From: Bryoerythrophyllum caledonicum
Lineage: Eukaryota; Streptophyta; Bryopsida; Pottiales; Pottiaceae
DNA: 64,000 nt
Direction: 5' to 3'
Assembly: GCA_963971425.1 (NCBI GenBank)
Contig: OZ020518.1
Location: 7,171,989-7,235,988, forward strand
The position numbers and the translations under genes were made by a program. Of this stretch, positions 1 through 64,000 are shown in pieces. Within the stretch, counting starts at the first letter, position 1; each line of letters starts with the position of its first letter. Under the pieces are notes generated by a model. The model ran no database searches. It was not told where the DNA came from and saw only the letters and a program-made list of their open reading frames with translations.

Positions 1-113
1 TATTTTTTATTTTACTTCTACTTTTACTTTTACTTTATTCTTTCGAAGTTGTTTTTATAGCTTTTAAGCTCTAATTTTTTGAAATTTCACAACTTTATCA
101 TTTTGGCTCTACA
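1..113 (-). repeat. 3' LTR of the giant element, outer end only
   Basis: This stretch is identical over 113 bases to the end of the right-hand LTR at 28689-28801. The rest of this LTR lies left of the window. It is T-rich on the plus strand. Confidence 0.85.
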
Positions 114-3066
114 TAGCCCTCTTCTTTAAATTGGAGACGCCCTCGTCGACTTCAAAAACCTTTGTTTTTGAATCTTTGACTTTTACACTTCGTCTTCTTT
201 TTATCATTTTCTTTCTCTTTTAGTCTCCTTAAGCTCCATATAGCTTTTCTTCTTATTTATCTTTCTTCTTTAACAATTGTTGATGGTCTTTATTCGCTTT
301 CCATACTTCAATTTTTTTATTTTTTATTTCTCTTTAAGTTTCTATTAATCAGCTTCTTGTAATTTTATTTTATTTATTTATTTATTTTTTTTCATTTTTC
401 TTTTGAATTTTTAGACTTTTCCAAAATCTTTAAACTTCCATTCACCATGTTTCACTTAAACATGTTCTTCATATTTTATTTTTCTTTTTATTTTCATTTT
501 TTATATAAGTTTGGAAAATTAGCACTCATTAGTCCTTACATCACTAGATTAGTATGTTAGTAGTGTTTGTCCTCACCACTAATTACTAATTTTATGTCAC
601 TAATTTTCTTTTCACACTTATCTATTTTTCCTAGTTTATGTGAGCTATCCTATCATACAATTTATGTAATGTGTGTATTACTTCACCACTAATTGTATTA
701 TCTACTTTACTCACATATTAACCTCTTTTCTTTCTTATTTTTCCACTTCTCAATGTTATCATGTTCTCTCTTATTTTTTCCTTTTCATGACAATCTCTCA
801 TTAAATTTATCATGTTCTTTCTTATTTTTTCCTTACTTGAGGATAATTGCTCTTTAACTTTATCATATTTTCTCTTAAAACTAATCATTCTCATTCTCAC
901 ATCTTATCATGTTACTACTCAAGTTTTTTTTTTTTTTTTTTTTTTTTTTTCAATTTTCTCTCTTATTTTTCCCTTTCACTATTTTCCTTTCAGCTAAATT
1001 TAATTTAGTTAAATTTTTATTATGATTATTTTTAAATTCTAATTCTGAAAAATTATTTTTAAAAAGTAAAATTTGATTGGGAGTGGTGACTTTTTCTTTT
1101 TCTTTTTCTAAACTTTTAGCAACTTCTATATTTTTTCATAGAATGGAATAAGAATTACCATAATATTTTTAAGAGTATATTAGATGGTTGCATTTCACTG
1201 AGCATATTCTTGAGCATCATTACAGAATATTCAAAGGATCTTTTGAAGAAATCTTCATGTTTGGAACACGCATGGTAAGTCCAGGGCTTATTACTGAAGA
1301 TTGTCTGGAGTCTCATTTGCAAGCAGGTCCTACATGATCATGCATGTCCTCTAAATTATTTTAATCTTAATTTATTCAGCCATTAATCCCGGTACCTTTG
1401 TAGGTAAATCTGCGTTAGTCGCCCATTCGCACATTCGCATTGTACTTCACACAAAGCAACTCGTCTTTTGATCTTTTCTCAACTTGTATCAGTGGTGGTC
1501 CCGGAATAACCAGAAACTGTGAGTCACTTACAGTTGATCCACTTAGCATGGTATGTGACCCCGAAATTTCCGTGTCTCCAAACTCAGCATGATCTTCCAT
1601 GTTCGTTTTGGTTGCTACACGTAATGACTGCTAAGGCCGTAGGATATTGATAAGTTTAGAGTTGAAGCTTATGCACGTCGACGTAGACCACTTTCTCTGT
1701 CTGTGTCTATGAATGTTGTAAGAACCATACTCTCAGATCTCAATCTTGCATATCCCTTTTGTAAACTTTATTTGACCAATAAGTTTGCACATGCAGATTT
1801 TATACAACAGTATAGAGGGGAGGTGAAATATCCTAGTTGGGCTTCACATTTCAGTTATCCCTCAAAGTTACCCAGTGACATATCCCATATCGTTTGGTGG
1901 AGCTGGCGATACTCAGTATATAGTGGCTGAGTGCGACACTTACCTTCAGTGACAAGCCTGAATGGCCTGGTCTTCTTAAGCCGCAGTTGATACTGCCGTG
2001 GCAGCCTTCGGGCGCTAGTGCCGGGTATACAATGACCTTGAGAGATCCGCCCCATTCCGCTTGGTGTAGTTTAGATACAGGGTAGCCCAGTATAGATACA
2101 GGTAGGTGCAGTTGGAGCACAAATTTTTTTTTCAATTTTTTTTTCATTTGTCTTTTCGATCCACATAGCATGTTCACTGATTTCGCTTTGTGCACCTTGA
2201 TAGTGTCAATTAGAAGTCTTTGTTAACTTTAGTTCATCAAACTAGCAACATTGGAACTATCACTTAGTTTCCATTCGCGGCGTGAGTTCCGAGATGGTGT
2301 CTGCACAGACAGCCTCTATCTGTATTGACATCATCTTTTTGTGTACGTTGTTCTAAATTTTTGAGATCCATTTGTGGTTCATAAATCACCTTATGTCGTC
2401 TTTAGCTTGGGTTCAGAACCCGAGGATCACGATTCGTAAGCTCTTCTTGTAGACATAAGTTAACGTTACTTCGTGAGCAACCTGCACACTTGATATCTCT
2501 CAAATTCCGTTCATTCTTTATAATCCATATTCGTGTTGTACCTCATGTTATACTATCTCATGAACCTGCAGACATCACGCATCTCACAACATCTATCTGC
2601 TCTCACCCATGTGTCGTCAAGTTACAATCATTCTAATAGAATCCGCATTCAATACTGTATGGCCAGTGACTCCCGAAGCTCAATACAAAAAATCCCATTC
2701 CAGTTAGCTCTTAACATATTCATTCTTTACAGTCTGCATCAATACTCCAACTTCCAAGTTCACTGAACTAAACTCATATTCATAATATAGAGTGACACTT
2801 AAAATCTTCAGTTCAAGTCATTGTCCGCCACTGCATGAGCATAAAGTAGAAACTGCACTGTCTGAGATTCGAGTATGATAAAAATCGACTCAGGCTCTAA
2901 CACGGCCAAACTATCATAACAAGTGAACAGTTAATAGCCTCTGGCATATCTTTGTTACTATCACACGTTGAATGATCCCCTGCTCCTCGTCCAATCTTCA
3001 TATTTCTTCCATAATCTTCATACTCCAGGATAGACTTCGGCACTTCTCTCAAACCTGCACAGTTTC
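114..3066. other. 3' non-coding part of the giant element
   Basis: Bases 114-1260 are very T-rich on the plus strand, including a T tract at about 925-950. From about 1260 to 3066 the composition becomes balanced and no convincing coding region is seen on either strand. The only structural sign is the polypurine tract (minus strand) abutting the LTR at 113. Confidence 0.5.
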
Positions 3067-6000
3067 TCAAAGCCTGCGGCGCGTGTCAATCTTCGGTTTC
3101 TTGTGCTTGTACTCATCAGCTAACTCCAAATCCTGGAGGTAGCTCTGCATCTCTATCCCGTCCAAGTTGCGTCGCACGTCATCATCCGTCATGAGATAAG
3201 TCGCATGTGACTTCTGGTATGCCAACCACGTAGTAATTTGATGCTGTCTCTTTGGAGAAAACTCCAATGAGAACATGGAGCTCGGTCCAATGAGAAACTG
3301 CGTAAGTGCCATAGTCTCAAGTATGCGCAGCCAACGCGCGGGCTTCTGCTGAAGCTTGATCCAAATATGGAACTCTGGCTTCGCCTCGTCATACTTGTTA
3401 ACATTCACTATCACCTTGTATTGCGTACATACATAGGCAAGAAAATTGCAGAACACAGCTGCTCGGAAACAAATAGGGTCTGTGTGATACCTGTGTGCTT
3501 CAAAATAAGCACGATAAGAGATCGCACACTCATGCGGTGTAGCAAACGTTCCTGGCACCAAGGGCCAGTTATACGGAACCGAATCCAAGCGCACCCACGG
3601 CGCCCACTTGTATCTTCTCGGTCCATGAAGAGGACACAGATGAGGATTCGTAGCCACTGCTACAGGGACTGCGTGAGTCCAGCTAATCGAAGCTCGTGGA
3701 TACATCTGATCCCATGGCTTCCAAGCCTTCACTGAAAGTCCCACGTCCTCCAGTATCCACTCGAGCGCAGGCCAGGTAGGGAAAGGTTTCTCCTCATCGG
3801 CATCAAACATGATGTCGTAGTTACCGAGGTATCTCTGCTTCATGATCGAACCTCCCACTGGCGCTGCTGCACCTACCCAACCGGGTGACTGGTAATCCAA
3901 AGGAGGAGCACTCAACATCACCTGAGTCTTGAAGTCGTCCGTGTCCATGACGTGAGTTCTTGCTCCCTCCAGGGCTCGCAGCAAGCGCTGCTTGGCTCGC
4001 TGTTGGCCGTAGACATAATGACCCATGGTCATCTCTCCTCGCTGGCCAATCTCTTCCCGCACTCGGGCATACATCAAGGTATTTGATAGCAGGTGCTCGC
4101 TATCTAATTCGTGGAGAAGATTCTCCAATGTCCTCTGCCATCCTGGAATAGCTTCAAAATTCTCAGGAGTGACAAGGGGTCTAAAATCTGGGATCCTCAC
4201 AAGTCTGTATGGTTCCACAGGCTGCTCCGCCTTTCTCTTGTTACTGATTTGAGCTTCTAAGGTCATGTAGTAAAGGAGCACTCTAGTGCCTAAGTCACCA
4301 ATCCACAGATTACACTGATTTGGATTCTCCAGATCAAGGTCAGCTCTTGCTAACATCTCGCACATGAGATTTTGCATGTTAGCAAATGGCTCTGCGCCTC
4401 TCCATAGACGCTCAAATTCGTCGTTACTCAGCTTAGCTCCAGGTGCTAAGTCTGTAAGACGTAAAAACGTATTCTTCTGCAGTTCATAGGCCTTGAACAG
4501 GGAAAAGGGATAAGGTGCCTCCAATTCCTGTTCCCATAGAGCACTCTGTAGCTTCAACCTCGAAGCTTGCTCCGTGGTGAACTGCTGAATGAGCTGAGTG
4601 TTCGCCGCTGTCAAAGTCTGAACACTGCGCTCGAGCGTGGTTACTGTCACAGGATCTGCCTGTACCACCCAACCTCAGCTCATGCAAATCTTTTGCATGT
4701 GTGCGCACTAACGCATCTTTCTCTCGGGTGAGCTTCTCACCGTTTTCTCTTTGGTACTTATGCATTTCGGTGATGTTCTTCACCTTCTGGTTAGCTTCAT
4801 GGACCTCCCTCGTAAGGCGGCCCACCTCCAGCTGAGTTTGCTCATAGTGGGCTGCTTGACCCGCAAACTCCTCCCATCTTTTCTTCCACTGCGTAGCGTT
4901 GGCGGCTGCCTCTGCCACCTTCTCAAGCATCTCAGCTTGTTCTCTTGTCATTCGACTCTCTACCGCGTCCTTGAGAGCTAACGCCTGCTCGTGCATCACC
5001 ACTTGACTCTTCAAAGCTTCGAGCTCCCTCTGCAGACTCTCTATCTCGGTTGCCTGCTCCGAAGTCTTCACTGTGGAGGCCGTCTTGGACTCCATTGCCT
5101 TCTTCCCGGACTCCTCCAATTTCCCCAGTCGCGCCATCAGGTCACCAAGACTCGGCTTCTCCTTTCCTGTCGGGACAGCGCTAGAGGCTCTGGCGGAACC
5201 TGACGGTGTCTTGGTCTGAGGCGATGCTTCGTGAAGCATTGGCTCTTCAGAAGGCTGTTGATCCTCCTTAATCGGTAGTACTATGTATTCCGGGGTCCTC
5301 TCTTGATTCACAGTCATCAATGCCCATGGATGGGGCTCAGGTGTCGGACGTCGTGACGTTTCGGGCAGTGTCGGAGTCTCCTCCAGCTCACATTCCTCCT
5401 GATCCTCCACATAGACTCGCGTCCTCCTTCGCGTTGGCATCTCCGTTGTCTCCGATGGACCTTCCTCCATAAGAGCTGGGCAAAACTCTGATAGATATGT
5501 CGCACAGTGAAAGAACAACCTGTTCCTCGTGTTCTTCCTTGATATCTCCAACTTGATCTGATTGAACACAATCTTCAGCCAGTTGAGTCGTTCGCCATGC
5601 CAGCTCCGATATGCAGCTGCCAAACCTGAAGCGGTGATGATATTTTTTCCTTCCGGAGCCATCAGCAGTCGCTGGTTCACATACTTCAGCCAATCAATCC
5701 AATGATCTTTGGCGCGGTTGATAATGTACCCTGCTGCCACTGCTGCTCCCTTCGGATTTTCGAAAACTTGCATAAGATCAGCTTTACCTAGGTGCTGTAT
5801 GCTGATCAAAGTAGAGCCTGAATCAGGTAGTCCTGGAAAATGGGGAGCGATTGCCTCCAGATTGAAGTGAACCATCTTGTTCTCCATCTTGAACTCATCT
5901 TGAGATCCTTTCTTCGAAGCTCTCCAATATGCTAGTGTTCGCTCGGGATCCGCCATAGGCCACTTCTTGCAGATGAACTCCCACAATCCAGCTTCTTCCA

Positions 6001-6175
6001 ACTTCACCTGATTGGGATCTACCACCTCTTCGGGTATGATCATGAGCGGTGACGGTGCTACCGACCGCTCAGATGCTGGTTTGTTCACCATTTCTGCTCT
6101 TCGTCTTGTCATCAAAAATGGTGCACACATCTCATCAATTTGATCATTTGACAAAATACCATTACTGAGAATCAT
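3067..6175 (-). CDS. Extra 3' ORF block of the giant element (unknown protein, coiled coil)
   Basis: Two long, partly overlapping minus-strand reading frames (4484-6175 and 3067-4668) lie between pol and the 3' LTR, where some plant Ty3 lineages carry an env-like or other additional ORF. I recognise no family. The upstream frame begins with Met-rich sequence near 6175. It then has a globular, Trp-rich part (residues about 60-230), a proline/serine/threonine-rich acidic linker (about 240-340) and a long heptad-like coiled coil rich in Glu, Lys, Ala and Gln (about 350-500). The downstream frame continues with more coiled coil and then a globular Trp/Tyr-rich domain of about 450 residues. No signal peptide or membrane segment is evident, so an envelope role is not supported. 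Base composition is clearly GC-richer than the pol region, suggesting separate origin or capture. Confidence 0.5.
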
Positions 6176-9100
6176 TTTTTTTTTAAAAACTTCTTCTTGC
6201 TTCTAACACTCTTCTTCTGGCTTCTCTCTCACAGCTCTCGGCAAGGTTTGTTTATACAGTTTAATTTTTTTTTCATAACTCTGTATAAAGATTCAAGTCT
6301 ACAGCTATGGACAAACTCTGATTTTCTATTGTATGACGTATGTTTATGAGTCCTCGTTTGTTTATGGCGCTCACTTTCTAACACTCAACCCTCTTGCTTT
6401 TGAGTTTAGTCTTACTCAGGCTTTCTCTCGGCAAGGTCTCCTCTATAGATAGCATGACAATCATCAGGCATAAATTTTGTTTATACAAAAGAGATATGTA
6501 TGTGTCGATATCAGCATCTTTGCATACTGCTGTCGGAATCTGTACACTCTGAAACTTCTAAGAGACAATCGACGATAAGGAGATGATATAATTACTACAA
6601 CATACTCACACAACTACAATTTAGCAAAATGAATTTTTTCTTTTTCAGGTAAAACTAGAATTCAGTAAAGCTGTCATCTCCTTGTTGCTCTCGACAATTC
6701 TCATACTCCACTCACCTTTCAGAGATGACACAGACAATGCTCACGAAGATGCCTGATGCCTGTAGATGCTCAACGTCTGTCGGGCTCGCTACTGTAGATG
6801 CTGGATAATTCTGCATTACTTAGCAAATGCGACAAATTGTGTACTACTCCAGTCTCTTGGAAGCACATACATCATTAATGGTGTTCCCAACATAGCATGC
6901 AAATTCTTGAATATTGTATCAACTTGTCTACATGCGTCTCGGCTTAATATTTTGCCTATGGCTATTCAATTTTTTTTTTTTTTTTTTTTTTTCACGATTA
7001 TAATTTTCTTCACAAGTTTCCTACATTGAACACTCAAGACAACGAATGCACTGGAAATGATACAACCTGCATGGCTTTATAATCTCACCTCACAGGGATG
7101 ACGCAAACGATGCTTGTCTACTACAACCAATGCCAGACGTCCACTCGATCATGCAGATGAACACATGGCACTAATCTCTGTATGCACAATACGCACAGAT
7201 GTTCAGTGATTACCAACAATATTCCACTCATCTTTTCCATGCATACTGACTGCTCATAATCCAGTCTCGTTCACTTTCAAGATTAGGGTTTGAAGTTAAA
7301 AAAGTCTCAATCCATACACAAGCTTCCAGATTATGTTCTCCATTTTTCTTGACAGCCTCTCTATGGTTTCACGTTCATAGTAAAAACTGACAACGTCATC
7401 TAAAAAATTTCACTTCATTTGTTTCTTCTAAGACCAGTGAGCCGCATCTCAAAAATATACACACCAGAATCTCACCTCACAGGTCCAATGCAAACAATGT
7501 TTGACAAACACGACTGACGCGAGACGTCCATTCATTCACGCAAATGAGCACATGGGTGATGATCTCTGTATGCACAACCACGCACATCTTTAGTGGTCAC
7601 AACAATACCCAACCCATTTTCTCCATGCATACCGAACGACTTCATTCCAGTGTCGTCTACTTCCCAGGTCAGGGTTTTTGCCATCTTTACAATTTTGGAC
7701 CTCATGCAAGTTTCATAAGCCTATTTCCAACTTACTCACCAAGCATCGCAACCAGGTTCACGGCATCGTTTCTCTCTTTGAGATTTGTGAGAACGCATAT
7801 TGACGCAACAACAAACAGACTCACCAAGTCTGGAATAGCGGTTTCTGCATAGCATTTTTCTTTTCTCACTAATCTCAGTACTCTGTGTCATAAACAATTA
7901 CTCCTTCCGCTTACACACATAACTCAAAACTCACCTTGTTGAGCGTTACCATCTTTCGGTTCTTGCAGACTAACCGCTCCTCACAAACCGGGTCTCCACT
8001 TCTCACAGGTTGTACGCAAGTCATGCATACAACTTACTCCCAGTAAGTCTCTCAACTCATGATTGTTCGCCTTCACAGTTAGTGTGTGGTGAGATGGTTG
8101 TTCGGCTTCTTGCAGGATTTCCACTAGTAAACTAACTTCCCACCTTGTGGTGTAGTATCAACGGTTGGGTTTCAGTTGTGTTGATTTGAGAGGTTGCTCT
8201 CTACACTCATCACTTCAAAGTACTCAGTTTTTAATTTTTCCTTCATCATGTCCCTCGAGTCTATTCCTGTGATTAAGCTTCCATAGAATGCTAGGATTTT
8301 ACATGCATGGGACTGTTGAGTACTCGTAAGTGATCTCACATCCTCATGCTCGTATCATCAACAATGTACATTCTCATCACTTCTGATCTGACCTCCTGGT
8401 TCCACGTTCCCTTCTCATGAGAACATGTACTACAGAGCAAGCCCCTTTACACCAGTCGATCATCCTAGTGTTTGTTTTTATTTTGTAATTTTTTGTAATT
8501 TTCTATTGTTTTTATTCTTAAAATTTTATTTTTCATTATTTTTGTTGTCTATTTCCACTTAATTAAATTTTCTTTTCCCAATTATTTTTTAATTCTTCTT
8601 CTTCCAAGTTTTAATCCTTTCATTTTTCCTTTTCTCATAAATTAATTAAAATATTTTATGTGTTTTAAAGTTTTAAAATTTGAATTTGGTGAGTGCCAAA
8701 AGGTTCTCTAGTGCCCTACTAATTATCAAATTAGTGTGGTTTTCCCTTTCTGGTCCCACATTAATCTTAGAGAATTATTTTTTATTTCCATTTTTATTTT
8801 TTCAAAAAAATGATTTATTTTTTAGCACGCCATAGTGACTATTATAGCACTTGGTGGCAAATCCGGTCAAGTGAGAGGTTTTTTTTAAATTATGAGTAAT
8901 AAGAATTTGACTCATAATTTTTTTTCAAAAACTTAGACATTTCCTCACTTTCCCTTGGGTAGTTTAGGGTCATTCCGGACCACTAAAAAATATTTTTTCA
9001 ATGGTAATTTATCCTTCTCTTCATCTCATAATTTTCCAATTTTTGTTTTCCCCCTATCCTCTTTTGATAATCAAATTTTTAAGTTACCAAAAGTGACATT

Positions 9101-9287
9101 TTGAAACTAAAATAAAAGAACCAAGTTCTATCACTAGTTATAATGTCATACTAATTAGTAATTTTTTCTTTTTTGACCCAAATTTAATTATTTTAAGAGA
9201 ATTTTTGTGGAGTTGTAGCCAAGGGCTTAATTTAACAATTATTTTTGTTTAGGATTATTGCCCCCTTCTTTAATTCATAACTTGCCC
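6176..9287. other. Spacer between pol and extra ORFs, with diverged tandem repeats
   Basis: No coding region is supported. Two diverged copies of a roughly 200-bp segment lie at about 7081-7290 and 7470-7675 (both start with a tctcacctcacagg-like stretch and share ctctgtatgcacaa). A weaker third relative lies near 6712-6780. From 8460 to 9287 the sequence is very AT-rich. A C/T-rich tract at about 9258-9271 (purine-rich on the coding strand) lies just after the pol stop. Confidence 0.45.
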
Positions 9288-12200
9288 TCAAGTTATGTAT
9301 TGTTTTAAACGATAACCATTATAGCGGGTTGCATGTACATTCCCCTGAAAATCTTGCAGTTCTACTGAACCATTAGGGTAAGATTTAAGTATGCGATATG
9401 GACCAAACCACCTCATCTTAAATTTCCCTGGGAATTTCTGAAATCGACTATCATATAGTAACACTAAATCATTATCTTTTAAAACTTTTGGTTGTAACTT
9501 ACTATCATAGTAGGTTTTTCGTTGTTTCTGAATAGCTTCCATGTTTTGGAAAGCTTGAGCTCTTACCTCATCAAGACGCTCTAAAGTATCATAACGTTCT
9601 CTCAAAGATGCAACATTTCCAAGTCTCTCGGATATTGCTACCCGTAATGAAGGTACCTCCACTTCAATTGGTAACATGGCCTCCAAACCATATACTAACT
9701 GAAATGGTGTTGCTTTAGTTGTAGTTTTTATGGTGCATCTATATGCCCATAATGCATTATTTAGTTCATAATCCCAATTAGATGCATTCCCTTGTAATGT
9801 TTTAGTTATGATCTTACAAAGTATGCCATTAGACTTTTCAGTTTGTCCATTAGCTCTAGGATGATAGGGTGTTGACTTACGATGCTTAATGAAATATTTT
9901 TGCAACATTTTTTCAATAGTATCATTGATAAAGTGAGTCCCTCTATCACTAACAAGTTCTTTTGGACACCCAAATCTGGTAATGATATGTTCATAAATGA
10001 ATCTGGCAACAGTATCCGCATCATCATTTTTAGTGGCAAGGGCTTCTACCCACTTAGTCACATACTCTGTTGCAACTAAGATGTAACGCTTTTGACCCTC
10101 ACGACTAGGTGGTTTAATGGGACCTACAAAGTCAATCCCCCACTTCTCAAAAGGAATTTGTGCTAAAATTGGGGTTAATGGCATAGCCTTAGTGGCTGTC
10201 GGTTTACCAACTCGCTGACAAGGATCACATTTTTTAACATAACTAGTGGCATCGGCAAAAAGCGTGGGCCACCAATATCCAGCTCTTAATGCTTTTTGAG
10301 CTGTGGCCCAACCCGCAAAATGCCCTCCACAAGCATCATTATGACAACCGACTAAAATCATAGACACCTCACTAGGATTTATACATCGTCTAAGTACATC
10401 ATCTTTGCCTCTCTTATAGAGAACACCACTTATCATAGTGTATGGTAAAGATTGATGAACTAATTTAGTTTTATCTTTGCTAGTGTATTCAATGGGAAAG
10501 GTGCCCTTTGTCAAATAGTAGATAATATCAGCATATTCTTTTGGAATTATATCCAGTACCTCCACACCCTCTTTAACACTAAAGATGTGTGCATCTGGAA
10601 AATTATCATCTATAGACTCTGGATTAATAGTTTCACTCAAACGTGACAGAAAATCTGCATTTTGATGTATTCTCCCTGGTCTGACATTGATGGTAAAGTC
10701 AAATTCTTGCAATAACAAAACCCACCTTGCAATACGGCCACTTAGTTGAGGTTTATTGATCATATACTTTAAAGCATCATGATCAATATGAAAGGTAAAC
10801 TTATATCCCAATAAATAATGTCTATATTTCTGAACAGAGAAGATCATGCCAAGACCTTCTCGTTCGGTTACAGAATAATTCCTTTCTGGGGCACTTAACT
10901 GCCGACTTGCAAAGTAAATTGGTCTATCATGACCTTTAGAATTTTTCTGGCTTAAGACACTTCCGATTGCCACATTAGAAGCATCAACATACACTTCAGA
11001 AGGCTTTGACCAATTAGGAGGAATCAGAACAGGTGCTTTACTAAGACGACGTTTTAACTTGTTAAAGGCCTTAGTACAATCATCTGTCCATACCCCTGGT
11101 AGTAATGTTTGTTTTGTTAAAACATTCAAAGGTGCTGCTATAAAAGCAAACTTATATATAAATCTTCTATAATAGCCCGTTGCACCTAGAAATCCCTTTA
11201 GTCCAGTAAGATGTTCAGGTATGTCCATTTTGAGGATAATGTCAACTTTGTCTGGGTCAACTGATATTCCTTCACTTGAAACAACATGACCTAATAATTT
11301 TCCACATACAGTGGCAAACTCAGACTTAGCAGCATTTATGGATATACCATACTCTCTACATCGATCAAAACATTTCTTTAAATCTTTTGCATGATCTGCC
11401 TTAGAACCAAACACACAAAAATCATCTAAAAATATCTCCATGAATTTTCTAAGATATTTTGTGAAGGCTTGAGTCATAACTCTTTGGAATGTTGCCGGAG
11501 CATTACACAATCCAAATGGCATGACATTATATGCAAAAGTTCCCCAGTCTGTGGTGAAAGTGGTCAATGGTTTATCTTCTGGGGCTATTTGAACTTGGTT
11601 ATAACCCGAGAATCCATCCAGGAAAGAATAACACTCATGACCAGCTACACCATCTAGGACTGCATCAGAAAATGGTAAAGGAAAGAAATCTTTCTTGGTT
11701 GCTTTGTTCAACTGTCTAAAATCCTGACAAATACGGATCTTACCATTCTTTTTAGGTACTATGACAATAGGTGACACCCACTCACTAAATGGCACGGGAT
11801 AAATGAAATTACATTCCAGTAATTTATCAATTTCCTCTTTAACCATTAGAGAATACTTTGGGTTCATCCTATATTGCCTTTGCCTAACAGGTTTAGCATC
11901 CGCTTCTAGGATAATCCGATGTTGACAAACATCAGGAGGTATGCCCTTCAAGTCTTTGTAAGTCCAAGCAAAGGCATCCTTTTCCTTCAAAAAGAATTCC
12001 AACCACTCATCATATTCTTTAGGACTTAGTCCATCATAGAGCTTAATAGGCTTAGGATCTTCCTTAGTGCCTAAATTCATTTCCATAGTATTTTTTACTA
12101 AAGGACGAACACTAGGTACTTTGTCACCTAATAATTCATCAGATTCTGACACATAGGGAGGTTCCTTATCAGATTCACCCTCAATAGTAATATTAAAAAT

Positions 12201-15062
12201 AGGAGAATTTTGCCATGCTTCAATAGCTGCATCCGAGTCATCGACTTGACTAGGAGGGACAAAATACTCTCCAGGACTTAAACTTTTAAACATAGGCATA
12301 TCCTCGACAACATTGGTGTCTTCAAATTCAGATTCGGATTTTGGATCAGTGGTCCACTCTGAACCATCATCCTGGGTCTCACCATGGTAGTTGGCAGGAA
12401 ACATGGGAAGAATGATTTTACTTTTACCCTTTCCAATAGTCAAAGTTCCTTTACCCCAATCGTCCTTGGCTTTGGCTAATGACAACCAAGGTCTGCCAAG
12501 AAGGATTGGATACGTGGAAATGGACTCACTCACTTTAAAGACAATATAATCAATTTTATAATCAATTCCACCGATTATTGTATTTAATTGTATTAATTTT
12601 CCCAAAGGTTTGACTCTACTTTGATCGGCCATTCTTAAGATAATGGGAGTAGGGACTATTTTGGTTATACCCAATTCTTCCATAGTGTCAACATTCATCA
12701 AGTTAACACTACTTCCACTATCTACTTGTACTCCATCAATCAAAGTTCCATCTATAATCACATCAACTGTAGGTGCCCCCGGATCTAAGGAAATATCATG
12801 GACATTTACAACTTCAGGTTGAACTTTACTTGCCTCACTTTTTGTTTTTGCCTTAGAATTCTTAACATTATTCTCTTCAATTGTTTTAGCTCTCTTACGA
12901 ATTAATGAGGATGTTAATTCATTTTTGCAAAATGGTGATAGGGCAAGTAGTTGTCTCAAGGATATTTGAGGTTGTAACCTATCCAAATCCGTGAGTATAT
13001 CATATGGATGCATCCCAACAGCTAACCTCATGATTCTATTGTGTTTTCTCTTTTTTAAGGACAAAGATGGTTCTTTTACTATTTTCTTTGAAGGCTTATA
13101 AAAAGTAGGTTGTTCCAATGGTTTCATTGAAGTATTTGATTTTTCTATAACTGCAGGCTTAAGGACTACTTTTTCTGGCAAAGGAGGTGGTTTAGGTTTT
13201 TCTTGGGAATCACTACTTGTCATTTCAACTATTTGCGGTGATGGTTTAAGAACTTCTGGTCTTTTTAGTATAGTTGGCATATTTCTATCAAGTACAGGAT
13301 TAAGTTTTACTTTACTATAATCACTCTCTGAGCTACTAATAGGTTCTTTTTCAAGAGCTTTTTTGGCTTGTGATCTAGTGACAAAGACATCATGAGGTTT
13401 ATCAATAGCCATATAGTTAACATTTCTAGAATTGGAAGACTCTACTTCTTGAATTTGAACTTGTTTTCTAACATTAGGGAACTCAGTAATTATGGCTGTG
13501 CAAAAGGTGGAAACATGTCCCGTCTGACCACACCTCCCACACAAGGGATTAAACCCTACTTGTTGTCGCTTATTTGTGCATTCCCTAGAATAATGACCTG
13601 GCTCTCCACACCTATAACATACTACTTCCTTGTTCCCATCCTGGTTAGGTCCTTTCCAAACTTGGTGTTGACTATAACCGTTATTTCCTCTCGGTTGGTT
13701 ATTATTATTCCCATGTTTGATGAAAGGTCGTTTGGATGTAATTCTATAAGGTTGTTTTTGGTTATTATCTTGAGAAGGTTGTTCTTGCACTAAGGCTTTA
13801 ACTTCCTTGATATTTTTACAAGTACTTATGTCATGACCTTTTGCACCACAATATGCACATTTAAGTTTAGGAATTCCTCCTATAGGATATCTACACTCGG
13901 TGGCTAAGTGTCCGTGACCTTTACAATTACTACACCAAATATTGGTTCGTTGATTTGTAGGTTTAGGTCTCTTATTTCTACCTTCATTAACTTGTACTGA
14001 CAATTCCTTAAATTGTTTTTGTAAGGCTTGTATCTCACTTTCCTCATGACCAGGAGGCATCAATGCAAGTTGTTGCTCTCTCGGATGAGGTGGTCCTTGT
14101 ATAGTTAATTGAGGTTGACTAGATATTGACCTAGGATAATAATCTCTCCCACTATTATCCATTCCATACTGTGTAGTTACAGGTAAAAGGTATGGGTCCT
14201 GATATGAAGTTCTTCTCGTCTGTAACAACATATTAGAGCGTTGCATAGCAGCTTCCCAATTTCTAGCAGCTTCATATGCTGCAGTTAAATTTGCTGGGTT
14301 GGACAGTTTAACTTGGTATATACACATAGGATCTAATAATCCTCTAGTGAAGGTATTAGTGATCCATGCTTCTGGCATATTATGATCTCGCCATCTATTC
14401 AATAAGTTTCTTAGACGAGTATAATATCCAGCTATAGTTTCTGTGGGATACATTTGAAAACTTTGCAACTGATCTTGCAAAGTGTTATGGTAGGACTGGG
14501 GTCTAAACCTTGTTAAAAAAGACTCTTTTAACGCTTCCCAATCTACCGGTCTAGGATTTAAAGCTGCATACCACCTTTGAGCTTCCCCTAGTAAATTACC
14601 AGGAAAACTGGTGATATATTTGTCAACAGCTAAGTTATTAGCTGTTGCCACTACTTGGAATCGTTCCAAGTAGGAATCTGGGTCTTCCCCTAAATCTCCA
14701 TAAAATATAGGAAAAGGGGCAATGTTTAACATTCTGTGTTGAGCCATAGCAAATGGATTTTCAAAATCTCCTTCAGGAGTAGATGGAGTTGATGGTGGAG
14801 TAGGAGGTGGAGATTCTTCTGAAGAAGATGAGGTAGAAAAAATCACAGGACGGGGTGGTACTCTAGGAGATAGTGTCCATCTAGGTGAATCTGATGAAGA
14901 AGAGTCACTTTGATCTTCGTCACTTGTACTATACTCACCAGCTTTACTACCCCGTGTTCTACTACTCTCACTATTAAGGACTCCTCCTTTTAAACTACTG
15001 GACCCTACTTCTTCTCCATTTACACTTAATTGATCTATCACATTTTGTGCATAAAAATTCAA
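9288..15062 (-). CDS. Gag-pol polyprotein of the giant Tat-like element
   Basis: A single 1,924-codon frame. In order it holds: a Gag core (residues about 100-290); four CCHC zinc knuckles between about 375 and 545 (for example CYRCGEPGHYSREC); an aspartic protease with VDSGSSVNLM (about 800); a reverse transcriptase with FLDGFSGYNQ, PFGLCNAPATFQ and FLDDFC (about 1080-1260); RNase H with YVDASNVAIG; and an integrase with an HHCC zinc finger ending CDPCQRVGK, then GIDFVGP, SDRGTHF and STPYHPRANGQTEKSNG. There is no clear chromodomain. The integrase wording is typical of the Tat/Athila side of Ty3. The proteins would build virus-like particles, copy the RNA and insert the DNA. The frame is open upstream of the given start to about 15520 without an ATG, so the true start is uncertain. 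The frame looks whole. Confidence 0.92.
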   Translation of the reverse strand: MNFYAQNVIDQLSVNGEEVGSSSLKGGVLNSESSRTRGSKAGEYSTSDEDQSDSSSSDSPRWTLSPRVPPRPVIFSTSSSSEESPPPTPPSTPSTPEGDFENPFAMAQHRMLNIAPFPIFYGDLGEDPDSYLERFQVVATANNLAVDKYITSFPGNLLGEAQRWYAALNPRPVDWEALKESFLTRFRPQSYHNTLQDQLQSFQMYPTETIAGYYTRLRNLLNRWRDHNMPEAWITNTFTRGLLDPMCIYQVKLSNPANLTAAYEAARNWEAAMQRSNMLLQTRRTSYQDPYLLPVTTQYGMDNSGRDYYPRSISSQPQLTIQGPPHPREQQLALMPPGHEESEIQALQKQFKELSVQVNEGRNKRPKPTNQRTNIWCSNCKGHGHLATECRYPIGGIPKLKCAYCGAKGHDISTCKNIKEVKALVQEQPSQDNNQKQPYRITSKRPFIKHGNNNNQPRGNNGYSQHQVWKGPNQDGNKEVVCYRCGEPGHYSRECTNKRQQVGFNPLCGRCGQTGHVSTFCTAIITEFPNVRKQVQIQEVESSNSRNVNYMAIDKPHDVFVTRSQAKKALEKEPISSSESDYSKVKLNPVLDRNMPTILKRPEVLKPSPQIVEMTSSDSQEKPKPPPLPEKVVLKPAVIEKSNTSMKPLEQPTFYKPSKKIVKEPSLSLKKRKHNRIMRLAVGMHPYDILTDLDRLQPQISLRQLLALSPFCKNELTSSLIRKRAKTIEENNVKNSKAKTKSEASKVQPEVVNVHDISLDPGAPTVDVIIDGTLIDGVQVDSGSSVNLMNVDTMEELGITKIVPTPIILRMADQSRVKPLGKLIQLNTIIGGIDYKIDYIVFKVSESISTYPILLGRPWLSLAKAKDDWGKGTLTIGKGKSKIILPMFPANYHGETQDDGSEWTTDPKSESEFEDTNVVEDMPMFKSLSPGEYFVPPSQVDDSDAAIEAWQNSPIFNITIEGESDKEPPYVSESDELLGDKVPSVRPLVKNTMEMNLGTKEDPKPIKLYDGLSPKEYDEWLEFFLKEKDAFAWTYKDLKGIPPDVCQHRIILEADAKPVRQRQYRMNPKYSLMVKEEIDKLLECNFIYPVPFSEWVSPIVIVPKKNGKIRICQDFRQLNKATKKDFFPLPFSDAVLDGVAGHECYSFLDGFSGYNQVQIAPEDKPLTTFTTDWGTFAYNVMPFGLCNAPATFQRVMTQAFTKYLRKFMEIFLDDFCVFGSKADHAKDLKKCFDRCREYGISINAAKSEFATVCGKLLGHVVSSEGISVDPDKVDIILKMDIPEHLTGLKGFLGATGYYRRFIYKFAFIAAPLNVLTKQTLLPGVWTDDCTKAFNKLKRRLSKAPVLIPPNWSKPSEVYVDASNVAIGSVLSQKNSKGHDRPIYFASRQLSAPERNYSVTEREGLGMIFSVQKYRHYLLGYKFTFHIDHDALKYMINKPQLSGRIARWVLLLQEFDFTINVRPGRIHQNADFLSRLSETINPESIDDNFPDAHIFSVKEGVEVLDIIPKEYADIIYYLTKGTFPIEYTSKDKTKLVHQSLPYTMISGVLYKRGKDDVLRRCINPSEVSMILVGCHNDACGGHFAGWATAQKALRAGYWWPTLFADATSYVKKCDPCQRVGKPTATKAMPLTPILAQIPFEKWGIDFVGPIKPPSREGQKRYILVATEYVTKWVEALATKNDDADTVARFIYEHIITRFGCPKELVSDRGTHFINDTIEKMLQKYFIKHRKSTPYHPRANGQTEKSNGILCKIITKTLQGNASNWDYELNNALWAYRCTIKTTTKATPFQLVYGLEAMLPIEVEVPSLRVAISERLGNVASLRERYDTLERLDEVRAQAFQNMEAIQKQRKTYYDSKLQPKVLKDNDLVLLYDSRFQKFPGKFKMRWFGPYRILKSYPNGSVELQDFQGNVHATRYNGYRLKQYIT

Positions 15063-15515
15063 TGCTGTTGGTTCAAGAGTACGTCTAAAAATATCCTCTA
15101 TACTTTGACGGAAATTCTTCTCTTTTCTGTCTAACTGTAGAGAACTCTCAGCACTTTCTGTTCTTATTTTTTGAATAAACTTTTCTAGGGAATTAATTGC
15201 TTCCTCACTAGTAAAGTTAGGAATATCCTCTAATTCTTTTTCAATTTTAAGATCTAATTTTTGATAAAAGGATTCCGGATATGGAATTTTAAACTCTGTT
15301 GGGTGGAAAGGTCTATTGTCGTCTAGAACACTTTGAGTGGTGGATATAGTGGCGACTGGAGTCTTGAAGGATTGTTCTTCCTCCTTAGATTGGTTTATTA
15401 GACTACTGTCCGACTTATATCCCCTCTCTCTAGTCTTTAAACTAGATTGGTCACTCCAAGTTTCTAGCCTTGATTTCTTTGGACTAGAGTTACCTGATCG
15501 TGAAATATATTGTTG

Positions 15516-15884
15516 TCATTTTTTCCTTATCCTTACTCTAAATTTTTTTGAGGTAAGTCCCTTAGTTGTTAAACTGAACTTGAGTGAATGAGGAAGAGTT
15601 TGAACTTTTGTGTCTTGTTGAGTGAATTCTGAGTTTTCTGCTGGCAACTGAACTTCTCTAGGTATAGGTGAAGGTGTATTATTAAAGGAACTTGGATTTA
15701 TTACTGACAATATAGGTCTCTCCCTTTTTGCTATCCTTTTCTTGTAACGTTCGGCTCTTTCTAGCCTTTGTTCTTCAATTTTACCTTTACCCCTATCTGA
15801 CATTGGTAGGTGCCATAAGGATTTGAAACATTTAACTCTCCAAGTGAATTGTTCAAAGAATGTTGAGTGTGTTAATTCAAACAA
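15516..15884 (-). CDS. Small basic ORF in the giant element leader
   Basis: A minus-strand frame of up to 122 codons. The likeliest start is the internal Met followed by SDRGKGKIEEQR (near 15805). It is rich in Arg and Lys, with a basic helix early on, a Pro/Ser-rich middle and a basic end. It lies directly upstream of the open part of the Gag frame and may supply the N-terminal part of Gag or a separate small protein. No family recognised. Confidence 0.4.
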   Translation of the reverse strand: MFELTHSTFFEQFTWRVKCFKSLWHLPMSDRGKGKIEEQRLERAERYKKRIAKRERPILSVINPSSFNNTPSPIPREVQLPAENSEFTQQDTKVQTLPHSLKFSLTTKGLTSKKFRVRIRKK

Positions 15885-16189
15885 AGGTACAATGCTTCTT
15901 CCGTTAAGTTCATTCCCTCAACTTCCCATTCAATGTTTCTAGGATACTTATACATGGTTAATAAAGCTCCCATTTCATTTTCTCCCAACCATTCACTGGC
16001 TATACCTATTAAAAGATCTATCTCATTTTCAGCCATTTTTAAATATTCCCCGTCATAAGGACCTATCTTGTGGTACATACAAATTGTGTTGATTAATCTT
16101 CTAATTATTTTTCCACCATTAATTGGGATACATAGAGGATCAATCTCTTGACTCATTTTGTCATTGGAGATATTTGTTTGATATTTCAA
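15872..16189 (-). CDS. Leader small ORF, paralogue A
   Basis: A 105-codon frame. Its second half reads as a helical domain (EYLKMAENEIDLLIG, EWLGENEMGALLT, then a YP pair) and ends EEALYLCLN. The same order of motifs occurs in the neighbouring frame at 16205-16486 and, more weakly, at 16464-16772. The three are therefore probably tandem copies of one small gene. It is slightly acidic with no membrane segment. Function is unknown. It lies upstream of gag, where Ogre elements also carry an extra ORF. Confidence 0.5.
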   Translation of the reverse strand: MKYQTNISNDKMSQEIDPLCIPINGGKIIRRLINTICMYHKIGPYDGEYLKMAENEIDLLIGIASEWLGENEMGALLTMYKYPRNIEWEVEGMNLTEEALYLCLN

Positions 16190-16204
16190 GAACTGTAAAG
16201 AGTT

Positions 16205-16486
16205 TTAATTGGTGCAAAGGTAGAGAGCTTCCATAGATAGGTTTAGTTCATTTTCTTTATTTATAGGATAACCCAAATATGTCAACAATTCCCCTATCTC
16301 AAGTTCACTCAACCACTCTTTTGCTTGTTCGATTAATTTATCTATTTCAGTTTCTACTATTGCTAAATATTTCCTATCATGACTGATAAAAGTTTCATAA
16401 AAAGCTATTCTGGCATACAAGAATTTAAGGGATTTATTTCTTCCACTTTTAGAATCTAGGCGTTCAATTTTTTTCATTTGCTCCAT
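16205..16486 (-). CDS. Leader small ORF, paralogue B
   Basis: A 93-codon frame with the closest match to paralogue A: KYLAIVETEIDKLIEQ, EWLSELEIGELLT, a YP pair and an end in MEALYLCTN. The start is a plausible ATG followed by EQMKKIERL. It overlaps the end of the next upstream small ORF by about 20 bases, an arrangement seen in compact multi-ORF leaders. Function is unknown. Confidence 0.5.
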   Translation of the reverse strand: MEQMKKIERLDSKSGRNKSLKFLYARIAFYETFISHDRKYLAIVETEIDKLIEQAKEWLSELEIGELLTYLGYPINKENELNLSMEALYLCTN

Positions 16487-16772
16487 TCAGGAAACAATAG
16501 TGACGCCAATCAGTTAGTGTAAATTGTTCTGTCTGAAATTCTCGTGACAATGGTTCTATTATTAATTCTCTTGGGTAATTGAATTTTTGTAAGAAAGTAT
16601 TGACAATTTTTTTTCTATTGACGGAATGTTGGTTGCTTTCTTTAATGCTTTCTATTTCTATCCCCAAAAGTCTAAATAATTTACCCTCATTGTATTGAAT
16701 TTTAGAATAAATTATTAACAATCTTTTTAACCTTGTTCGTTGTTCCTTAAAAGTCTCAATTGAGGAACTCAT
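16464..16772 (-). CDS. Leader small ORF, paralogue C
   Basis: A 102-codon frame starting MSSSIETFKEQ. It shares the same layout as A and B more distantly: a helix with a LLIIYSKI run, then LFRLLGIEIESI, then KFNYPREL, then an end in DWRHYCFLNG. Its upstream side is close to the insertion point of the nested Ty3 element at 16915. Function is unknown. The relation to A and B rests on my reading of motif order, not on an alignment score. Confidence 0.45.
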   Translation of the reverse strand: MSSSIETFKEQRTRLKRLLIIYSKIQYNEGKLFRLLGIEIESIKESNQHSVNRKKIVNTFLQKFNYPRELIIEPLSREFQTEQFTLTDWRHYCFLNGANEKN

Positions 16773-16915
16773 CTCTTAAATACATAATAAATCAAAGGCT
16801 ACACTAACGGGAACTTCTGAATCTTTAGATAAGAAGTCAGGAAAAAATACTTTGCTCTCAAAGTTTTGTTTACTATAAACAAAGATATAAATTTCCCTAT
16901 TAAACTTATACCCGT

Positions 16916-18519
16916 TGTCGTGATGCAATATAGTTCATGATATAAAAAATAAGATTGAGAAGAAAAATGGGGAATTTAGCTGGTTAAGGTAATTGTGGAG
17001 AATAAATGGTTTTTTCCTCAATTACCCTACCAGGCCAGAAGCTTATCTTAGAGGATCTTTACTGCATCTTGTCACTAGCTCAGGGCTTAGGAGCGTCCAC
17101 CAGCTGGATTTGCTGCTGATTCCGGCAGTCCCCTGACCGCGCGAGCGCCAGCCGCTCTGACAAGCCAAGGAATCGAACCCGGACCGGCGAGGTGCAACGA
17201 AAAGCTTAGCCAGCCGAACTAAGCCGCGGTCGATGGCAGTACGTGGGCTCTAGTGATATTTAAGCTATTCTCTAACTCTTCTGAGATAAAAAAAAACTTA
17301 AACAGAGTGTTATGGTATTATAGTTTGTAGTAGAAATAAGAAATGTTTAGTTTGGGGGTTAGTTTAGGGGGGAGAAATATAGTGCCAACTTGTAGTAGAG
17401 TTGTAGGTTAGGAAATAAAAGTCAAGCTAGGCTTATGTGGGAAGATTTGGATAAGATTTGGAGGTAAATAGACTTTGGTGTCCAAGGGTGAGTCAAAAGG
17501 AAGGCTAGAGAAGCATGGGCTGATTTAGGCCCTTGACTTTTCTTCCCTCCTCCCTCGGCCTAAGCCTCCTCCATGTAGTATAAAAAGACGCTCGGGTTTT
17601 CCAGTGTGACAGGTAGAGTTTTGTGAGTTTTGACGTCAGTTTTTAGAGTGTTGTAGAACTTGTTAATAGCTTTCCAACAAGCTATCACACACTCCAATCA
17701 GAGTTATGTAGAAGCTGTGGTGTGGATTTGAATAAACAAGGGTACTGCTGCCATGAATTTTTGAGAGCAGTAACTTTGATTCCATATAGAAACTTGTATA
17801 CAAAGAGTGAGATAGTGAATCTTTATGTGTAGAGTGGTGGTTGAATTAGCTTTTCAATGAGCTATCACAAGCTCAAATCCGAGTTGTTATGGATTTGTGG
17901 CACTTAATCTATTGAAGGAGTGTTCTCGGAGGAGCGGGTTTTATTCCACAAGTTTCAAGCAGTGACTTTGAGCAACTATAATTCATTGCATATAGAGTCA
18001 GTAGGATTGAGAATTTTATCACTTGTTAATCTTGTTGTTAGCTTTTCAAAAAGCTATTACGTAGGTGGATTGGAGTTGGTTTGAGAGAGTTATGCTAGAT
18101 TGAGTGGAAAGGAGTCAGCTGCCTTGAGCAAATTAGAGCAGTGACTTTGATTCCTCATAGAAGCATTTGTATAGATCTTCTTATATTCAAATTTTGTACG
18201 TATGAGCCTTACTGTATTAGCTTTCTAGGAAGCTATTGCATGCTCATATAAAGCTAAGTATGAAGTGGTAGAGCTTGATAGAATGAGAGAAGGTTCTGCT
18301 ACCCCAAGTTTACTCAAACTACTTGTTTAATCACTTGCGAGGGTTTGTCAAGATGAGTCAAGAAGTTTACCTTTAGAGAAGATTAAAGTCTTACTTTGTA
18401 TTATTTCAAATTTATCACCAATGAAGAACGCCTTTATTACACCTCCCTTCTTCCTTTACTGAAATTGGTAGCAGCCAAGAACCCTACGTTTTCCCAAGGC
18501 AAATTCTCTCTCCACGACA
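16916..18519 (+). repeat. 5' LTR of the nested Ty3 element
   Basis: Starts TG, ends CA. It contains an antisense SINE (about 17046-17240), a TATA box tagtataaaaag near 17577 followed by the probable RNA start, and four diverged repeats of about 180-190 bp. Each repeat carries a tagctttc/aagcta stem-loop (17668, 17847, 18039, 18218). Confidence 0.92.
17046..17240 (-). repeat. tRNA-derived SINE inside the 5' LTR
   Basis: On the minus strand an A-box-like TTAGTTCGGCTGG (about 17210-17222) is followed about 30 bases on by a perfect B box GGTTCGATTCC (17169-17179). The spacing is that of a pol III tRNA promoter. Sequence downstream (GAGCGGCTGGCGCTCGCGCG and so on) is unrelated to a tRNA body, as expected for a SINE. 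GC content is much higher than in the rest of the LTR. The boundaries are approximate. Confidence 0.65.
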
Positions 18520-18571
18520 TTTGGTGCTTCCACTGAGAGAGCCTTGGGGCTACTTATTTGGTCAAGACAAG

Positions 18572-21229
18572 ATGGGAGATCACGACGGTGGGTCATCCTC
18601 TGGGGGTGGTGTTGGAGATATTGGTGGTGGTGTCAATTTCACGGCGGACTTTGTTCGGGCCATGCAGTTGTTTATGGGCCAACAGGCTACTAATATGGCA
18701 GGACAAGGAGCTACGAAAGCATTGAGGGATGTCATCAGTAAGATTGGAAGATTTGATGGCAAGAATATCACGGGGTTTTTGAGGGCATACACTTGTGAGA
18801 TGGAGATTTATCAGGTGCCTGAGGCACGAATGATAGAGACGTTTGATCTTGCGGTTGTGCCCGAGATTCGAGAAAGAGTGAGAGAACTCCATGATGCAGT
18901 GAATGTAAATACATGGGCAAGGTTTGCTGAGAGGTTGAAGGAAGAGTATTTTGATGAAGATTCTCAGCGAATGTCTAAGAGGGCATTCTTGGAGTGGGTG
19001 GAAATGCAGCCTGGAAAGACCATGGGGCCAAACGAACTCTTGAGAGAGTTTGAGAAGAAGTATGGTCAACTTCCCCTATCTGAGAAGCGGCTTCTTGATA
19101 CGAGGAAGTCCGAGTTATTTCTCCAAGCTGCTGATGATGTCTTGGAAGACAGACTCCTTCTTATTCTTCAAGACGTGACAGCCGAGGGAGGTTTTGATCC
19201 CAACTGGAAGAGATTGGAGGAGTCAGTGAGCCTTATTGCCAAGCAGCAACGTGTAAAGGCTCGTGGAGTTATATCGAGGGGTGATGCACCATTGGTATCG
19301 TTTTCCAAGACTCCAGCATCTTCGGTATCTTCAACGCCATCAAGTTCGTCTAGTGGCAAAGTCCTTGATAATGACACTCTCGAAGATCTTGTGAAAGGCC
19401 TCAAGGAACTGAAGGTGGAGATGAGTGCTCTGAAAAAAGGCCGTATGACGAACGACACCCGCTCTGCTGATGGCTCGAGAGGATTTGTTGTGCGATGTAT
19501 TTATTGTGATGACCCGAGTCACAAACGTGGAGACTGCAAGTTTTTTGCAGATGACTTGAAGGCGGGTATCATCATTTTCAGAGAAGGGATGATCAGAGAT
19601 GCTACATCAGGTGATCCACTGGCCACGAACTTTGGTAAAGGAGGGATGAAGAAATTGGTGGATGATAAGCTAGGTAGGACTAGCTCTATTCATCTCAGAG
19701 ATGCTGAAACTTACAATATTCAAGCAGTACAGAATGGGGTGGAAGCATTATCAAATCCGAATCGAGAAGTTATGATCAGGGGGGCTCAAATTATCAGAAG
19801 TCTAACGGGTTGGGATGATCCTGTGGACTCTAATACCATCAAAGCCTACTTGGGAAGTGAGAATGGAGAGAAAGAGCCTCAGGATGTGATTGTAGAAGTG
19901 AAGAGAGGTAGAAATACAGAAGATGAAGCTGAAGAACCTGCTAGCAAGAAGAAGACACCTGTTGGGAAGGAAAATGTTCAGAATCAAGGCCCAGCAGGTC
20001 AAACACGACAGAGGCAAGAAGGACGACCTTCTACCTCTCATCCAGGAGGTGCACCGCTTCCGAAGGAGAAGTGGGAGGAAAGAATGAGTGGTGAGAAGAA
20101 AGCGAAGGAAGATGGAGTAAAGGGGAAGGGCAAAGCACCGGCTTATAGACTTCAGTCTGATATTGAGACCTCTATCGATATGAAAGGTATTCTAGAAGAG
20201 AGGATTTTGGATGCCAAGATAGAGTTTACTCTGAGGGAAGCCCTTGGCATAGCCAAAAAGGACTTTCATGAGCTCATCATTGATGTCATCAAGAGGAAGA
20301 GACAGATCACTGTCGAAACAGTGATGACCAGAGCAATGGACACTCATATGACAGAAGATGAGGAGGAAGAAATTGGTCAAGTATTTGCATTGATGTATGA
20401 CCATGTGGATACAGAAGGCCAAGAGAAGAAGACAGAGTGTGTCTTTATAAAGACTGATGAAGATGATGAAGGAATTGAAGAACTATTGAATGGAGAAATG
20501 GAGGATGAGGTTTTGAAGATGTTTGCTTGCAGCTGTAGTGTCAAGAATATGGTTGAAGCAAATTCTAACAAGAACCAAGAAGAGAGGATGGTGGAAGAGA
20601 AAAACAGAGCACTTGTGGAGGACGATACACTACAGCGAGTCAGTGGAGAAGAGGCTTTTATAGAAGCCAATGTTTCTTGTTGCTTGCACAATAAGTCTCA
20701 AGTGATGCGTGGGAGTGAAGCAATGACAGCTTTTACTCATCCATTTTGGGCAAGAGCCACTACAGAGACACGTGTTAAACTTGGAGACTTGGATGAGACT
20801 TTTTTAGCCCTTGTGGACCATGGTTCAGAAATTAATATCATATCCAGGAAGTTATATGAGAAAGGAAAATGGCCTATTGATATTAACCATGGATGGGTGA
20901 TGCGGGCAGCAAACAATGAGAAAGGCAAGTTGTATGGAGCATGTCCAGCGGTCAAGACCAAGATTGGAAATGTTGAGGTGGAACAAAACTACTTTGTTCA
21001 AAACTATGGGTCTTATCCTATTATTCTTGGTCAGCCATATATTACAGCAACAAGGATGGAGACCAAGGTTTTGGATGATGGCTCACACTATGCAAGAATT
21101 CGTAGTTTGGATGGGATGCAAGCTGTACAGTTTCTCACCGTGAAATCAAACAATGAGAGACATAGGGATCAGCTTAGAGATGAACCTATGGGTTATGACC
21201 GTGGCAACGAAGACTTTCAGGATTTCTAG
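18572..21229 (+). CDS. Gag-protease of the nested Ty3 element
   Basis: The first ATG of the frame, just downstream of the LTR, gives MGDHDGGSS. The N-terminal part is glycine-rich. A Gag capsid-like helical core spans residues about 50-250, followed by a serine-rich linker and one CCHC-like knuckle (CIYCDDPSHKRGDC, about residue 310). A long acidic/basic charged stretch follows. At the end is a retroviral-type aspartic protease domain, with the flap and IILGQPYI segments recognisable at about residues 735-830. It would form the particle shell and process the polyprotein. It is expressed from the LTR promoter. Confidence 0.85.
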   Translation: MGDHDGGSSSGGGVGDIGGGVNFTADFVRAMQLFMGQQATNMAGQGATKALRDVISKIGRFDGKNITGFLRAYTCEMEIYQVPEARMIETFDLAVVPEIRERVRELHDAVNVNTWARFAERLKEEYFDEDSQRMSKRAFLEWVEMQPGKTMGPNELLREFEKKYGQLPLSEKRLLDTRKSELFLQAADDVLEDRLLLILQDVTAEGGFDPNWKRLEESVSLIAKQQRVKARGVISRGDAPLVSFSKTPASSVSSTPSSSSSGKVLDNDTLEDLVKGLKELKVEMSALKKGRMTNDTRSADGSRGFVVRCIYCDDPSHKRGDCKFFADDLKAGIIIFREGMIRDATSGDPLATNFGKGGMKKLVDDKLGRTSSIHLRDAETYNIQAVQNGVEALSNPNREVMIRGAQIIRSLTGWDDPVDSNTIKAYLGSENGEKEPQDVIVEVKRGRNTEDEAEEPASKKKTPVGKENVQNQGPAGQTRQRQEGRPSTSHPGGAPLPKEKWEERMSGEKKAKEDGVKGKGKAPAYRLQSDIETSIDMKGILEERILDAKIEFTLREALGIAKKDFHELIIDVIKRKRQITVETVMTRAMDTHMTEDEEEEIGQVFALMYDHVDTEGQEKKTECVFIKTDEDDEGIEELLNGEMEDEVLKMFACSCSVKNMVEANSNKNQEERMVEEKNRALVEDDTLQRVSGEEAFIEANVSCCLHNKSQVMRGSEAMTAFTHPFWARATTETRVKLGDLDETFLALVDHGSEINIISRKLYEKGKWPIDINHGWVMRAANNEKGKLYGACPAVKTKIGNVEVEQNYFVQNYGSYPIILGQPYITATRMETKVLDDGSHYARIRSLDGMQAVQFLTVKSNNERHRDQLRDEPMGYDRGNEDFQDF

Positions 21230-21339
21230 ATTGCACGCGTGGAGACTGGGGATCCACGGGTGCTAACAGATCATCGAATACTACATTCCCCAGTGTAAAA
21301 AATGGTGGTTGTGGACTTTTAAGTTTAGCAAAGGATGGT

Positions 21340-24300
21340 TTGGTCAGCTTTACAAAAATTACAGAGTTGGACCGTGTACATAAGAGATGGATTAGAAAGA
21401 CTGAAGAAAAATTAAAAAGAGTAGGTGTGGTATTGAGTAATGAGTGTATTACAGGAGTTATAGAAGAGGAAGGTTTTTCAGACGATATAATAAGGACTTT
21501 GGAAGGAGTGTTAGCTCAAAGCTCGGGACCAAGAGATGTTATAATCGAGATTCATTCAAGGGAACTTTATGACGAGGTACTAGAAACAAGAACAACCATG
21601 GAGTCTACCGGAAGTTATGTTTCTCATCTTGAGGCTAGGGTTAATACCAAATACAAGACCGTGGCGAAGAAAGTGAGGCCGGTGGCAACTCAATTGCCAC
21701 CAGACACTGAGGAACATATCAAGCAAGCTGAAAAAGAGCTAGGGCTAAGAGAAACAAGGAAAATTGGGCACAAGTTTACTGAGGAGTCATTGGCTGGACT
21801 AAAGATTGGAGGGGGTGATTTCTTACATGCACAAGAGAGAAAAATGTTCCAAGATATGCTCTCTAAACATGGGAAATCATTTTCTTCTTCACCAGAAGAA
21901 ATTGGATGTGTCCATCCTAGTGTGGTTGTACCAATGGTGATTTTTACAGTTCCTCATGTGCCGTGGGACTTAAAGCCTATACCAGTGCCAAGAGCATTAC
22001 TTCCTAAGTTGGTGAATTTGTTGAAAGAGAAGATGCAGATGGGTATACTTGAGCCTTCAATGGCTCCATACTCCAACCGTTGGTTTACAGTGCCAAAGAA
22101 GTCTGGTGCACTTAGATTTATACAAGATATGCAGCCAGCCAATAAGGTTACTATTAGAAACAAAGGGTCAGGGCCAATTGTGGATGAGGTTGCTGAAGCA
22201 TTTGCAGGACATGCCATCTATTCCATTGGAGATTTATATTCTGGTTATGATCAGTTCCAACTTGCGAACGAAAGCAGAGATCTGACTACCATGAAAACTC
22301 CATTAGGACTTGTTAGAATGTGCACATTGCCCCAGGGAGCCACTAATTCGGTGGCGCATATGCAAAACGCGATGAACCAGATCCTCAAGGATTTTGTGCC
22401 TGAGAAAACTATACCCTTTGTAGATGATATTCCCATTAAAGGCTGCAAAGAAGAAATCAAGGACTTGACTACGGATGACGATGGTTGCAGAGTATTTGTC
22501 AAGAACCACATAAGAGATGTGGAAATGATCTTAAACAGACTTGGAGAGGTGGACTTGACATTATCCATAGAGAAGTCCAAGTTTGGTGTTGATGAGATTA
22601 TTGTGGTTGGTCATTTGTGTGGAGTATACGGCATAAAACCTAACCCTGAGAAAGTAGATGCTATCTCTAGGATGAAGCCATGTGGTAGCATCACTGAAGT
22701 AAGGAGGTTTTTAGGGGCTTGTGTCTTCTACCAAATATGGGTTCCACATTTTGCTCATCTTGCTGATCCGTTGTACAAGCTTTTGAGGAAAGGGATTAAA
22801 TTCAAGTGGGGGCAAAAACAAGAGTTAGCCATGGAAGGCTTGAAGGAAACTTTGATGTCTCCACCAGTTTTGAAGCAAGTGGATTACAACTGTGGTAGAC
22901 CAGTCATTATAACAGTTGATACCAGTCCAATTGCTACAGGTTGGGCTGTTGGTCAAGATGATGCAGAAGGACGAAGGTATGCCATAAGATTTGGAGCAAG
23001 AATTCTCACAGAACGTCAAAGAGCGTATCCACAAGTGAAGAGAGAACTTTTAGGGGCACTTACAGCATTGAAGGCAGAAAGAAACTATTTAATTGGTGCT
23101 GATGTTGTGCTTGAGACTGATTGTTTACCATTACTCGGAATGGTAGCTAATTGCTCTACTCCAGATATTGCAATGCTGAGATGGATAGCATATATCAGAT
23201 CACTGAATCCTGTGTTAACACATATTACTGGCAAGATGAATTCAGTGGCAGATATGTTATCAAGAGCCAGATTTATGTGCGAGGAAGAGATGGTGGCACA
23301 AGAGATTGGAGAGGACTATGAGGAAAGGGATTATGGTTATGTTATGACACTTGATGGGTTGGGCTTAAGTGATGGTGATTTATCTTTCAAGGTAGATCTA
23401 TTTGAAGGAAGGCTGAAGGATATTGGCTTATATCTCAGCACTTTGAAGAAACATAGAGACTGGTCAGACAAGACATATAAAGATATTAGACACCAGTCTT
23501 ATGGTTATCTTTTGAGAGATGGATTGTTATGGAAGAGGCCAAAGAGGAAAGATGGGGTGCCGTTAAGAGTGGTTGATGATACTGATACCAAAAATCAAGT
23601 CCTCAAAGAATTTCATGACACACTTTGGGCAGGACACAGAGGAATTTGGGCCACTTACAACAAAATCAAAGAACGGTATTGGTGGAAGGGTTTGTACAAG
23701 GATGTGGAAGAATTTGTAGCTTCATGCATTGATTGTCAACTCCAATCAAAAATTAGATACAGAGATGAGTTGCATCCAACCTACCCACTTGCCATACATT
23801 TTCAATGGGTAATTGACTTAGTCGCGATGCCATCAGGTTTGTGGAGTATGAAGTACCTTGTTTTGGCAAGGGAAGAACTCTCAAATTTTGTAGAAGGTAG
23901 AGCCTTGAGAACTAAGTCTACCGAAGGAATTTGTAGGTTCATCCTAGAAGACATTTTCAGCAGATATGGTAGTGTTGGCAGAATGAGAGCAGATCGTGGA
24001 GAATTAAATGCAGCTGAAGCTAGAAGTTTTTTTCAAAGGTATGGTGTGAAACTGAGGCTAACTACCGCTTATAACCCTGAGGCTAATGGCAAGAGTGAAC
24101 GAGGACATCCTCCAATCATCAACGCACTTGTCAAAGCCTGTAAAGGAAAACCAAAGCATTGGCCTAGACTTCTACCATTTGCATTGTGGGCAGACAGGAC
24201 TACACATAGTACTGTCACTGGCTATATGCCAATTGAGCTTATGATGGGACAAAAACCAATATTGCCTGTAGAAGACTCATTGCCTACTTGGGTGTTTTTG

Positions 24301-24789
24301 GATTGGGAAGATGGAGTTAGCACAGAAAGATTATTAGAACTCCGCATAAAGCAATTGGAAAGATTGCCTGAAGACCACAATGTGGCCATCGAAAGGATGA
24401 AGATAGCGCGGTTGAAGAACAAAGCCAGATTTGATAGAACTCATCGGTTGAGGACAAACCAGATTCGAGTTGGGGATTGGGTATTAGTGTTTGATAGCAC
24501 TCTGGAGCATCAACATAGTACTCTCAGAAAGTTTGCACGTAGATGGTTTGGACCATATGTGGTGGTGGAAGTACATAATAATGCTACTTATACACTTCGT
24601 GAGTTAGATGGAACGCTATTGAGAATTCCAGTAGCTGGCAAGAGAATCAAGGCATTCAAGAAGAGAGATGGCAGATATTGCTTTGAAGACATGTCAGGAG
24701 ATGATTCAAGCCTAAGCCAACAAGAAGACAATGATTCATACATTGAGGAAGAGGACGAAGGCATGGAAGATACATCGGAAACGGACTAA
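21340..24789 (+). CDS. Pol (RT-RNase H-integrase) of the nested Ty3 element
   Basis: A 1,149-codon frame without an early ATG. Reverse transcriptase: IGDLYSGYDQFQLA, TLPQGATNSVAHMQ and FVDDIP (residues about 295-365). Connection domain and RNase H: ITVDTSPIATGWAVGQ, RELLGALTALKAE, LETDCLPL. Integrase: FHDTLWAGHRGIWATY with a CIDCQ finger, VIDLV, ADRGELNAAEA and TTAYNPEANGKSERGH (about 760-930). The C-terminal part has a GDWVLVFDST and RRWFGPYVV segment and an acidic tail. It lacks a clear chromodomain. Pol in this family is usually made by read-through or frameshifting from gag. It is unlike the Pol of the surrounding Tat-like element, so the two belong to different Ty3 lineages. Confidence 0.92.
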   Translation: MVSFTKITELDRVHKRWIRKTEEKLKRVGVVLSNECITGVIEEEGFSDDIIRTLEGVLAQSSGPRDVIIEIHSRELYDEVLETRTTMESTGSYVSHLEARVNTKYKTVAKKVRPVATQLPPDTEEHIKQAEKELGLRETRKIGHKFTEESLAGLKIGGGDFLHAQERKMFQDMLSKHGKSFSSSPEEIGCVHPSVVVPMVIFTVPHVPWDLKPIPVPRALLPKLVNLLKEKMQMGILEPSMAPYSNRWFTVPKKSGALRFIQDMQPANKVTIRNKGSGPIVDEVAEAFAGHAIYSIGDLYSGYDQFQLANESRDLTTMKTPLGLVRMCTLPQGATNSVAHMQNAMNQILKDFVPEKTIPFVDDIPIKGCKEEIKDLTTDDDGCRVFVKNHIRDVEMILNRLGEVDLTLSIEKSKFGVDEIIVVGHLCGVYGIKPNPEKVDAISRMKPCGSITEVRRFLGACVFYQIWVPHFAHLADPLYKLLRKGIKFKWGQKQELAMEGLKETLMSPPVLKQVDYNCGRPVIITVDTSPIATGWAVGQDDAEGRRYAIRFGARILTERQRAYPQVKRELLGALTALKAERNYLIGADVVLETDCLPLLGMVANCSTPDIAMLRWIAYIRSLNPVLTHITGKMNSVADMLSRARFMCEEEMVAQEIGEDYEERDYGYVMTLDGLGLSDGDLSFKVDLFEGRLKDIGLYLSTLKKHRDWSDKTYKDIRHQSYGYLLRDGLLWKRPKRKDGVPLRVVDDTDTKNQVLKEFHDTLWAGHRGIWATYNKIKERYWWKGLYKDVEEFVASCIDCQLQSKIRYRDELHPTYPLAIHFQWVIDLVAMPSGLWSMKYLVLAREELSNFVEGRALRTKSTEGICRFILEDIFSRYGSVGRMRADRGELNAAEARSFFQRYGVKLRLTTAYNPEANGKSERGHPPIINALVKACKGKPKHWPRLLPFALWADRTTHSTVTGYMPIELMMGQKPILPVEDSLPTWVFLDWEDGVSTERLLELRIKQLERLPEDHNVAIERMKIARLKNKARFDRTHRLRTNQIRVGDWVLVFDSTLEHQHSTLRKFARRWFGPYVVVEVHNNATYTLRELDGTLLRIPVAGKRIKAFKKRDGRYCFEDMSGDDSSLSQQEDNDSYIEEEDEGMEDTSETD

Positions 24790-24831
24790 CTTGGCACATC
24801 ACGGACGATGTGCAGGTTTAGAGGGGGTGGA

Positions 24832-26436
24832 TGTCGTGATGCAATATAGTTCATGATATAAAAAATAAGATTGAGAAGAAAAATGGGGAATTTAGCTGGT
24901 TAAGGTAATTGTGGAGAATAAATGGTTTTTTCCTCAATTACCCTACCAGGCCAGAAGCTTATCTTAGAGGATCTTTACTGCATCTTGTCACTAGCTCAGG
25001 GCTTAGGAGCGTCCACCAGCTGGATTTGCTGCTGATTCCGGCAGTCCCCTGACCGCGCGAGCGCCAGCCGCTCTGACAAGCCAAGGAATCGAACCCGGAC
25101 CGGCGAGGTGCAACGAAAAGCTTAGCCAGCCGAACTAAGCCGCGGTCGATGGCAGTACGTGGGCTCTAGTGATATTTAAGCTATTCTCTAACTCTTCTGA
25201 GAAAAAAAAAAAACTTAAACAGAGTGTTATGGTATTATAGTTTGTAGTAGAAATAAGAAATGTTTAGTTTGGGGGTTAGTTTAGGGGGGAGAAATATAGT
25301 GCCAACTTGTAGTAGAGTTGTAGGTTAGGAAATAAAAGTCAAGCTAGGCTTATGTGGGAAGATTTGGATAAGATTTGGAGGTAAATAGACTTTGGTGTCC
25401 AAGGGTGAGTCAAAAGGAAGGCTAGAGAAGCATGGGCTGATTTAGGCCCTTGACTTTTCTTCCCTCCTCCCTCGGCCTAAGCCTCCTCCATGTAGTATAA
25501 AAAGACGCTCGGGTTTTCCAGTGTGACAGGTAGAGTTTTGTGAGTTTTGACGTCAGTTTTTAGAGTGTTGTAGAACTTGTTAATAGCTTTCCAACAAGCT
25601 ATCACACACTCCAATCAGAGTTATGTAGAAGCTGTGGTGTGGATTTGAATAAACAAGGGTACTGCTGCCATGAATTTTTGAGAGCAGTAACTTTGATTCC
25701 ATATAGAAACTTGTATACAAAGAGTGAGATAGTGAATCTTTATGTGTAGAGTGGTGGTTGAATTAGCTTTTCAATGAGCTATCACAAGCTCAAATCCGAG
25801 TTGTTATGGATTTGTGGCACTTAATCTATTGAAGGAGTGTTCTCGGAGGAGCGGGTTTTATTCCACAAGTTTCAAGCAGTGACTTTGAGCAACTATAATT
25901 CATTGCATATAGAGTCAGTAGGATTGAGAATTTTATCACTTGTTAATCTTGTTGTTAGCTTTTCAAAAAGCTATTACGTAGGTGGATTGGAGTTGGTTTG
26001 AGAGAGTTATGCTAGATTGAGTGGAAAGGAGTCAGCTGCCTTGAGCAAATTAGAGCAGTGACTTTGATTCCTCATAGAAGCATTTGTATAGATCTTCTTA
26101 TATTCAAATTTTGTACGTATGAGCCTTACTGTATTAGCTTTCTAGGAAGCTATTGCATGCTCATATAAAGCTAAGTATGAAGTGGTAGAGCTTGATAGAA
26201 TGAGAGAAGGTTCTGCTACCCCAAGTTTACTCAAACTACTTGTTTAATCACTTGCGAGGGTTTGTCAAGATGAGTCAAGAAGTTTACCTTTAGAGAAGAT
26301 TAAAGTCTTACTTTGTATTATTTCAAATTTATCACCAATGAAGAACGCCTTTATTACACCTCCCTTCTTCCTTTACTGAAATTGGTAGCAGCCAAGAACC
26401 CTACGTTTTCCCAAGGCAAATTCTCTCTCCACGACA
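24832..26436 (+). repeat. 3' LTR of the nested Ty3 element
   Basis: A near-perfect copy of 16916-18519, one base longer in an A tract near 25203-25213. It carries the same antisense SINE (about 24962-25156, B box at 25085-25095), the same TATA box near 25493 and the same four stem-loop repeats. Confidence 0.92.
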
Positions 26437-26795
26437 CCGTTCCAAGCCCCAATACCTCTAGAAATTAATGGTTGTGTCTGGAGTTTTAATCTGCCATACT
26501 GGGCGAAAAGGTAGTGTAGTTGATATTTTAAGTACAATGTCCTTTTCTTAACAATTACTTCATTGAAACCCTCGCCCTCACTCCACACTTTGTTTAAAAT
26601 TAGTTGTTTAATTTCTAAGGGTAGTTGTTCAAATTTTTCTTGAAATGATTTATCAGTTTTTAGGTGAGCTCCATAAAACTGGAATCCTTGTCCGTAATAC
26701 GCACCTCTATAGACACGGTAAAGGGCGCTAAACAAATACGGACCACTAAAGAAGTCACTCAAAGCTTCTTTAGAAATCTCCCATGGGAACGACAT
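26437..26795 (-). CDS. Leader ORF of the giant element, interrupted by the nested Ty3 element
   Basis: A minus-strand frame starting MSFPWEISKEALSDFFSGPYLF near 26795. It runs about 120 codons to the nested insertion. It is aromatic-rich and helical (FEQLPLEIKQLILNKVW, YLKYQLHYLFAQYGRLKL). No family recognised, and it is not obviously related to the three tandem leader ORFs. It would be the most upstream coding unit of the giant element. Confidence 0.4.
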
Positions 26796-27023
26796 ACTTT
26801 CCCAGTATAGTCTCCCATGTACACTTCTACACTCGTTTCAACTTAACTCTTTTAAGTTGACGTTTAATGAATCACACATTAAACCACTTCAAATCTTACA
26901 TTGATAACTTCTTCAAAGCAATCACTACTATTGAAGACTAACTATATTTTTATAATAATTTTTTTTTTCAATTAGAAACTACTTAAGGTTTGACGGTACC
27001 ATCCCCAGCATGGTCGCCAAAAA

Positions 27024-28801
27024 TGTAAGGTTTTAAAACTTGGGTCGACTTACAAAACACCCAGGCTACACCCACCTTTAGGTTCGTTCTAGGGGATGGT
27101 CTGGCGTCTAGACTTAGGTAGTTGACTCTAATTCCACTAATAAATGTATCAATTGTTGTTTGCTTTAAGGTTTTGAAGGTAAAAGTGTATCTATAACCTA
27201 CACTCTTAAGGATTTTTACTTATCACTCTTATTCCCACAAGCATGTGCAATTATGACGTGAGCCTTGCTCATTGTCATTATTCTGTGAAGTGCCCATCGA
27301 CTTCTAACCTATACCCTCATGGGTAAATGGATTCTATCCATTTTCATGCTCATTGCCAATTCCTTAATTAGTTCCAGTTAATAAATCACAATCTAACCTC
27401 TAGCAACGAGCTCCAAACTTCCTTATGTCTTCACTTTATACTTCTCGTTATCACACCTTTAAACCACAAGTTAAAGCACAAACAACACACAAGGAATAAT
27501 GAACACTATTCTTAAAGATTCAAAGTATTAAGTCTAATTCTTAACTCAATTAACTAGATGCACCATTATCTCCTTTATCTAGACTTCCTATACTTTGAAT
27601 ATTTCTTTATATCAAACTTTTATTCCTTTGTTAATTCTAACTTACTTTCTACACTATTATCCTTCATATACTCTTACAATTTCTAAGGATATTCTTGTAA
27701 TATAAGTTTTGATCAATTCTACTACTTAGCTAGTCTTAAAGATTAACTTTAAACACAACTAGACTCTTGTTCTACAATTTATAATGTGATTACTTGACTC
27801 ACAAGTCAATGTAGTTTCCACATTGTGAGATCAACTCAACCATGTGTTGATCAAACATTAATAATCAAAATTATTAATTCACAAATTAATATTGCATTTA
27901 ATATTGAAACTTCAATTCTCATGAATTCCCATTCCAATGATTCTGAATCACAAACTTCAAACAAACATTAGTACATCATATACATGATGCATTCTATCAA
28001 AATTAATTATAAGCAATCTAAAATTAATTTTAATCTCAATTGCAATTAATTTTACTTCATTTTTATGCATCAATGATTCAATTGTCTTGCATATTTTTTG
28101 TTTATATATATATATTTTTTTATTTTTTATTTTTTTTCAATTTGTTCACAAAATGGTACTGTAGATATTCAATTTCTATTCTAACCAATTTCACTTCCAA
28201 AATTCACAAATTTAATTTATTTATTATAAATTCTATTCTAGTGAATTTTGTAATCTCATTACAATTCTTCTTCACATTTAACTTCCACAATTCATAATTT
28301 TGAATTTAATTCCTTTACTTAATGTGTCTTATTACACATGAACAATTTCATACAACAATTACAATTATGTAGCTAGCAACTCGTAGACTTACACATAATT
28401 CAATAATTTAATATATTTCACACAAATTTCTTACAAATCACATGTAAGAATTCTTACTAGCTTCAATCCAAAAGCTAGGACTCACATAGTTTTCTTCAAA
28501 TGTGGTGTGATCATCATCACTTTCTATTCACTTATACTATCTAATTACGAAAAGGTACCACTTTTCCTAATGACTTTTCCTATCACCTCTTTTAGTTTAA
28601 TTTCAAAATCCTTTCATATCATTAGGAGTTATGTCCCTTCTTCGTACCTTTCTAATTCTCTTTTCTATTTATTTTAGTATTTTCTATTTATTTTTTATTT
28701 TACTTCTACTTTTACTTTTACTTTATTCTTTCGAAGTTGTTTTTATAGCTTTTAAGCTCTAATTTTTTGAAATTTCACAACTTTATCATTTTGGCTCTAC
28801 A
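27024..28801 (-). repeat. 5' LTR of the giant element
   Basis: On the plus strand it starts tgtaagg and ends ggctctaca (TG/CA). The 1,778-bp length suits Tat/Ogre LTRs. It is AT-rich, with a short (TA)n at about 28104-28115. The bases left of it (27010-27020) match the primer site, so 27024 is the inner edge. No coding region. Confidence 0.85.
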
Positions 28802-29752
28802 CCCCCCCACCCAATACACATACAAATACACATACATACTCTCATACAATTAGAGACCCATTCATCACTATAAACAATGACATCACCCCAAGAAATATCA
28901 CCACACAATCGATCCACCCTCCCTACTCCCACCCACACCACCCCCACCCCCCAAACCACATCCTCAAAAACCCCACCACCTATCCCATTAATAACATCAT
29001 ACACCACGAATACAAGGAAAAAATAGATAAAAACCAAATAGAAAACAATTACACTAGATATCTATACCAATGGACTCACAATAACCACACTTACAACAAA
29101 TGGCTCCTCCAAAGAAACCTCTTCCCAAGACACAACCAAAACACCATTTCACATAACACAAATAAATTGACACAATATTATCAAAGAATTCAACACAAAC
29201 TCTACACCGAAATTATCCAAGTTCACCACCCACAAAACCAACCCCAAGACACAAGGTCCATCACCCCACCCACAATAATTCCCCTACTAAACATCTACAC
29301 AACGGAATGCAACCTCGGAAAAGACATTCTTACCTCATCTAACACAATAAAAATTGACAAAGACCAAGCACACTTATACGAAGAAGATGGAAGGCATATT
29401 TTTACCATCCCAATCACTAGGCTCACATGGTTGTGGAACCAATACAATACTAAACTACAAACCCCTACAAACATTGAACCAACAACCCAACCGTTTGAAA
29501 CCGAAGTCATTTGGCTATACCAAAGATACAAATATAGATTACCAAAAAATAACCCCCTTAAACTTAGACAATATACACTACCCATACCTATACTTAATTC
29601 ACTAATCTCCACATTCAACATCCAACACTCATATTTCTCCTCCCCCGTCACATGCCCCACCAAACTCAACAAATTTTACTCCCCCCTTTGAAAGAGATAA
29701 AATATTCGGATCACTAGGCAAAGCCTTTGACCACAAATGGATAGGTAATGGT

Positions 29753-30817
29753 ATGGCCCACCCACACAATGAAGAAGAAACACAACAAGCTCTACATTGG
29801 GCCCGCCTTGCGGCCAAACATGACCCAAACCACACCTCCACCCTAATCATAACCCCAGACAAAAACTGGTACCAAAATCATAATCCACACTCGGGCCCCT
29901 TTCCCAATATACACATCATCACAATATTTGAAGCGGATTCAATAACATATGAAGAACCCACCATCCCACTAGATCTAAAAAAATCCAGAATTGAATCATC
30001 CACTCTACAAATAATATGCATCCACCACCAAAATCATACTCTACGCACACAAGAACAACTAGAAGAACTCTCCTCCATAGCAAAGACTCTAAACGTACAC
30101 CGGATATTCACAAAATTGGCCCCACCAACGCCAATGCAAACACCCGTCAACAGAAGCAAAAAATGGTCAAAACTACACTACAATAACAATACACTAAACT
30201 ACACCTTAACACCCCCACCCCTCCAGGAGTATCAAAGTAACACCCCACCTAAATTTAACCCCGAATATAGCTACTATACTGATGGTTCCTTTAAACCGCC
30301 AGAACAAATTAGCCCGGGATCATGGCGCAGAGAAAAAGCCGGTTATGGAATATACAACGCTACGAAAGAAATCAAACTAGCCAATAGACTATATGGACTG
30401 CAAAATATCCTCAGAGCAGAACTTATGGCCATCCACAAAACACTAGAAATCGTCTTAACAAAATACAACAATGAACCGGTGCACATATTTACAGATTGCA
30501 TTAACGCACTATATTTATTAAACACCCAAATAACACATCCTACCCTCCATAATAGTCACCCCGACCGAATCATACTAGAATCAATGGTCCAAATGATACT
30601 AAAAAGAGAACAAATCACAACCCTTCACAAAGTCCGAGCCCATGCTAATATTGATGGCAATGAACAAACGGATAAACTTGCAAAAGAAGGAAGAGAAAAA
30701 TCACATAAAAATGCCAAAGACCGCATGAACACGCCCATGCCACCCCTTACTATTTTCAAAAAGAAGATTGGCCCTCCAAAGAAGACACCCCCGATAAAGG
30801 CCCGGTCAGATTCCTAA
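29753..30817 (+). pseudogene. LINE ORF segment with RNase H domain
   Basis: The open frame includes an N-terminal block (residues about 1-145) of unknown type. RNase H follows at about 175-325: YYTDGSFKPP gives the first catalytic Asp, ILRAELMAIHKTLE the Glu, HIFTDCINAL the second Asp, and HKVRAHANIDGNEQTDKLAKEG the His/Asp end. RNase H removes the RNA template during reverse transcription. The sequence is strongly A+C-rich on this strand. The frame is lost after about 30760, where the downstream zinc knuckle continues in another frame. Confidence 0.75.
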
Positions 30818-30819
30818 GC

Positions 30820-31767
30820 AAATACCTCAAAAAAAAAGACCTACATAACAATCTTGACACAATCACAGACAACCTTCCTAACATAGAAAAGTGGACTAAC
30901 AACAATGATATAGACAATGAACTCTCTACAAATTTTTGGAAAAACCCCATCATCACTGATTCACAAATAACATGCCTTATCAAATTCCGTACCGGTCAAT
31001 ACATGGGAAACGCCCGTAAACAACTCTTCTTTGGAATAGAAAGATTTCCATCCATAACATGCCCCATATGCCCCTCAACGGACCCCGACACATGGCTACA
31101 TGTTCTACTCAAATGCCAAAACCACCACATACACTCCCTAATTGTTAAAAGACATAACAAAGCGGTATGGGAAGTCCAAAAACTAATCACCTCCTACAAT
31201 AAATCGAGATGTTTTATACTAATGAACGCCGACACTTTCAATAACAATCCACAAGAAAATACGGTCCCCCCGTGGCTACTCCCATGCTCATGTACGACCC
31301 AAAGATGTCATTGCAACGCTAGGCTCAAACCGGACATCCTTTGTGTCAAAGGTTTACCATACAATGACCCACCACCCGATAACGTCAACCAAGACTACAC
31401 CATTCAATTCATTGAATTCACATATTGCAACGATAGATTTTCCCCGGAAACAATCCAAAACAAAATAGACAAATACCAACCCCTTATTGACGACATCATC
31501 GCCCTCGGATGGAATGTCGACCCCCTTATGGTAATCACATCCGGCGCTCGGGCCACCACCTTTATCCCATCTATGAAAACTCTAGAAGACACCTTCAAGA
31601 TACCCATTGAAACAATTCAAACATCCTTTAAAAACATTAACACCATAGCTATCCAACATGCCATGTCCATTCTTCTACATAAATCAAAAACAACCAAGCC
31701 CTCCCCGATACACAGGACCCCCCCTAAATTCCCCCCCGCCTTGATTTTCATGATTAGTTGGTTTTAA
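30820..31767 (+). pseudogene. LINE C-terminal CCHC knuckle and PD-(D/E)XK endonuclease
   Basis: Reading from about 30780 in the frame of the 31003 ATG: a helical linker, a zinc knuckle CPICPSTDPDTWLHVLLKC, then HNKAVWEVQKLI, and the nuclease signature RLKPDIL followed about 30 residues later by IQFIEFTYCND and KIDKYQPLI. The PD, the E-x-T(K) position and the K..KY helix match the R2-type restriction-like endonuclease. This domain nicks the target DNA for target-primed reverse transcription. Its stop at 31767 is the natural end of the element protein. Confidence 0.7.
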
Positions 31768-32020
31768 GGTTTTTGACTACTTGCGTGGTTTGTGGTTAGT
31801 TCGTTGGCTAGTTGCTTGGTTTGTGATTCGTTGGTTGGTTGGTTGACTTGTGGTTCTTTGGTTTCTTGTTACATAGTGTCTATCCTTGAGAGAGGGAAGT
31901 AGTTCCAGCTCACTAATTCCTTGTCCTGTGGGCATGGTCTTAGTAGTGGAACGAACAGACACTTTATTCATGCCAGCCTCCTTCGGAAACCGGCGTTTTT
32001 TTTTTTTTTTTCTTCTTCTT

Positions 32021-32192
32021 ATTGCATCAATAATAAAATGAGGATATTGTATCATGCTTCAACTAAGAGTCTTATGAGATCGTTTGTGAAGACACGACTT
32101 TTTGTTTCTATGTAAAGAGTTGTTATGGATCTGAAGATTTTGGCTAGTGTATTACTTTTGTACTGTATGTATCCAACACTCCCACTAGGACA
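32021..32192 (-). mobile_element. Copia LTR fragment next to the LINE end
   Basis: The bases around 32040-32076 (gtatcatgcttcaactaagagtcttatgagatcg) match 41855-41889, the start of the copia LTR at 41819-42274. The right end cactcccactaggaca resembles the other LTR end (cactcccactcgggca). It is shorter than the other LTR, so it is a different subfamily or internally deleted. The LINE may have inserted into this LTR. Confidence 0.6.
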
Positions 32193-32475
32193 CTACACTA
32201 AAGATGGCATTTAGTGTAATGGTACGAATAGTGTAATTACCCTAGTCACTATTCGTGAACAAGTTAGCAATTAGTGTTAGCCGCCGTTGTCATTTATAAT
32301 AACCCCCAATAATCCACCTACCTTAGTATACTATTTCTAAAACAATTGATAATTAGTTTTGAATCCCAATCAACCACCTACCGTAGCACAAAAATTTGTT
32401 AAGAAGTTCATAAAATAACATTAACCCCCAATCAAACACCTACCAGCCGTCATGTATTTATTCTCCTCGTCTCAT
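32193..32475. repeat. Interspersed repeat, copy 1
   Basis: Shares a patchy match with 55283-55560. Both have cacta(c/t)act(a/g)aagatggc, then taatg(g/a)tacgaat(a/c)gtgta, several aacccccaat(a/c)a(a/c)ccacctacc lines and a gccgtcatg / gccgccatg end. It lies upstream of the pogo-like transposase at 33514, and copy 2 lies in a region with a similar AT-rich tail. It may therefore be the 5' end of that transposon family. Confidence 0.55.
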
Positions 32476-33513
32476 CCTCAACTTCATCCCTTTATCTTCT
32501 CATTTCCAACTCTTCTCATTCTCATTATCTTCCCAACCTTGGTGAATGGCTCTGCATTGCAATTTGTAGTTTATGTGAGGTTAGAATTGTGGAGCTTAGT
32601 TGACTAAAGAAGGTCTAGAGAAGCCATTTAAGCATCTGAAGCATTCATTTGGTGAAGCACATTTTTTTTCTTTGGAATTTGCGTTCCCAATTTTTCTGTG
32701 GGACCTGGATTCACTCCATGCTTGGCAATATACTTCGGACTCATCCAGCCCAGCCGTGAATCCAACCATCTCAGCCACGAATTCAACCACAGGCCGCAAA
32801 TTTAGCCACAGGCCGCGAAATCAGTTTCCCACAATTCCAGCGAATCCAGGGTCAGCCGCGTTAGACCAATAATACCGCATCCGACCAGTAATACCGCACT
32901 TTGATTAGTCTCTGCTGCCATTTGCTTGGTTGCATCAATCAGCAACAGTCAAGCAACTTCCAATCAGCAACAGTTCAGCAACAGTCAAGCTCGAAGCCGC
33001 CATCAGTCAACAGCCGGAAGCTCCAATCAGCGGCCCCGCCTGCCAACCATGTCATCCACATCATCAGCGTCTGACTAGTCAACCGTGGGATCTGCGCAGC
33101 CAGCTACGCCCCTTCACCTAGCTTGGCCCCTAGACACAACCGGGCCCCTATACATAGATATGTATTACGGGCATGAGTAGAAAACATACTTTGATAGAAT
33201 CGAAGATGCTAAAACAAGTTGTCGTTGCTTGCAGAAATAGGGACCGTCCCAACTGAACGCCGATTGCGCTCCTTATAGAAATTTTCCACCATCCAGACCC
33301 ATCAATGCCTACTTGCCTGGATGGTGGAAGACGAGTCCCTTCATGGCCATAGGGGCTTGTATGCCTAGACTCTCAACGCCTTTCTAGAACATTTTAGAGC
33401 GCAGCGTGCCACCAACATTGTCAGGGTAGCACACTGGTGGGCTCCTCAGGAGTCATTATTACCCCCAGTAAATCCCAATTCCACAACGCCAATTTCTTTT
33501 ACGCGGAGTAATT
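32476..33513. other. Non-coding stretch upstream of the pogo-like transposase
   Basis: No coding region is supported. It holds a short CAGCAACAGT direct repeat cluster (about 32938-32990) and a 13-bp perfect hairpin ttccaccatccag / ctggatggtggaa (33284-33296 and 33317-33329) with a 20-base loop. It probably includes the transposon leader. Confidence 0.4.
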
Positions 33514-36500
33514 TTGGCAAGAGAAAACGAGTTCTCACTAAAGCCAAGAGTGGACGGAGGCCAAAGCATCGGAATGGGTCCAAGACTTCTCCAATCATTC
33601 AAGGTGTACAAGAATGCTGGGGTAAAATTTTCTTCCGCTATCCTCATTGAATTAACACTTTCCGTGCTTTTATCACATGATTCACCATATGCCGCTCAAT
33701 CAAGAGACCCTAGAGATGATAGGCTTTTAATCGGAAAAATCAATCACTCATGGATATGTCATTTTATGGATACCAACAATATAGTTTTATTATCACAAAG
33801 AGGTCGTTTAACTTGTAGCCCAGAAAAAGAAACTCAAATTGAGATTAATACGGCTTATCATTTGGGACTTTTGCAACGAGGGTTTCAATTGGGTATATTC
33901 GATGAGAATCTCATTGAAAACCTTGATGAAACACATTTTACCATTAATATGGATAATGGTAAAACTCTAGGTTTCCGTTTAGATACCACGGTAAAGTACG
34001 CGGATGTTGTTGCCGGAGGAGAGACAATAACTATGGTTGTGAGAATCTCGGGGGGACGTAGAGCAATAATAGAAACACCAATGTTAATATTTAGTAATGT
34101 CAATAGTAATTACTCTATTCGTAGTTTAGAAGACTCCATTCTCGGAGTTTGTTACCGTACAGGTCCGCAAGGATGGATGGATCAAGCCATTTTTTTGCAA
34201 TATTTTGAAGAACCTAGGGCATATCAATCGGACATACATAATCGTACAAAATACATTTTTGTAGATAATTGTTTGACCCAGGGTTGTCATAACGGACGGG
34301 TTGAGGTGATCGGACGGGACAACCGGACGAGCGGTCCGGACGGATTGCCAGAAGAGCACCCAGTAATTTTTTGCAAGTAAGAAATTTTTACTGTGATCGC
34401 CACGTCACATACGGACGTGTCACGCCACCGTGGCACTAGGGCGGAGACGTCCCCGCCCCCAAATGGTAGGGGCGGAGACATCACCGCCCCTCCCCGCCCA
34501 ATTTAGGAATCAGGATCTTTGAACGGCCGTATCTCACTCAAAAATAGTCCAAATCAAGCGTGTGATATGTTTTCTGGCATCTACGCAAAATTTGGATGTC
34601 AAATCACACCTCAAACGCTTGATTTGAGCTATTTTTGAGTGAGTTATGCCCATTCAAACATTCTGACTCCAAATTTAGGCGGGGAAGGGGCGGGGACGTT
34701 AGGGGCGGGGACGTCTCCGCCCCTAAATGGTAGGGGCGGAGACGTCCCCGCCCCTAAATGGCAGGGGCGGAGACGTCACCGCCCCTCCCCGCCCAATTTT
34801 GGAATCAGGATCTTTGAGAGGCCATATCTCACTCAAAAATAGTCCAAATCAAGCGTGTGATATGTTTTTTGGCATCTACGCAAAATTTGGATGTCAAATC
34901 ACACCTCAAACGCTTAATTTGGGCTATTTTTGAGTGAGTTATGCCCATTCAAACATTCTAACTCCAAATTTTGGCGGGGAAGGGGCGGGGACGTTAGGGG
35001 CGGGGACGTGAGGGCGAGGACTCAACCCTTTGAAGGTTGTAGAGGAACAAAGTTGGGCAAACTCCATTCTCGCCTTGGCAAAGGCCTTCCTCCTTCCCAT
35101 GCGTTAGAGAAACGATATTTTTAATATAAATTTAGTTTTCCTTTCAACTTCTAGGGAATGACATGATTGCCGTGATGATTGGGGAATACAAAGATCTTGT
35201 CGGAACCAAATATAGCAGCTTTTTCCTCTATTGGACTTGAATTAGGAGAAGAAGAAGAACTACGGTCTTCCAATGGGACCGGCGAAAATGTAGTGTTTGT
35301 TCATTCTCTTCACTAAGCATATGGCCACGGGACATAGGCTAGTGTATAAAGAACTATTTTCCCCTCTCGAGGGTCAACACTTTTCCACACTAAGTGCTTC
35401 TCTACACTAATTGCATTAAAGATAACCAACATGTCATCTCCCCCAAGGGCTTTGTGGGTCCCCATACAACGAGGCCGTGGGATCTTCCACCATAATTGGG
35501 TGGACTATGGTGGTACTTGAATTAGAATGTTGTATTACGCTATAAACAACAATTTTTTTTTTACATTTTCAAAGAAGGTAATATTCTTTGCACAAGTGAA
35601 ACCTCCTTTATTATCGACGGAAAAATACCATTGAGCAATGTAGTTTTAATGTAAAGATGTGTTCTTAAATGACTCATCTTGAGGTCATATTCAAATTTAT
35701 GAAGCATAATGTCGAATCGTCCAATGTCTATATTTCCCTTATGAAACAACCCTTCAACTTTACTTTACAAAGGAATTACTCAACTTAACTTTACAAACGA
35801 ATTTTTTAAACATGCAATGAGAGAGAAATATATATATCCCCAAACATAAGGGCTCATGTAAACTTCTAACCACGGAGGAAATGTACAACTTACCCAACAA
35901 TAAAATGTTGCATGAGTGCCCCACAATAAATACTCCCTTTTCATCCATTGAGAAATAATGAGAACACAAATCAGTATAATCTACCATTCAAATTTTGTAC
36001 CTATTCATTCCATGATATTTTGTTTGTATCAATTACATAGTTCTTTGATATTATATCTATTTATATATTATTTATAACCATATTTCACACTTTTAAAGCA
36101 ATGTATGTTTCATGTACTTTCTTTATAAAATTTATCCTAAGTGAATATATTTGCCCCTATTTCTTTATCGTACGTCGTTTCTACAATTTATGCTAGGGGC
36201 CCCTTCGAGATTACTTTTTTTTCCAACTTCCCCAAAAAGTGTAAACGTGCTCTACTTGGGTTAAAATGTATTTTAACAACAAAGAAAATATATTTTTTGG
36301 AATCTTAGAAGAAGGTAATACGCTTTATATATAAGTATTCTACAATTGAATCCAATGTTAAGAAGGGGCATGGAAAGATAAACCAAAAGGTAAGGAACAT
36401 ACAAATAGTTTGCACGTGTTAGAGGAAATGTAATAGTTTCCATTTCAACATATAGAAATTGACATTCCCAATTTATAAATACGGCATATGTATAGTACAT

Positions 36501-39044
36501 CACAACCTCAAAATTATATTTATTTAGGAAAATAATTTCATGCAAACCATACAAAGTTCTATCGTTATTGTATACAGACATGAATTCAAGAAAGAAGTTA
36601 ATAGTTATGTCCTATATTACTAGAAATTTTACTAGAGCTTCTATTGACATTTATATTTTTTATACATCTATATGTATACTAAAAAATGTTTGGTCCAATG
36701 TCTCTCCCCTACATCCATTGCTTTTACAATAGACATGCTTAATGTGACCTTTTGAGGTGTCACCCTTAGTTGCAAAGCCTTTTGGAGTTTCATCTAACCT
36801 TTGCAAGGTTTAATCAATTTAAAGTTAAATTGACACCATTTAGTAAGAAGTGTTGTGAGGGAACCACTTCGACTTTAGAAAATTGTGGCCTTTAGAGAAT
36901 GTTTTTATTTGCATCATCTTTTTTTATGATTGAATAAAACGATAAATAATCATAACCTCAACAATTTAAAGATAGATATTTCATCGACCCAACGCTTATG
37001 AAGAGTAATTCGTGGATTGATCCAAAGGGGTTGTTACACATTGGACGATTCGACATTATGCTTCATAAATTTGAATATGACCTCAAGATGAGTCATTTAA
37101 GAACACATCTTTACATTAAAACTACATTGCTTAATGGTATTTTTCCGTCGATAATAAAGGAGGTTTCACTTGTGCAAAGAATATTACCTTATTTGAAAAT
37201 ATCAAAAAAAATTTGTTGTTTATAGCATAACACAACATTCTAATTCAAGTACCACCATAGTCCGTCCAATTATGATGGAAGATCCCACGGCCTCGTTGTA
37301 TCGGGATCCACAAAGCCCTTGGGGGAGATGACATGTCGGTTATCTTTAATGCAATTAGTGTAGAGAAGCACTTAGTGTGGAAAAGTGTTAACCTTAGAGA
37401 GAGGAAGTTAGTTCTTTATACACTAGCCTATGTCCCGTGGCCATATGCTTAGTGAAGAGAATGAACGAACACTACATTCACGGCGGTCCCATTGGAAGAC
37501 CGTAGTTCTTCTTCTTCTCCTAATTCAAGTCCAATAGAGGAAAAATGTGCTATATTTGGTTCCGACAAGATCTTTGTATTCCCCAATCATCACGGCAATC
37601 ATGTCATTCCCTAGAAGTTGAAAGGAAAACTAAATTTATATTAAAAATATCGTTTCTCTAACGCATGGGAAGGAGGAAGGCCTTTGCCAAGGCGAGAATG
37701 GAGTTTGCCCAACTTTGTTCCTCTACAACCTTCAAAGGGTTGAGTCCTCGCCCTCACGTCCCCGCCCCTAACGTCCCCGCCCCTTCCCCGCCAAAATTTG
37801 GAGTTAGAATGTTTGAATGGGCATAACTCACTCAAAAATAGCCCAAATTAAGCGTTTGAGGTGTGATTTGACATCCAAATTTTGCGTAGATGCCAAAAAA
37901 CATATCACACGCTTGATTTGGACTATTTTTGAGTGAGATATGGCCTCTCAAAGATCCTGATTCCAAAATTGGGCGGGGAGGGGCGGTGACGTCTCCGCCC
38001 CTGCCATTTAGGGGCGGGGACGTCTCCGCCCCTACCATTTAGGGGCGGAGACGTCCCCGCCCCTAACGTCCCCGCCCCTTCCCCGCCTAAATTTGGAGTC
38101 AGAATGTTTGAATGGGCATAACTCACTCAAAAATAGCTCAAATCAAGCGTTTGAGGTGTGATTTGACATCCAAATTTTGCGTAGATGCCAGAAAACATAT
38201 CACACGCTTAATTTGGACTATTTTTGAGTGAGATATGGCCGTTCAAAGATCCTGATTCCTAAATTGGGCGGGGAGGGGCGGTGACGTCTCCGCCCCTGCT
38301 ATTTGGGGGCGGGGACGTCTCCGCCCCTACCATTTAGGGGCAGTGACGTCCCCGCCTCTACTTATTAGGGGCGGATACATCCTTGCGGCCAATATATTAT
38401 TTTATGTAGTCAATTATTCATTTTTTTAGTTTATATCCTACGTGGCATCACTTTAGTTCATACGTGGCTGCCACGTCGCTTGTTTTTTACCTAGCGGGTA
38501 AGTCAATCCTCAGTTGACTTACTTGGACAGGCGAGAGCTCTACTGGACGGGCGTATTGGACGTCCGTCCAGTATGACAACCCTGGTTTGACCCACAACAT
38601 GACCCCTAGATTAACGGCCATTTTAGCTCAAAAAAGAACCGTATTAAAATACCTACCTCCATGTGCCACTCACCTTTGCCAACTGATGGATACTTTTGTG
38701 ATTTCAAAAATCAAGGACGCGTGGACAAGGCGGTGGGAATTAAAAAAATCGAAGTTCATTCAACAAAACGCTTGGCAAAATAATCCTCGTGGCGATGGTC
38801 AATTTTCCGGTAAACTTTCTAGTCCGTGGAAAAGATTTTTTTTCAATTAGCTGCCGATGCAATTGAAGACGTTAATTGTTTAGTAGAGAACAACAATATG
38901 ACTTATGCTAGAAAATCCATGATTAGATGTAGAATAGCTTTAGGTTTAGATGGTACATGGAGTACTAACCAATTATTTCCACATCTTCAAGATATTATAG
39001 CAAAACACCATCAACTCGTTGAAGGTTTAGAAGTGCCAAATTAG
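33514..39044 (+). pseudogene. Pogo-like (DDE_1) transposase gene split by a hAT-like element
   Basis: Left part (to 34278): a CENP-B-like helix-turn-helix region (INHSWICHFMDTNNIVLLS, SQRGRLTCSPEKE), then the catalytic core with ENLDETHF (first Asp), RISGGRRA and GPQGWMDQA, and VDNC (second Asp). Right part (from 38593): HNMTPRLTAILAQ, KYLPPCATHLCQLMDTF (third Asp), KIKDAWTRRWE. The foldback element 34279-38584 sits between VDNC and HN. Leaving it out with one copy of the 8-bp duplication gives VDNCLTHNMTPRL, the normal motif, so this is a clean insertion. A further frame change lies in the T tract near 38838. Upstream of about 33610 two frames look coding, so the N-terminus is also damaged. 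It would have cut and pasted its own element and is now dead. Confidence 0.8.
34279..38584. mobile_element. Non-autonomous foldback hAT-like element
   Basis: The ends are CAGGGTTGTCATA and its exact inverse, flanked by the 8-bp direct repeat gtttgacc (34271-34278 and 38585-38592). The 8-bp duplication and CAGGG tip are hAT hallmarks. Beyond the 13-bp tips the outer roughly 150-200 bp differ. From about 34437 to 35750 the left arm is then almost exactly the inverse of about 37010-38380, with a loop of about 1.25 kb between. Each arm has two direct copies of a roughly 295-bp unit with GC-rich ends (ggggcggagacgtc) and its own internal stem (ctcactcaaaaatag with its inverse). Open frames in the arms are by-products of the repeats. 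No transposase is present, so it would need one supplied in trans. Confidence 0.85.
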
Positions 39045-40098
39045 CAATAGGCATATTAATGTATATTTATGTATTTTCTTATAATGAACTTCCAATTATT
39101 TTATTTTGAATAATTGTATATATTTTAATATTTATGTATATTTGATGTATATGTAACATATGATTCATGTGTGTTTGATGTATATTTGATGTAAATAAAT
39201 AATTTATCTATATTTCATGAATGTTTAGTTTATATATTTGTATTTGATGAATGTTTCCTAAAAATCTAATGAACATTAAATTCCTATTTACCAATTATTT
39301 AAATATTTTTTGTATGAACATTAAATGAATATTAACTTAAAAATAATATTAAAATAATATTAGAATAATATTAGAATAATATTAGAATAATATTAGAATA
39401 ATATTAGAATAATATTAAAATAATATTAGAATAATATTAAAATAATATTAGAATAATATTAAAATTAATATTAAAATAATATTAAAATAAAATTCATTAT
39501 ATATATTTAATGAATATTTGATATTTAAATAATATGTAATAAATGCTAATTTAATACTTCATAAGTATGTAAATAATATTTAAATATGTAAATGATAATT
39601 TATGAATATTCAATGAATATACAATGAATATTTAATAATAATTCATTAAATTTAATGAATGTTTCATGACTATTTATGAATATTTATGAATATAATTTAT
39701 AAATATGTAATTATTATTATGTTAGTATTTCCTGAATATAAACTGAAAATTTAATGAATATTTGATGAATATTTAATTAATATTTGATTCACAAACACTT
39801 AATATTTAATTAATATTTAAATGATATTCATTTAGTAATTAATATATATTTTATAAATATTTACTTAGTATTTAGTTAATATTTAATTAATACTTAATTG
39901 ATAGTTTATGAATATTTGTGAATATTTAATGAATATAGACTGTATATCATGATTTTTATGAATATTTAAATATTTTAAAAATATAATATAATACTTTTGT
40001 ACATTTGTAAGTTTTGTGAGTATTAAGTTTTTATATATATTCAATTATCATGATCCATGATTATTCAATGTTTGGTTTTTACCAATTTCATTATGCAG
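39045..40098. other. AT-rich degenerate repeat tract
   Basis: Composed of variations on aatatttaatgaatatttgatg, including about ten copies of a 12-base unit ttagaataatat between 39340 and 39490. No coding region. It may be the 3' part of the pogo-like element, since a similar tract follows the related repeat at 55600-56250. Confidence 0.5.
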
Positions 40099-40507
40099 TG
40101 CGCGGTGGCCACGGTGCTGGAAGCCTGGGACGATTCGCACAGGTAAATTTATCCACATTTTCAAGTGTTACTCTGTTTCACCAGCTTTGGGTGCCTTTCA
40201 AAGTGTTCAACTCTTTCACTGATCTTCTTTCTAAGTGATCATTTCTTGGTTCTGAATATCATTTTGATGCAGGAGTCCTCTGGTTGCAAAGCTGATATTC
40301 CTCGACCAGCTTTGCGAGCTCACAGATTATTTGCCCCGGAGCACACTCGAGAGCTACGTCCCGCACACGATCATGCGCTCCATCTACCAGATGTACTACG
40401 AGAGTTCTGTTCCGAGCTTGGTCCACGTGCATCCCTCGACACGGCAGTATTCAGGTTCAGCGCTTGGCAAACGTTTGGATCAACATATCAGACGTTATGG
40501 TTGGTAA
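40099..40507 (+). CDS. Two terminal exons of an unidentified gene
   Basis: Exon 40099-40142 follows ttatgcag. A 130-bp intron with gtaaat...gatgcag ends (40143-40272) comes next, then exon 40273-40507 with stop TAA. The spliced reading is CAVATVLEAWDDSHR, then SPLVAKLIFLDQLCELTDYL and about 60 more residues, ending RLDQHIRRYGW. It is GC-richer than its surroundings and has protein-like composition (helical, charged, amphipathic). I do not recognise the family. Any upstream exon would lie beyond the transposons to the left, so this may be the end of a gene with a transposon-filled intron, or a captured fragment. The intron acceptor, phase and continuous frame are the support. Confidence 0.5.
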
Positions 40508-41237
40508 TGAGCTGGGATACCTTGCATCATGGATAGGACAAGTCTAGATGGAACATTATCCAAGTTAATCTTTCAGTACTAAATTAAAAAGTTCCAGCAC
40601 GCGCAATGTCTACTAGTGCAAAGCTAGTGGCACTCGTGTGCTTTGGAAAGTCGAGACCTGAAAGTCTACTTGATGAGTTGTTTCAAGATATGATCATTTG
40701 AAGCCTCCAGGTGACAATAGATCAATCATCCATCTCGCCACAGTGAGATGTCTCAACTGTCGATAGTAAGTTACACAAGCCCTGATTGAAATACTCTGCA
40801 TTAGCTAATCTTGATGCATAGTCTAGATAGCCTGATTGACTATTCAATTGTACTTCAGTCATAGAAAACTACTCACATTGCCAAGCTTTCAGCACAGACA
40901 TTTTATTGCCCTACAGCAATGAGTTTTTGGCACTGCTATGAGGTGGAAATCTGAACATTGAATTGCAATTTTTTAAACGCTTACAAATGAATGTTTACCT
41001 TAAAATGTTTGTAGTTGGTACCTCGTGATGACTGTGACCTAAGATTTCTCTTAAGCATTTACATAATTCCAGCCTTCACTAGTATTAATAGCCTTCACAA
41101 GGTCTAGACTTGTCCTTTAGGTCCAGTGCTTCCATAATCAAGGAGCATGCATGCGTCTAGTCTAGCACGTTGCTGACACCAATCCTTGCTGAGCATCCAC
41201 AAATTCATCCATGGCGGATATTCATGTAGTATATATG
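40508..41237. other. Probable 3' UTR and intergenic stretch
   Basis: No coding region. The first few hundred bases may be the 3' UTR of the exons ending at 40507. 41229-41237 (gtatatatg) is the left target duplication of the next MITE. Confidence 0.4.
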
Positions 41238-41530
41238 CCCTGACAATAAACCTCGCCCTTGCATTTATGAGCGGCGCGCCCTCCTCCTAGTCCTGCAGGC
41301 CATCCTCTAGGCCTGTTTCCTAATTAAGGGGCCGTGCGGCACTTTTATATAAGAAATTTTGAGTGTATTTTTGGATCAAGAGACCCCAGAAACTTACACT
41401 TTTTTTTTAATTTTTTAATTTTTAGTTTTTTTATCAACAACCTAAAAATAGGTGGATTTTTGCCCCATCAATGGGTACCCGCTTGGGGGCCCGCTAGTCA
41501 TTAATACAAGGGCGAGGTTTATTGTCAGGG
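41238..41530. mobile_element. Mutator-like MITE
   Basis: A 293-bp element whose two ends are perfect 24-bp inverted repeats (ccctgacaataaacctcgcc...). It is flanked by a perfect 9-bp direct repeat gtatatatg (41229-41237 and 41531-41539). A 9-bp duplication is typical of MULEs. The inside is GC-rich on the left, then T-rich, and has no coding region. Confidence 0.85.
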
Positions 41531-41539
41531 GTATATATG

Positions 41540-44500
41540 CCGCATGCCTGGCTTTGATGGCGTGGATCATCGAACTTATCTGTTATAGAATTTTGGATTG
41601 ATATCCGTCAACTTAAACTATATTTAATTTTGAAGTCAATGAATTTGATAGGGAAGACCTTGTAATTCTCCTCAGCTAATCGATCTGCCAATGTGTAGGG
41701 CTAGGCTCAATCCTCATATAAGATGGTTGACTTATATTCATTTTGATCAATATAGATTTGAAGCAATTCTGCTTTCAACTAAAGAAAATGAAATGCATGA
41801 GAATTTACTCTGATACCATGTAGAATTATTATATATTGCATTAATAATGCAATGACGATTTTGTATCATGCTTCCACTAAGAGTCTTATGAGATCGTATT
41901 GAACTTTATCTACAGCGAATCATACGAAGCTATGAACAAACAACTGGAACAAAAACATCTATACTCATCAGTGCAATATGCACGCATCAAACATACTGAT
42001 CACTACACAATGTTCAAGCTAAATCTGATCAAGAACGAGAATTAGGTGCTCCGTAGTCACTCCGCACTAATTCCTGTCACAGCAATGCTATCGCTAGCTC
42101 GCTCAACCTGAACTCTCTTCTCTCAGAGGTAAAAACAACTATGCAAGATAAGGCCGGAGGAATGCTCGTTGATAGAGATATACTCGCGCCCAGAACTACC
42201 TACAATTCAAATTCAAACTAAATCATTGGATGAACGTATTGGATGAACGTATATTCATCACTCCCACTCGGGCATCTATGATTCTAACTAAACGTAAACT
42301 TGATCTCTCTCTTGATCAGAGGTATTCTCCCACTTGTGGAGTTGAATCGTTGAGACAATTTGGTGAAGTCACATTAGGGTTAGAGTCGGAGTAGAAACGG
42401 AGTTAAAAGAATGATCGGTGAGGCTTAGAAGGGATCGAAGACAAACGATAGTCTCTCGAGGGACCGCCTTAGTGAATAAATCAACAAGCTGACTCTTTGT
42501 GTTGACGTAGGAAAGGTCAATCTGTTTGTTGACATATTTCTCCCTCATGAAGTAGTACTTATGTTCTATATGTTTCGTTCGTTTATGATAACGAGGACAC
42601 TTCACCAACTGAATCGCTCCTTGATTGTCCGAGTAGAGAAGAGTTGGAGCTTTTTGAGGAACTCCAAGACTCCGCAGTAGATTGCTGATCCAAAGTAGGT
42701 CTTTAACGGTCTCTGCCATAGCGATAAACTCAGCTTCAACGGTAGATTCGGTTGTGCATCCCTGACGCTTGCTGTACCAATTGATGGCGCCATGACTAAG
42801 TAATAGAACGTAGCCTGTGCGAGACTTTCGATCATCAAGGTCGCTAGTAAAATCAGCGTCACAAAATCCATGAAGGATGAGATGCTGCGGTGATCCATAG
42901 TAATGGATGCCAAATTGTTGAGTGCCCTTCAAATATCTTAGAATGCGCTTAGCGGCAGTCCAATGCTTCAGACGTGGTCTCTCAGTGTAAGCAGCAACCT
43001 TGCTTTAGGCGTAGCAGATATCAAAACGGGTCAAAACCATAGCATACATGATCGAACCAATCATAGCCTTGAAAGGAATTTCCGTGTCAAGGAATGGGTC
43101 ATCGGGGTCATCCCATACCGGGTATAAACGTCCGCTGGAGTCGAAACCGGTTGAGAGTTCTCCTTATTAAAATGTTTCAGAAAATCTTGAATATATCGGG
43201 TTTGATGAATGAAGATTGAACCTATAATGGGGTCCCGTTCAATCTGAAAACCGACATAATAAGCTGCTACGCTCCTTAGAACCTTGAAAACCTCTTCAAG
43301 ATGACGAATTATTTGGTCGAGTAGGTGTTTGTCGGTCGAACAGGCAATTCCATCGTCAACAAAAATATCCACAATAGTATCGATTTCTCTTGCTGAGTTT
43401 AGATGATAGTAAACGCAGGGATCATATTCACTAGGCATTAATTGATGGGTTTTAAGAAACTCATCGAATTTCAGGTTCCATTGACATCCGGACTGTTTTA
43501 AACCATAGAGGCTTTTAACAAGTTTGCAGACAAAGTGAAGCCGAGTAGCGTCCTCATAGCCTTCAGGCTGGCGCATGTAAATATCCTCATCAAGCGTACG
43601 GTGTACCATTTAGATAGGCTGTACCTATATCAAATAGCATAAGATGCATCTGTCGTGCAGCTGCAATTGCAAATATAGTTCGGATGGAGGCATGCTTGAT
43701 TACCGGACTATAAGTTTCTTCATAGTCCACTCCAGCTATCTGACTGTAGCCTTTGGCTACTAATCTTGCTTTATATTTGTCGACCTCTCCTGTTGCTTTG
43801 TACTTCAGTTTGTAAACCCACTTATTTTGAATAATCTTCCGATTAGGAGGTGGGGTTACCAGATCCCAAGTATGGTTCTCTAGTAATGAGTTGAACTCAC
43901 GTTGCATAGCCTCTATCCAGTAATCCGCTTCAGGTGATTTCAGCGCACCTTTATATGACTGCGGTTCTGAATACGAAGTAGCAGAAGCAAGGAGAGCTTC
44001 TGAGGACTTTGGAAATCAAGAGCCTTTTGTATCGCATGTAAGATCCGGTGAGGAGAATACATCTATAATCGGGCGATAGGACTGAGGATCATTGAAGGAT
44101 AAAGAAGTATCTCCTGGAGTGGTATCAAACCGAGGATAGATACGAGGTGGTAGTTGATTTCTCCTGGAGTAGGTTTGTACGTTAGGTGAAATAGGTGGTG
44201 AACCAATAGAAGTATTATCAATGGGCTGAGCCATAGGTTCTGTGAAAGATGAACTGCCACATGATGTAGAAGTATCAATGGTTGCGGCAGAACTGCTAGT
44301 AGACTTATGTCCCACTCCAGATGAAGTATTTGACGAGTCAGTTAAAACTCCCATTGGTGATACATCTGTTGTGTCGTGTGAGTCAATTATAGATTCAAGC
44401 GTATATTCTTCAAAACCAGGAAATAGTGTGAAAGGCGATATGGGCGATGTAGCACATTGAGTAGAAAATAGCTTATGAGAATAAAAGGTTTTCTCATCGA

Positions 44501-44820
44501 AAATGACATCAGATCGCTCAATAACTTTTGTTGTTCCCGGGAGCCAGAAACGCCAAGCTTTACTACTGTCACTGTAACCAATGAACATTGTTCGCTGACC
44601 ATGGGATTGGAACTTGGTGCGAAGAATCTTGTCGATAAAAGGATACGCTATAGTGCCAAATACCCGATAATGGTCCACATTAGGTCTCTGATAATACAGA
44701 AGTTCATAAGGTGTCTTGGAACCAACCTGGGAATTGACCGTTCGGTTGAAAATATACACAGCCGTGTGTATAGACTCCGCCCATAAGGTGAGTGGAAGCT
44801 CTGTCATATGGAGCATACTT
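41540..44820 (-). mobile_element. Decayed Ty1/copia sequences: leader piece, LTR and pol remnant
   Basis: The LTR at 41819-42274 (456 bp, TG/CA ends) has an initiator-Met-type primer site on its left (minus strand TGGTATCAGAG, 41808-41818) with leader-like sequence to about 41600. On its right is a minus-strand pol remnant (42275-44820). The order is thus internal-LTR-internal, as left by tandem copies or recombination. The pol remnant holds the end of integrase (LWAESIHTAVYIFNR, PYELLYYQRP, about 44016-44816), reverse transcriptase (WVYKLKYK, YLNGTP, LYGLKQSG, IFVDDG, about 43061-43907) and RNase H (GFCDADFTSDLDDRKS, EAEFIAMAE, SDNQGAIQL, KHIEHKYY, about 42369-42932). It is an old, incomplete copy with several breaks and no 5' part. 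Confidence 0.85.
41819..42274 (-). repeat. Copia LTR
   Basis: On the plus strand it starts tgtagaattatt and ends cactcgggca. The primer-site complement ctctgatacca directly abuts it at 41808-41818. A purine-rich tract (minus strand) near 42300-42323 lies on the other side. Confidence 0.75.
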
Positions 44821-45587
44821 CAAGCTGGACACCATATTCATTAAAATGAGACATTTCAGAGTCTCAATTTATCATGGTGTCTAATTATAGTGAATTTTAT
44901 GTTTCATTAATTTGAGACTATTTATTAAATTGAGACTTAAGCTCAATTGAAATTGCCAAGTACTACATCCTAAAAAATTATCATAGCAAGAATAAAAATA
45001 CTTCTTAAAAATTTGAGCGGATATAAATTTGAGCATCCCTAGCAGGGCTCAAAATTAAACTAAAATGAGACATTTACACTCATTTATAAGCCACCCAAAA
45101 TGCATGTCTTCTCAATTTAAAGGGAAATAAAAATTACCAATTTCAAGAAGTGGTACGTGTTTCAAACAACAAGGTCATTAAAATACCAATCACTAAAAAT
45201 TTAGCACATACTCTAGAAATACATTCAAATATTTATATTAATAGAAAGTATCCATGCATCAAGGATAAATGCACAATTAATCAAACACACAATGTGAACC
45301 ACAATTTATCCATCAATAACTTTATAAACAAACGGCAACGTTTAATGATATTGAAGCAACACAATACATCACTATATGAAACTACAAATTCTAATCTAAT
45401 GTTCTCTACAAATATGCTACGCGAACATTCAAAGTCTCAATTCCACGACAGACCCCCATGTTCAGTACATACTTAGTACAATATCTAGTCCAAAACAACA
45501 CAAGTTCAAATAAGAACATGCACCCCCACCTATTTCGAATTACTAGAATAACTGTTGCCATCAAAAAACAAAAAAACCTGTTGAAAT
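44821..45587. other. Intergenic stretch and 3' flank of the DUF7869 gene
   Basis: AT-rich, no coding region supported. Several gagac(a/t)tt(t) and aattgagact words repeat between 44845 and 45075 (a weak inverted pattern tgagac / gtctca). The last roughly 130 bases are probably the 3' UTR of the minus-strand gene. Confidence 0.4.
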
Positions 45588-48401
45588 CTAATATTCAGCT
45601 AAAGATGCCTTGATTATTTCTACCTGTGATTTTGGAATTTTGAGCCTCAAAGAACTAATGTTCCCACGGAACCTAGGCTTCCAAGCTGTTACAATGCAAT
45701 CTGTATATACCCAGATTGGTTCAGATTCAGATTCTTCTACCCAATTGTTCCCATTACTAGAATCCCACCCTTGGTATGTTTCTAAGTCCACATGACGTTG
45801 AGATGCAGGTTTGTAGTATTGCACTTTAATCTCATGAGAATGTTCACGATCTGGATGTGGATTAGTCAATGCCAAGGCGATCCAAAATGGGCGCAAATCC
45901 CCATCAGCTGAACGCACCGCAAGTACATAGCCCTCATATACATCTCTACCAACCCGGAACGATGGAGGCGGACAATGACGTCGTTGTCCAATGAATGGAG
46001 GGTCTTCGGCATACTCCTCCCTCAATGTACCATCTATATCGTACTCATCCACCATAGATGGAGCATATCTAGATAGTGGCCAAAATCCCTCTCGTAGAGA
46101 ACTCGATTCTTCGAGTGGCACCTCAAGAGCAGCCTTTACACCTCTCCAATAATACATGATATGCTCATTCTTCCTCCTGTATTCACCTGAGATATCCTCA
46201 TTTGCCATGGATTCCCAAAGACTTAGAAATCCAGAAATACCCTTCATAACCTCGTCATAATTCTCATGACGTCGCGGATTGAGAGGAAGTGGCTGCCCAT
46301 GAGGCAATATTGGTCTACCATCTGCCGTCATTTTCCACAACTGAATTCCTCCATTCTCCTCGGGCAACCAATCCCTATCTGTACAAAGAATTTTGTACTG
46401 CATCTTTGGCAAACCATCAGAATCCTTGTAAAATTTGAACTGCTGGCCCTTTGTATGACCTATGAGGGCCTCATTGCCGATGCACAAATATCCATTAAGA
46501 AAGCCCTTGAAGTCGGGCACCTCTTCAATAAGATGTGGAATAACTGGCTTCTCTTCAGCATCCATGAATGACTTCATCAAGAGTGGAATCGTTGGATAGC
46601 TGTTTGACTTAAGTTTGGTACTCCATCTCCCAAACACTGCATCAATATCCTCGTGAGTATGACCAACAAGTAAGAAGTTCACGTGTACTTCTCGGAAAAT
46701 ACCCAAATGAACAAGTAGGGAGAAGAAAGCAAACACAAATCTATTCTTATTGTCTCCTGTGGCATTATCCAATTGCATTTGTAGAATTGGTGGTAAGTGC
46801 CTTGCAGGAACAGGTTCAACCGGTGGAGCCGCAAGGGATCCAAGGCACACATTGGCATTAGCAAGCACAGCCTCAGACAGTGGAGAAGCTCTCCCTCTTG
46901 CAAATAAATCACGAGAAGAATACACCGGTGGACTCTCTAAGTCCCGAAGCAACTTAGCAATGGATCCAACTGTGTGATTCGAGTCGGTGGGGAAGATGTC
47001 AAGACTATAATGCGCATAACGGACATCTCCATGTCCATAAGCAATCATTCCAGTCACAACTACAGGGAGTTTCATGAAGGACTCCGTCGCCTTATTCTTG
47101 TGAGAAAAATGGGGAGATGTTGTTTTGCTGTGATCCATTTTATCATGGATGATGCAAACAACGTCATCTGGTCTATCCTCCGAGTTCTTCCGGTTCCCAT
47201 AATATAAAATACGATGAGTCTGTTGGGAGGCCTGATGCAACTTCAATTTGGTATCCCACGTATTGAATGCGGAGGATCCTCGTGTACTAGCCTTCTTCAA
47301 TTGCTTCAATTGGTCGCATCTACCACAGCGAGCAAAGTTGTCACCCGGCTTCTTAGTGGAAAAATGTTCAAATTTTGAGCTCCGAATTCGGCTAAGACCA
47401 GACAAAGATATTGGTTTGAGCCCAAATCTTAAATTCACCTCATTCACTTTGGGCAACACTGCACTCCATTGAAAGGAGGAAGGAAGATGTTTCGAAACGA
47501 CCTTCTCCCCAGTGCCAAGAGTAGTAGTCTTGTTAGGACTACTATCAGCAGCATCGTCAAGTAGATCGTGCAATGTAGCAATTGCTTGGAGAGTATGGGT
47601 GCGAGGCTTCTTAGTCCCAGAATTGCCGTGTGCCATCGCTCGCACTTCATCCTTCGCATCACTTTTGTATCGGTAGAATGTGGCTCGGCTAACCCCCATG
47701 ATTGTACACCATGCATCTTGGCATACATCAATTCCATCGAGCGTCACCACATGGTTGCCATTGGAGTCAATGTGCATTTGCCTATGCACATCAAGCAAAA
47801 CATGTTTCCGAAAGTATACACCTCCAATGTCATTGTGAACTTGCGTTCGAAGTACAGAAATTAAACTGCGCGGAAAGCGTTGCGTACAATTTCTTGGACA
47901 ACAAACAATGCTCGCAACAAGGTTGATCGATTGTGCAGAAAGGAGTATTTCCTTCTTTGGTGGGGAAGGCAGCACTCGACTCGACCGATTACTCTCATAC
48001 TGTCGAAGACCAATTCTTGGACCCCGACGGAATACCTTCAAAGCGGCATTGTAAATGCTAGTTTGCTCTTGGTCGTACAAACTCACATTACGAAGAAAGA
48101 CCTGTCGAATTGGCCATGCTCGGAGAGCAAACATCCAATTCAAGGGAATATCATCCTCATTTAAGGATTCAGCAATAAGAATCACGACATGGTCATCTCC
48201 AAGTGGCCGGCCTCCAGTTTCAGGAATTAAACTGGAATCAACACTCTGACATAGTCCGATTCCGACGTTATTCCCTGATGTGTTTCGAAGGATAACGCGC
48301 TTCGAAAACCAGGCAGCGCGAGGAATACCCTCACAAGGAGCAACATCGGAAGGCAAGGTTGGAGGAGCTCGATCTCTGACATCAAATGAGTCTCCTTCCA
48401 T
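45588..48401 (-). CDS. DUF7869-type, DDE-like putative transposase
   Basis: A single 937-codon frame without introns. A helix-turn-helix-like segment (CTIMGVSRATFYRYKSD, residues about 227-245) precedes a CGRCD zinc-like motif (about 363). The DUF7869 core shows HDKMDHSK (about 420), MQLDN (about 543) and FLLVGHTHEDIDAVFGRWS (about 575-595). The conserved acidic residues in this spacing fit an RNase H-fold DDE/D core. This is inference, because the family has no proven activity. A C-terminal region of about 300 residues follows (DVYEGYVLAVRSADGD, WIALALTNPHP), possibly a chromatin- or DNA-binding fold. Relatives occur in mosses, algae, fungi and animals, often as repeated genes. The start is the first Met after an upstream stop. 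Upstream lie the palindrome array and two E2F-type sites. The frame is fully open, so it is recent or under selection. Confidence 0.72.
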   Translation of the reverse strand: MEGDSFDVRDRAPPTLPSDVAPCEGIPRAAWFSKRVILRNTSGNNVGIGLCQSVDSSLIPETGGRPLGDDHVVILIAESLNEDDIPLNWMFALRAWPIRQVFLRNVSLYDQEQTSIYNAALKVFRRGPRIGLRQYESNRSSRVLPSPPKKEILLSAQSINLVASIVCCPRNCTQRFPRSLISVLRTQVHNDIGGVYFRKHVLLDVHRQMHIDSNGNHVVTLDGIDVCQDAWCTIMGVSRATFYRYKSDAKDEVRAMAHGNSGTKKPRTHTLQAIATLHDLLDDAADSSPNKTTTLGTGEKVVSKHLPSSFQWSAVLPKVNEVNLRFGLKPISLSGLSRIRSSKFEHFSTKKPGDNFARCGRCDQLKQLKKASTRGSSAFNTWDTKLKLHQASQQTHRILYYGNRKNSEDRPDDVVCIIHDKMDHSKTTSPHFSHKNKATESFMKLPVVVTGMIAYGHGDVRYAHYSLDIFPTDSNHTVGSIAKLLRDLESPPVYSSRDLFARGRASPLSEAVLANANVCLGSLAAPPVEPVPARHLPPILQMQLDNATGDNKNRFVFAFFSLLVHLGIFREVHVNFLLVGHTHEDIDAVFGRWSTKLKSNSYPTIPLLMKSFMDAEEKPVIPHLIEEVPDFKGFLNGYLCIGNEALIGHTKGQQFKFYKDSDGLPKMQYKILCTDRDWLPEENGGIQLWKMTADGRPILPHGQPLPLNPRRHENYDEVMKGISGFLSLWESMANEDISGEYRRKNEHIMYYWRGVKAALEVPLEESSSLREGFWPLSRYAPSMVDEYDIDGTLREEYAEDPPFIGQRRHCPPPSFRVGRDVYEGYVLAVRSADGDLRPFWIALALTNPHPDREHSHEIKVQYYKPASQRHVDLETYQGWDSSNGNNWVEESESEPIWVYTDCIVTAWKPRFRGNISSLRLKIPKSQVEIIKASLAEY

Positions 48402-49370
48402 CTACAAAAAATCCATTTGACGTGGCTTTAGTTCAGAAATGATGTTCATTGAAATATGAAAAATAATAAGCACCTTGAATCCAAAGCAATATAAATTTGG
48501 ACAAGTGCATTTAGGCACAAAGGCAAAATCCAAAAACGCAATTGAGTATCCTCCGCTCAAGGATATGAATGAGAGAAATTAGAAATACACATGACTATTT
48601 ATTTAAACAGTATCCTCGATTCGAGGATGCTAATATTATGATTCCAATGGAGAGAACGACATCCTAGCGGTCTCAAAAAATATCAACAGACATTTAAGTA
48701 CTCGTTAAGATATATTGAAGACGAGTAGAATTAAGTAGGTCGGTCATCGACGAGTAAAAGTTCAGTACGGACTCGAGAAAAAATGAAGTGTAGACGATCT
48801 CTTCTTTGAAGTAAACAAGAGGAGTTGATTAAAATATAGATTGGCAGTCCTTTATGGATATTATGGGATTATCCTCGGGTCGAGGATAGCCGACTACTAA
48901 TAATTTGAAGTACTCTATAGTGAAACTTAACCGACGAAACGATTCAGTCCTTAAATAAGGATCTCATTTATAGAATTTCTTGATCGACAGCCGAACTAGC
49001 AAAAGGCAGTATTATCCTCGAACCGAGGATAAATTTAATGACTATCTCACTCATAGGACTCGTTGATCGACTGCTGTACATGCGAGAGTCAGTGGTATCC
49101 TCGACCCGAGGATAAATGGAATGAGGATCATTTTATATGACTCATTGATCAGTTGCTGAAGTAGCGAGAGTCAGTGTTATCCTCGACCCGAAGATAAATA
49201 AAATGAGGATCCTCTCATAGGTCAGGTTGGTCGACTGATGAACTAGGAAGAGTCAGTGATATCCTCGACCCGAGGATAAATGGAATGAGGATCTCATTCA
49301 TAGGATTTGTTGATCAACACCTGAACTAGCAAGAATCAATTTTATCCTCGACCCGAGGATAAATGGTTAG
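48402..49370. promoter_or_regulatory. Palindrome cluster upstream of the DUF7869 gene
   Basis: Eight copies of the interrupted palindrome TATCCTCG-nnn-CGAGGATA or near variants lie at 48547 (weak), 48611, 48870, 49013, 49096, 49178, 49260 and 49343. The spacer is mostly ACC, or its inverse GGT. This lies in the 5' flank, or a 5' UTR intron, of the minus-strand gene. Confidence 0.8.
48973..49365. repeat. 82-bp tandem repeat array, five units, each with a palindrome
   Basis: Five diverged units of about 82 bp begin near 48980, 49063, 49145, 49228 and 49309. Each reads roughly ttgatcgactgctgaactagc-gagagtcagtg, then the palindrome, then aaatggaatgaggatctcattcatagg. The palindrome is the best conserved part, which suggests selection on it or a role in amplification. 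Confidence 0.8.
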
Positions 49371-50170
49371 TTTTAAATAGTAATGTGATATGCTACAGTG
49401 ATCATGAGTAGCGTTGGAGCATTCACAGCACACTTCCTTTTAATTGCAAACAAATTCTACGGTGCATTAGAAGTACTACACCGAGAAGAATGATATCGAC
49501 AATGAAAGAAATACACATACTTTGAACAAACAGCCGTGATGCGGACGGCCTACGGGCTCGGGTCAGGTTTAGGGTCGAATGATCACAGCTAAGCCTCAGA
49601 CAACAATCTCTTGATCTTGAAGTACCCTTGAGAGGAAATCGAGCTCTCTACAAGGATGCGCAAATGAAAAAGAAATTCAAACATACTTCAGATAAACTCA
49701 GACATATTATTGACGACTACTGTGAATGTTCTCAAAACAAGCAAGACACTCAGCGGAGTAGAGAGAGAGAAAAGAGGATGCAGCAGGTGCAAGAGTAGAA
49801 AATGAACTTCTGAAAATGAGCATACGGTAGTCTTCTGCGTGGCGGAGCACAAAAGGTGGCGCTAGGCGGGAAAACTTTATTCCAACGTCACGAGGATTTG
49901 GGGGCGGGAAATGGTATCCACAGTCCTACTTCTTAGTTGCCGATGTCCTATTTCGGGTTTACGGTACGCACTAATTGCAGTAAGCCACTAGCCCGGAATC
50001 TACGCATGCATTAAAAAAGTGATGCATTGGATAATGATGCCTTTCTTTCTGTGCAGTAATCCTTCCTTTCTGTGCAGTAAAGGCTCTCTTTACTTGTGTC
50101 ACAGAAAAAAAATAACAATAATAATAATAAATAAATAAATAAAAAGATAAGTGATGACACAAATTTATCC
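49371..50170 (-). promoter_or_regulatory. Probable promoter of the DUF7869 gene with paired E2F-type sites
   Basis: On the minus strand TTTTCCCGCC (49865-49874) and ATTTCCCGCC (49903-49912) match the E2F consensus TTTSSCGC, 38 bases apart and in the same orientation. Such pairs drive S-phase expression of plant replication genes. A 5' UTR intron between here and 48401 is possible. An (AAT)n/(AAAT)n microsatellite lies at about 50109-50142. Confidence 0.4.
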
Positions 50171-50826
50171 CCTTTAACCCCTAAATGATCAACTGTCCCC
50201 CTGGGATGAAATTGGTTTTCGGCATGTACCTAAAATTTGACCAAAATTTAATTTATAAAGATAACCTCATCAGTAGATTGCCTTTAATAAGAGCTACTAA
50301 GAGGTTTTTTTTTTACATATTAGTTTTGCGATTTAAATGTAAGTACCACTCAAAGTTAAAAAACGGGGACTCCAGGCAGCTCCAAAATATTTGACAATAG
50401 TTTCTATTGACATTGAGATTTATCACACAAATAACAAATATTTTCTTCACTTGAAATTTTCTAAAATAGTTATTGTCTTTAGTGGAAAAAGGAATTTTAT
50501 CCCAACTCAAACATTTTCACACATTGCCGGGCAACGGGGAAAAAAACTTCATCTTTTCTACATAAAACCTAGAGATCTTCATGTTTTTCACATTTATTTT
50601 TTCAAAAAAAAATGTGGTGAAAACCTTCTTATTGACCGTTTATATTATCATTCGAAAACATACGTAGTTCACCAAAATATATGTGAAATATCAATTTTGA
50701 ACCTCCCCTCCTCGCACACTTGTTTTGAATATGCTACACCCCTTTTTTACCTCTAAAAATTGGTATGTTGGGAAATGTATGTGAAACATCACGCTTAAGA
50801 CAATGGTAAAAGATTTAGACCTTGTA
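50171..50826. other. Unassigned stretch
   Basis: AT-rich, with several T or A tracts. I see no coding region, RNA gene or clear repeat in it. Confidence 0.4.
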
Positions 50827-53180
50827 CAGTCAAACCTCGATATGTGTTACCTCAATAAGTGTTAAAACTCTAGATGTATTATGGAGATTTCCGCTCCCTT
50901 AAAATTAAAACTAGTAAGTGTTATGTGTTAAGTATTATGCAATGTCGCGCTCCCAACTTTGTTGAATTTACCTCGGTAAATGATAAGTTTCCAAAAAAAG
51001 ACTTTTTGTAAGAGCCATTGCTTGTGGGGAGATAATTTTGAGGTAAAGTAATAGTTTCTTGTTGCAAAGTGACTCTAGATGTCCATTCTAGAAACAAATT
51101 GATAGGTAGATGTAATATTAAGTTCATAATCTAATAGATCATATATTTTTAAGCTCATAAAGTAAAGGATAAGTGTACTTTTTTGTTTATAAACTTCATA
51201 ATGAAAGGCAACTAGGCAAGGCGGCAAAGACTATAAGAAGAGAGTGAAGGCTATAGAATTATTATTTGTGTTGTGAACTCATTCATAGAATATATGTTGT
51301 TAGAGTTTTCATTTGTATTGCAAATTCATCAATAGAAGATATATTGTTCAAGAAAATTTCCTACAATTTGCAATGGCAAAGGGTCATGAGTTCACGTTAG
51401 AGCAAATACAAGAGATTATTCAATATCGTGAGACTCTGTTAGCTAGCAGTGGAAAGATTACCAATAGAGCATTAATTGCGTGGGCCAATGCACACTTTCA
51501 AGTAAACGCATCTGAGATGAATATTGGAAGAATAGTAAAGCAAAAAGAACACATTAGTGGACTTGACGTTGGGTACCTCGGTGATTCCAAGCGCTTACAA
51601 AAGTCCCAATGCCCAGAAGTGGAGGAAGCCACTTTTACTTGGTTTACGATAATGTAGAAAAAGAATGTTGTTTTATCTGATGACCTTGTGGTGGCGTCTG
51701 CAGTACTCCCTAGAGGTGCTAACGAGAAGAAGCTTCAATTTTCTCATGGATGGGTCCAAAATTTCAAGAAGATATGTAATATCAAGGGCTATACCCGTCA
51801 TGGAGAAGATGCATCAGTTGACATTTGTGAATCTGAGGTTTTTTAAGAAAATGGAAGACATCAAAACACTTGAATCTCATTACAGGAGTAGTGATGTTTT
51901 CAATATGGATGAAATTGGTCTTTTTTACAGGTTGGAACCAAATCATACATTAGCTATGTAAAGGTTATCTGGAAAAAAAAAGCAGAAGGAGCGCATCATG
52001 GTGGCACTTACCGCAAATGCTGATGGAAGCATCATTCTTCCTCCATTGGTTATCAATCAATATTTGATGCCTCGAGCTTTTACAAGCACGCACATTCTAA
52101 ACCCAAAAAATCTAGGTATACAATGCCATGCTAATAAAAAAGCATGGATGACAACACAGATTTTTGAACAATTTATGTTATATTTTGAGAGGAGGATGGT
52201 AAGTGCCGAGAAGGAGAAAGTACTTATGTAGGTGGATAATTTGTCTGGACATCAAGTGCTTAATGTCGATTCAAGATTGAAGGTGACACAAAATTTAGAG
52301 TTTTTGCCTCCAGTTACAACTAGTCGTTTCTAGCCTATGGATGCAAGGATCATTGCATCATTCAAAGCTCAATATACGAAGTTATTAATTCAACATCAAA
52401 TAGATTGTATTTCAACTCGCAAGAGTTTGGCGATTGATGTGTACCAAGATGTTACCATGGTTGAGAAGCCTGGGCGTAACGGAGTGACTCCAATAACAAT
52501 TCGAAATTGTTGAAGACACACGGGGATTCTTTCAGGTCTTGTAGAAAATGAAGTCCTTCAAGAGCAGCGCACGAAAGAGGTAGAGGAGGCTGCTGCTGTA
52601 TTGGAACAACTAAGTTTGATATCCTCTGAGACTCAGACCCCTTACATGAATGTTCAAGAGTATTTAAATTATGAGATGGAGTTTGATTTGAATAATCCTT
52701 ATCAGCCCACTGATGAAGAAATTTATTTAAATGCTTCCATCTCAACAACAAGGTAGTGAACATGAAGATAGTGATCCGGATGAAGCTAATCCTCACGATA
52801 GAGTAGAAGAAGTTGTAGGCTTTAAAGATGTAGGTAGTAGTGCTCTTCAAACTTTGAAGAAGTTTTTGGAGCAAAGACCTAAAGACACCATGTTATCTAT
52901 GAGGTATATTGAAGCACTAGAAAAGAAAGTAGAAGCTTGGCGTGTAGAAGAAACTTGCCAAAGTACTATTGATTCATTCTTTCAACAGACTTAGATGAAT
53001 AATGAATCAATGTTTTGTAATTTCACCAATTTTTTCTATAAATGTTATGTATTTACCTTTTTAATTCTTATGAGTGTTATTTTTTATAAGTGTTACAAAT
53101 CATCGGCATCACTCTCTATAAGTGTTAAGTGTTACTAGTGCCTAAGTGTTAACTAAAAGTATGCTCCCAACCCCTAACAC
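50827..53180 (+). pseudogene. Decayed pogo/Tigger-like transposon
   Basis: A left tip CAGTCAAACCTCGATATGTG preceded by TA (50825) is typical of pogo/Tigger elements. Repeated taagtgtta words lie at both ends, but I could not find the right tip. The transposase starts MAKGHEFTLEQIQ (51373). It has a helix-turn-helix (SGKITNRALIAWANAHF), a second DNA-binding part, FNMDEIGLFYRL (first Asp), ALTANADGSIILPPLVI, VDNLSGH (second Asp, after a stop near 52230) and PMDARIIASFKAQY (third Asp, just after another stop). The C-terminal part is at 52731-52994. Stops near 51655, 51959, 52230 and 52332 and frame changes show it is dead. It is a different lineage from the 33514-39044 transposase. Confidence 0.75.
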
Positions 53181-53400
53181 GGTCACTAAGAAGGATTAGA
53201 CCACGTCATGTAATAGAACTTGGAAGGATTAGACCACGTCTTGTAATAGAAGGGGTGGTAATATTTGAAAAAATTGTGCAAGGAGTGGAGGTTGGAATGA
53301 TGCCATTTCACTTAATAATTTGGGAACAAAGTATGCTTTCCCCACGGTCACTAAGAAGGATTAGACGACGTCTTGTAATAGAACTAATACATAGTGAAAA
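53181..53400. repeat. Short direct repeats
   Basis: Three copies of a line close to aaggattagaccacgtc(a/t)tgtaatagaa begin near 53192, 53223 and 53355. The first and last also share acggtcactaag just upstream. They probably come from a local duplication at the end of the pogo-like remnant. Confidence 0.55.
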
Positions 53401-53492
53401 ATTATAAAGTGACAAAATTATATGTAGAATAGAATTATGTTTTTCTACATCCTTGGTTGACTATTTGTGGATTTTGTGAAAATATTTGAGTG

Positions 53493-55256
53493 GGATAAAA
53501 TGCATTTTTTCACTACGGACTATATAAGATTCGGGACCATATAAAAAACAATGTATTAAACTTAACCTAGTGTTGAAAATCTAAAATATAGTACTGTGGC
53601 TTGGCAAAAGTTTTGGGAGTTGATGGAAAAGCCCCCAATAAAAATGAAATATAAATGGAATATACACTTTAATTGAAATCCAAATTCACTTGGTGTTATA
53701 AAGATTTATATCCACTTCAATTCTACTTGAATCCACATTGGTGAATATATTCCACTTGAATACCCATTGGTGAATATATTCCATTTGAATCAACATTGGT
53801 GAATATTTTGCACTTGGTGTTATTCGAATGCTACCCACAAATAATATTCACGTAGTACTAGATAAGTTACTTTTAGAAGTGGCATTCTTTGGTTTTAAAA
53901 AAAACAATGTTGCAATCTTTATTTAGAAATTGACAAATTTACTCTAATTGAAATCCATTATTCTTCTCATTTCTCAACTTAAATTCAGTGTGTGTGAGTG
54001 TGTGTGAGTGTGTGTGTTTTATGTGTGAGTCTATGTATGTGTGTCTTAGACACACATTTAACTAATATGAATTGAATTTAATAGTTCATTTTTAAGAACA
54101 TAGTTTAGGGTTTTATTTATATGAGTAATTTACAAAAATATTTGGAGCTTTGGATATTACAAGTTGCTATGTGGTGTATGATCAAATTATTTGCTTGCAT
54201 TTAAATTTATCTTCATGTTACTTTTGCTTGCCAAGAAAAAGTAAGTAGTTTTAACATTTATATTTGATCATGGATTCCATGGCAAAACCAATAATCGGCT
54301 TGTACATGTCAATTTATATATATTATTATTTATGAATATCTTTATAGTAAAAATGTCAAATTTCATTTTCATTTTCATGCATGAATTTGCAAATGGAATA
54401 TCATGTTTATTATTTTAAATAAAACTCATGAAGGAACATAGTTTCTTTATTTCTTGAATTATTTTGCACAATTTTCTATTTGCAGTCCTAGGGACAAATA
54501 ATTTGATCACAATGCGCACCTTTAGGTTCCCATTTCCCTGTTATGCGCATCACTATACATATTCACATACATACATTTTAGTGCATAAGTATAAATTATA
54601 AATTATTATTGAAATGATCTTGTAATTGAGTACTCTAAATTATCAGAATCATCCATAAAGTTTATTACAGCCAACAACACATTTAAAAGTAACTTCTTTG
54701 TACTTATGTGAATATTATTTCTGGATAGTATTAATTTCTTTATTAAGTGAACAAGAACATTTTAAAAATGAGAATTCAATACCATTAAATATAATCAATT
54801 AGACCTATATCGTACATTTGCTTCAATTCCCTTGGTGTTATAAAGAAATGAAATCCACATTGCATGCTTTTTTTTGGCTTTTTTGATATGAATGGTTTGT
54901 TTAGGGTTTAATAAAGTTTGATTCATTTCTCCATTTCCAAGTACATATGTATATTGATTTCTCCATTGATTTTTATTTACTTGTTACACTAGTTTTCTGA
55001 ATGTGCACAAAGTACTCCATGTAGTTTGAAAAAAAAAGAATTGAACCTTAGCATGCTCTATCAATTTGGATTCCAATGAAAGTGTATACTCTATTTCTGA
55101 AAATTCGTTTATTTACTAGCACTTCCGGCAACTCCGATTTTTTTTTCAAGGACACACTACTATATTTGAGATTTTCAACACTAGTAAGTTGTATACATTT
55201 TCTTATATATTGTCCATAATCAATTTTTGTCTGTAGCAAAAAAATGCATTTTATCC
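53493..55256. mobile_element. Long-TIR DNA element, non-coding
   Basis: The ends are diverged inverted repeats of about 130-150 bp: ggataaaatgcatttttt at 53493 matches the inverse at 55239-55256, and ctagtgttgaaaatct at 53562 matches the inverse at 55163-55190. The inside has three copies of a roughly 31-bp line (attggtgaatatattccacttgaa, about 53735-53810), a (GTGTGTGA)n microsatellite (about 53988-54020) and no coding region. The family and target duplication are not clear. Confidence 0.55.
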
Positions 55257-55282
55257 ATGGTAAAAGATTTTTCACGCATTGC

Positions 55283-55560
55283 CACTATACTGAAGATGGC
55301 TTTTACTGTAATGATACGAATCGTGTATTTACTCTTGTACAATATTTGTTAAGAAGTTACCAAGTACTGTTAGCCCCCATTGTCATTAATATTATCTTTC
55401 AGTCCTGCACCTACCCTAATACCTGTTGTATTTGCCACAATCAACCACCCACCAAAATTTGGAACAAGTTGACAAATAGTGATAGCCCCCAATAAACCGC
55501 CTATTGGCCGCCATGCATATGAAACGCCCATCTTGTCAACAACCACATCTCGTTATCCTC
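55283..55560. repeat. Interspersed repeat, copy 2
   Basis: A diverged relative of 32193-32475 with the same orientation and order of conserved lines. AT-rich degenerate repeats follow it at about 55600-56250, similar to those after the pogo-like transposase. It may be a deletion derivative of that element with the gene removed. Confidence 0.5.
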
Positions 55561-56700
55561 CCATTTGTAACTATCCCAATTCACATATCATGCATTCTTT
55601 GAATTAAAACATGAATATCCAACTAATATTAAATGTATATTTCTACATTTTACAAAAAAAAGGATGATTCTAGAATGAATGTTTCAAGAATATTCAATGC
55701 ATGTTTTTATATTTTATAAATGCATAGATGAGTTTGAATGAATATTTCAAGAGTATTGAAAGTATATTTCTATATTGAAGAAAAAAGAGATGATTTTTGA
55801 ATGATTGTTTCAAGAATATTTAATGTATATTGCAATCTACAAAGAATCAAGCATAGTTAATGTATCTTTGTATCTTTTCAGGAATATTAAAAAAAACATA
55901 TACAAATATTTAAGGAATATTTGTATATGTAAGGTATCCCAATATGTTTGAATAATATTTATTCTACATATGTATATTTAACGAATACTTATTGTATATT
56001 ATTATATTTAAAGATCATTTAGGAAACACGTCAATAGTTTTAAATAAGTTTTAAGAGTTTTATATTTATTTTTCCTAGGATGATTAAAATATCTAATGTA
56101 TATTTGCATTAAAAGGAACATTTAATGAATTGCTAATAAATTTTTTAATGTATATTTAATGTGTATTTGAATATTAATAAAATTTTCAATGAATATTTGA
56201 TGCATATTTAATAAATATGTATTGAGTATGATATGTAAATAACTATTTTTATGAGATATTTATGTTTGTTTTGTTTTGAAAATTTCTTTTATTTTTCCTC
56301 GTCTCTTCTAATAAATTTTCAAATTTTGTTGATCTTGTAGTTCTAATTTCGAATTTTCTACTTCTGAACAGTTTATGTTCTCTAATTTTTGGGATTTTTC
56401 ATTTGTTCCATATCTACGTTCTATTTTTTTCAAACATTCCTCGTGCAAATTTACAAGAAGTAGGAAAAATACTATAGTAAATAAAAAATTTAGTTGAAAT
56501 AGTAAATCGCAAATTATATAAAAATTTAGTAAATGTAAATGAAGCCAAAAATTAGTAAATTTAAAATTAGTAAATATTTAGTAAATGTAAATCCAAAGTA
56601 GTAAATTTATTGTAGTGTACTATAGAAAATTTAGTTAACATTTCAATTACAAGAAATGGTGTAAAATTTTTGGATTGAAAAGTCCCTTTTGCAGTAAAGG
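55561..56700. other. AT-rich non-coding stretch
   Basis: Degenerate aatgtatatttgaatatt-type repeats run to about 56250, and then AT-rich sequence with several agtaaatt words (56470-56620). No coding region seen. Confidence 0.45.
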
Positions 56701-57600
56701 TCTCCGTTTGTTTTTCTTTTCTTTTTGTTCTATGCCCGCTGCCCGTTCCCGTGCTGCCCGCTGCCCGATTACCCTGCCCGCTGCCCGCTGCCCGAAACGG
56801 CATTTGGCGGCGCGGTGAACCACCGCGACTCTCTCACCTCTCTCCCCATTCTCTCGTCACCTTCTCTTTGCGCACTCCCGCGGCTTTCCCTCTTCCACTC
56901 CAAACCTCCCCATTTCCTCTTCTTCTTCAAACCCTATCCATTATCTCTTCCACTTCAAACCCTCCCCAACTGTGAGATGTGTGAGGTTTCTGTGAGGTGC
57001 GTGTGAAGGTGTGTAGGTTTTGTGTGTGTGAGGTGCGCATCTAGGGTTTGTGTATGTGAGCTGCGTAAGTAGTGTTTGAGTGTGTGAGGTTTGTGTGTAG
57101 GGTTTGTGTGTGTGAGGTGCTGGAGTAGTGTTTGTGTGTGTGAGGTTTGTGTGTAGGGTTTGTGTGTTGGAAGTGTGCGTGTGTGAGGTGTGTATGTGAG
57201 GTTTGTGTGACGTGCGTGTGTGAGGTGTGTGTGTGTGTGTGAGTCCTGTATGTGAGGAGTGTGTGTGTGAGGATTGTGTGACGTGCGTGTGTGAGGTGTG
57301 TGTGTGTGTGTGAGTCCTATATGTGAGGAGTGTGTGTGTGAGGTTTGTGTGCGTTGTGTGTGAGAGTTTGGTGTAAGATTTGTGTGAGGTTTTTGTAAGG
57401 TTCGTGTGAGATTTGTGTGTGGCTCGTGTGAGGTTTGTGTGAAGTGTATACTTGAGAGGGATTAGTTACTGTGATTGTTTAGGTGCACTTAGGGTAAGAT
57501 AGTGAGTTCAGGGTTTCAATTTAGAGTATTTCACAATAAAACATAGTGCAAGATTTCGTGAGGGTTTAGGGTTTCTTCAACACAGACATTTCTTTGTAGA
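56701..57600 (+). promoter_or_regulatory. Probable promoter and 5' UTR of the ParB-like gene
   Basis: About seven copies of a gctgcccg unit lie at 56735-56800. Then comes an E2F-like TTTGGCGG (about 56804) and a CT-rich leader-like stretch (56825-56975), both usual near plant transcription starts. Next is a long GT-rich simple repeat (about 56970-57450, units of tgtgtgaggt) that is probably intronic or UTR. The transcription start itself is not visible from sequence. Confidence 0.35.
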
Positions 57601-57867
57601 GTTTGCTGTGTTCATATTTCCACGTGCTTTGTATTACATTGTGCATCATTCTGTGTTGTTTACGATTGTGCACATTACAGTATTCCTCAACTGCATTGTG
57701 TACAACTCAGTTGATTACAATCACACAGCAGACTTCACATCATTTCGCAAGGTACTCACTTCTTAGATTACTTGAGTTGCAATGCTGATTAACCAGTTCA
57801 ATCTAATGTAAAAATATTACCGGTAATTTATGGACTTAGGGTACTAGGATCACCAAATATCACAGCT

Positions 57868-58514
57868 TATCCTCGACTCGAGGATACGTTATAGACCTTC
57901 GTCTAGCAACTTATGCTCGAGTCGAGGATAAGAGTCCATCCTCTGATTACATTTTATCCTCGAGTCGAGGATAAAATAAGTAAAAAAAAACTAAAATATC
58001 AGTTCCGCTTAATCAAAATGTTCTACAAATTTCTACATCTCAGTATTAGGTGTCCTTGAGTCGAAAATAAGTGTAAGTCTGTGCAAACAGATCTATCTTG
58101 CTTATCAAATAATTTGACACATCAGAATACTCACCATTAATAGGTTGTATTGAACTGATGAATGATATATTCTAACTCAGAACCCCTTCGTAAGTAATAG
58201 AATTATCCTCGACTCGAAGATACTTGCGAGTCCCAAGGTGATTAGTCTATGTTCCAATCAAGATTAAAAGAATATATTAAGAAAATAATCTAACAAGGAT
58301 GAATTAGGACTGATGCACAAAAAATATAAAAAATTTCTGTAACGAATTATCCCAGTATCCTCGAGTCGAGGATACAATTCAACCTCTGACACTAACGATA
58401 AAAAATAATTATTTCACAATGAAAATAATGCTCAAATACTTTAGCCGAGGATGTGTTCAGAATATATATTATCTAAGTCAGAATCAGTTGATAACTATCC
58501 TCGACTCGAGGATA
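57868..58514. promoter_or_regulatory. Palindrome cluster upstream of the ParB-like gene
   Basis: Copies of TATCCTCG-nnn-CGAGGATA lie at 57868, 57912 (one change), 57955, 58204 (one change), 58356 and 58496, plus a weak relative near 58052. The spacer is ACT or AGT, which are inverses of each other. The last copy lies 62 bases before the start codon. Confidence 0.82.
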
Positions 58515-58575
58515 ATAATAAATGTTATCATCTAACTCGTTTTGCGAATGAGTCCTCGCAGACAACCTCATCACA

Positions 58576-61500
58576 ATGGATCCCACCGACGGCTACGACT
58601 ACTCGGGGTCAACGTACTTCATCACGGAGTTCGAAAATCCCTTTGCCCCGCTGCCATTCATCGACGATGTCGTCGAGAACTACGGCAAGCTTTGGTCGTT
58701 CAACCCCGACATCTTAGGATGGACCCTCTTCAGGTCGGAAAAGAACGTTCATCTATCGTTCAAACTGAAGGAGGAAATTCCGTATGTTCCACTGAACAGA
58801 AACGAGAGAGTAACATTCGTGGAGCAACGCCGTTGTGATTACATCGTTCTCGGTATCCAGGCCGTGGACGATGGTGGGAAAGACCTACCTCACTTTCACT
58901 CGATTGTTGTGAAAGTCGGTGACACTTTCGGACAATTTGACTTCATTGAATTGCTTGAGAGTGCCGATAAGAATGGACAGGGGGCGCTGCGTCAGGCGTT
59001 TGAAAAATACAGTCCGTGGTCAAACGACGACGCTGAGAAGGTTAACAGGAGACTGGTACGTATTCACCAACTCCTATCGAACTTTGAGGCCCGTCCGGTT
59101 CCGGTCGCTCCACCTCCACGACGTCGGCCCAAGCAGGAGAGCGCAACAGCTGGCGAGGTTACCACAGAAGCGGCAGATGCGACTCGAAGCACGAGTCGTG
59201 GTGCACCCCGGAGGGCTTCTGAGATGGCGTCAAACCTAGGGGAACCATCAAAACGGAAGAAGACTGCTGCGGCCGGTGGAAGTTCGACCTCGACTGTTAC
59301 GAGGGCTGCAACACCGGTGAAATCGCGGAATGACCCACAAGTGGACTTCGAGAAGATAACGGAGTCCCAACGACTGTTTTGGGAGGAGTGTAAGTCATGC
59401 TTTCCGTTCGAGTCCACCTTCACAGTAAACATCGAACAGTGTGTCCCCGCAAAAGCCCAGTTCGTGATTCGTGGGATGGAGGAGGGCATTGTCCGGAACT
59501 CCATGGACTTTCTTGTCCAACTTGGAGAAGTAAACCAGCGTCAGAAAATTTGCATCTGCCCGATCGATGACGCTGGAGAACCGATAACGAATCGTCCAAA
59601 TTCCTGGGACGATATCAAGGGTGGGAAGTTCATGCTGATCAACGGCCAACACAGCGTCGAAGCTTCCAGAAGACTTCAACATGTTGAACAATGCGGGGAG
59701 CAACGAAAACGAGACCTGTGCGAATGGGATGCATATGTTGTCTGGACAACGGATCCTCTGAAGTTGCAGAGGATTTCAAAGTTCTACAACGATACAAACT
59801 ACCTTGATCATGCCCAACCTACATGGGAGAACCAGATTTCAAGCTGCAGGAGAATCTGGCTTAACTCTGGTAGACCCAGCTACCAACACGACGAGGGCGA
59901 CTTGCGAATGAATGGTGCCAACTTTGACCAAGAGAAGTATTTGGTAAGGTTCCAGTTCCCGAAGTATCCTCGACTCGAGGATAATCTTTCATGGCTTTTA
60001 TGTGCTCCCGCTAGTTGATTTATTATATGCATCTTGTCAAAGTATCCTCGAGCCGAGGATACTCTTCCATGCGGTATCCAAGATAATGTTTTCTAATGTT
60101 GTCTGTATTGTGATGCAGTTGTTTGCGAAGTTGATTGTCACGCGCTTCCAGAACATCGATCCCACGAGGGAAGGAAAGCAAGTGAACAAGTCATCGGACC
60201 TTACCAATGAGATTAAGGTCATCACTCTTCCAGATGACATTTTCAACCTCTGGGAAAAATTCCTCGATCAGCACAGCCGCGGAGTCATCGTAAACCCCGA
60301 CACAGCTTGTCCATACAAGGACGCTCGGGGTTTCAAGCCTTCCCCAATCCACCGTGAGTTTTTTAAAAGGTTGGGTCATCTGTCTGACCAGGATTTAAGA
60401 GATTTGTTCACTTACCTGGTTGACAGTGATCGCGGGCAAGGATATCCGAAGGTCACGCTTCGTAGGACTGGTGTGGTACATGGATCGTGCTACCACTACG
60501 AGGAGTGGGCTGATCGAAGGAAGAAGAAGCGCGTCGTTAGGCAGGAGCTGGTGCACATCGACCCATCCTTATTGTTCTTACTTCCGAATGGGTCGATCGA
60601 CGACGCAATGTGGAAGGAGTGGAAGGAGAAACACCGTGTATCTTCCGCTACATACAACATGCTCCTCTGTCAACCCGACAAGGAGTTCTGGTCGATGAGG
60701 TTGACCAATGCGGGGAAGCTGAAACGAGCTTCTCATCTCCTGGAGAAGTTCCCGAACGTTCTTCCGTTCTTCAAGAAATTTCTACATTTGAAGAACCTCT
60801 TCACCCCGCACGACGGATATGTGAAACTCCGCAAGTTTAATGCAGAGAAGCTGGAGTTTGGTGATTACTTCACCCCTCCAGATGATTCTAAGGAGTTTAC
60901 ACTGGGACTTCTCGACCTCCGTGAGGTACCCGGATGGCTGTCCAAGGACGACTCCTTGGACGAACCATACTTTGCAGACTTCATGAATGCCATGAAGTTG
61001 CAAAAGAGTACCCCAAACATGAGCACTCCTCATGTTTGGGTCTGGATCACCTCCTCTGCCAATCGTGCGTTGCAAGCGGCAAAGTTTGCCGAGAAGCGAA
61101 TGGCCCGGTATTCGCCCGTCTCCTCGGCATACGTTTCGTCAGCGAATGAGCGCTTGTACTACGGGACGTCCAGGGCTAAGGTTACGGATGTTAACCTACT
61201 CTTCTTAGTGAAGAAGAGTCATCCCAGGCTTCCGTACTCATCAACAGAGTGAGGCCGTTCTACTCTGCACCAGATACGTTCTTCTACAAAGAGAAGAATA
61301 AGTACCTGGAGGCAGAATTCTCCGTCCACGGCTCCGAATTACGGATGGAGTTTTACTTGGAGCTACTCCAGGATTTCTGCAATCGAAAGGAGAGGGTACT
61401 CGAAATTTTCTGTGGTTCCAAATTTATGCTGTCCAATCTGGTACGATCTCTTTTGAATCATTGTAGTCTATCCTCGAGTCGAGGATACAGCTTACGGTAT

Positions 61501-63389
61501 GTTGTCGTCTGTTATTTTGTAGTCTATCCTCGAGTCGAGGATAGCAAGTTCTATCTGATCATTAGTTATTCAGTTGTTTATCCTCGAGTCGAGGATAGAC
61601 AACTGATTTCATTTCAGATAAAATTTGCCATTATCCAATTTCTAATCTTATGTTCTCATGTCTCATGCAGATGTTTGGAACGTCTTTCTATGGACTCATT
61701 GATGAATCCTTCCGGCTGCAGTACAAGAATCAAATGCAGCGCATTTTTCAGTTGGATATGAATGATTTCATACACAAGGACTGTGCTTACCTCCAGCCGT
61801 TGCCAACCAACGTTGGAGGTGCATCTACATCGACCGCTCCGGCTGCACCTCCGGAACGCGTTCCAAGGGCCCGAATATCGCCAAGGAGGGCTGAACGTGT
61901 TCGCAGCCGTGCTCAACGCTCAGGTGCTGGATCTCGGCAGGACTCCCCCGAGACCCAGAGGGCATCTGGTACCGGCGCACCGACTCTGCAGCCTACTCAA
62001 GATGACTCTCCCTTGCTCGTCAATCCATATGGGAGCAATGACGGCGTTGATCTTTCGATCCTTAGCTTGGATGATTGTGAACCGTCCTTCCGATCTCGTA
62101 GTAGATCGCCGCCTCGCCGACCTCCTGTGTTGGCGGACGACGACCTTCCGGTAGACGGCGAAGCCGTTTATATGGAAGTTCAAGGCGGTCCTGACATATC
62201 TCATTTAGTTGGTACAGCCCCCTCACCGGGTGTTCCCGTTGCTGGTACCGCCCCTTCAGCAGGTGTTTCTGTCGTTGGTACCGCCCCTTCAGCAGATGTT
62301 TCTGTCGCTGGTACCGCCCCTTCAGCAGATGTTTCTGTCGCTGGTACCACCCCCGCAGCAGTTGTTCCCGTCGCTCGTACAGTTGTCAAGTACGTCCTTG
62401 TCATCCTGCTGTCCGACTCCAGTGATGATGAAGGTGGTGATCGTCCCAGTACATCTCAGAATGTGGTGTCACCGACCGTGTTGGCAATGATAGTTACGAT
62501 GGATGTGGAGGACGCTCCCATACATGAGGCCGCCTTCGCAGATGCAGCTGGGCATGCTCCGGCCCCTCGCCCTCCGGTGGAGGGCGCCTCTGTGCTTGAT
62601 GACACCTTCGCAAATGCAGTTGGTCATGCTCCGGCCCCTAGTGTGCCTGTGAAGTACGAACCCTGTGCTGACTTTTATGAGCACCAACGCAAGCAACGCC
62701 TTCAGGAACAGCAGGAGAGGCAGACAATCTTGGCTCAGTTAGAGGCTGCCCAGAAGAGACAGGCTGAGATGGAATCTGCTTTCGAGAAGCAGCGGGCGGA
62801 GTCTGATGAACAGAAGGAGAGAATGGCGGCATCAATCCGTGCGGAGATCCAAGCGCAGATGTTGGTGGAACTCAACAGACGTCTTGCTGAGCAAGCTCAC
62901 ATTTCGGTTCCCATCCCCGCTGCTCCATCGGGATCCGTCGTGTCTCATCCCTCCACTTATCCTCGCATCGAGGATAACTCTGTGGCTGAGCCTCTGCTTC
63001 GTTCAACTGGATTGCAACCTTGCACTTCATCTAACCCAGTTGGAGAAGCCTCAGTTTCGGTTGAGGTGCCAGTTCTTCACGGGGATATCCCCTCTTCATC
63101 GTCCGGGCCTTCTGAGTATCCTCGACCCGAGGATATCCTACCTTATAATTCATCTCCGATTTCGCCTCTGATAGATGGGGTCGGCTTTTCTGTTCGTGTG
63201 CGTGAAGTTAATGTTGAAGGTGCGCCTGGTGGTTCGACTCTTTTGGTCCCTGCTCAACTTGTGGAAGAGTCGTCTCATGCGGTAGCTGCGGTGGAGGGAG
63301 AAGAGGTGTGCATGGAGGAGCGCGTCGACTACGAGCCGTCTCCCGAGCCTCAGGGACCACAGTCATCAGAGGTGGATAAGGTTGGCTAG
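58576..63389 (+). CDS. ParB-like domain / degenerate permuted amino-methyltransferase protein, multi-exon
   Basis: Exon 1 is 58576-59943, intron 59944-60118 (gtaagg...gatgcag), exon 2 from 60119, intron 61441-61670 (gtacga...catgcag), last exon 61671-63389; both introns are phase 0. A final intron near 63380-63501 is possible. Domains: an N-terminal unknown part; a basic Pro/Arg linker; a ParB-like part around KFMLINGQHSVEASRRL (exon 1 residues about 350-370) and FYNDTNYLDHA; in exon 2, LGLLDLREVPGW at the place of motif IV (usually DPPY), then HVWVWITSS and LLFLVKKSHP; after 61250, VLEIFCGSKFMLSNL (motif I, FxGxG-like) and, across the intron, MFGTSFYGLID. This order is that of permuted N4/N6-amino methyltransferases, but the catalytic motif is not kept. 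The tail has an 11-residue repeat, Pro-rich linkers and a coiled coil (about 62670-62900). The frame changes near 61250 with no obvious intron, so this copy may be damaged. It is probably nuclear and DNA-binding. Confidence 0.6.
59944..60118 (+). other. Intron 1 of the ParB-like gene, with two palindromes
   Basis: A 175-bp GT-AG intron. Palindromes lie at 59965-59983 (spacer ACT) and 60043-60061 (spacer AGC). They take up over one fifth of the intron. Confidence 0.7.
61441..61670 (+). other. Intron of the ParB-like gene, with three palindromes
   Basis: A 230-bp GT-AG intron with palindromes at 61469-61487, 61526-61544 and 61579-61597, all with spacer AGT. The copies are 57 and 53 bases apart and share a few flanking bases (tagtcta/ttgttta), which suggests local duplication. 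Confidence 0.72.
62211..62385 (+). repeat. In-frame 33-bp (11-residue) repeat in the ParB-like gene
   Basis: Five units of the type VGTAPSADVSVA lie in a row, each containing ggtaccgccccttcagcag. The two middle units are nearly identical, so expansion is recent. It lies in a disordered linker. Confidence 0.75.
62958..63135 (+). repeat. Two palindromes inside coding sequence
   Basis: 62958-62976 (spacer CAT) is read YPRIED and 63117-63135 (spacer ACC) is read YPRPED. The palindrome has no stop in any frame on either strand, so it can sit in an exon without ending the protein. Confidence 0.8.
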
Positions 63390-63619
63390 ATGTTTAATAC
63401 ATTTTTGCCCGTTTTATCACGAAGTGCAGCCTTGATTTTTTGGAATGACTGTGCTCAGCCTGAGACTCAGTAGGTTTTTTCTTGGATGTGTTTCCATGCA
63501 GGAGTCAGATCCATACGCATTTTGATGTACTATACGAGGAGTGTATATTTTTGTAAATACAATGTTATCATAATTTCAAAGAATTGTTTAACGATTCATT
63601 TTCTTCAATTGTTTCTCAG

Positions 63620-64000
63620 ATTGGATTGGATGACATTGTCCACCGTCCTCTTGCATTGAAGTCTCCAATTGGGATAGTTGTATCCCAGTCGCTATGTGGG
63701 GGGGAATTTGTGCAAGCAGTGGCAATTCCATTGCATATTACTCAATCTGCATTTTATCAGGTACCTACCACTTATTGCTACCATTGACTGTATCGTGTGT
63801 TGGTCCTGTCCCAGGACCTTGTTCCTAGAACTGTGTTCGTTGTTGAGAGCGCCGGACCAGCAAAGTGGCTAAATCTCGTCATGGATTTGAATGGCATTCT
63901 ATGCGTGACGGATTCAGTCTCTATTGCTGTGAGGCTTACGGCGCATAGCTCACAACGGACTGATTATTTGTCCACCATTCCTACCTTGATTGGACCAAAG
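63620..64000 (+). CDS. Start of a HAD/FCP1-like gene (partial, runs off the window)
   Basis: An exon at 63620-63760 follows ttctcag and reads IGLDDIVHRPLALKSPIGIV. A 54-bp intron (63761-63814, gtacct...cccag) is followed by an exon from 63815 reading DLVPRTVFVVESAGPAKW and then LNLVMDLNGILCVTDSVSI at about 63870-63915. The hydrophobic strand followed by DLNG(I/L)LC resembles motif I of the plant HAD/FCP1-like phosphatase group (DLNGLL). The frame is continuous across the intron and open to the window end. An upstream exon may exist, because 63390-63619 shows no start. The next palindrome to the left is at 63117. It may form a gene row with the ParB-like gene. Confidence 0.45.

Follow-up and report, generated by a model that had tools for sequence, protein, structure and literature searches.

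The stretch of Bryoerythrophyllum caledonicum DNA analysed here (64,000 nucleotides, referred to as the window) contains a DUF7869 gene and a divergently oriented partner gene, together with two clusters of short palindromes. Terminal repeats, a target duplication and comparison of copies indicate that both genes and both clusters are parts of one DNA transposon of 21,561 bp (21.6 kb), which runs from 44828 to 64000 and continues for 2,388 bases beyond the window end. The left terminal inverted repeat (TIR), of about 26 bp, lies on the plus strand at 44828..44853 and its partner repeat reaches to 2,388 bases beyond the window; a 25-mer form of the TIR was found 266 times in the genome, versus 0 for the control. 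Among ten facing TIR pairs, six were without any listed gene copy, and the random control gave 33 points against 31 copies. The target duplication measured 4 bp at two insertions, being an exact GCTG at the window element (left copy at 44824..44827, right copy just beyond the right end, at bases 2389-2392 of L036) and TTAT/TTGT at copy G. The host site is a copia frame, and joining the flanks with one GCTG restored the copia integrase frame. Transposons had previously been placed between the two palindrome clusters; this stretch turned out to be mostly the element's own spacer, common to copy K, with a 2.4-kb portion (50835..53242) that has no counterpart in copies K and G and is probably a later insertion.

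The DUF7869 gene is a single open frame on the minus strand (45588..48401) encoding about 936-937 amino acids and matching PF25273 (E 4.2e-43), the sole domain above its cut-off when the window protein was scanned with Pfam profiles; a search of PDB profiles gave a best match of only E 0.094. D419, D422, D544 and D586 were invariant in an alignment of 30 sequences, and the protein is probably a transposase. The partner gene lay divergently upstream in 42 of the 48 DUF7869 copies scored in the genome, a number which, like the 94 scored partner copies, is a lower bound.

The partner gene, on the plus strand, starts with an exon at 58576..59943, whose ends were deduced from a start codon and a GT donor conserved in copies. 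A second conserved coding stretch (60119..61249, approximate ends) and a third (61670..63389, approximate start) were delimited by open reading frames and copy comparison. A frame with a NIF domain lies downstream, beyond the window end, and we infer that it belongs to the same gene; the exon with sites at 62958 and 63117, called the last by the earlier note, is thus probably not the last. The gene had also been named 'ParB-like', a name resting on an INGQHS motif that resembles ParB/Srx-type motifs. However, no Pfam match was obtained for the window exon and seven relatives, no NCBIfam match for the window protein, and nothing below E 0.3 among PDB profiles (best E 0.76), so that ParB membership was rejected. 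No known DNA-binding domain was recognised in the protein with Pfam, NCBIfam or PDB profiles, and a scan of viral contigs for the partner protein (five stretches) gave 0 relatives.

Position, form and conservation of the palindromes

The motif TATCCTCG-nnn-CGAGGATA occurs 21 times in the window (16 exact copies, four with one mismatch and one with two), always within 48547-63135; family and range are therefore as described before, the count being 21 and not about 22. Chance was rejected as their origin, since 100 dinucleotide shuffles gave a mean of 0.02 and a maximum of 1. With up to two mismatches, none was found before 48547 or in 49362-57867, as had been claimed, but a single match with three mismatches is present at 45249. 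Eight palindromes are clustered 5' of the DUF7869 gene (48547..49361), five of which (49013-49343) sit in 82-bp tandem repeats and so cannot be counted as five independent origins. Six others lie 5' of the partner gene (57868..58514), two in its first intron (59965..60061) and three in its second (61469..61597), and two are in-frame coding sites on the plus strand, at 62958..62976 (YPRIED) and 63117..63135 (YPRPED). The partner gene accounts for 13 of the 21 sites.

The arms were well conserved, in agreement with the earlier description: a comparison of the window element with copy K gave 200 identical positions of 208, versus 370 of 519 in the flanks (p 4e-16), although anchoring of the aligner on the sites may have helped such figures for diverged copies. 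The first palindrome of intron 1 was exact in 7/7 aligned copies with differing flanks, and its distance from the donor, about 20 nt, was near-constant among them. Coding sites were less constant, the first being degraded in copies G, J, H and D and the aligned second one in copy H. A decaying MITE family was rejected, as the palindromes occupy kept positions inside genes while their flanks are unrelated. The 3-bp spacer, thought to vary, is in fact constrained to a symmetric R-S-Y form: over 106 sites in 17 clusters, symmetrised position 1 was A151 G52 C5 T4 and position 2 was G or C in 184/212.

A role of the palindromes in RNA was also considered. Each of them is either part of the partner gene or located no more than about 1 kb on the 5' side of a start codon, so that all might be transcribed, and the fixed position past the intron-1 donor would suit 8-bp hairpins that act near splice sites or within leaders and are recognised by the splicing machinery or by a protein of the element. 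However, the spacer is symmetric too, as in double-stranded DNA, and single transitions show no preference for G-U pairs (wobble pairing was preserved in 12 and lost in 15, a small sample), which makes action at the RNA level distinctly improbable. The proposal of a dimer site on DNA, for its part, is supported by the conserved arms, the symmetric spacer, the lack of preference for wobble changes and the joint change of both arms in relatives.

Genome-wide, 1,911 exact palindromes were found. In the first 50 listed, which come from one chromosome and are not a random sample, 41 were at most 2 kb from DUF7869, partner or NIF matches (3 of the 41, at locus F, judged by nucleotide match to the partner gene) and seven more at most 9 kb away. 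We infer that these seven belong to DUF7869-side clusters, for locus D by position only. Even spread over the genome, the outcome against which the earlier note had set its proposal, is thus not what these 48 of 50 sites show; the other two were in minisatellites with no element genes nearby. Two satellite units displayed a paired change of the arms, from TATCCCCG to TATCCTCG, which would be expected if there were no reader at all and if quasi-palindrome correction, which makes the arms match each other, kept them alike together with element copying, in the absence of selection. The derivation of five window sites from tandem duplication points the same way. Yet correction can neither hold the same eight bases in place while the flanks decay nor install one and the same dialect at numerous positions of an element, and an origin of this kind appears scarcely credible.

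Arm dialects in related elements

Related elements carry different arms, with both sides altered alike. In L038 and L039, TCAGCTCG arms were present in 7 and 6 exact copies, respectively, and TATCCTCG in 0 even when three mismatches were allowed, while L040, which contains a DUF7869 relative, has its own dialect, TTAGCTCG. Although first found elsewhere, the TCAGCTCG dialect occurs 1,086 times in the present genome (permuted palindrome, 0), in which several dialects are thus present together. Host-factor sites are frequent in plant transposon promoters, and the palindromes might likewise be read by a host factor, which would use them to silence the transposon or as promoter elements that it had captured. 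However, coexisting dialects go with the lineage of the element, so that a single host factor fails as an explanation, and the TATCCTCG form is identical in L037, a sequence of different origin; this possibility is highly improbable.

Dialects could also be predicted from read-through tails. A perfect 8-3-8 site was encodable by 39 of 61 tails, versus 0.8 for shuffled tails, with a fixed TCG-nnn-CGA core that was picked after several dialects were known. Peptides alone point to the dialects TTAGATCG, TCAGATCG, TCAGGTCG and TATCGTCG. When dialect labels were placed on the tree of the partner protein, 7 changes were needed against a minimum of 7 for 49 rows. In this set the labels of P0026, P0027, P0132, P0136, P0152 and P0165 were assigned by eye (that of P0165 contradicting the blind read-through-tail result), the arm was chosen among alternatives for P0013, P0017, P0020, P0024, P0110, P0111, P0113, P0117 and P0171, and P0176 was omitted. 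A strict set of 36 rows, made of 30 proteins with unambiguous read-through-tail labels and six rows read from DNA, required 7 changes against a minimum of 6, with two changes each for TCAGCTCG and TCAGATCG. P0130, P0141, P0147 and P0148 are near-copies and non-independent. Arm type tracks the partner-protein tree, and conflict is almost absent.

The like changes of both arms in related families suggest that each family encodes a reader restricted to the DNA of that family. Since common descent alone would link site and protein, the case for a reader lies in the paired arms and in their constraint, and the tree is silent on which protein reads the site, as DUF7869 and partner lineages change together wherever both were seen. 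The DUF7869 protein, for which we noted a weak HTH_7 match under the cut-off (E 0.041), might be this reader, either held on the element or repressing its own and the partner gene; sites are found 5' of its gene, and its relative in L040 has a dialect of its own. Against this, the palindromes are 3.3-3.7 kb from the element ends, where another motif sits instead (TTGAGACT, at most about 110 bp from an end in 4/5 element copies), and most of them belong to the partner gene. We consider DUF7869 an unlikely reader, and end recognition by the transposase was rejected as the main role of sites placed so far from the ends.

A putative self-address system and its relation to known transposons

The best explanation is that a transposon-encoded protein, most likely the partner product, binds the palindromes as a symmetric dimer. 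This protein would bind the sites of its own family, 5' of both genes and in the introns and coding exon of the partner gene, and binding would control the expression of the element genes or prevent their silencing; in related families, the site has changed into versions of their own. As judged from the sequences, some protein very probably binds the palindrome as DNA; that this protein is encoded by the element is quite probable, and an element-encoded dimeric reader controlling the element's own genes is, as a whole, likely. We lean towards the partner protein rather than DUF7869 as the reader, and regard activation or anti-silencing, as opposed to repression, as an even bet. A wider proposal is more tentative and falls somewhat short of even chances: the elements may form an undescribed lineage of plant DNA transposons with a self-address system, in which the partner protein, joined to the polymerase-phosphatase-like NIF domain, would read a 19-bp palindrome whose TCG-RSY-CGA core is fixed while the outer bases differ by lineage (eight putative dialects), families sharing a genome would each confine regulation or protection to their own copies, and the site would be kept even in coding exons.

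In the open-licence PMC literature, no text on DUF7869 was found, although it may have been published elsewhere; searches on ParB/transposon/palindrome/moss, Sola, VANC, Ceratodon and bryophyte anti-silencing gave no title on this element among those listed, and the listed text matches to the two arms were unrelated by title. To our knowledge, the main cases of a transposon encoding a sequence-specific regulator for a matching motif are VANC, from Arabidopsis, and maize TnpA. TnpA, the accessory protein of maize Spm/CACTA, has many short subterminal sites in an element that makes a 3-bp duplication; the present element likewise combines many short sites with a putative accessory reader, but its duplication is of 4 bp and its palindromes are internal. 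Bacterial ParB has nuclease-like and helix-turn-helix domains, with clusters of parS palindromes near its gene. The clustering near a presumed reader gene is similar here, whereas the partner protein has no ParB profile match.

Sola transposons have a 4-bp target duplication and some exceed 15 kb, according to the cited passages (PMC10741241, PMC3627910), and they are reported there from the moss Physcomitrella (PMC10741241). The two insertions described above share the duplication length, and the element its large size; compared with Sola by description only, the invariant aspartates of DUF7869 may form a similar DDD triad. The same Sola passages mention neither palindromic sites nor an accessory gene (PMC10741241, PMC3627910). 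VANC proteins are described as anti-silencing proteins of the VANDAL (Mutator-like) transposons of Arabidopsis (PMC5735166, PMC10398659). In the passages cited, their short motif recurs densely within the element, ahead of one of its genes and inside introns of others, in part as tandem repeats; related VANDAL elements have different motifs, and protein and motif are said to co-evolve (PMC5735166). Multiple genes and lineage-specific variants of a noncoding motif, partly in tandem repeats, are common to both systems. In contrast to the VANC motif YAGTATTAY, which is non-palindromic and arrayed in a single orientation (PMC5735166), the site here is a 19-bp palindrome with two in-frame coding copies. 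The element differs further by its 4-bp duplication, by DUF7869 as the only domain above cut-off in place of a Mutator-like transposase, and by a partner protein with no recognised domain and a NIF frame downstream. By analogy, the best reading is that the palindrome system would work like VANC, without membership of the VANDAL elements.

Taken together, the same principle of reader and motif seems to recur here with a palindromic site, in an element of another kind and in a separate plant lineage. The many natural pairs of protein and site, of known relationship, would make the co-change of reader and address directly testable, and would yield a panel of DNA-binding proteins with different targets for parallel assay.

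Structure of the transposon and its proteins

The end points of the element were set by aligning it with its other genomic copies, followed by a reading of the ends. Inverted repeats RACACYRTATTCATTAAAATGAGACA were found, one at window position 44828 and the other at base 2,388 in L036, the locus adjoining the window end, and the flanks contain copia-type domains (RVT_2, SH3, gag_pre-integrs, rve). Joining these flanks with a single GCTG gave one integrase frame, broken only by a stop codon at the junction, inside the copia sequence. Another copy, G, with TTAT at one end and TTGT at the other, sits inside a DUF7869 gene of another lineage, and its joined flanks again gave one frame. Because of the inverted repeats and of the single frame across both pairs of joined flanks, the window element is a DNA transposon of 21.6 kb that duplicated 4 bp of its target. 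It splits a copia-type retrotransposon recognized by its domains (42369-44819 and L036:2367-3998), and the copia insertion is therefore the older one. Two more retrotransposon polyprotein frames (RVT_1, RNase H, rve) were observed at 9288-15515, encoding 2,075 aa without a stop, and at 21199-24789.

The genome has 266 occurrences of a 25-mer taken from the inverted repeat (control 0). The first 100 places listed include 10 facing neighbour pairs with 9.3-23.4 kb between them, 4 of which contain a listed copy of the partner gene, the so-called ParB-like neighbour of the DUF7869 gene; of the 31 partner copies listed for that part of the chromosome, 16 have an exact repeat no more than 12 kb away, where about 1.6 would be expected. 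Once two fragment rows are excluded, 48 near-full-length copies of DUF7869 remain, and in 42 of them the partner gene lies within 21 kb on the 5' side; the two genes are divergent in all 42 pairs. A stretch of 2.4 kb (50835-53242), absent from copies K and G, is probably a later insertion; Pfam gave no match for its two short frames at 51304-51961. A subterminal motif, TTGAGACT, present at 44860-44937 and at L036:2344, is a candidate transposase site; of its five copies in the element, four are no farther than about 110 bp from an end.

The DUF7869 protein (PF25273, E 4.2e-43) is a probable transposase, with D419, D422, D544 and D586 invariant among 30 sequences. Its named relatives come from Ceratodon purpureus and Physcomitrium patens, so the host is probably a moss. 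No credible match to the partner protein was found in Pfam, NCBIfam or PDB; a basic stretch with the consensus ESSRKRRKS, common to the aligned relatives, resembles a nuclear signal. Just past the window end, downstream of the partner gene, the transposon contains a NIF (CTD-phosphatase-like) frame (L036:1-615; PF03031, E 8.9e-10), probably part of that gene. DxD is the catalytic motif of this domain; since D-L/I-N-G stands in its place in the NIF stretches (motif readable in 7 of 9), the domain may not be an active phosphatase.

Distribution of the palindromes

The window contains 16 exact TATCCTCG-nnn-CGAGGATA sites, four with one mismatch and one with two, all inside 48547-63135, as compared with 0.02 sites in the shuffled window. 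Eight are on the 5' side of the DUF7869 gene, five of them inside 82-bp tandem repeats. The other 13 belong to the partner gene as modelled in this analysis: six precede the start codon, intron 1 contains two and intron 2 three, and two lie in frame in a coding exon.

Genome-wide, 1,911 exact sites were counted (reversed pattern 0), and surroundings were fetched for 50 listed sites, all from the first part of one chromosome. Forty-one lie less than 2 kb from a DUF7869, partner or NIF match, and seven lie 6.7-8.4 kb off such matches at elements D, H and I, where they look like the DUF7869-side clusters of these elements. The remaining two are within minisatellites with a period of about 42 bp, made mainly of TATCCCCG-nnn-CGGGGATA palindromes (L016:4490-8819, 13 exact copies; L017:4847-6113, 18 exact copies). 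In each minisatellite a single unit has TATCCTCG for both of its arms, and the 9.9 kb fetched round it gave no match to DUF7869, partner or NIF.

Constraint on the arms and lineage-specific dialects

Across 6,275 columns of the partner-region alignment the window element and copy K are 86.4% identical; they agree at 200/208 arm positions, 32/39 spacer positions and 370/519 positions of the 20-bp flanks (arms versus flanks, p 4e-16; arms versus spacer, p 0.004). In the more diverged copies G, J, H, D and L037 (58-61% identity), agreement at aligned positions was 59-77% in arms, 42-58% in spacers and 34-39% in flanks. An intron-1 site about 20 nt past the donor retains 16/16 arm bases in all seven copies aligned, with unrelated flanks. 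The second coding-exon site is exact in the window element, K, F, G, J (CGG for CGA) and D, and has two mismatches at the aligned place in H, where an exact site stands 33 columns upstream; the first is exact in the window element, K and F, and G, J and D each differ from it at two positions and H at three. The spacer, read at 106 sites of 17 clusters, is R-S-Y; 12 of 27 single transitions keep a wobble and 15 break it, and all five transversions break the pair.

Named bacterial genomes were scanned for partner-gene relatives, and three were recovered from contigs of one cyanobacterial bin (AVDCRST_MAG81). The contigs from this bin, L037-L040, contain genes of eukaryotic transposons, which suggests that the bin includes stray moss DNA. 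Five exact TATCCTCG sites are present in L037 (71% identical). In L038 and L039 (26-27% identical) none was found at up to three mismatches; these two contain seven and six exact TCAGCTCG-nnn-CGAGCTGA sites, respectively, in intron 1 and downstream, and also on the gene's 5' side in L039 (this side is cut in L038). In L040, which holds a DUF7869 relative (49%), the 5' flank of that gene contains one exact TTAGCTCG-nnn-CGAGCTAA site and two sites with one mismatch each. These arm versions, or dialects, also occur in the window's own genome, with 1,086 TCAGCTCG sites (permuted palindrome 0). Locus I, with a DUF7869 gene of the L040-type lineage, has eight imperfect TCAGCTCG sites in the 5' flank (1-3 mismatches, mostly 117-126 bp apart) and one exact site downstream, and at locus H two exact TTAGCTCG sites lie close to a NIF frame of that other lineage. 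Of 25 spacers in the TCAGCTCG and TTAGCTCG dialects, 22 are ACT/AGT.

Many partner-family database proteins continue into intron 1. Among 96 proteins of the family, 61 had a usable tail, and 39 of these tails are compatible with a perfect 8-3-8 palindrome whose core is TCG-nnn-CGA (shuffled tails, 0.8), from which we infer the arms TATCCTCG, TATCGTCG (or TATCTTCG), TCAGCTCG, TTAGCTCG, TTAGATCG, TCAGATCG, TCAGGTCG and TTAGGTCG. On an exon-1 protein tree of 49 rows, eight dialect labels, some set by eye, required seven changes, the minimum. With unambiguous labels only (36 rows, seven labels), seven changes were needed against a minimum of six and a shuffled mean of 20.3, TCAGCTCG and TCAGATCG needing two each.

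A putative reader made by the element

Taken together, four features suggest that the element makes its own dimeric reader: the arms change in pairs, the spacer is symmetric, the arms are constrained, and the dialects, several of which share one genome, track element lineage. The nearest parallel is VANC of VANDAL elements, whose motifs lie in VANC and VANB introns, 5' of VANA and in tandem repeats, and vary among relatives (PMC5735166). Since the sites adjoin both genes, far from the ends, their placement points to a role in the control of element expression; the putative reader would be either of the two element proteins, and its effect would be anti-silencing or repression.
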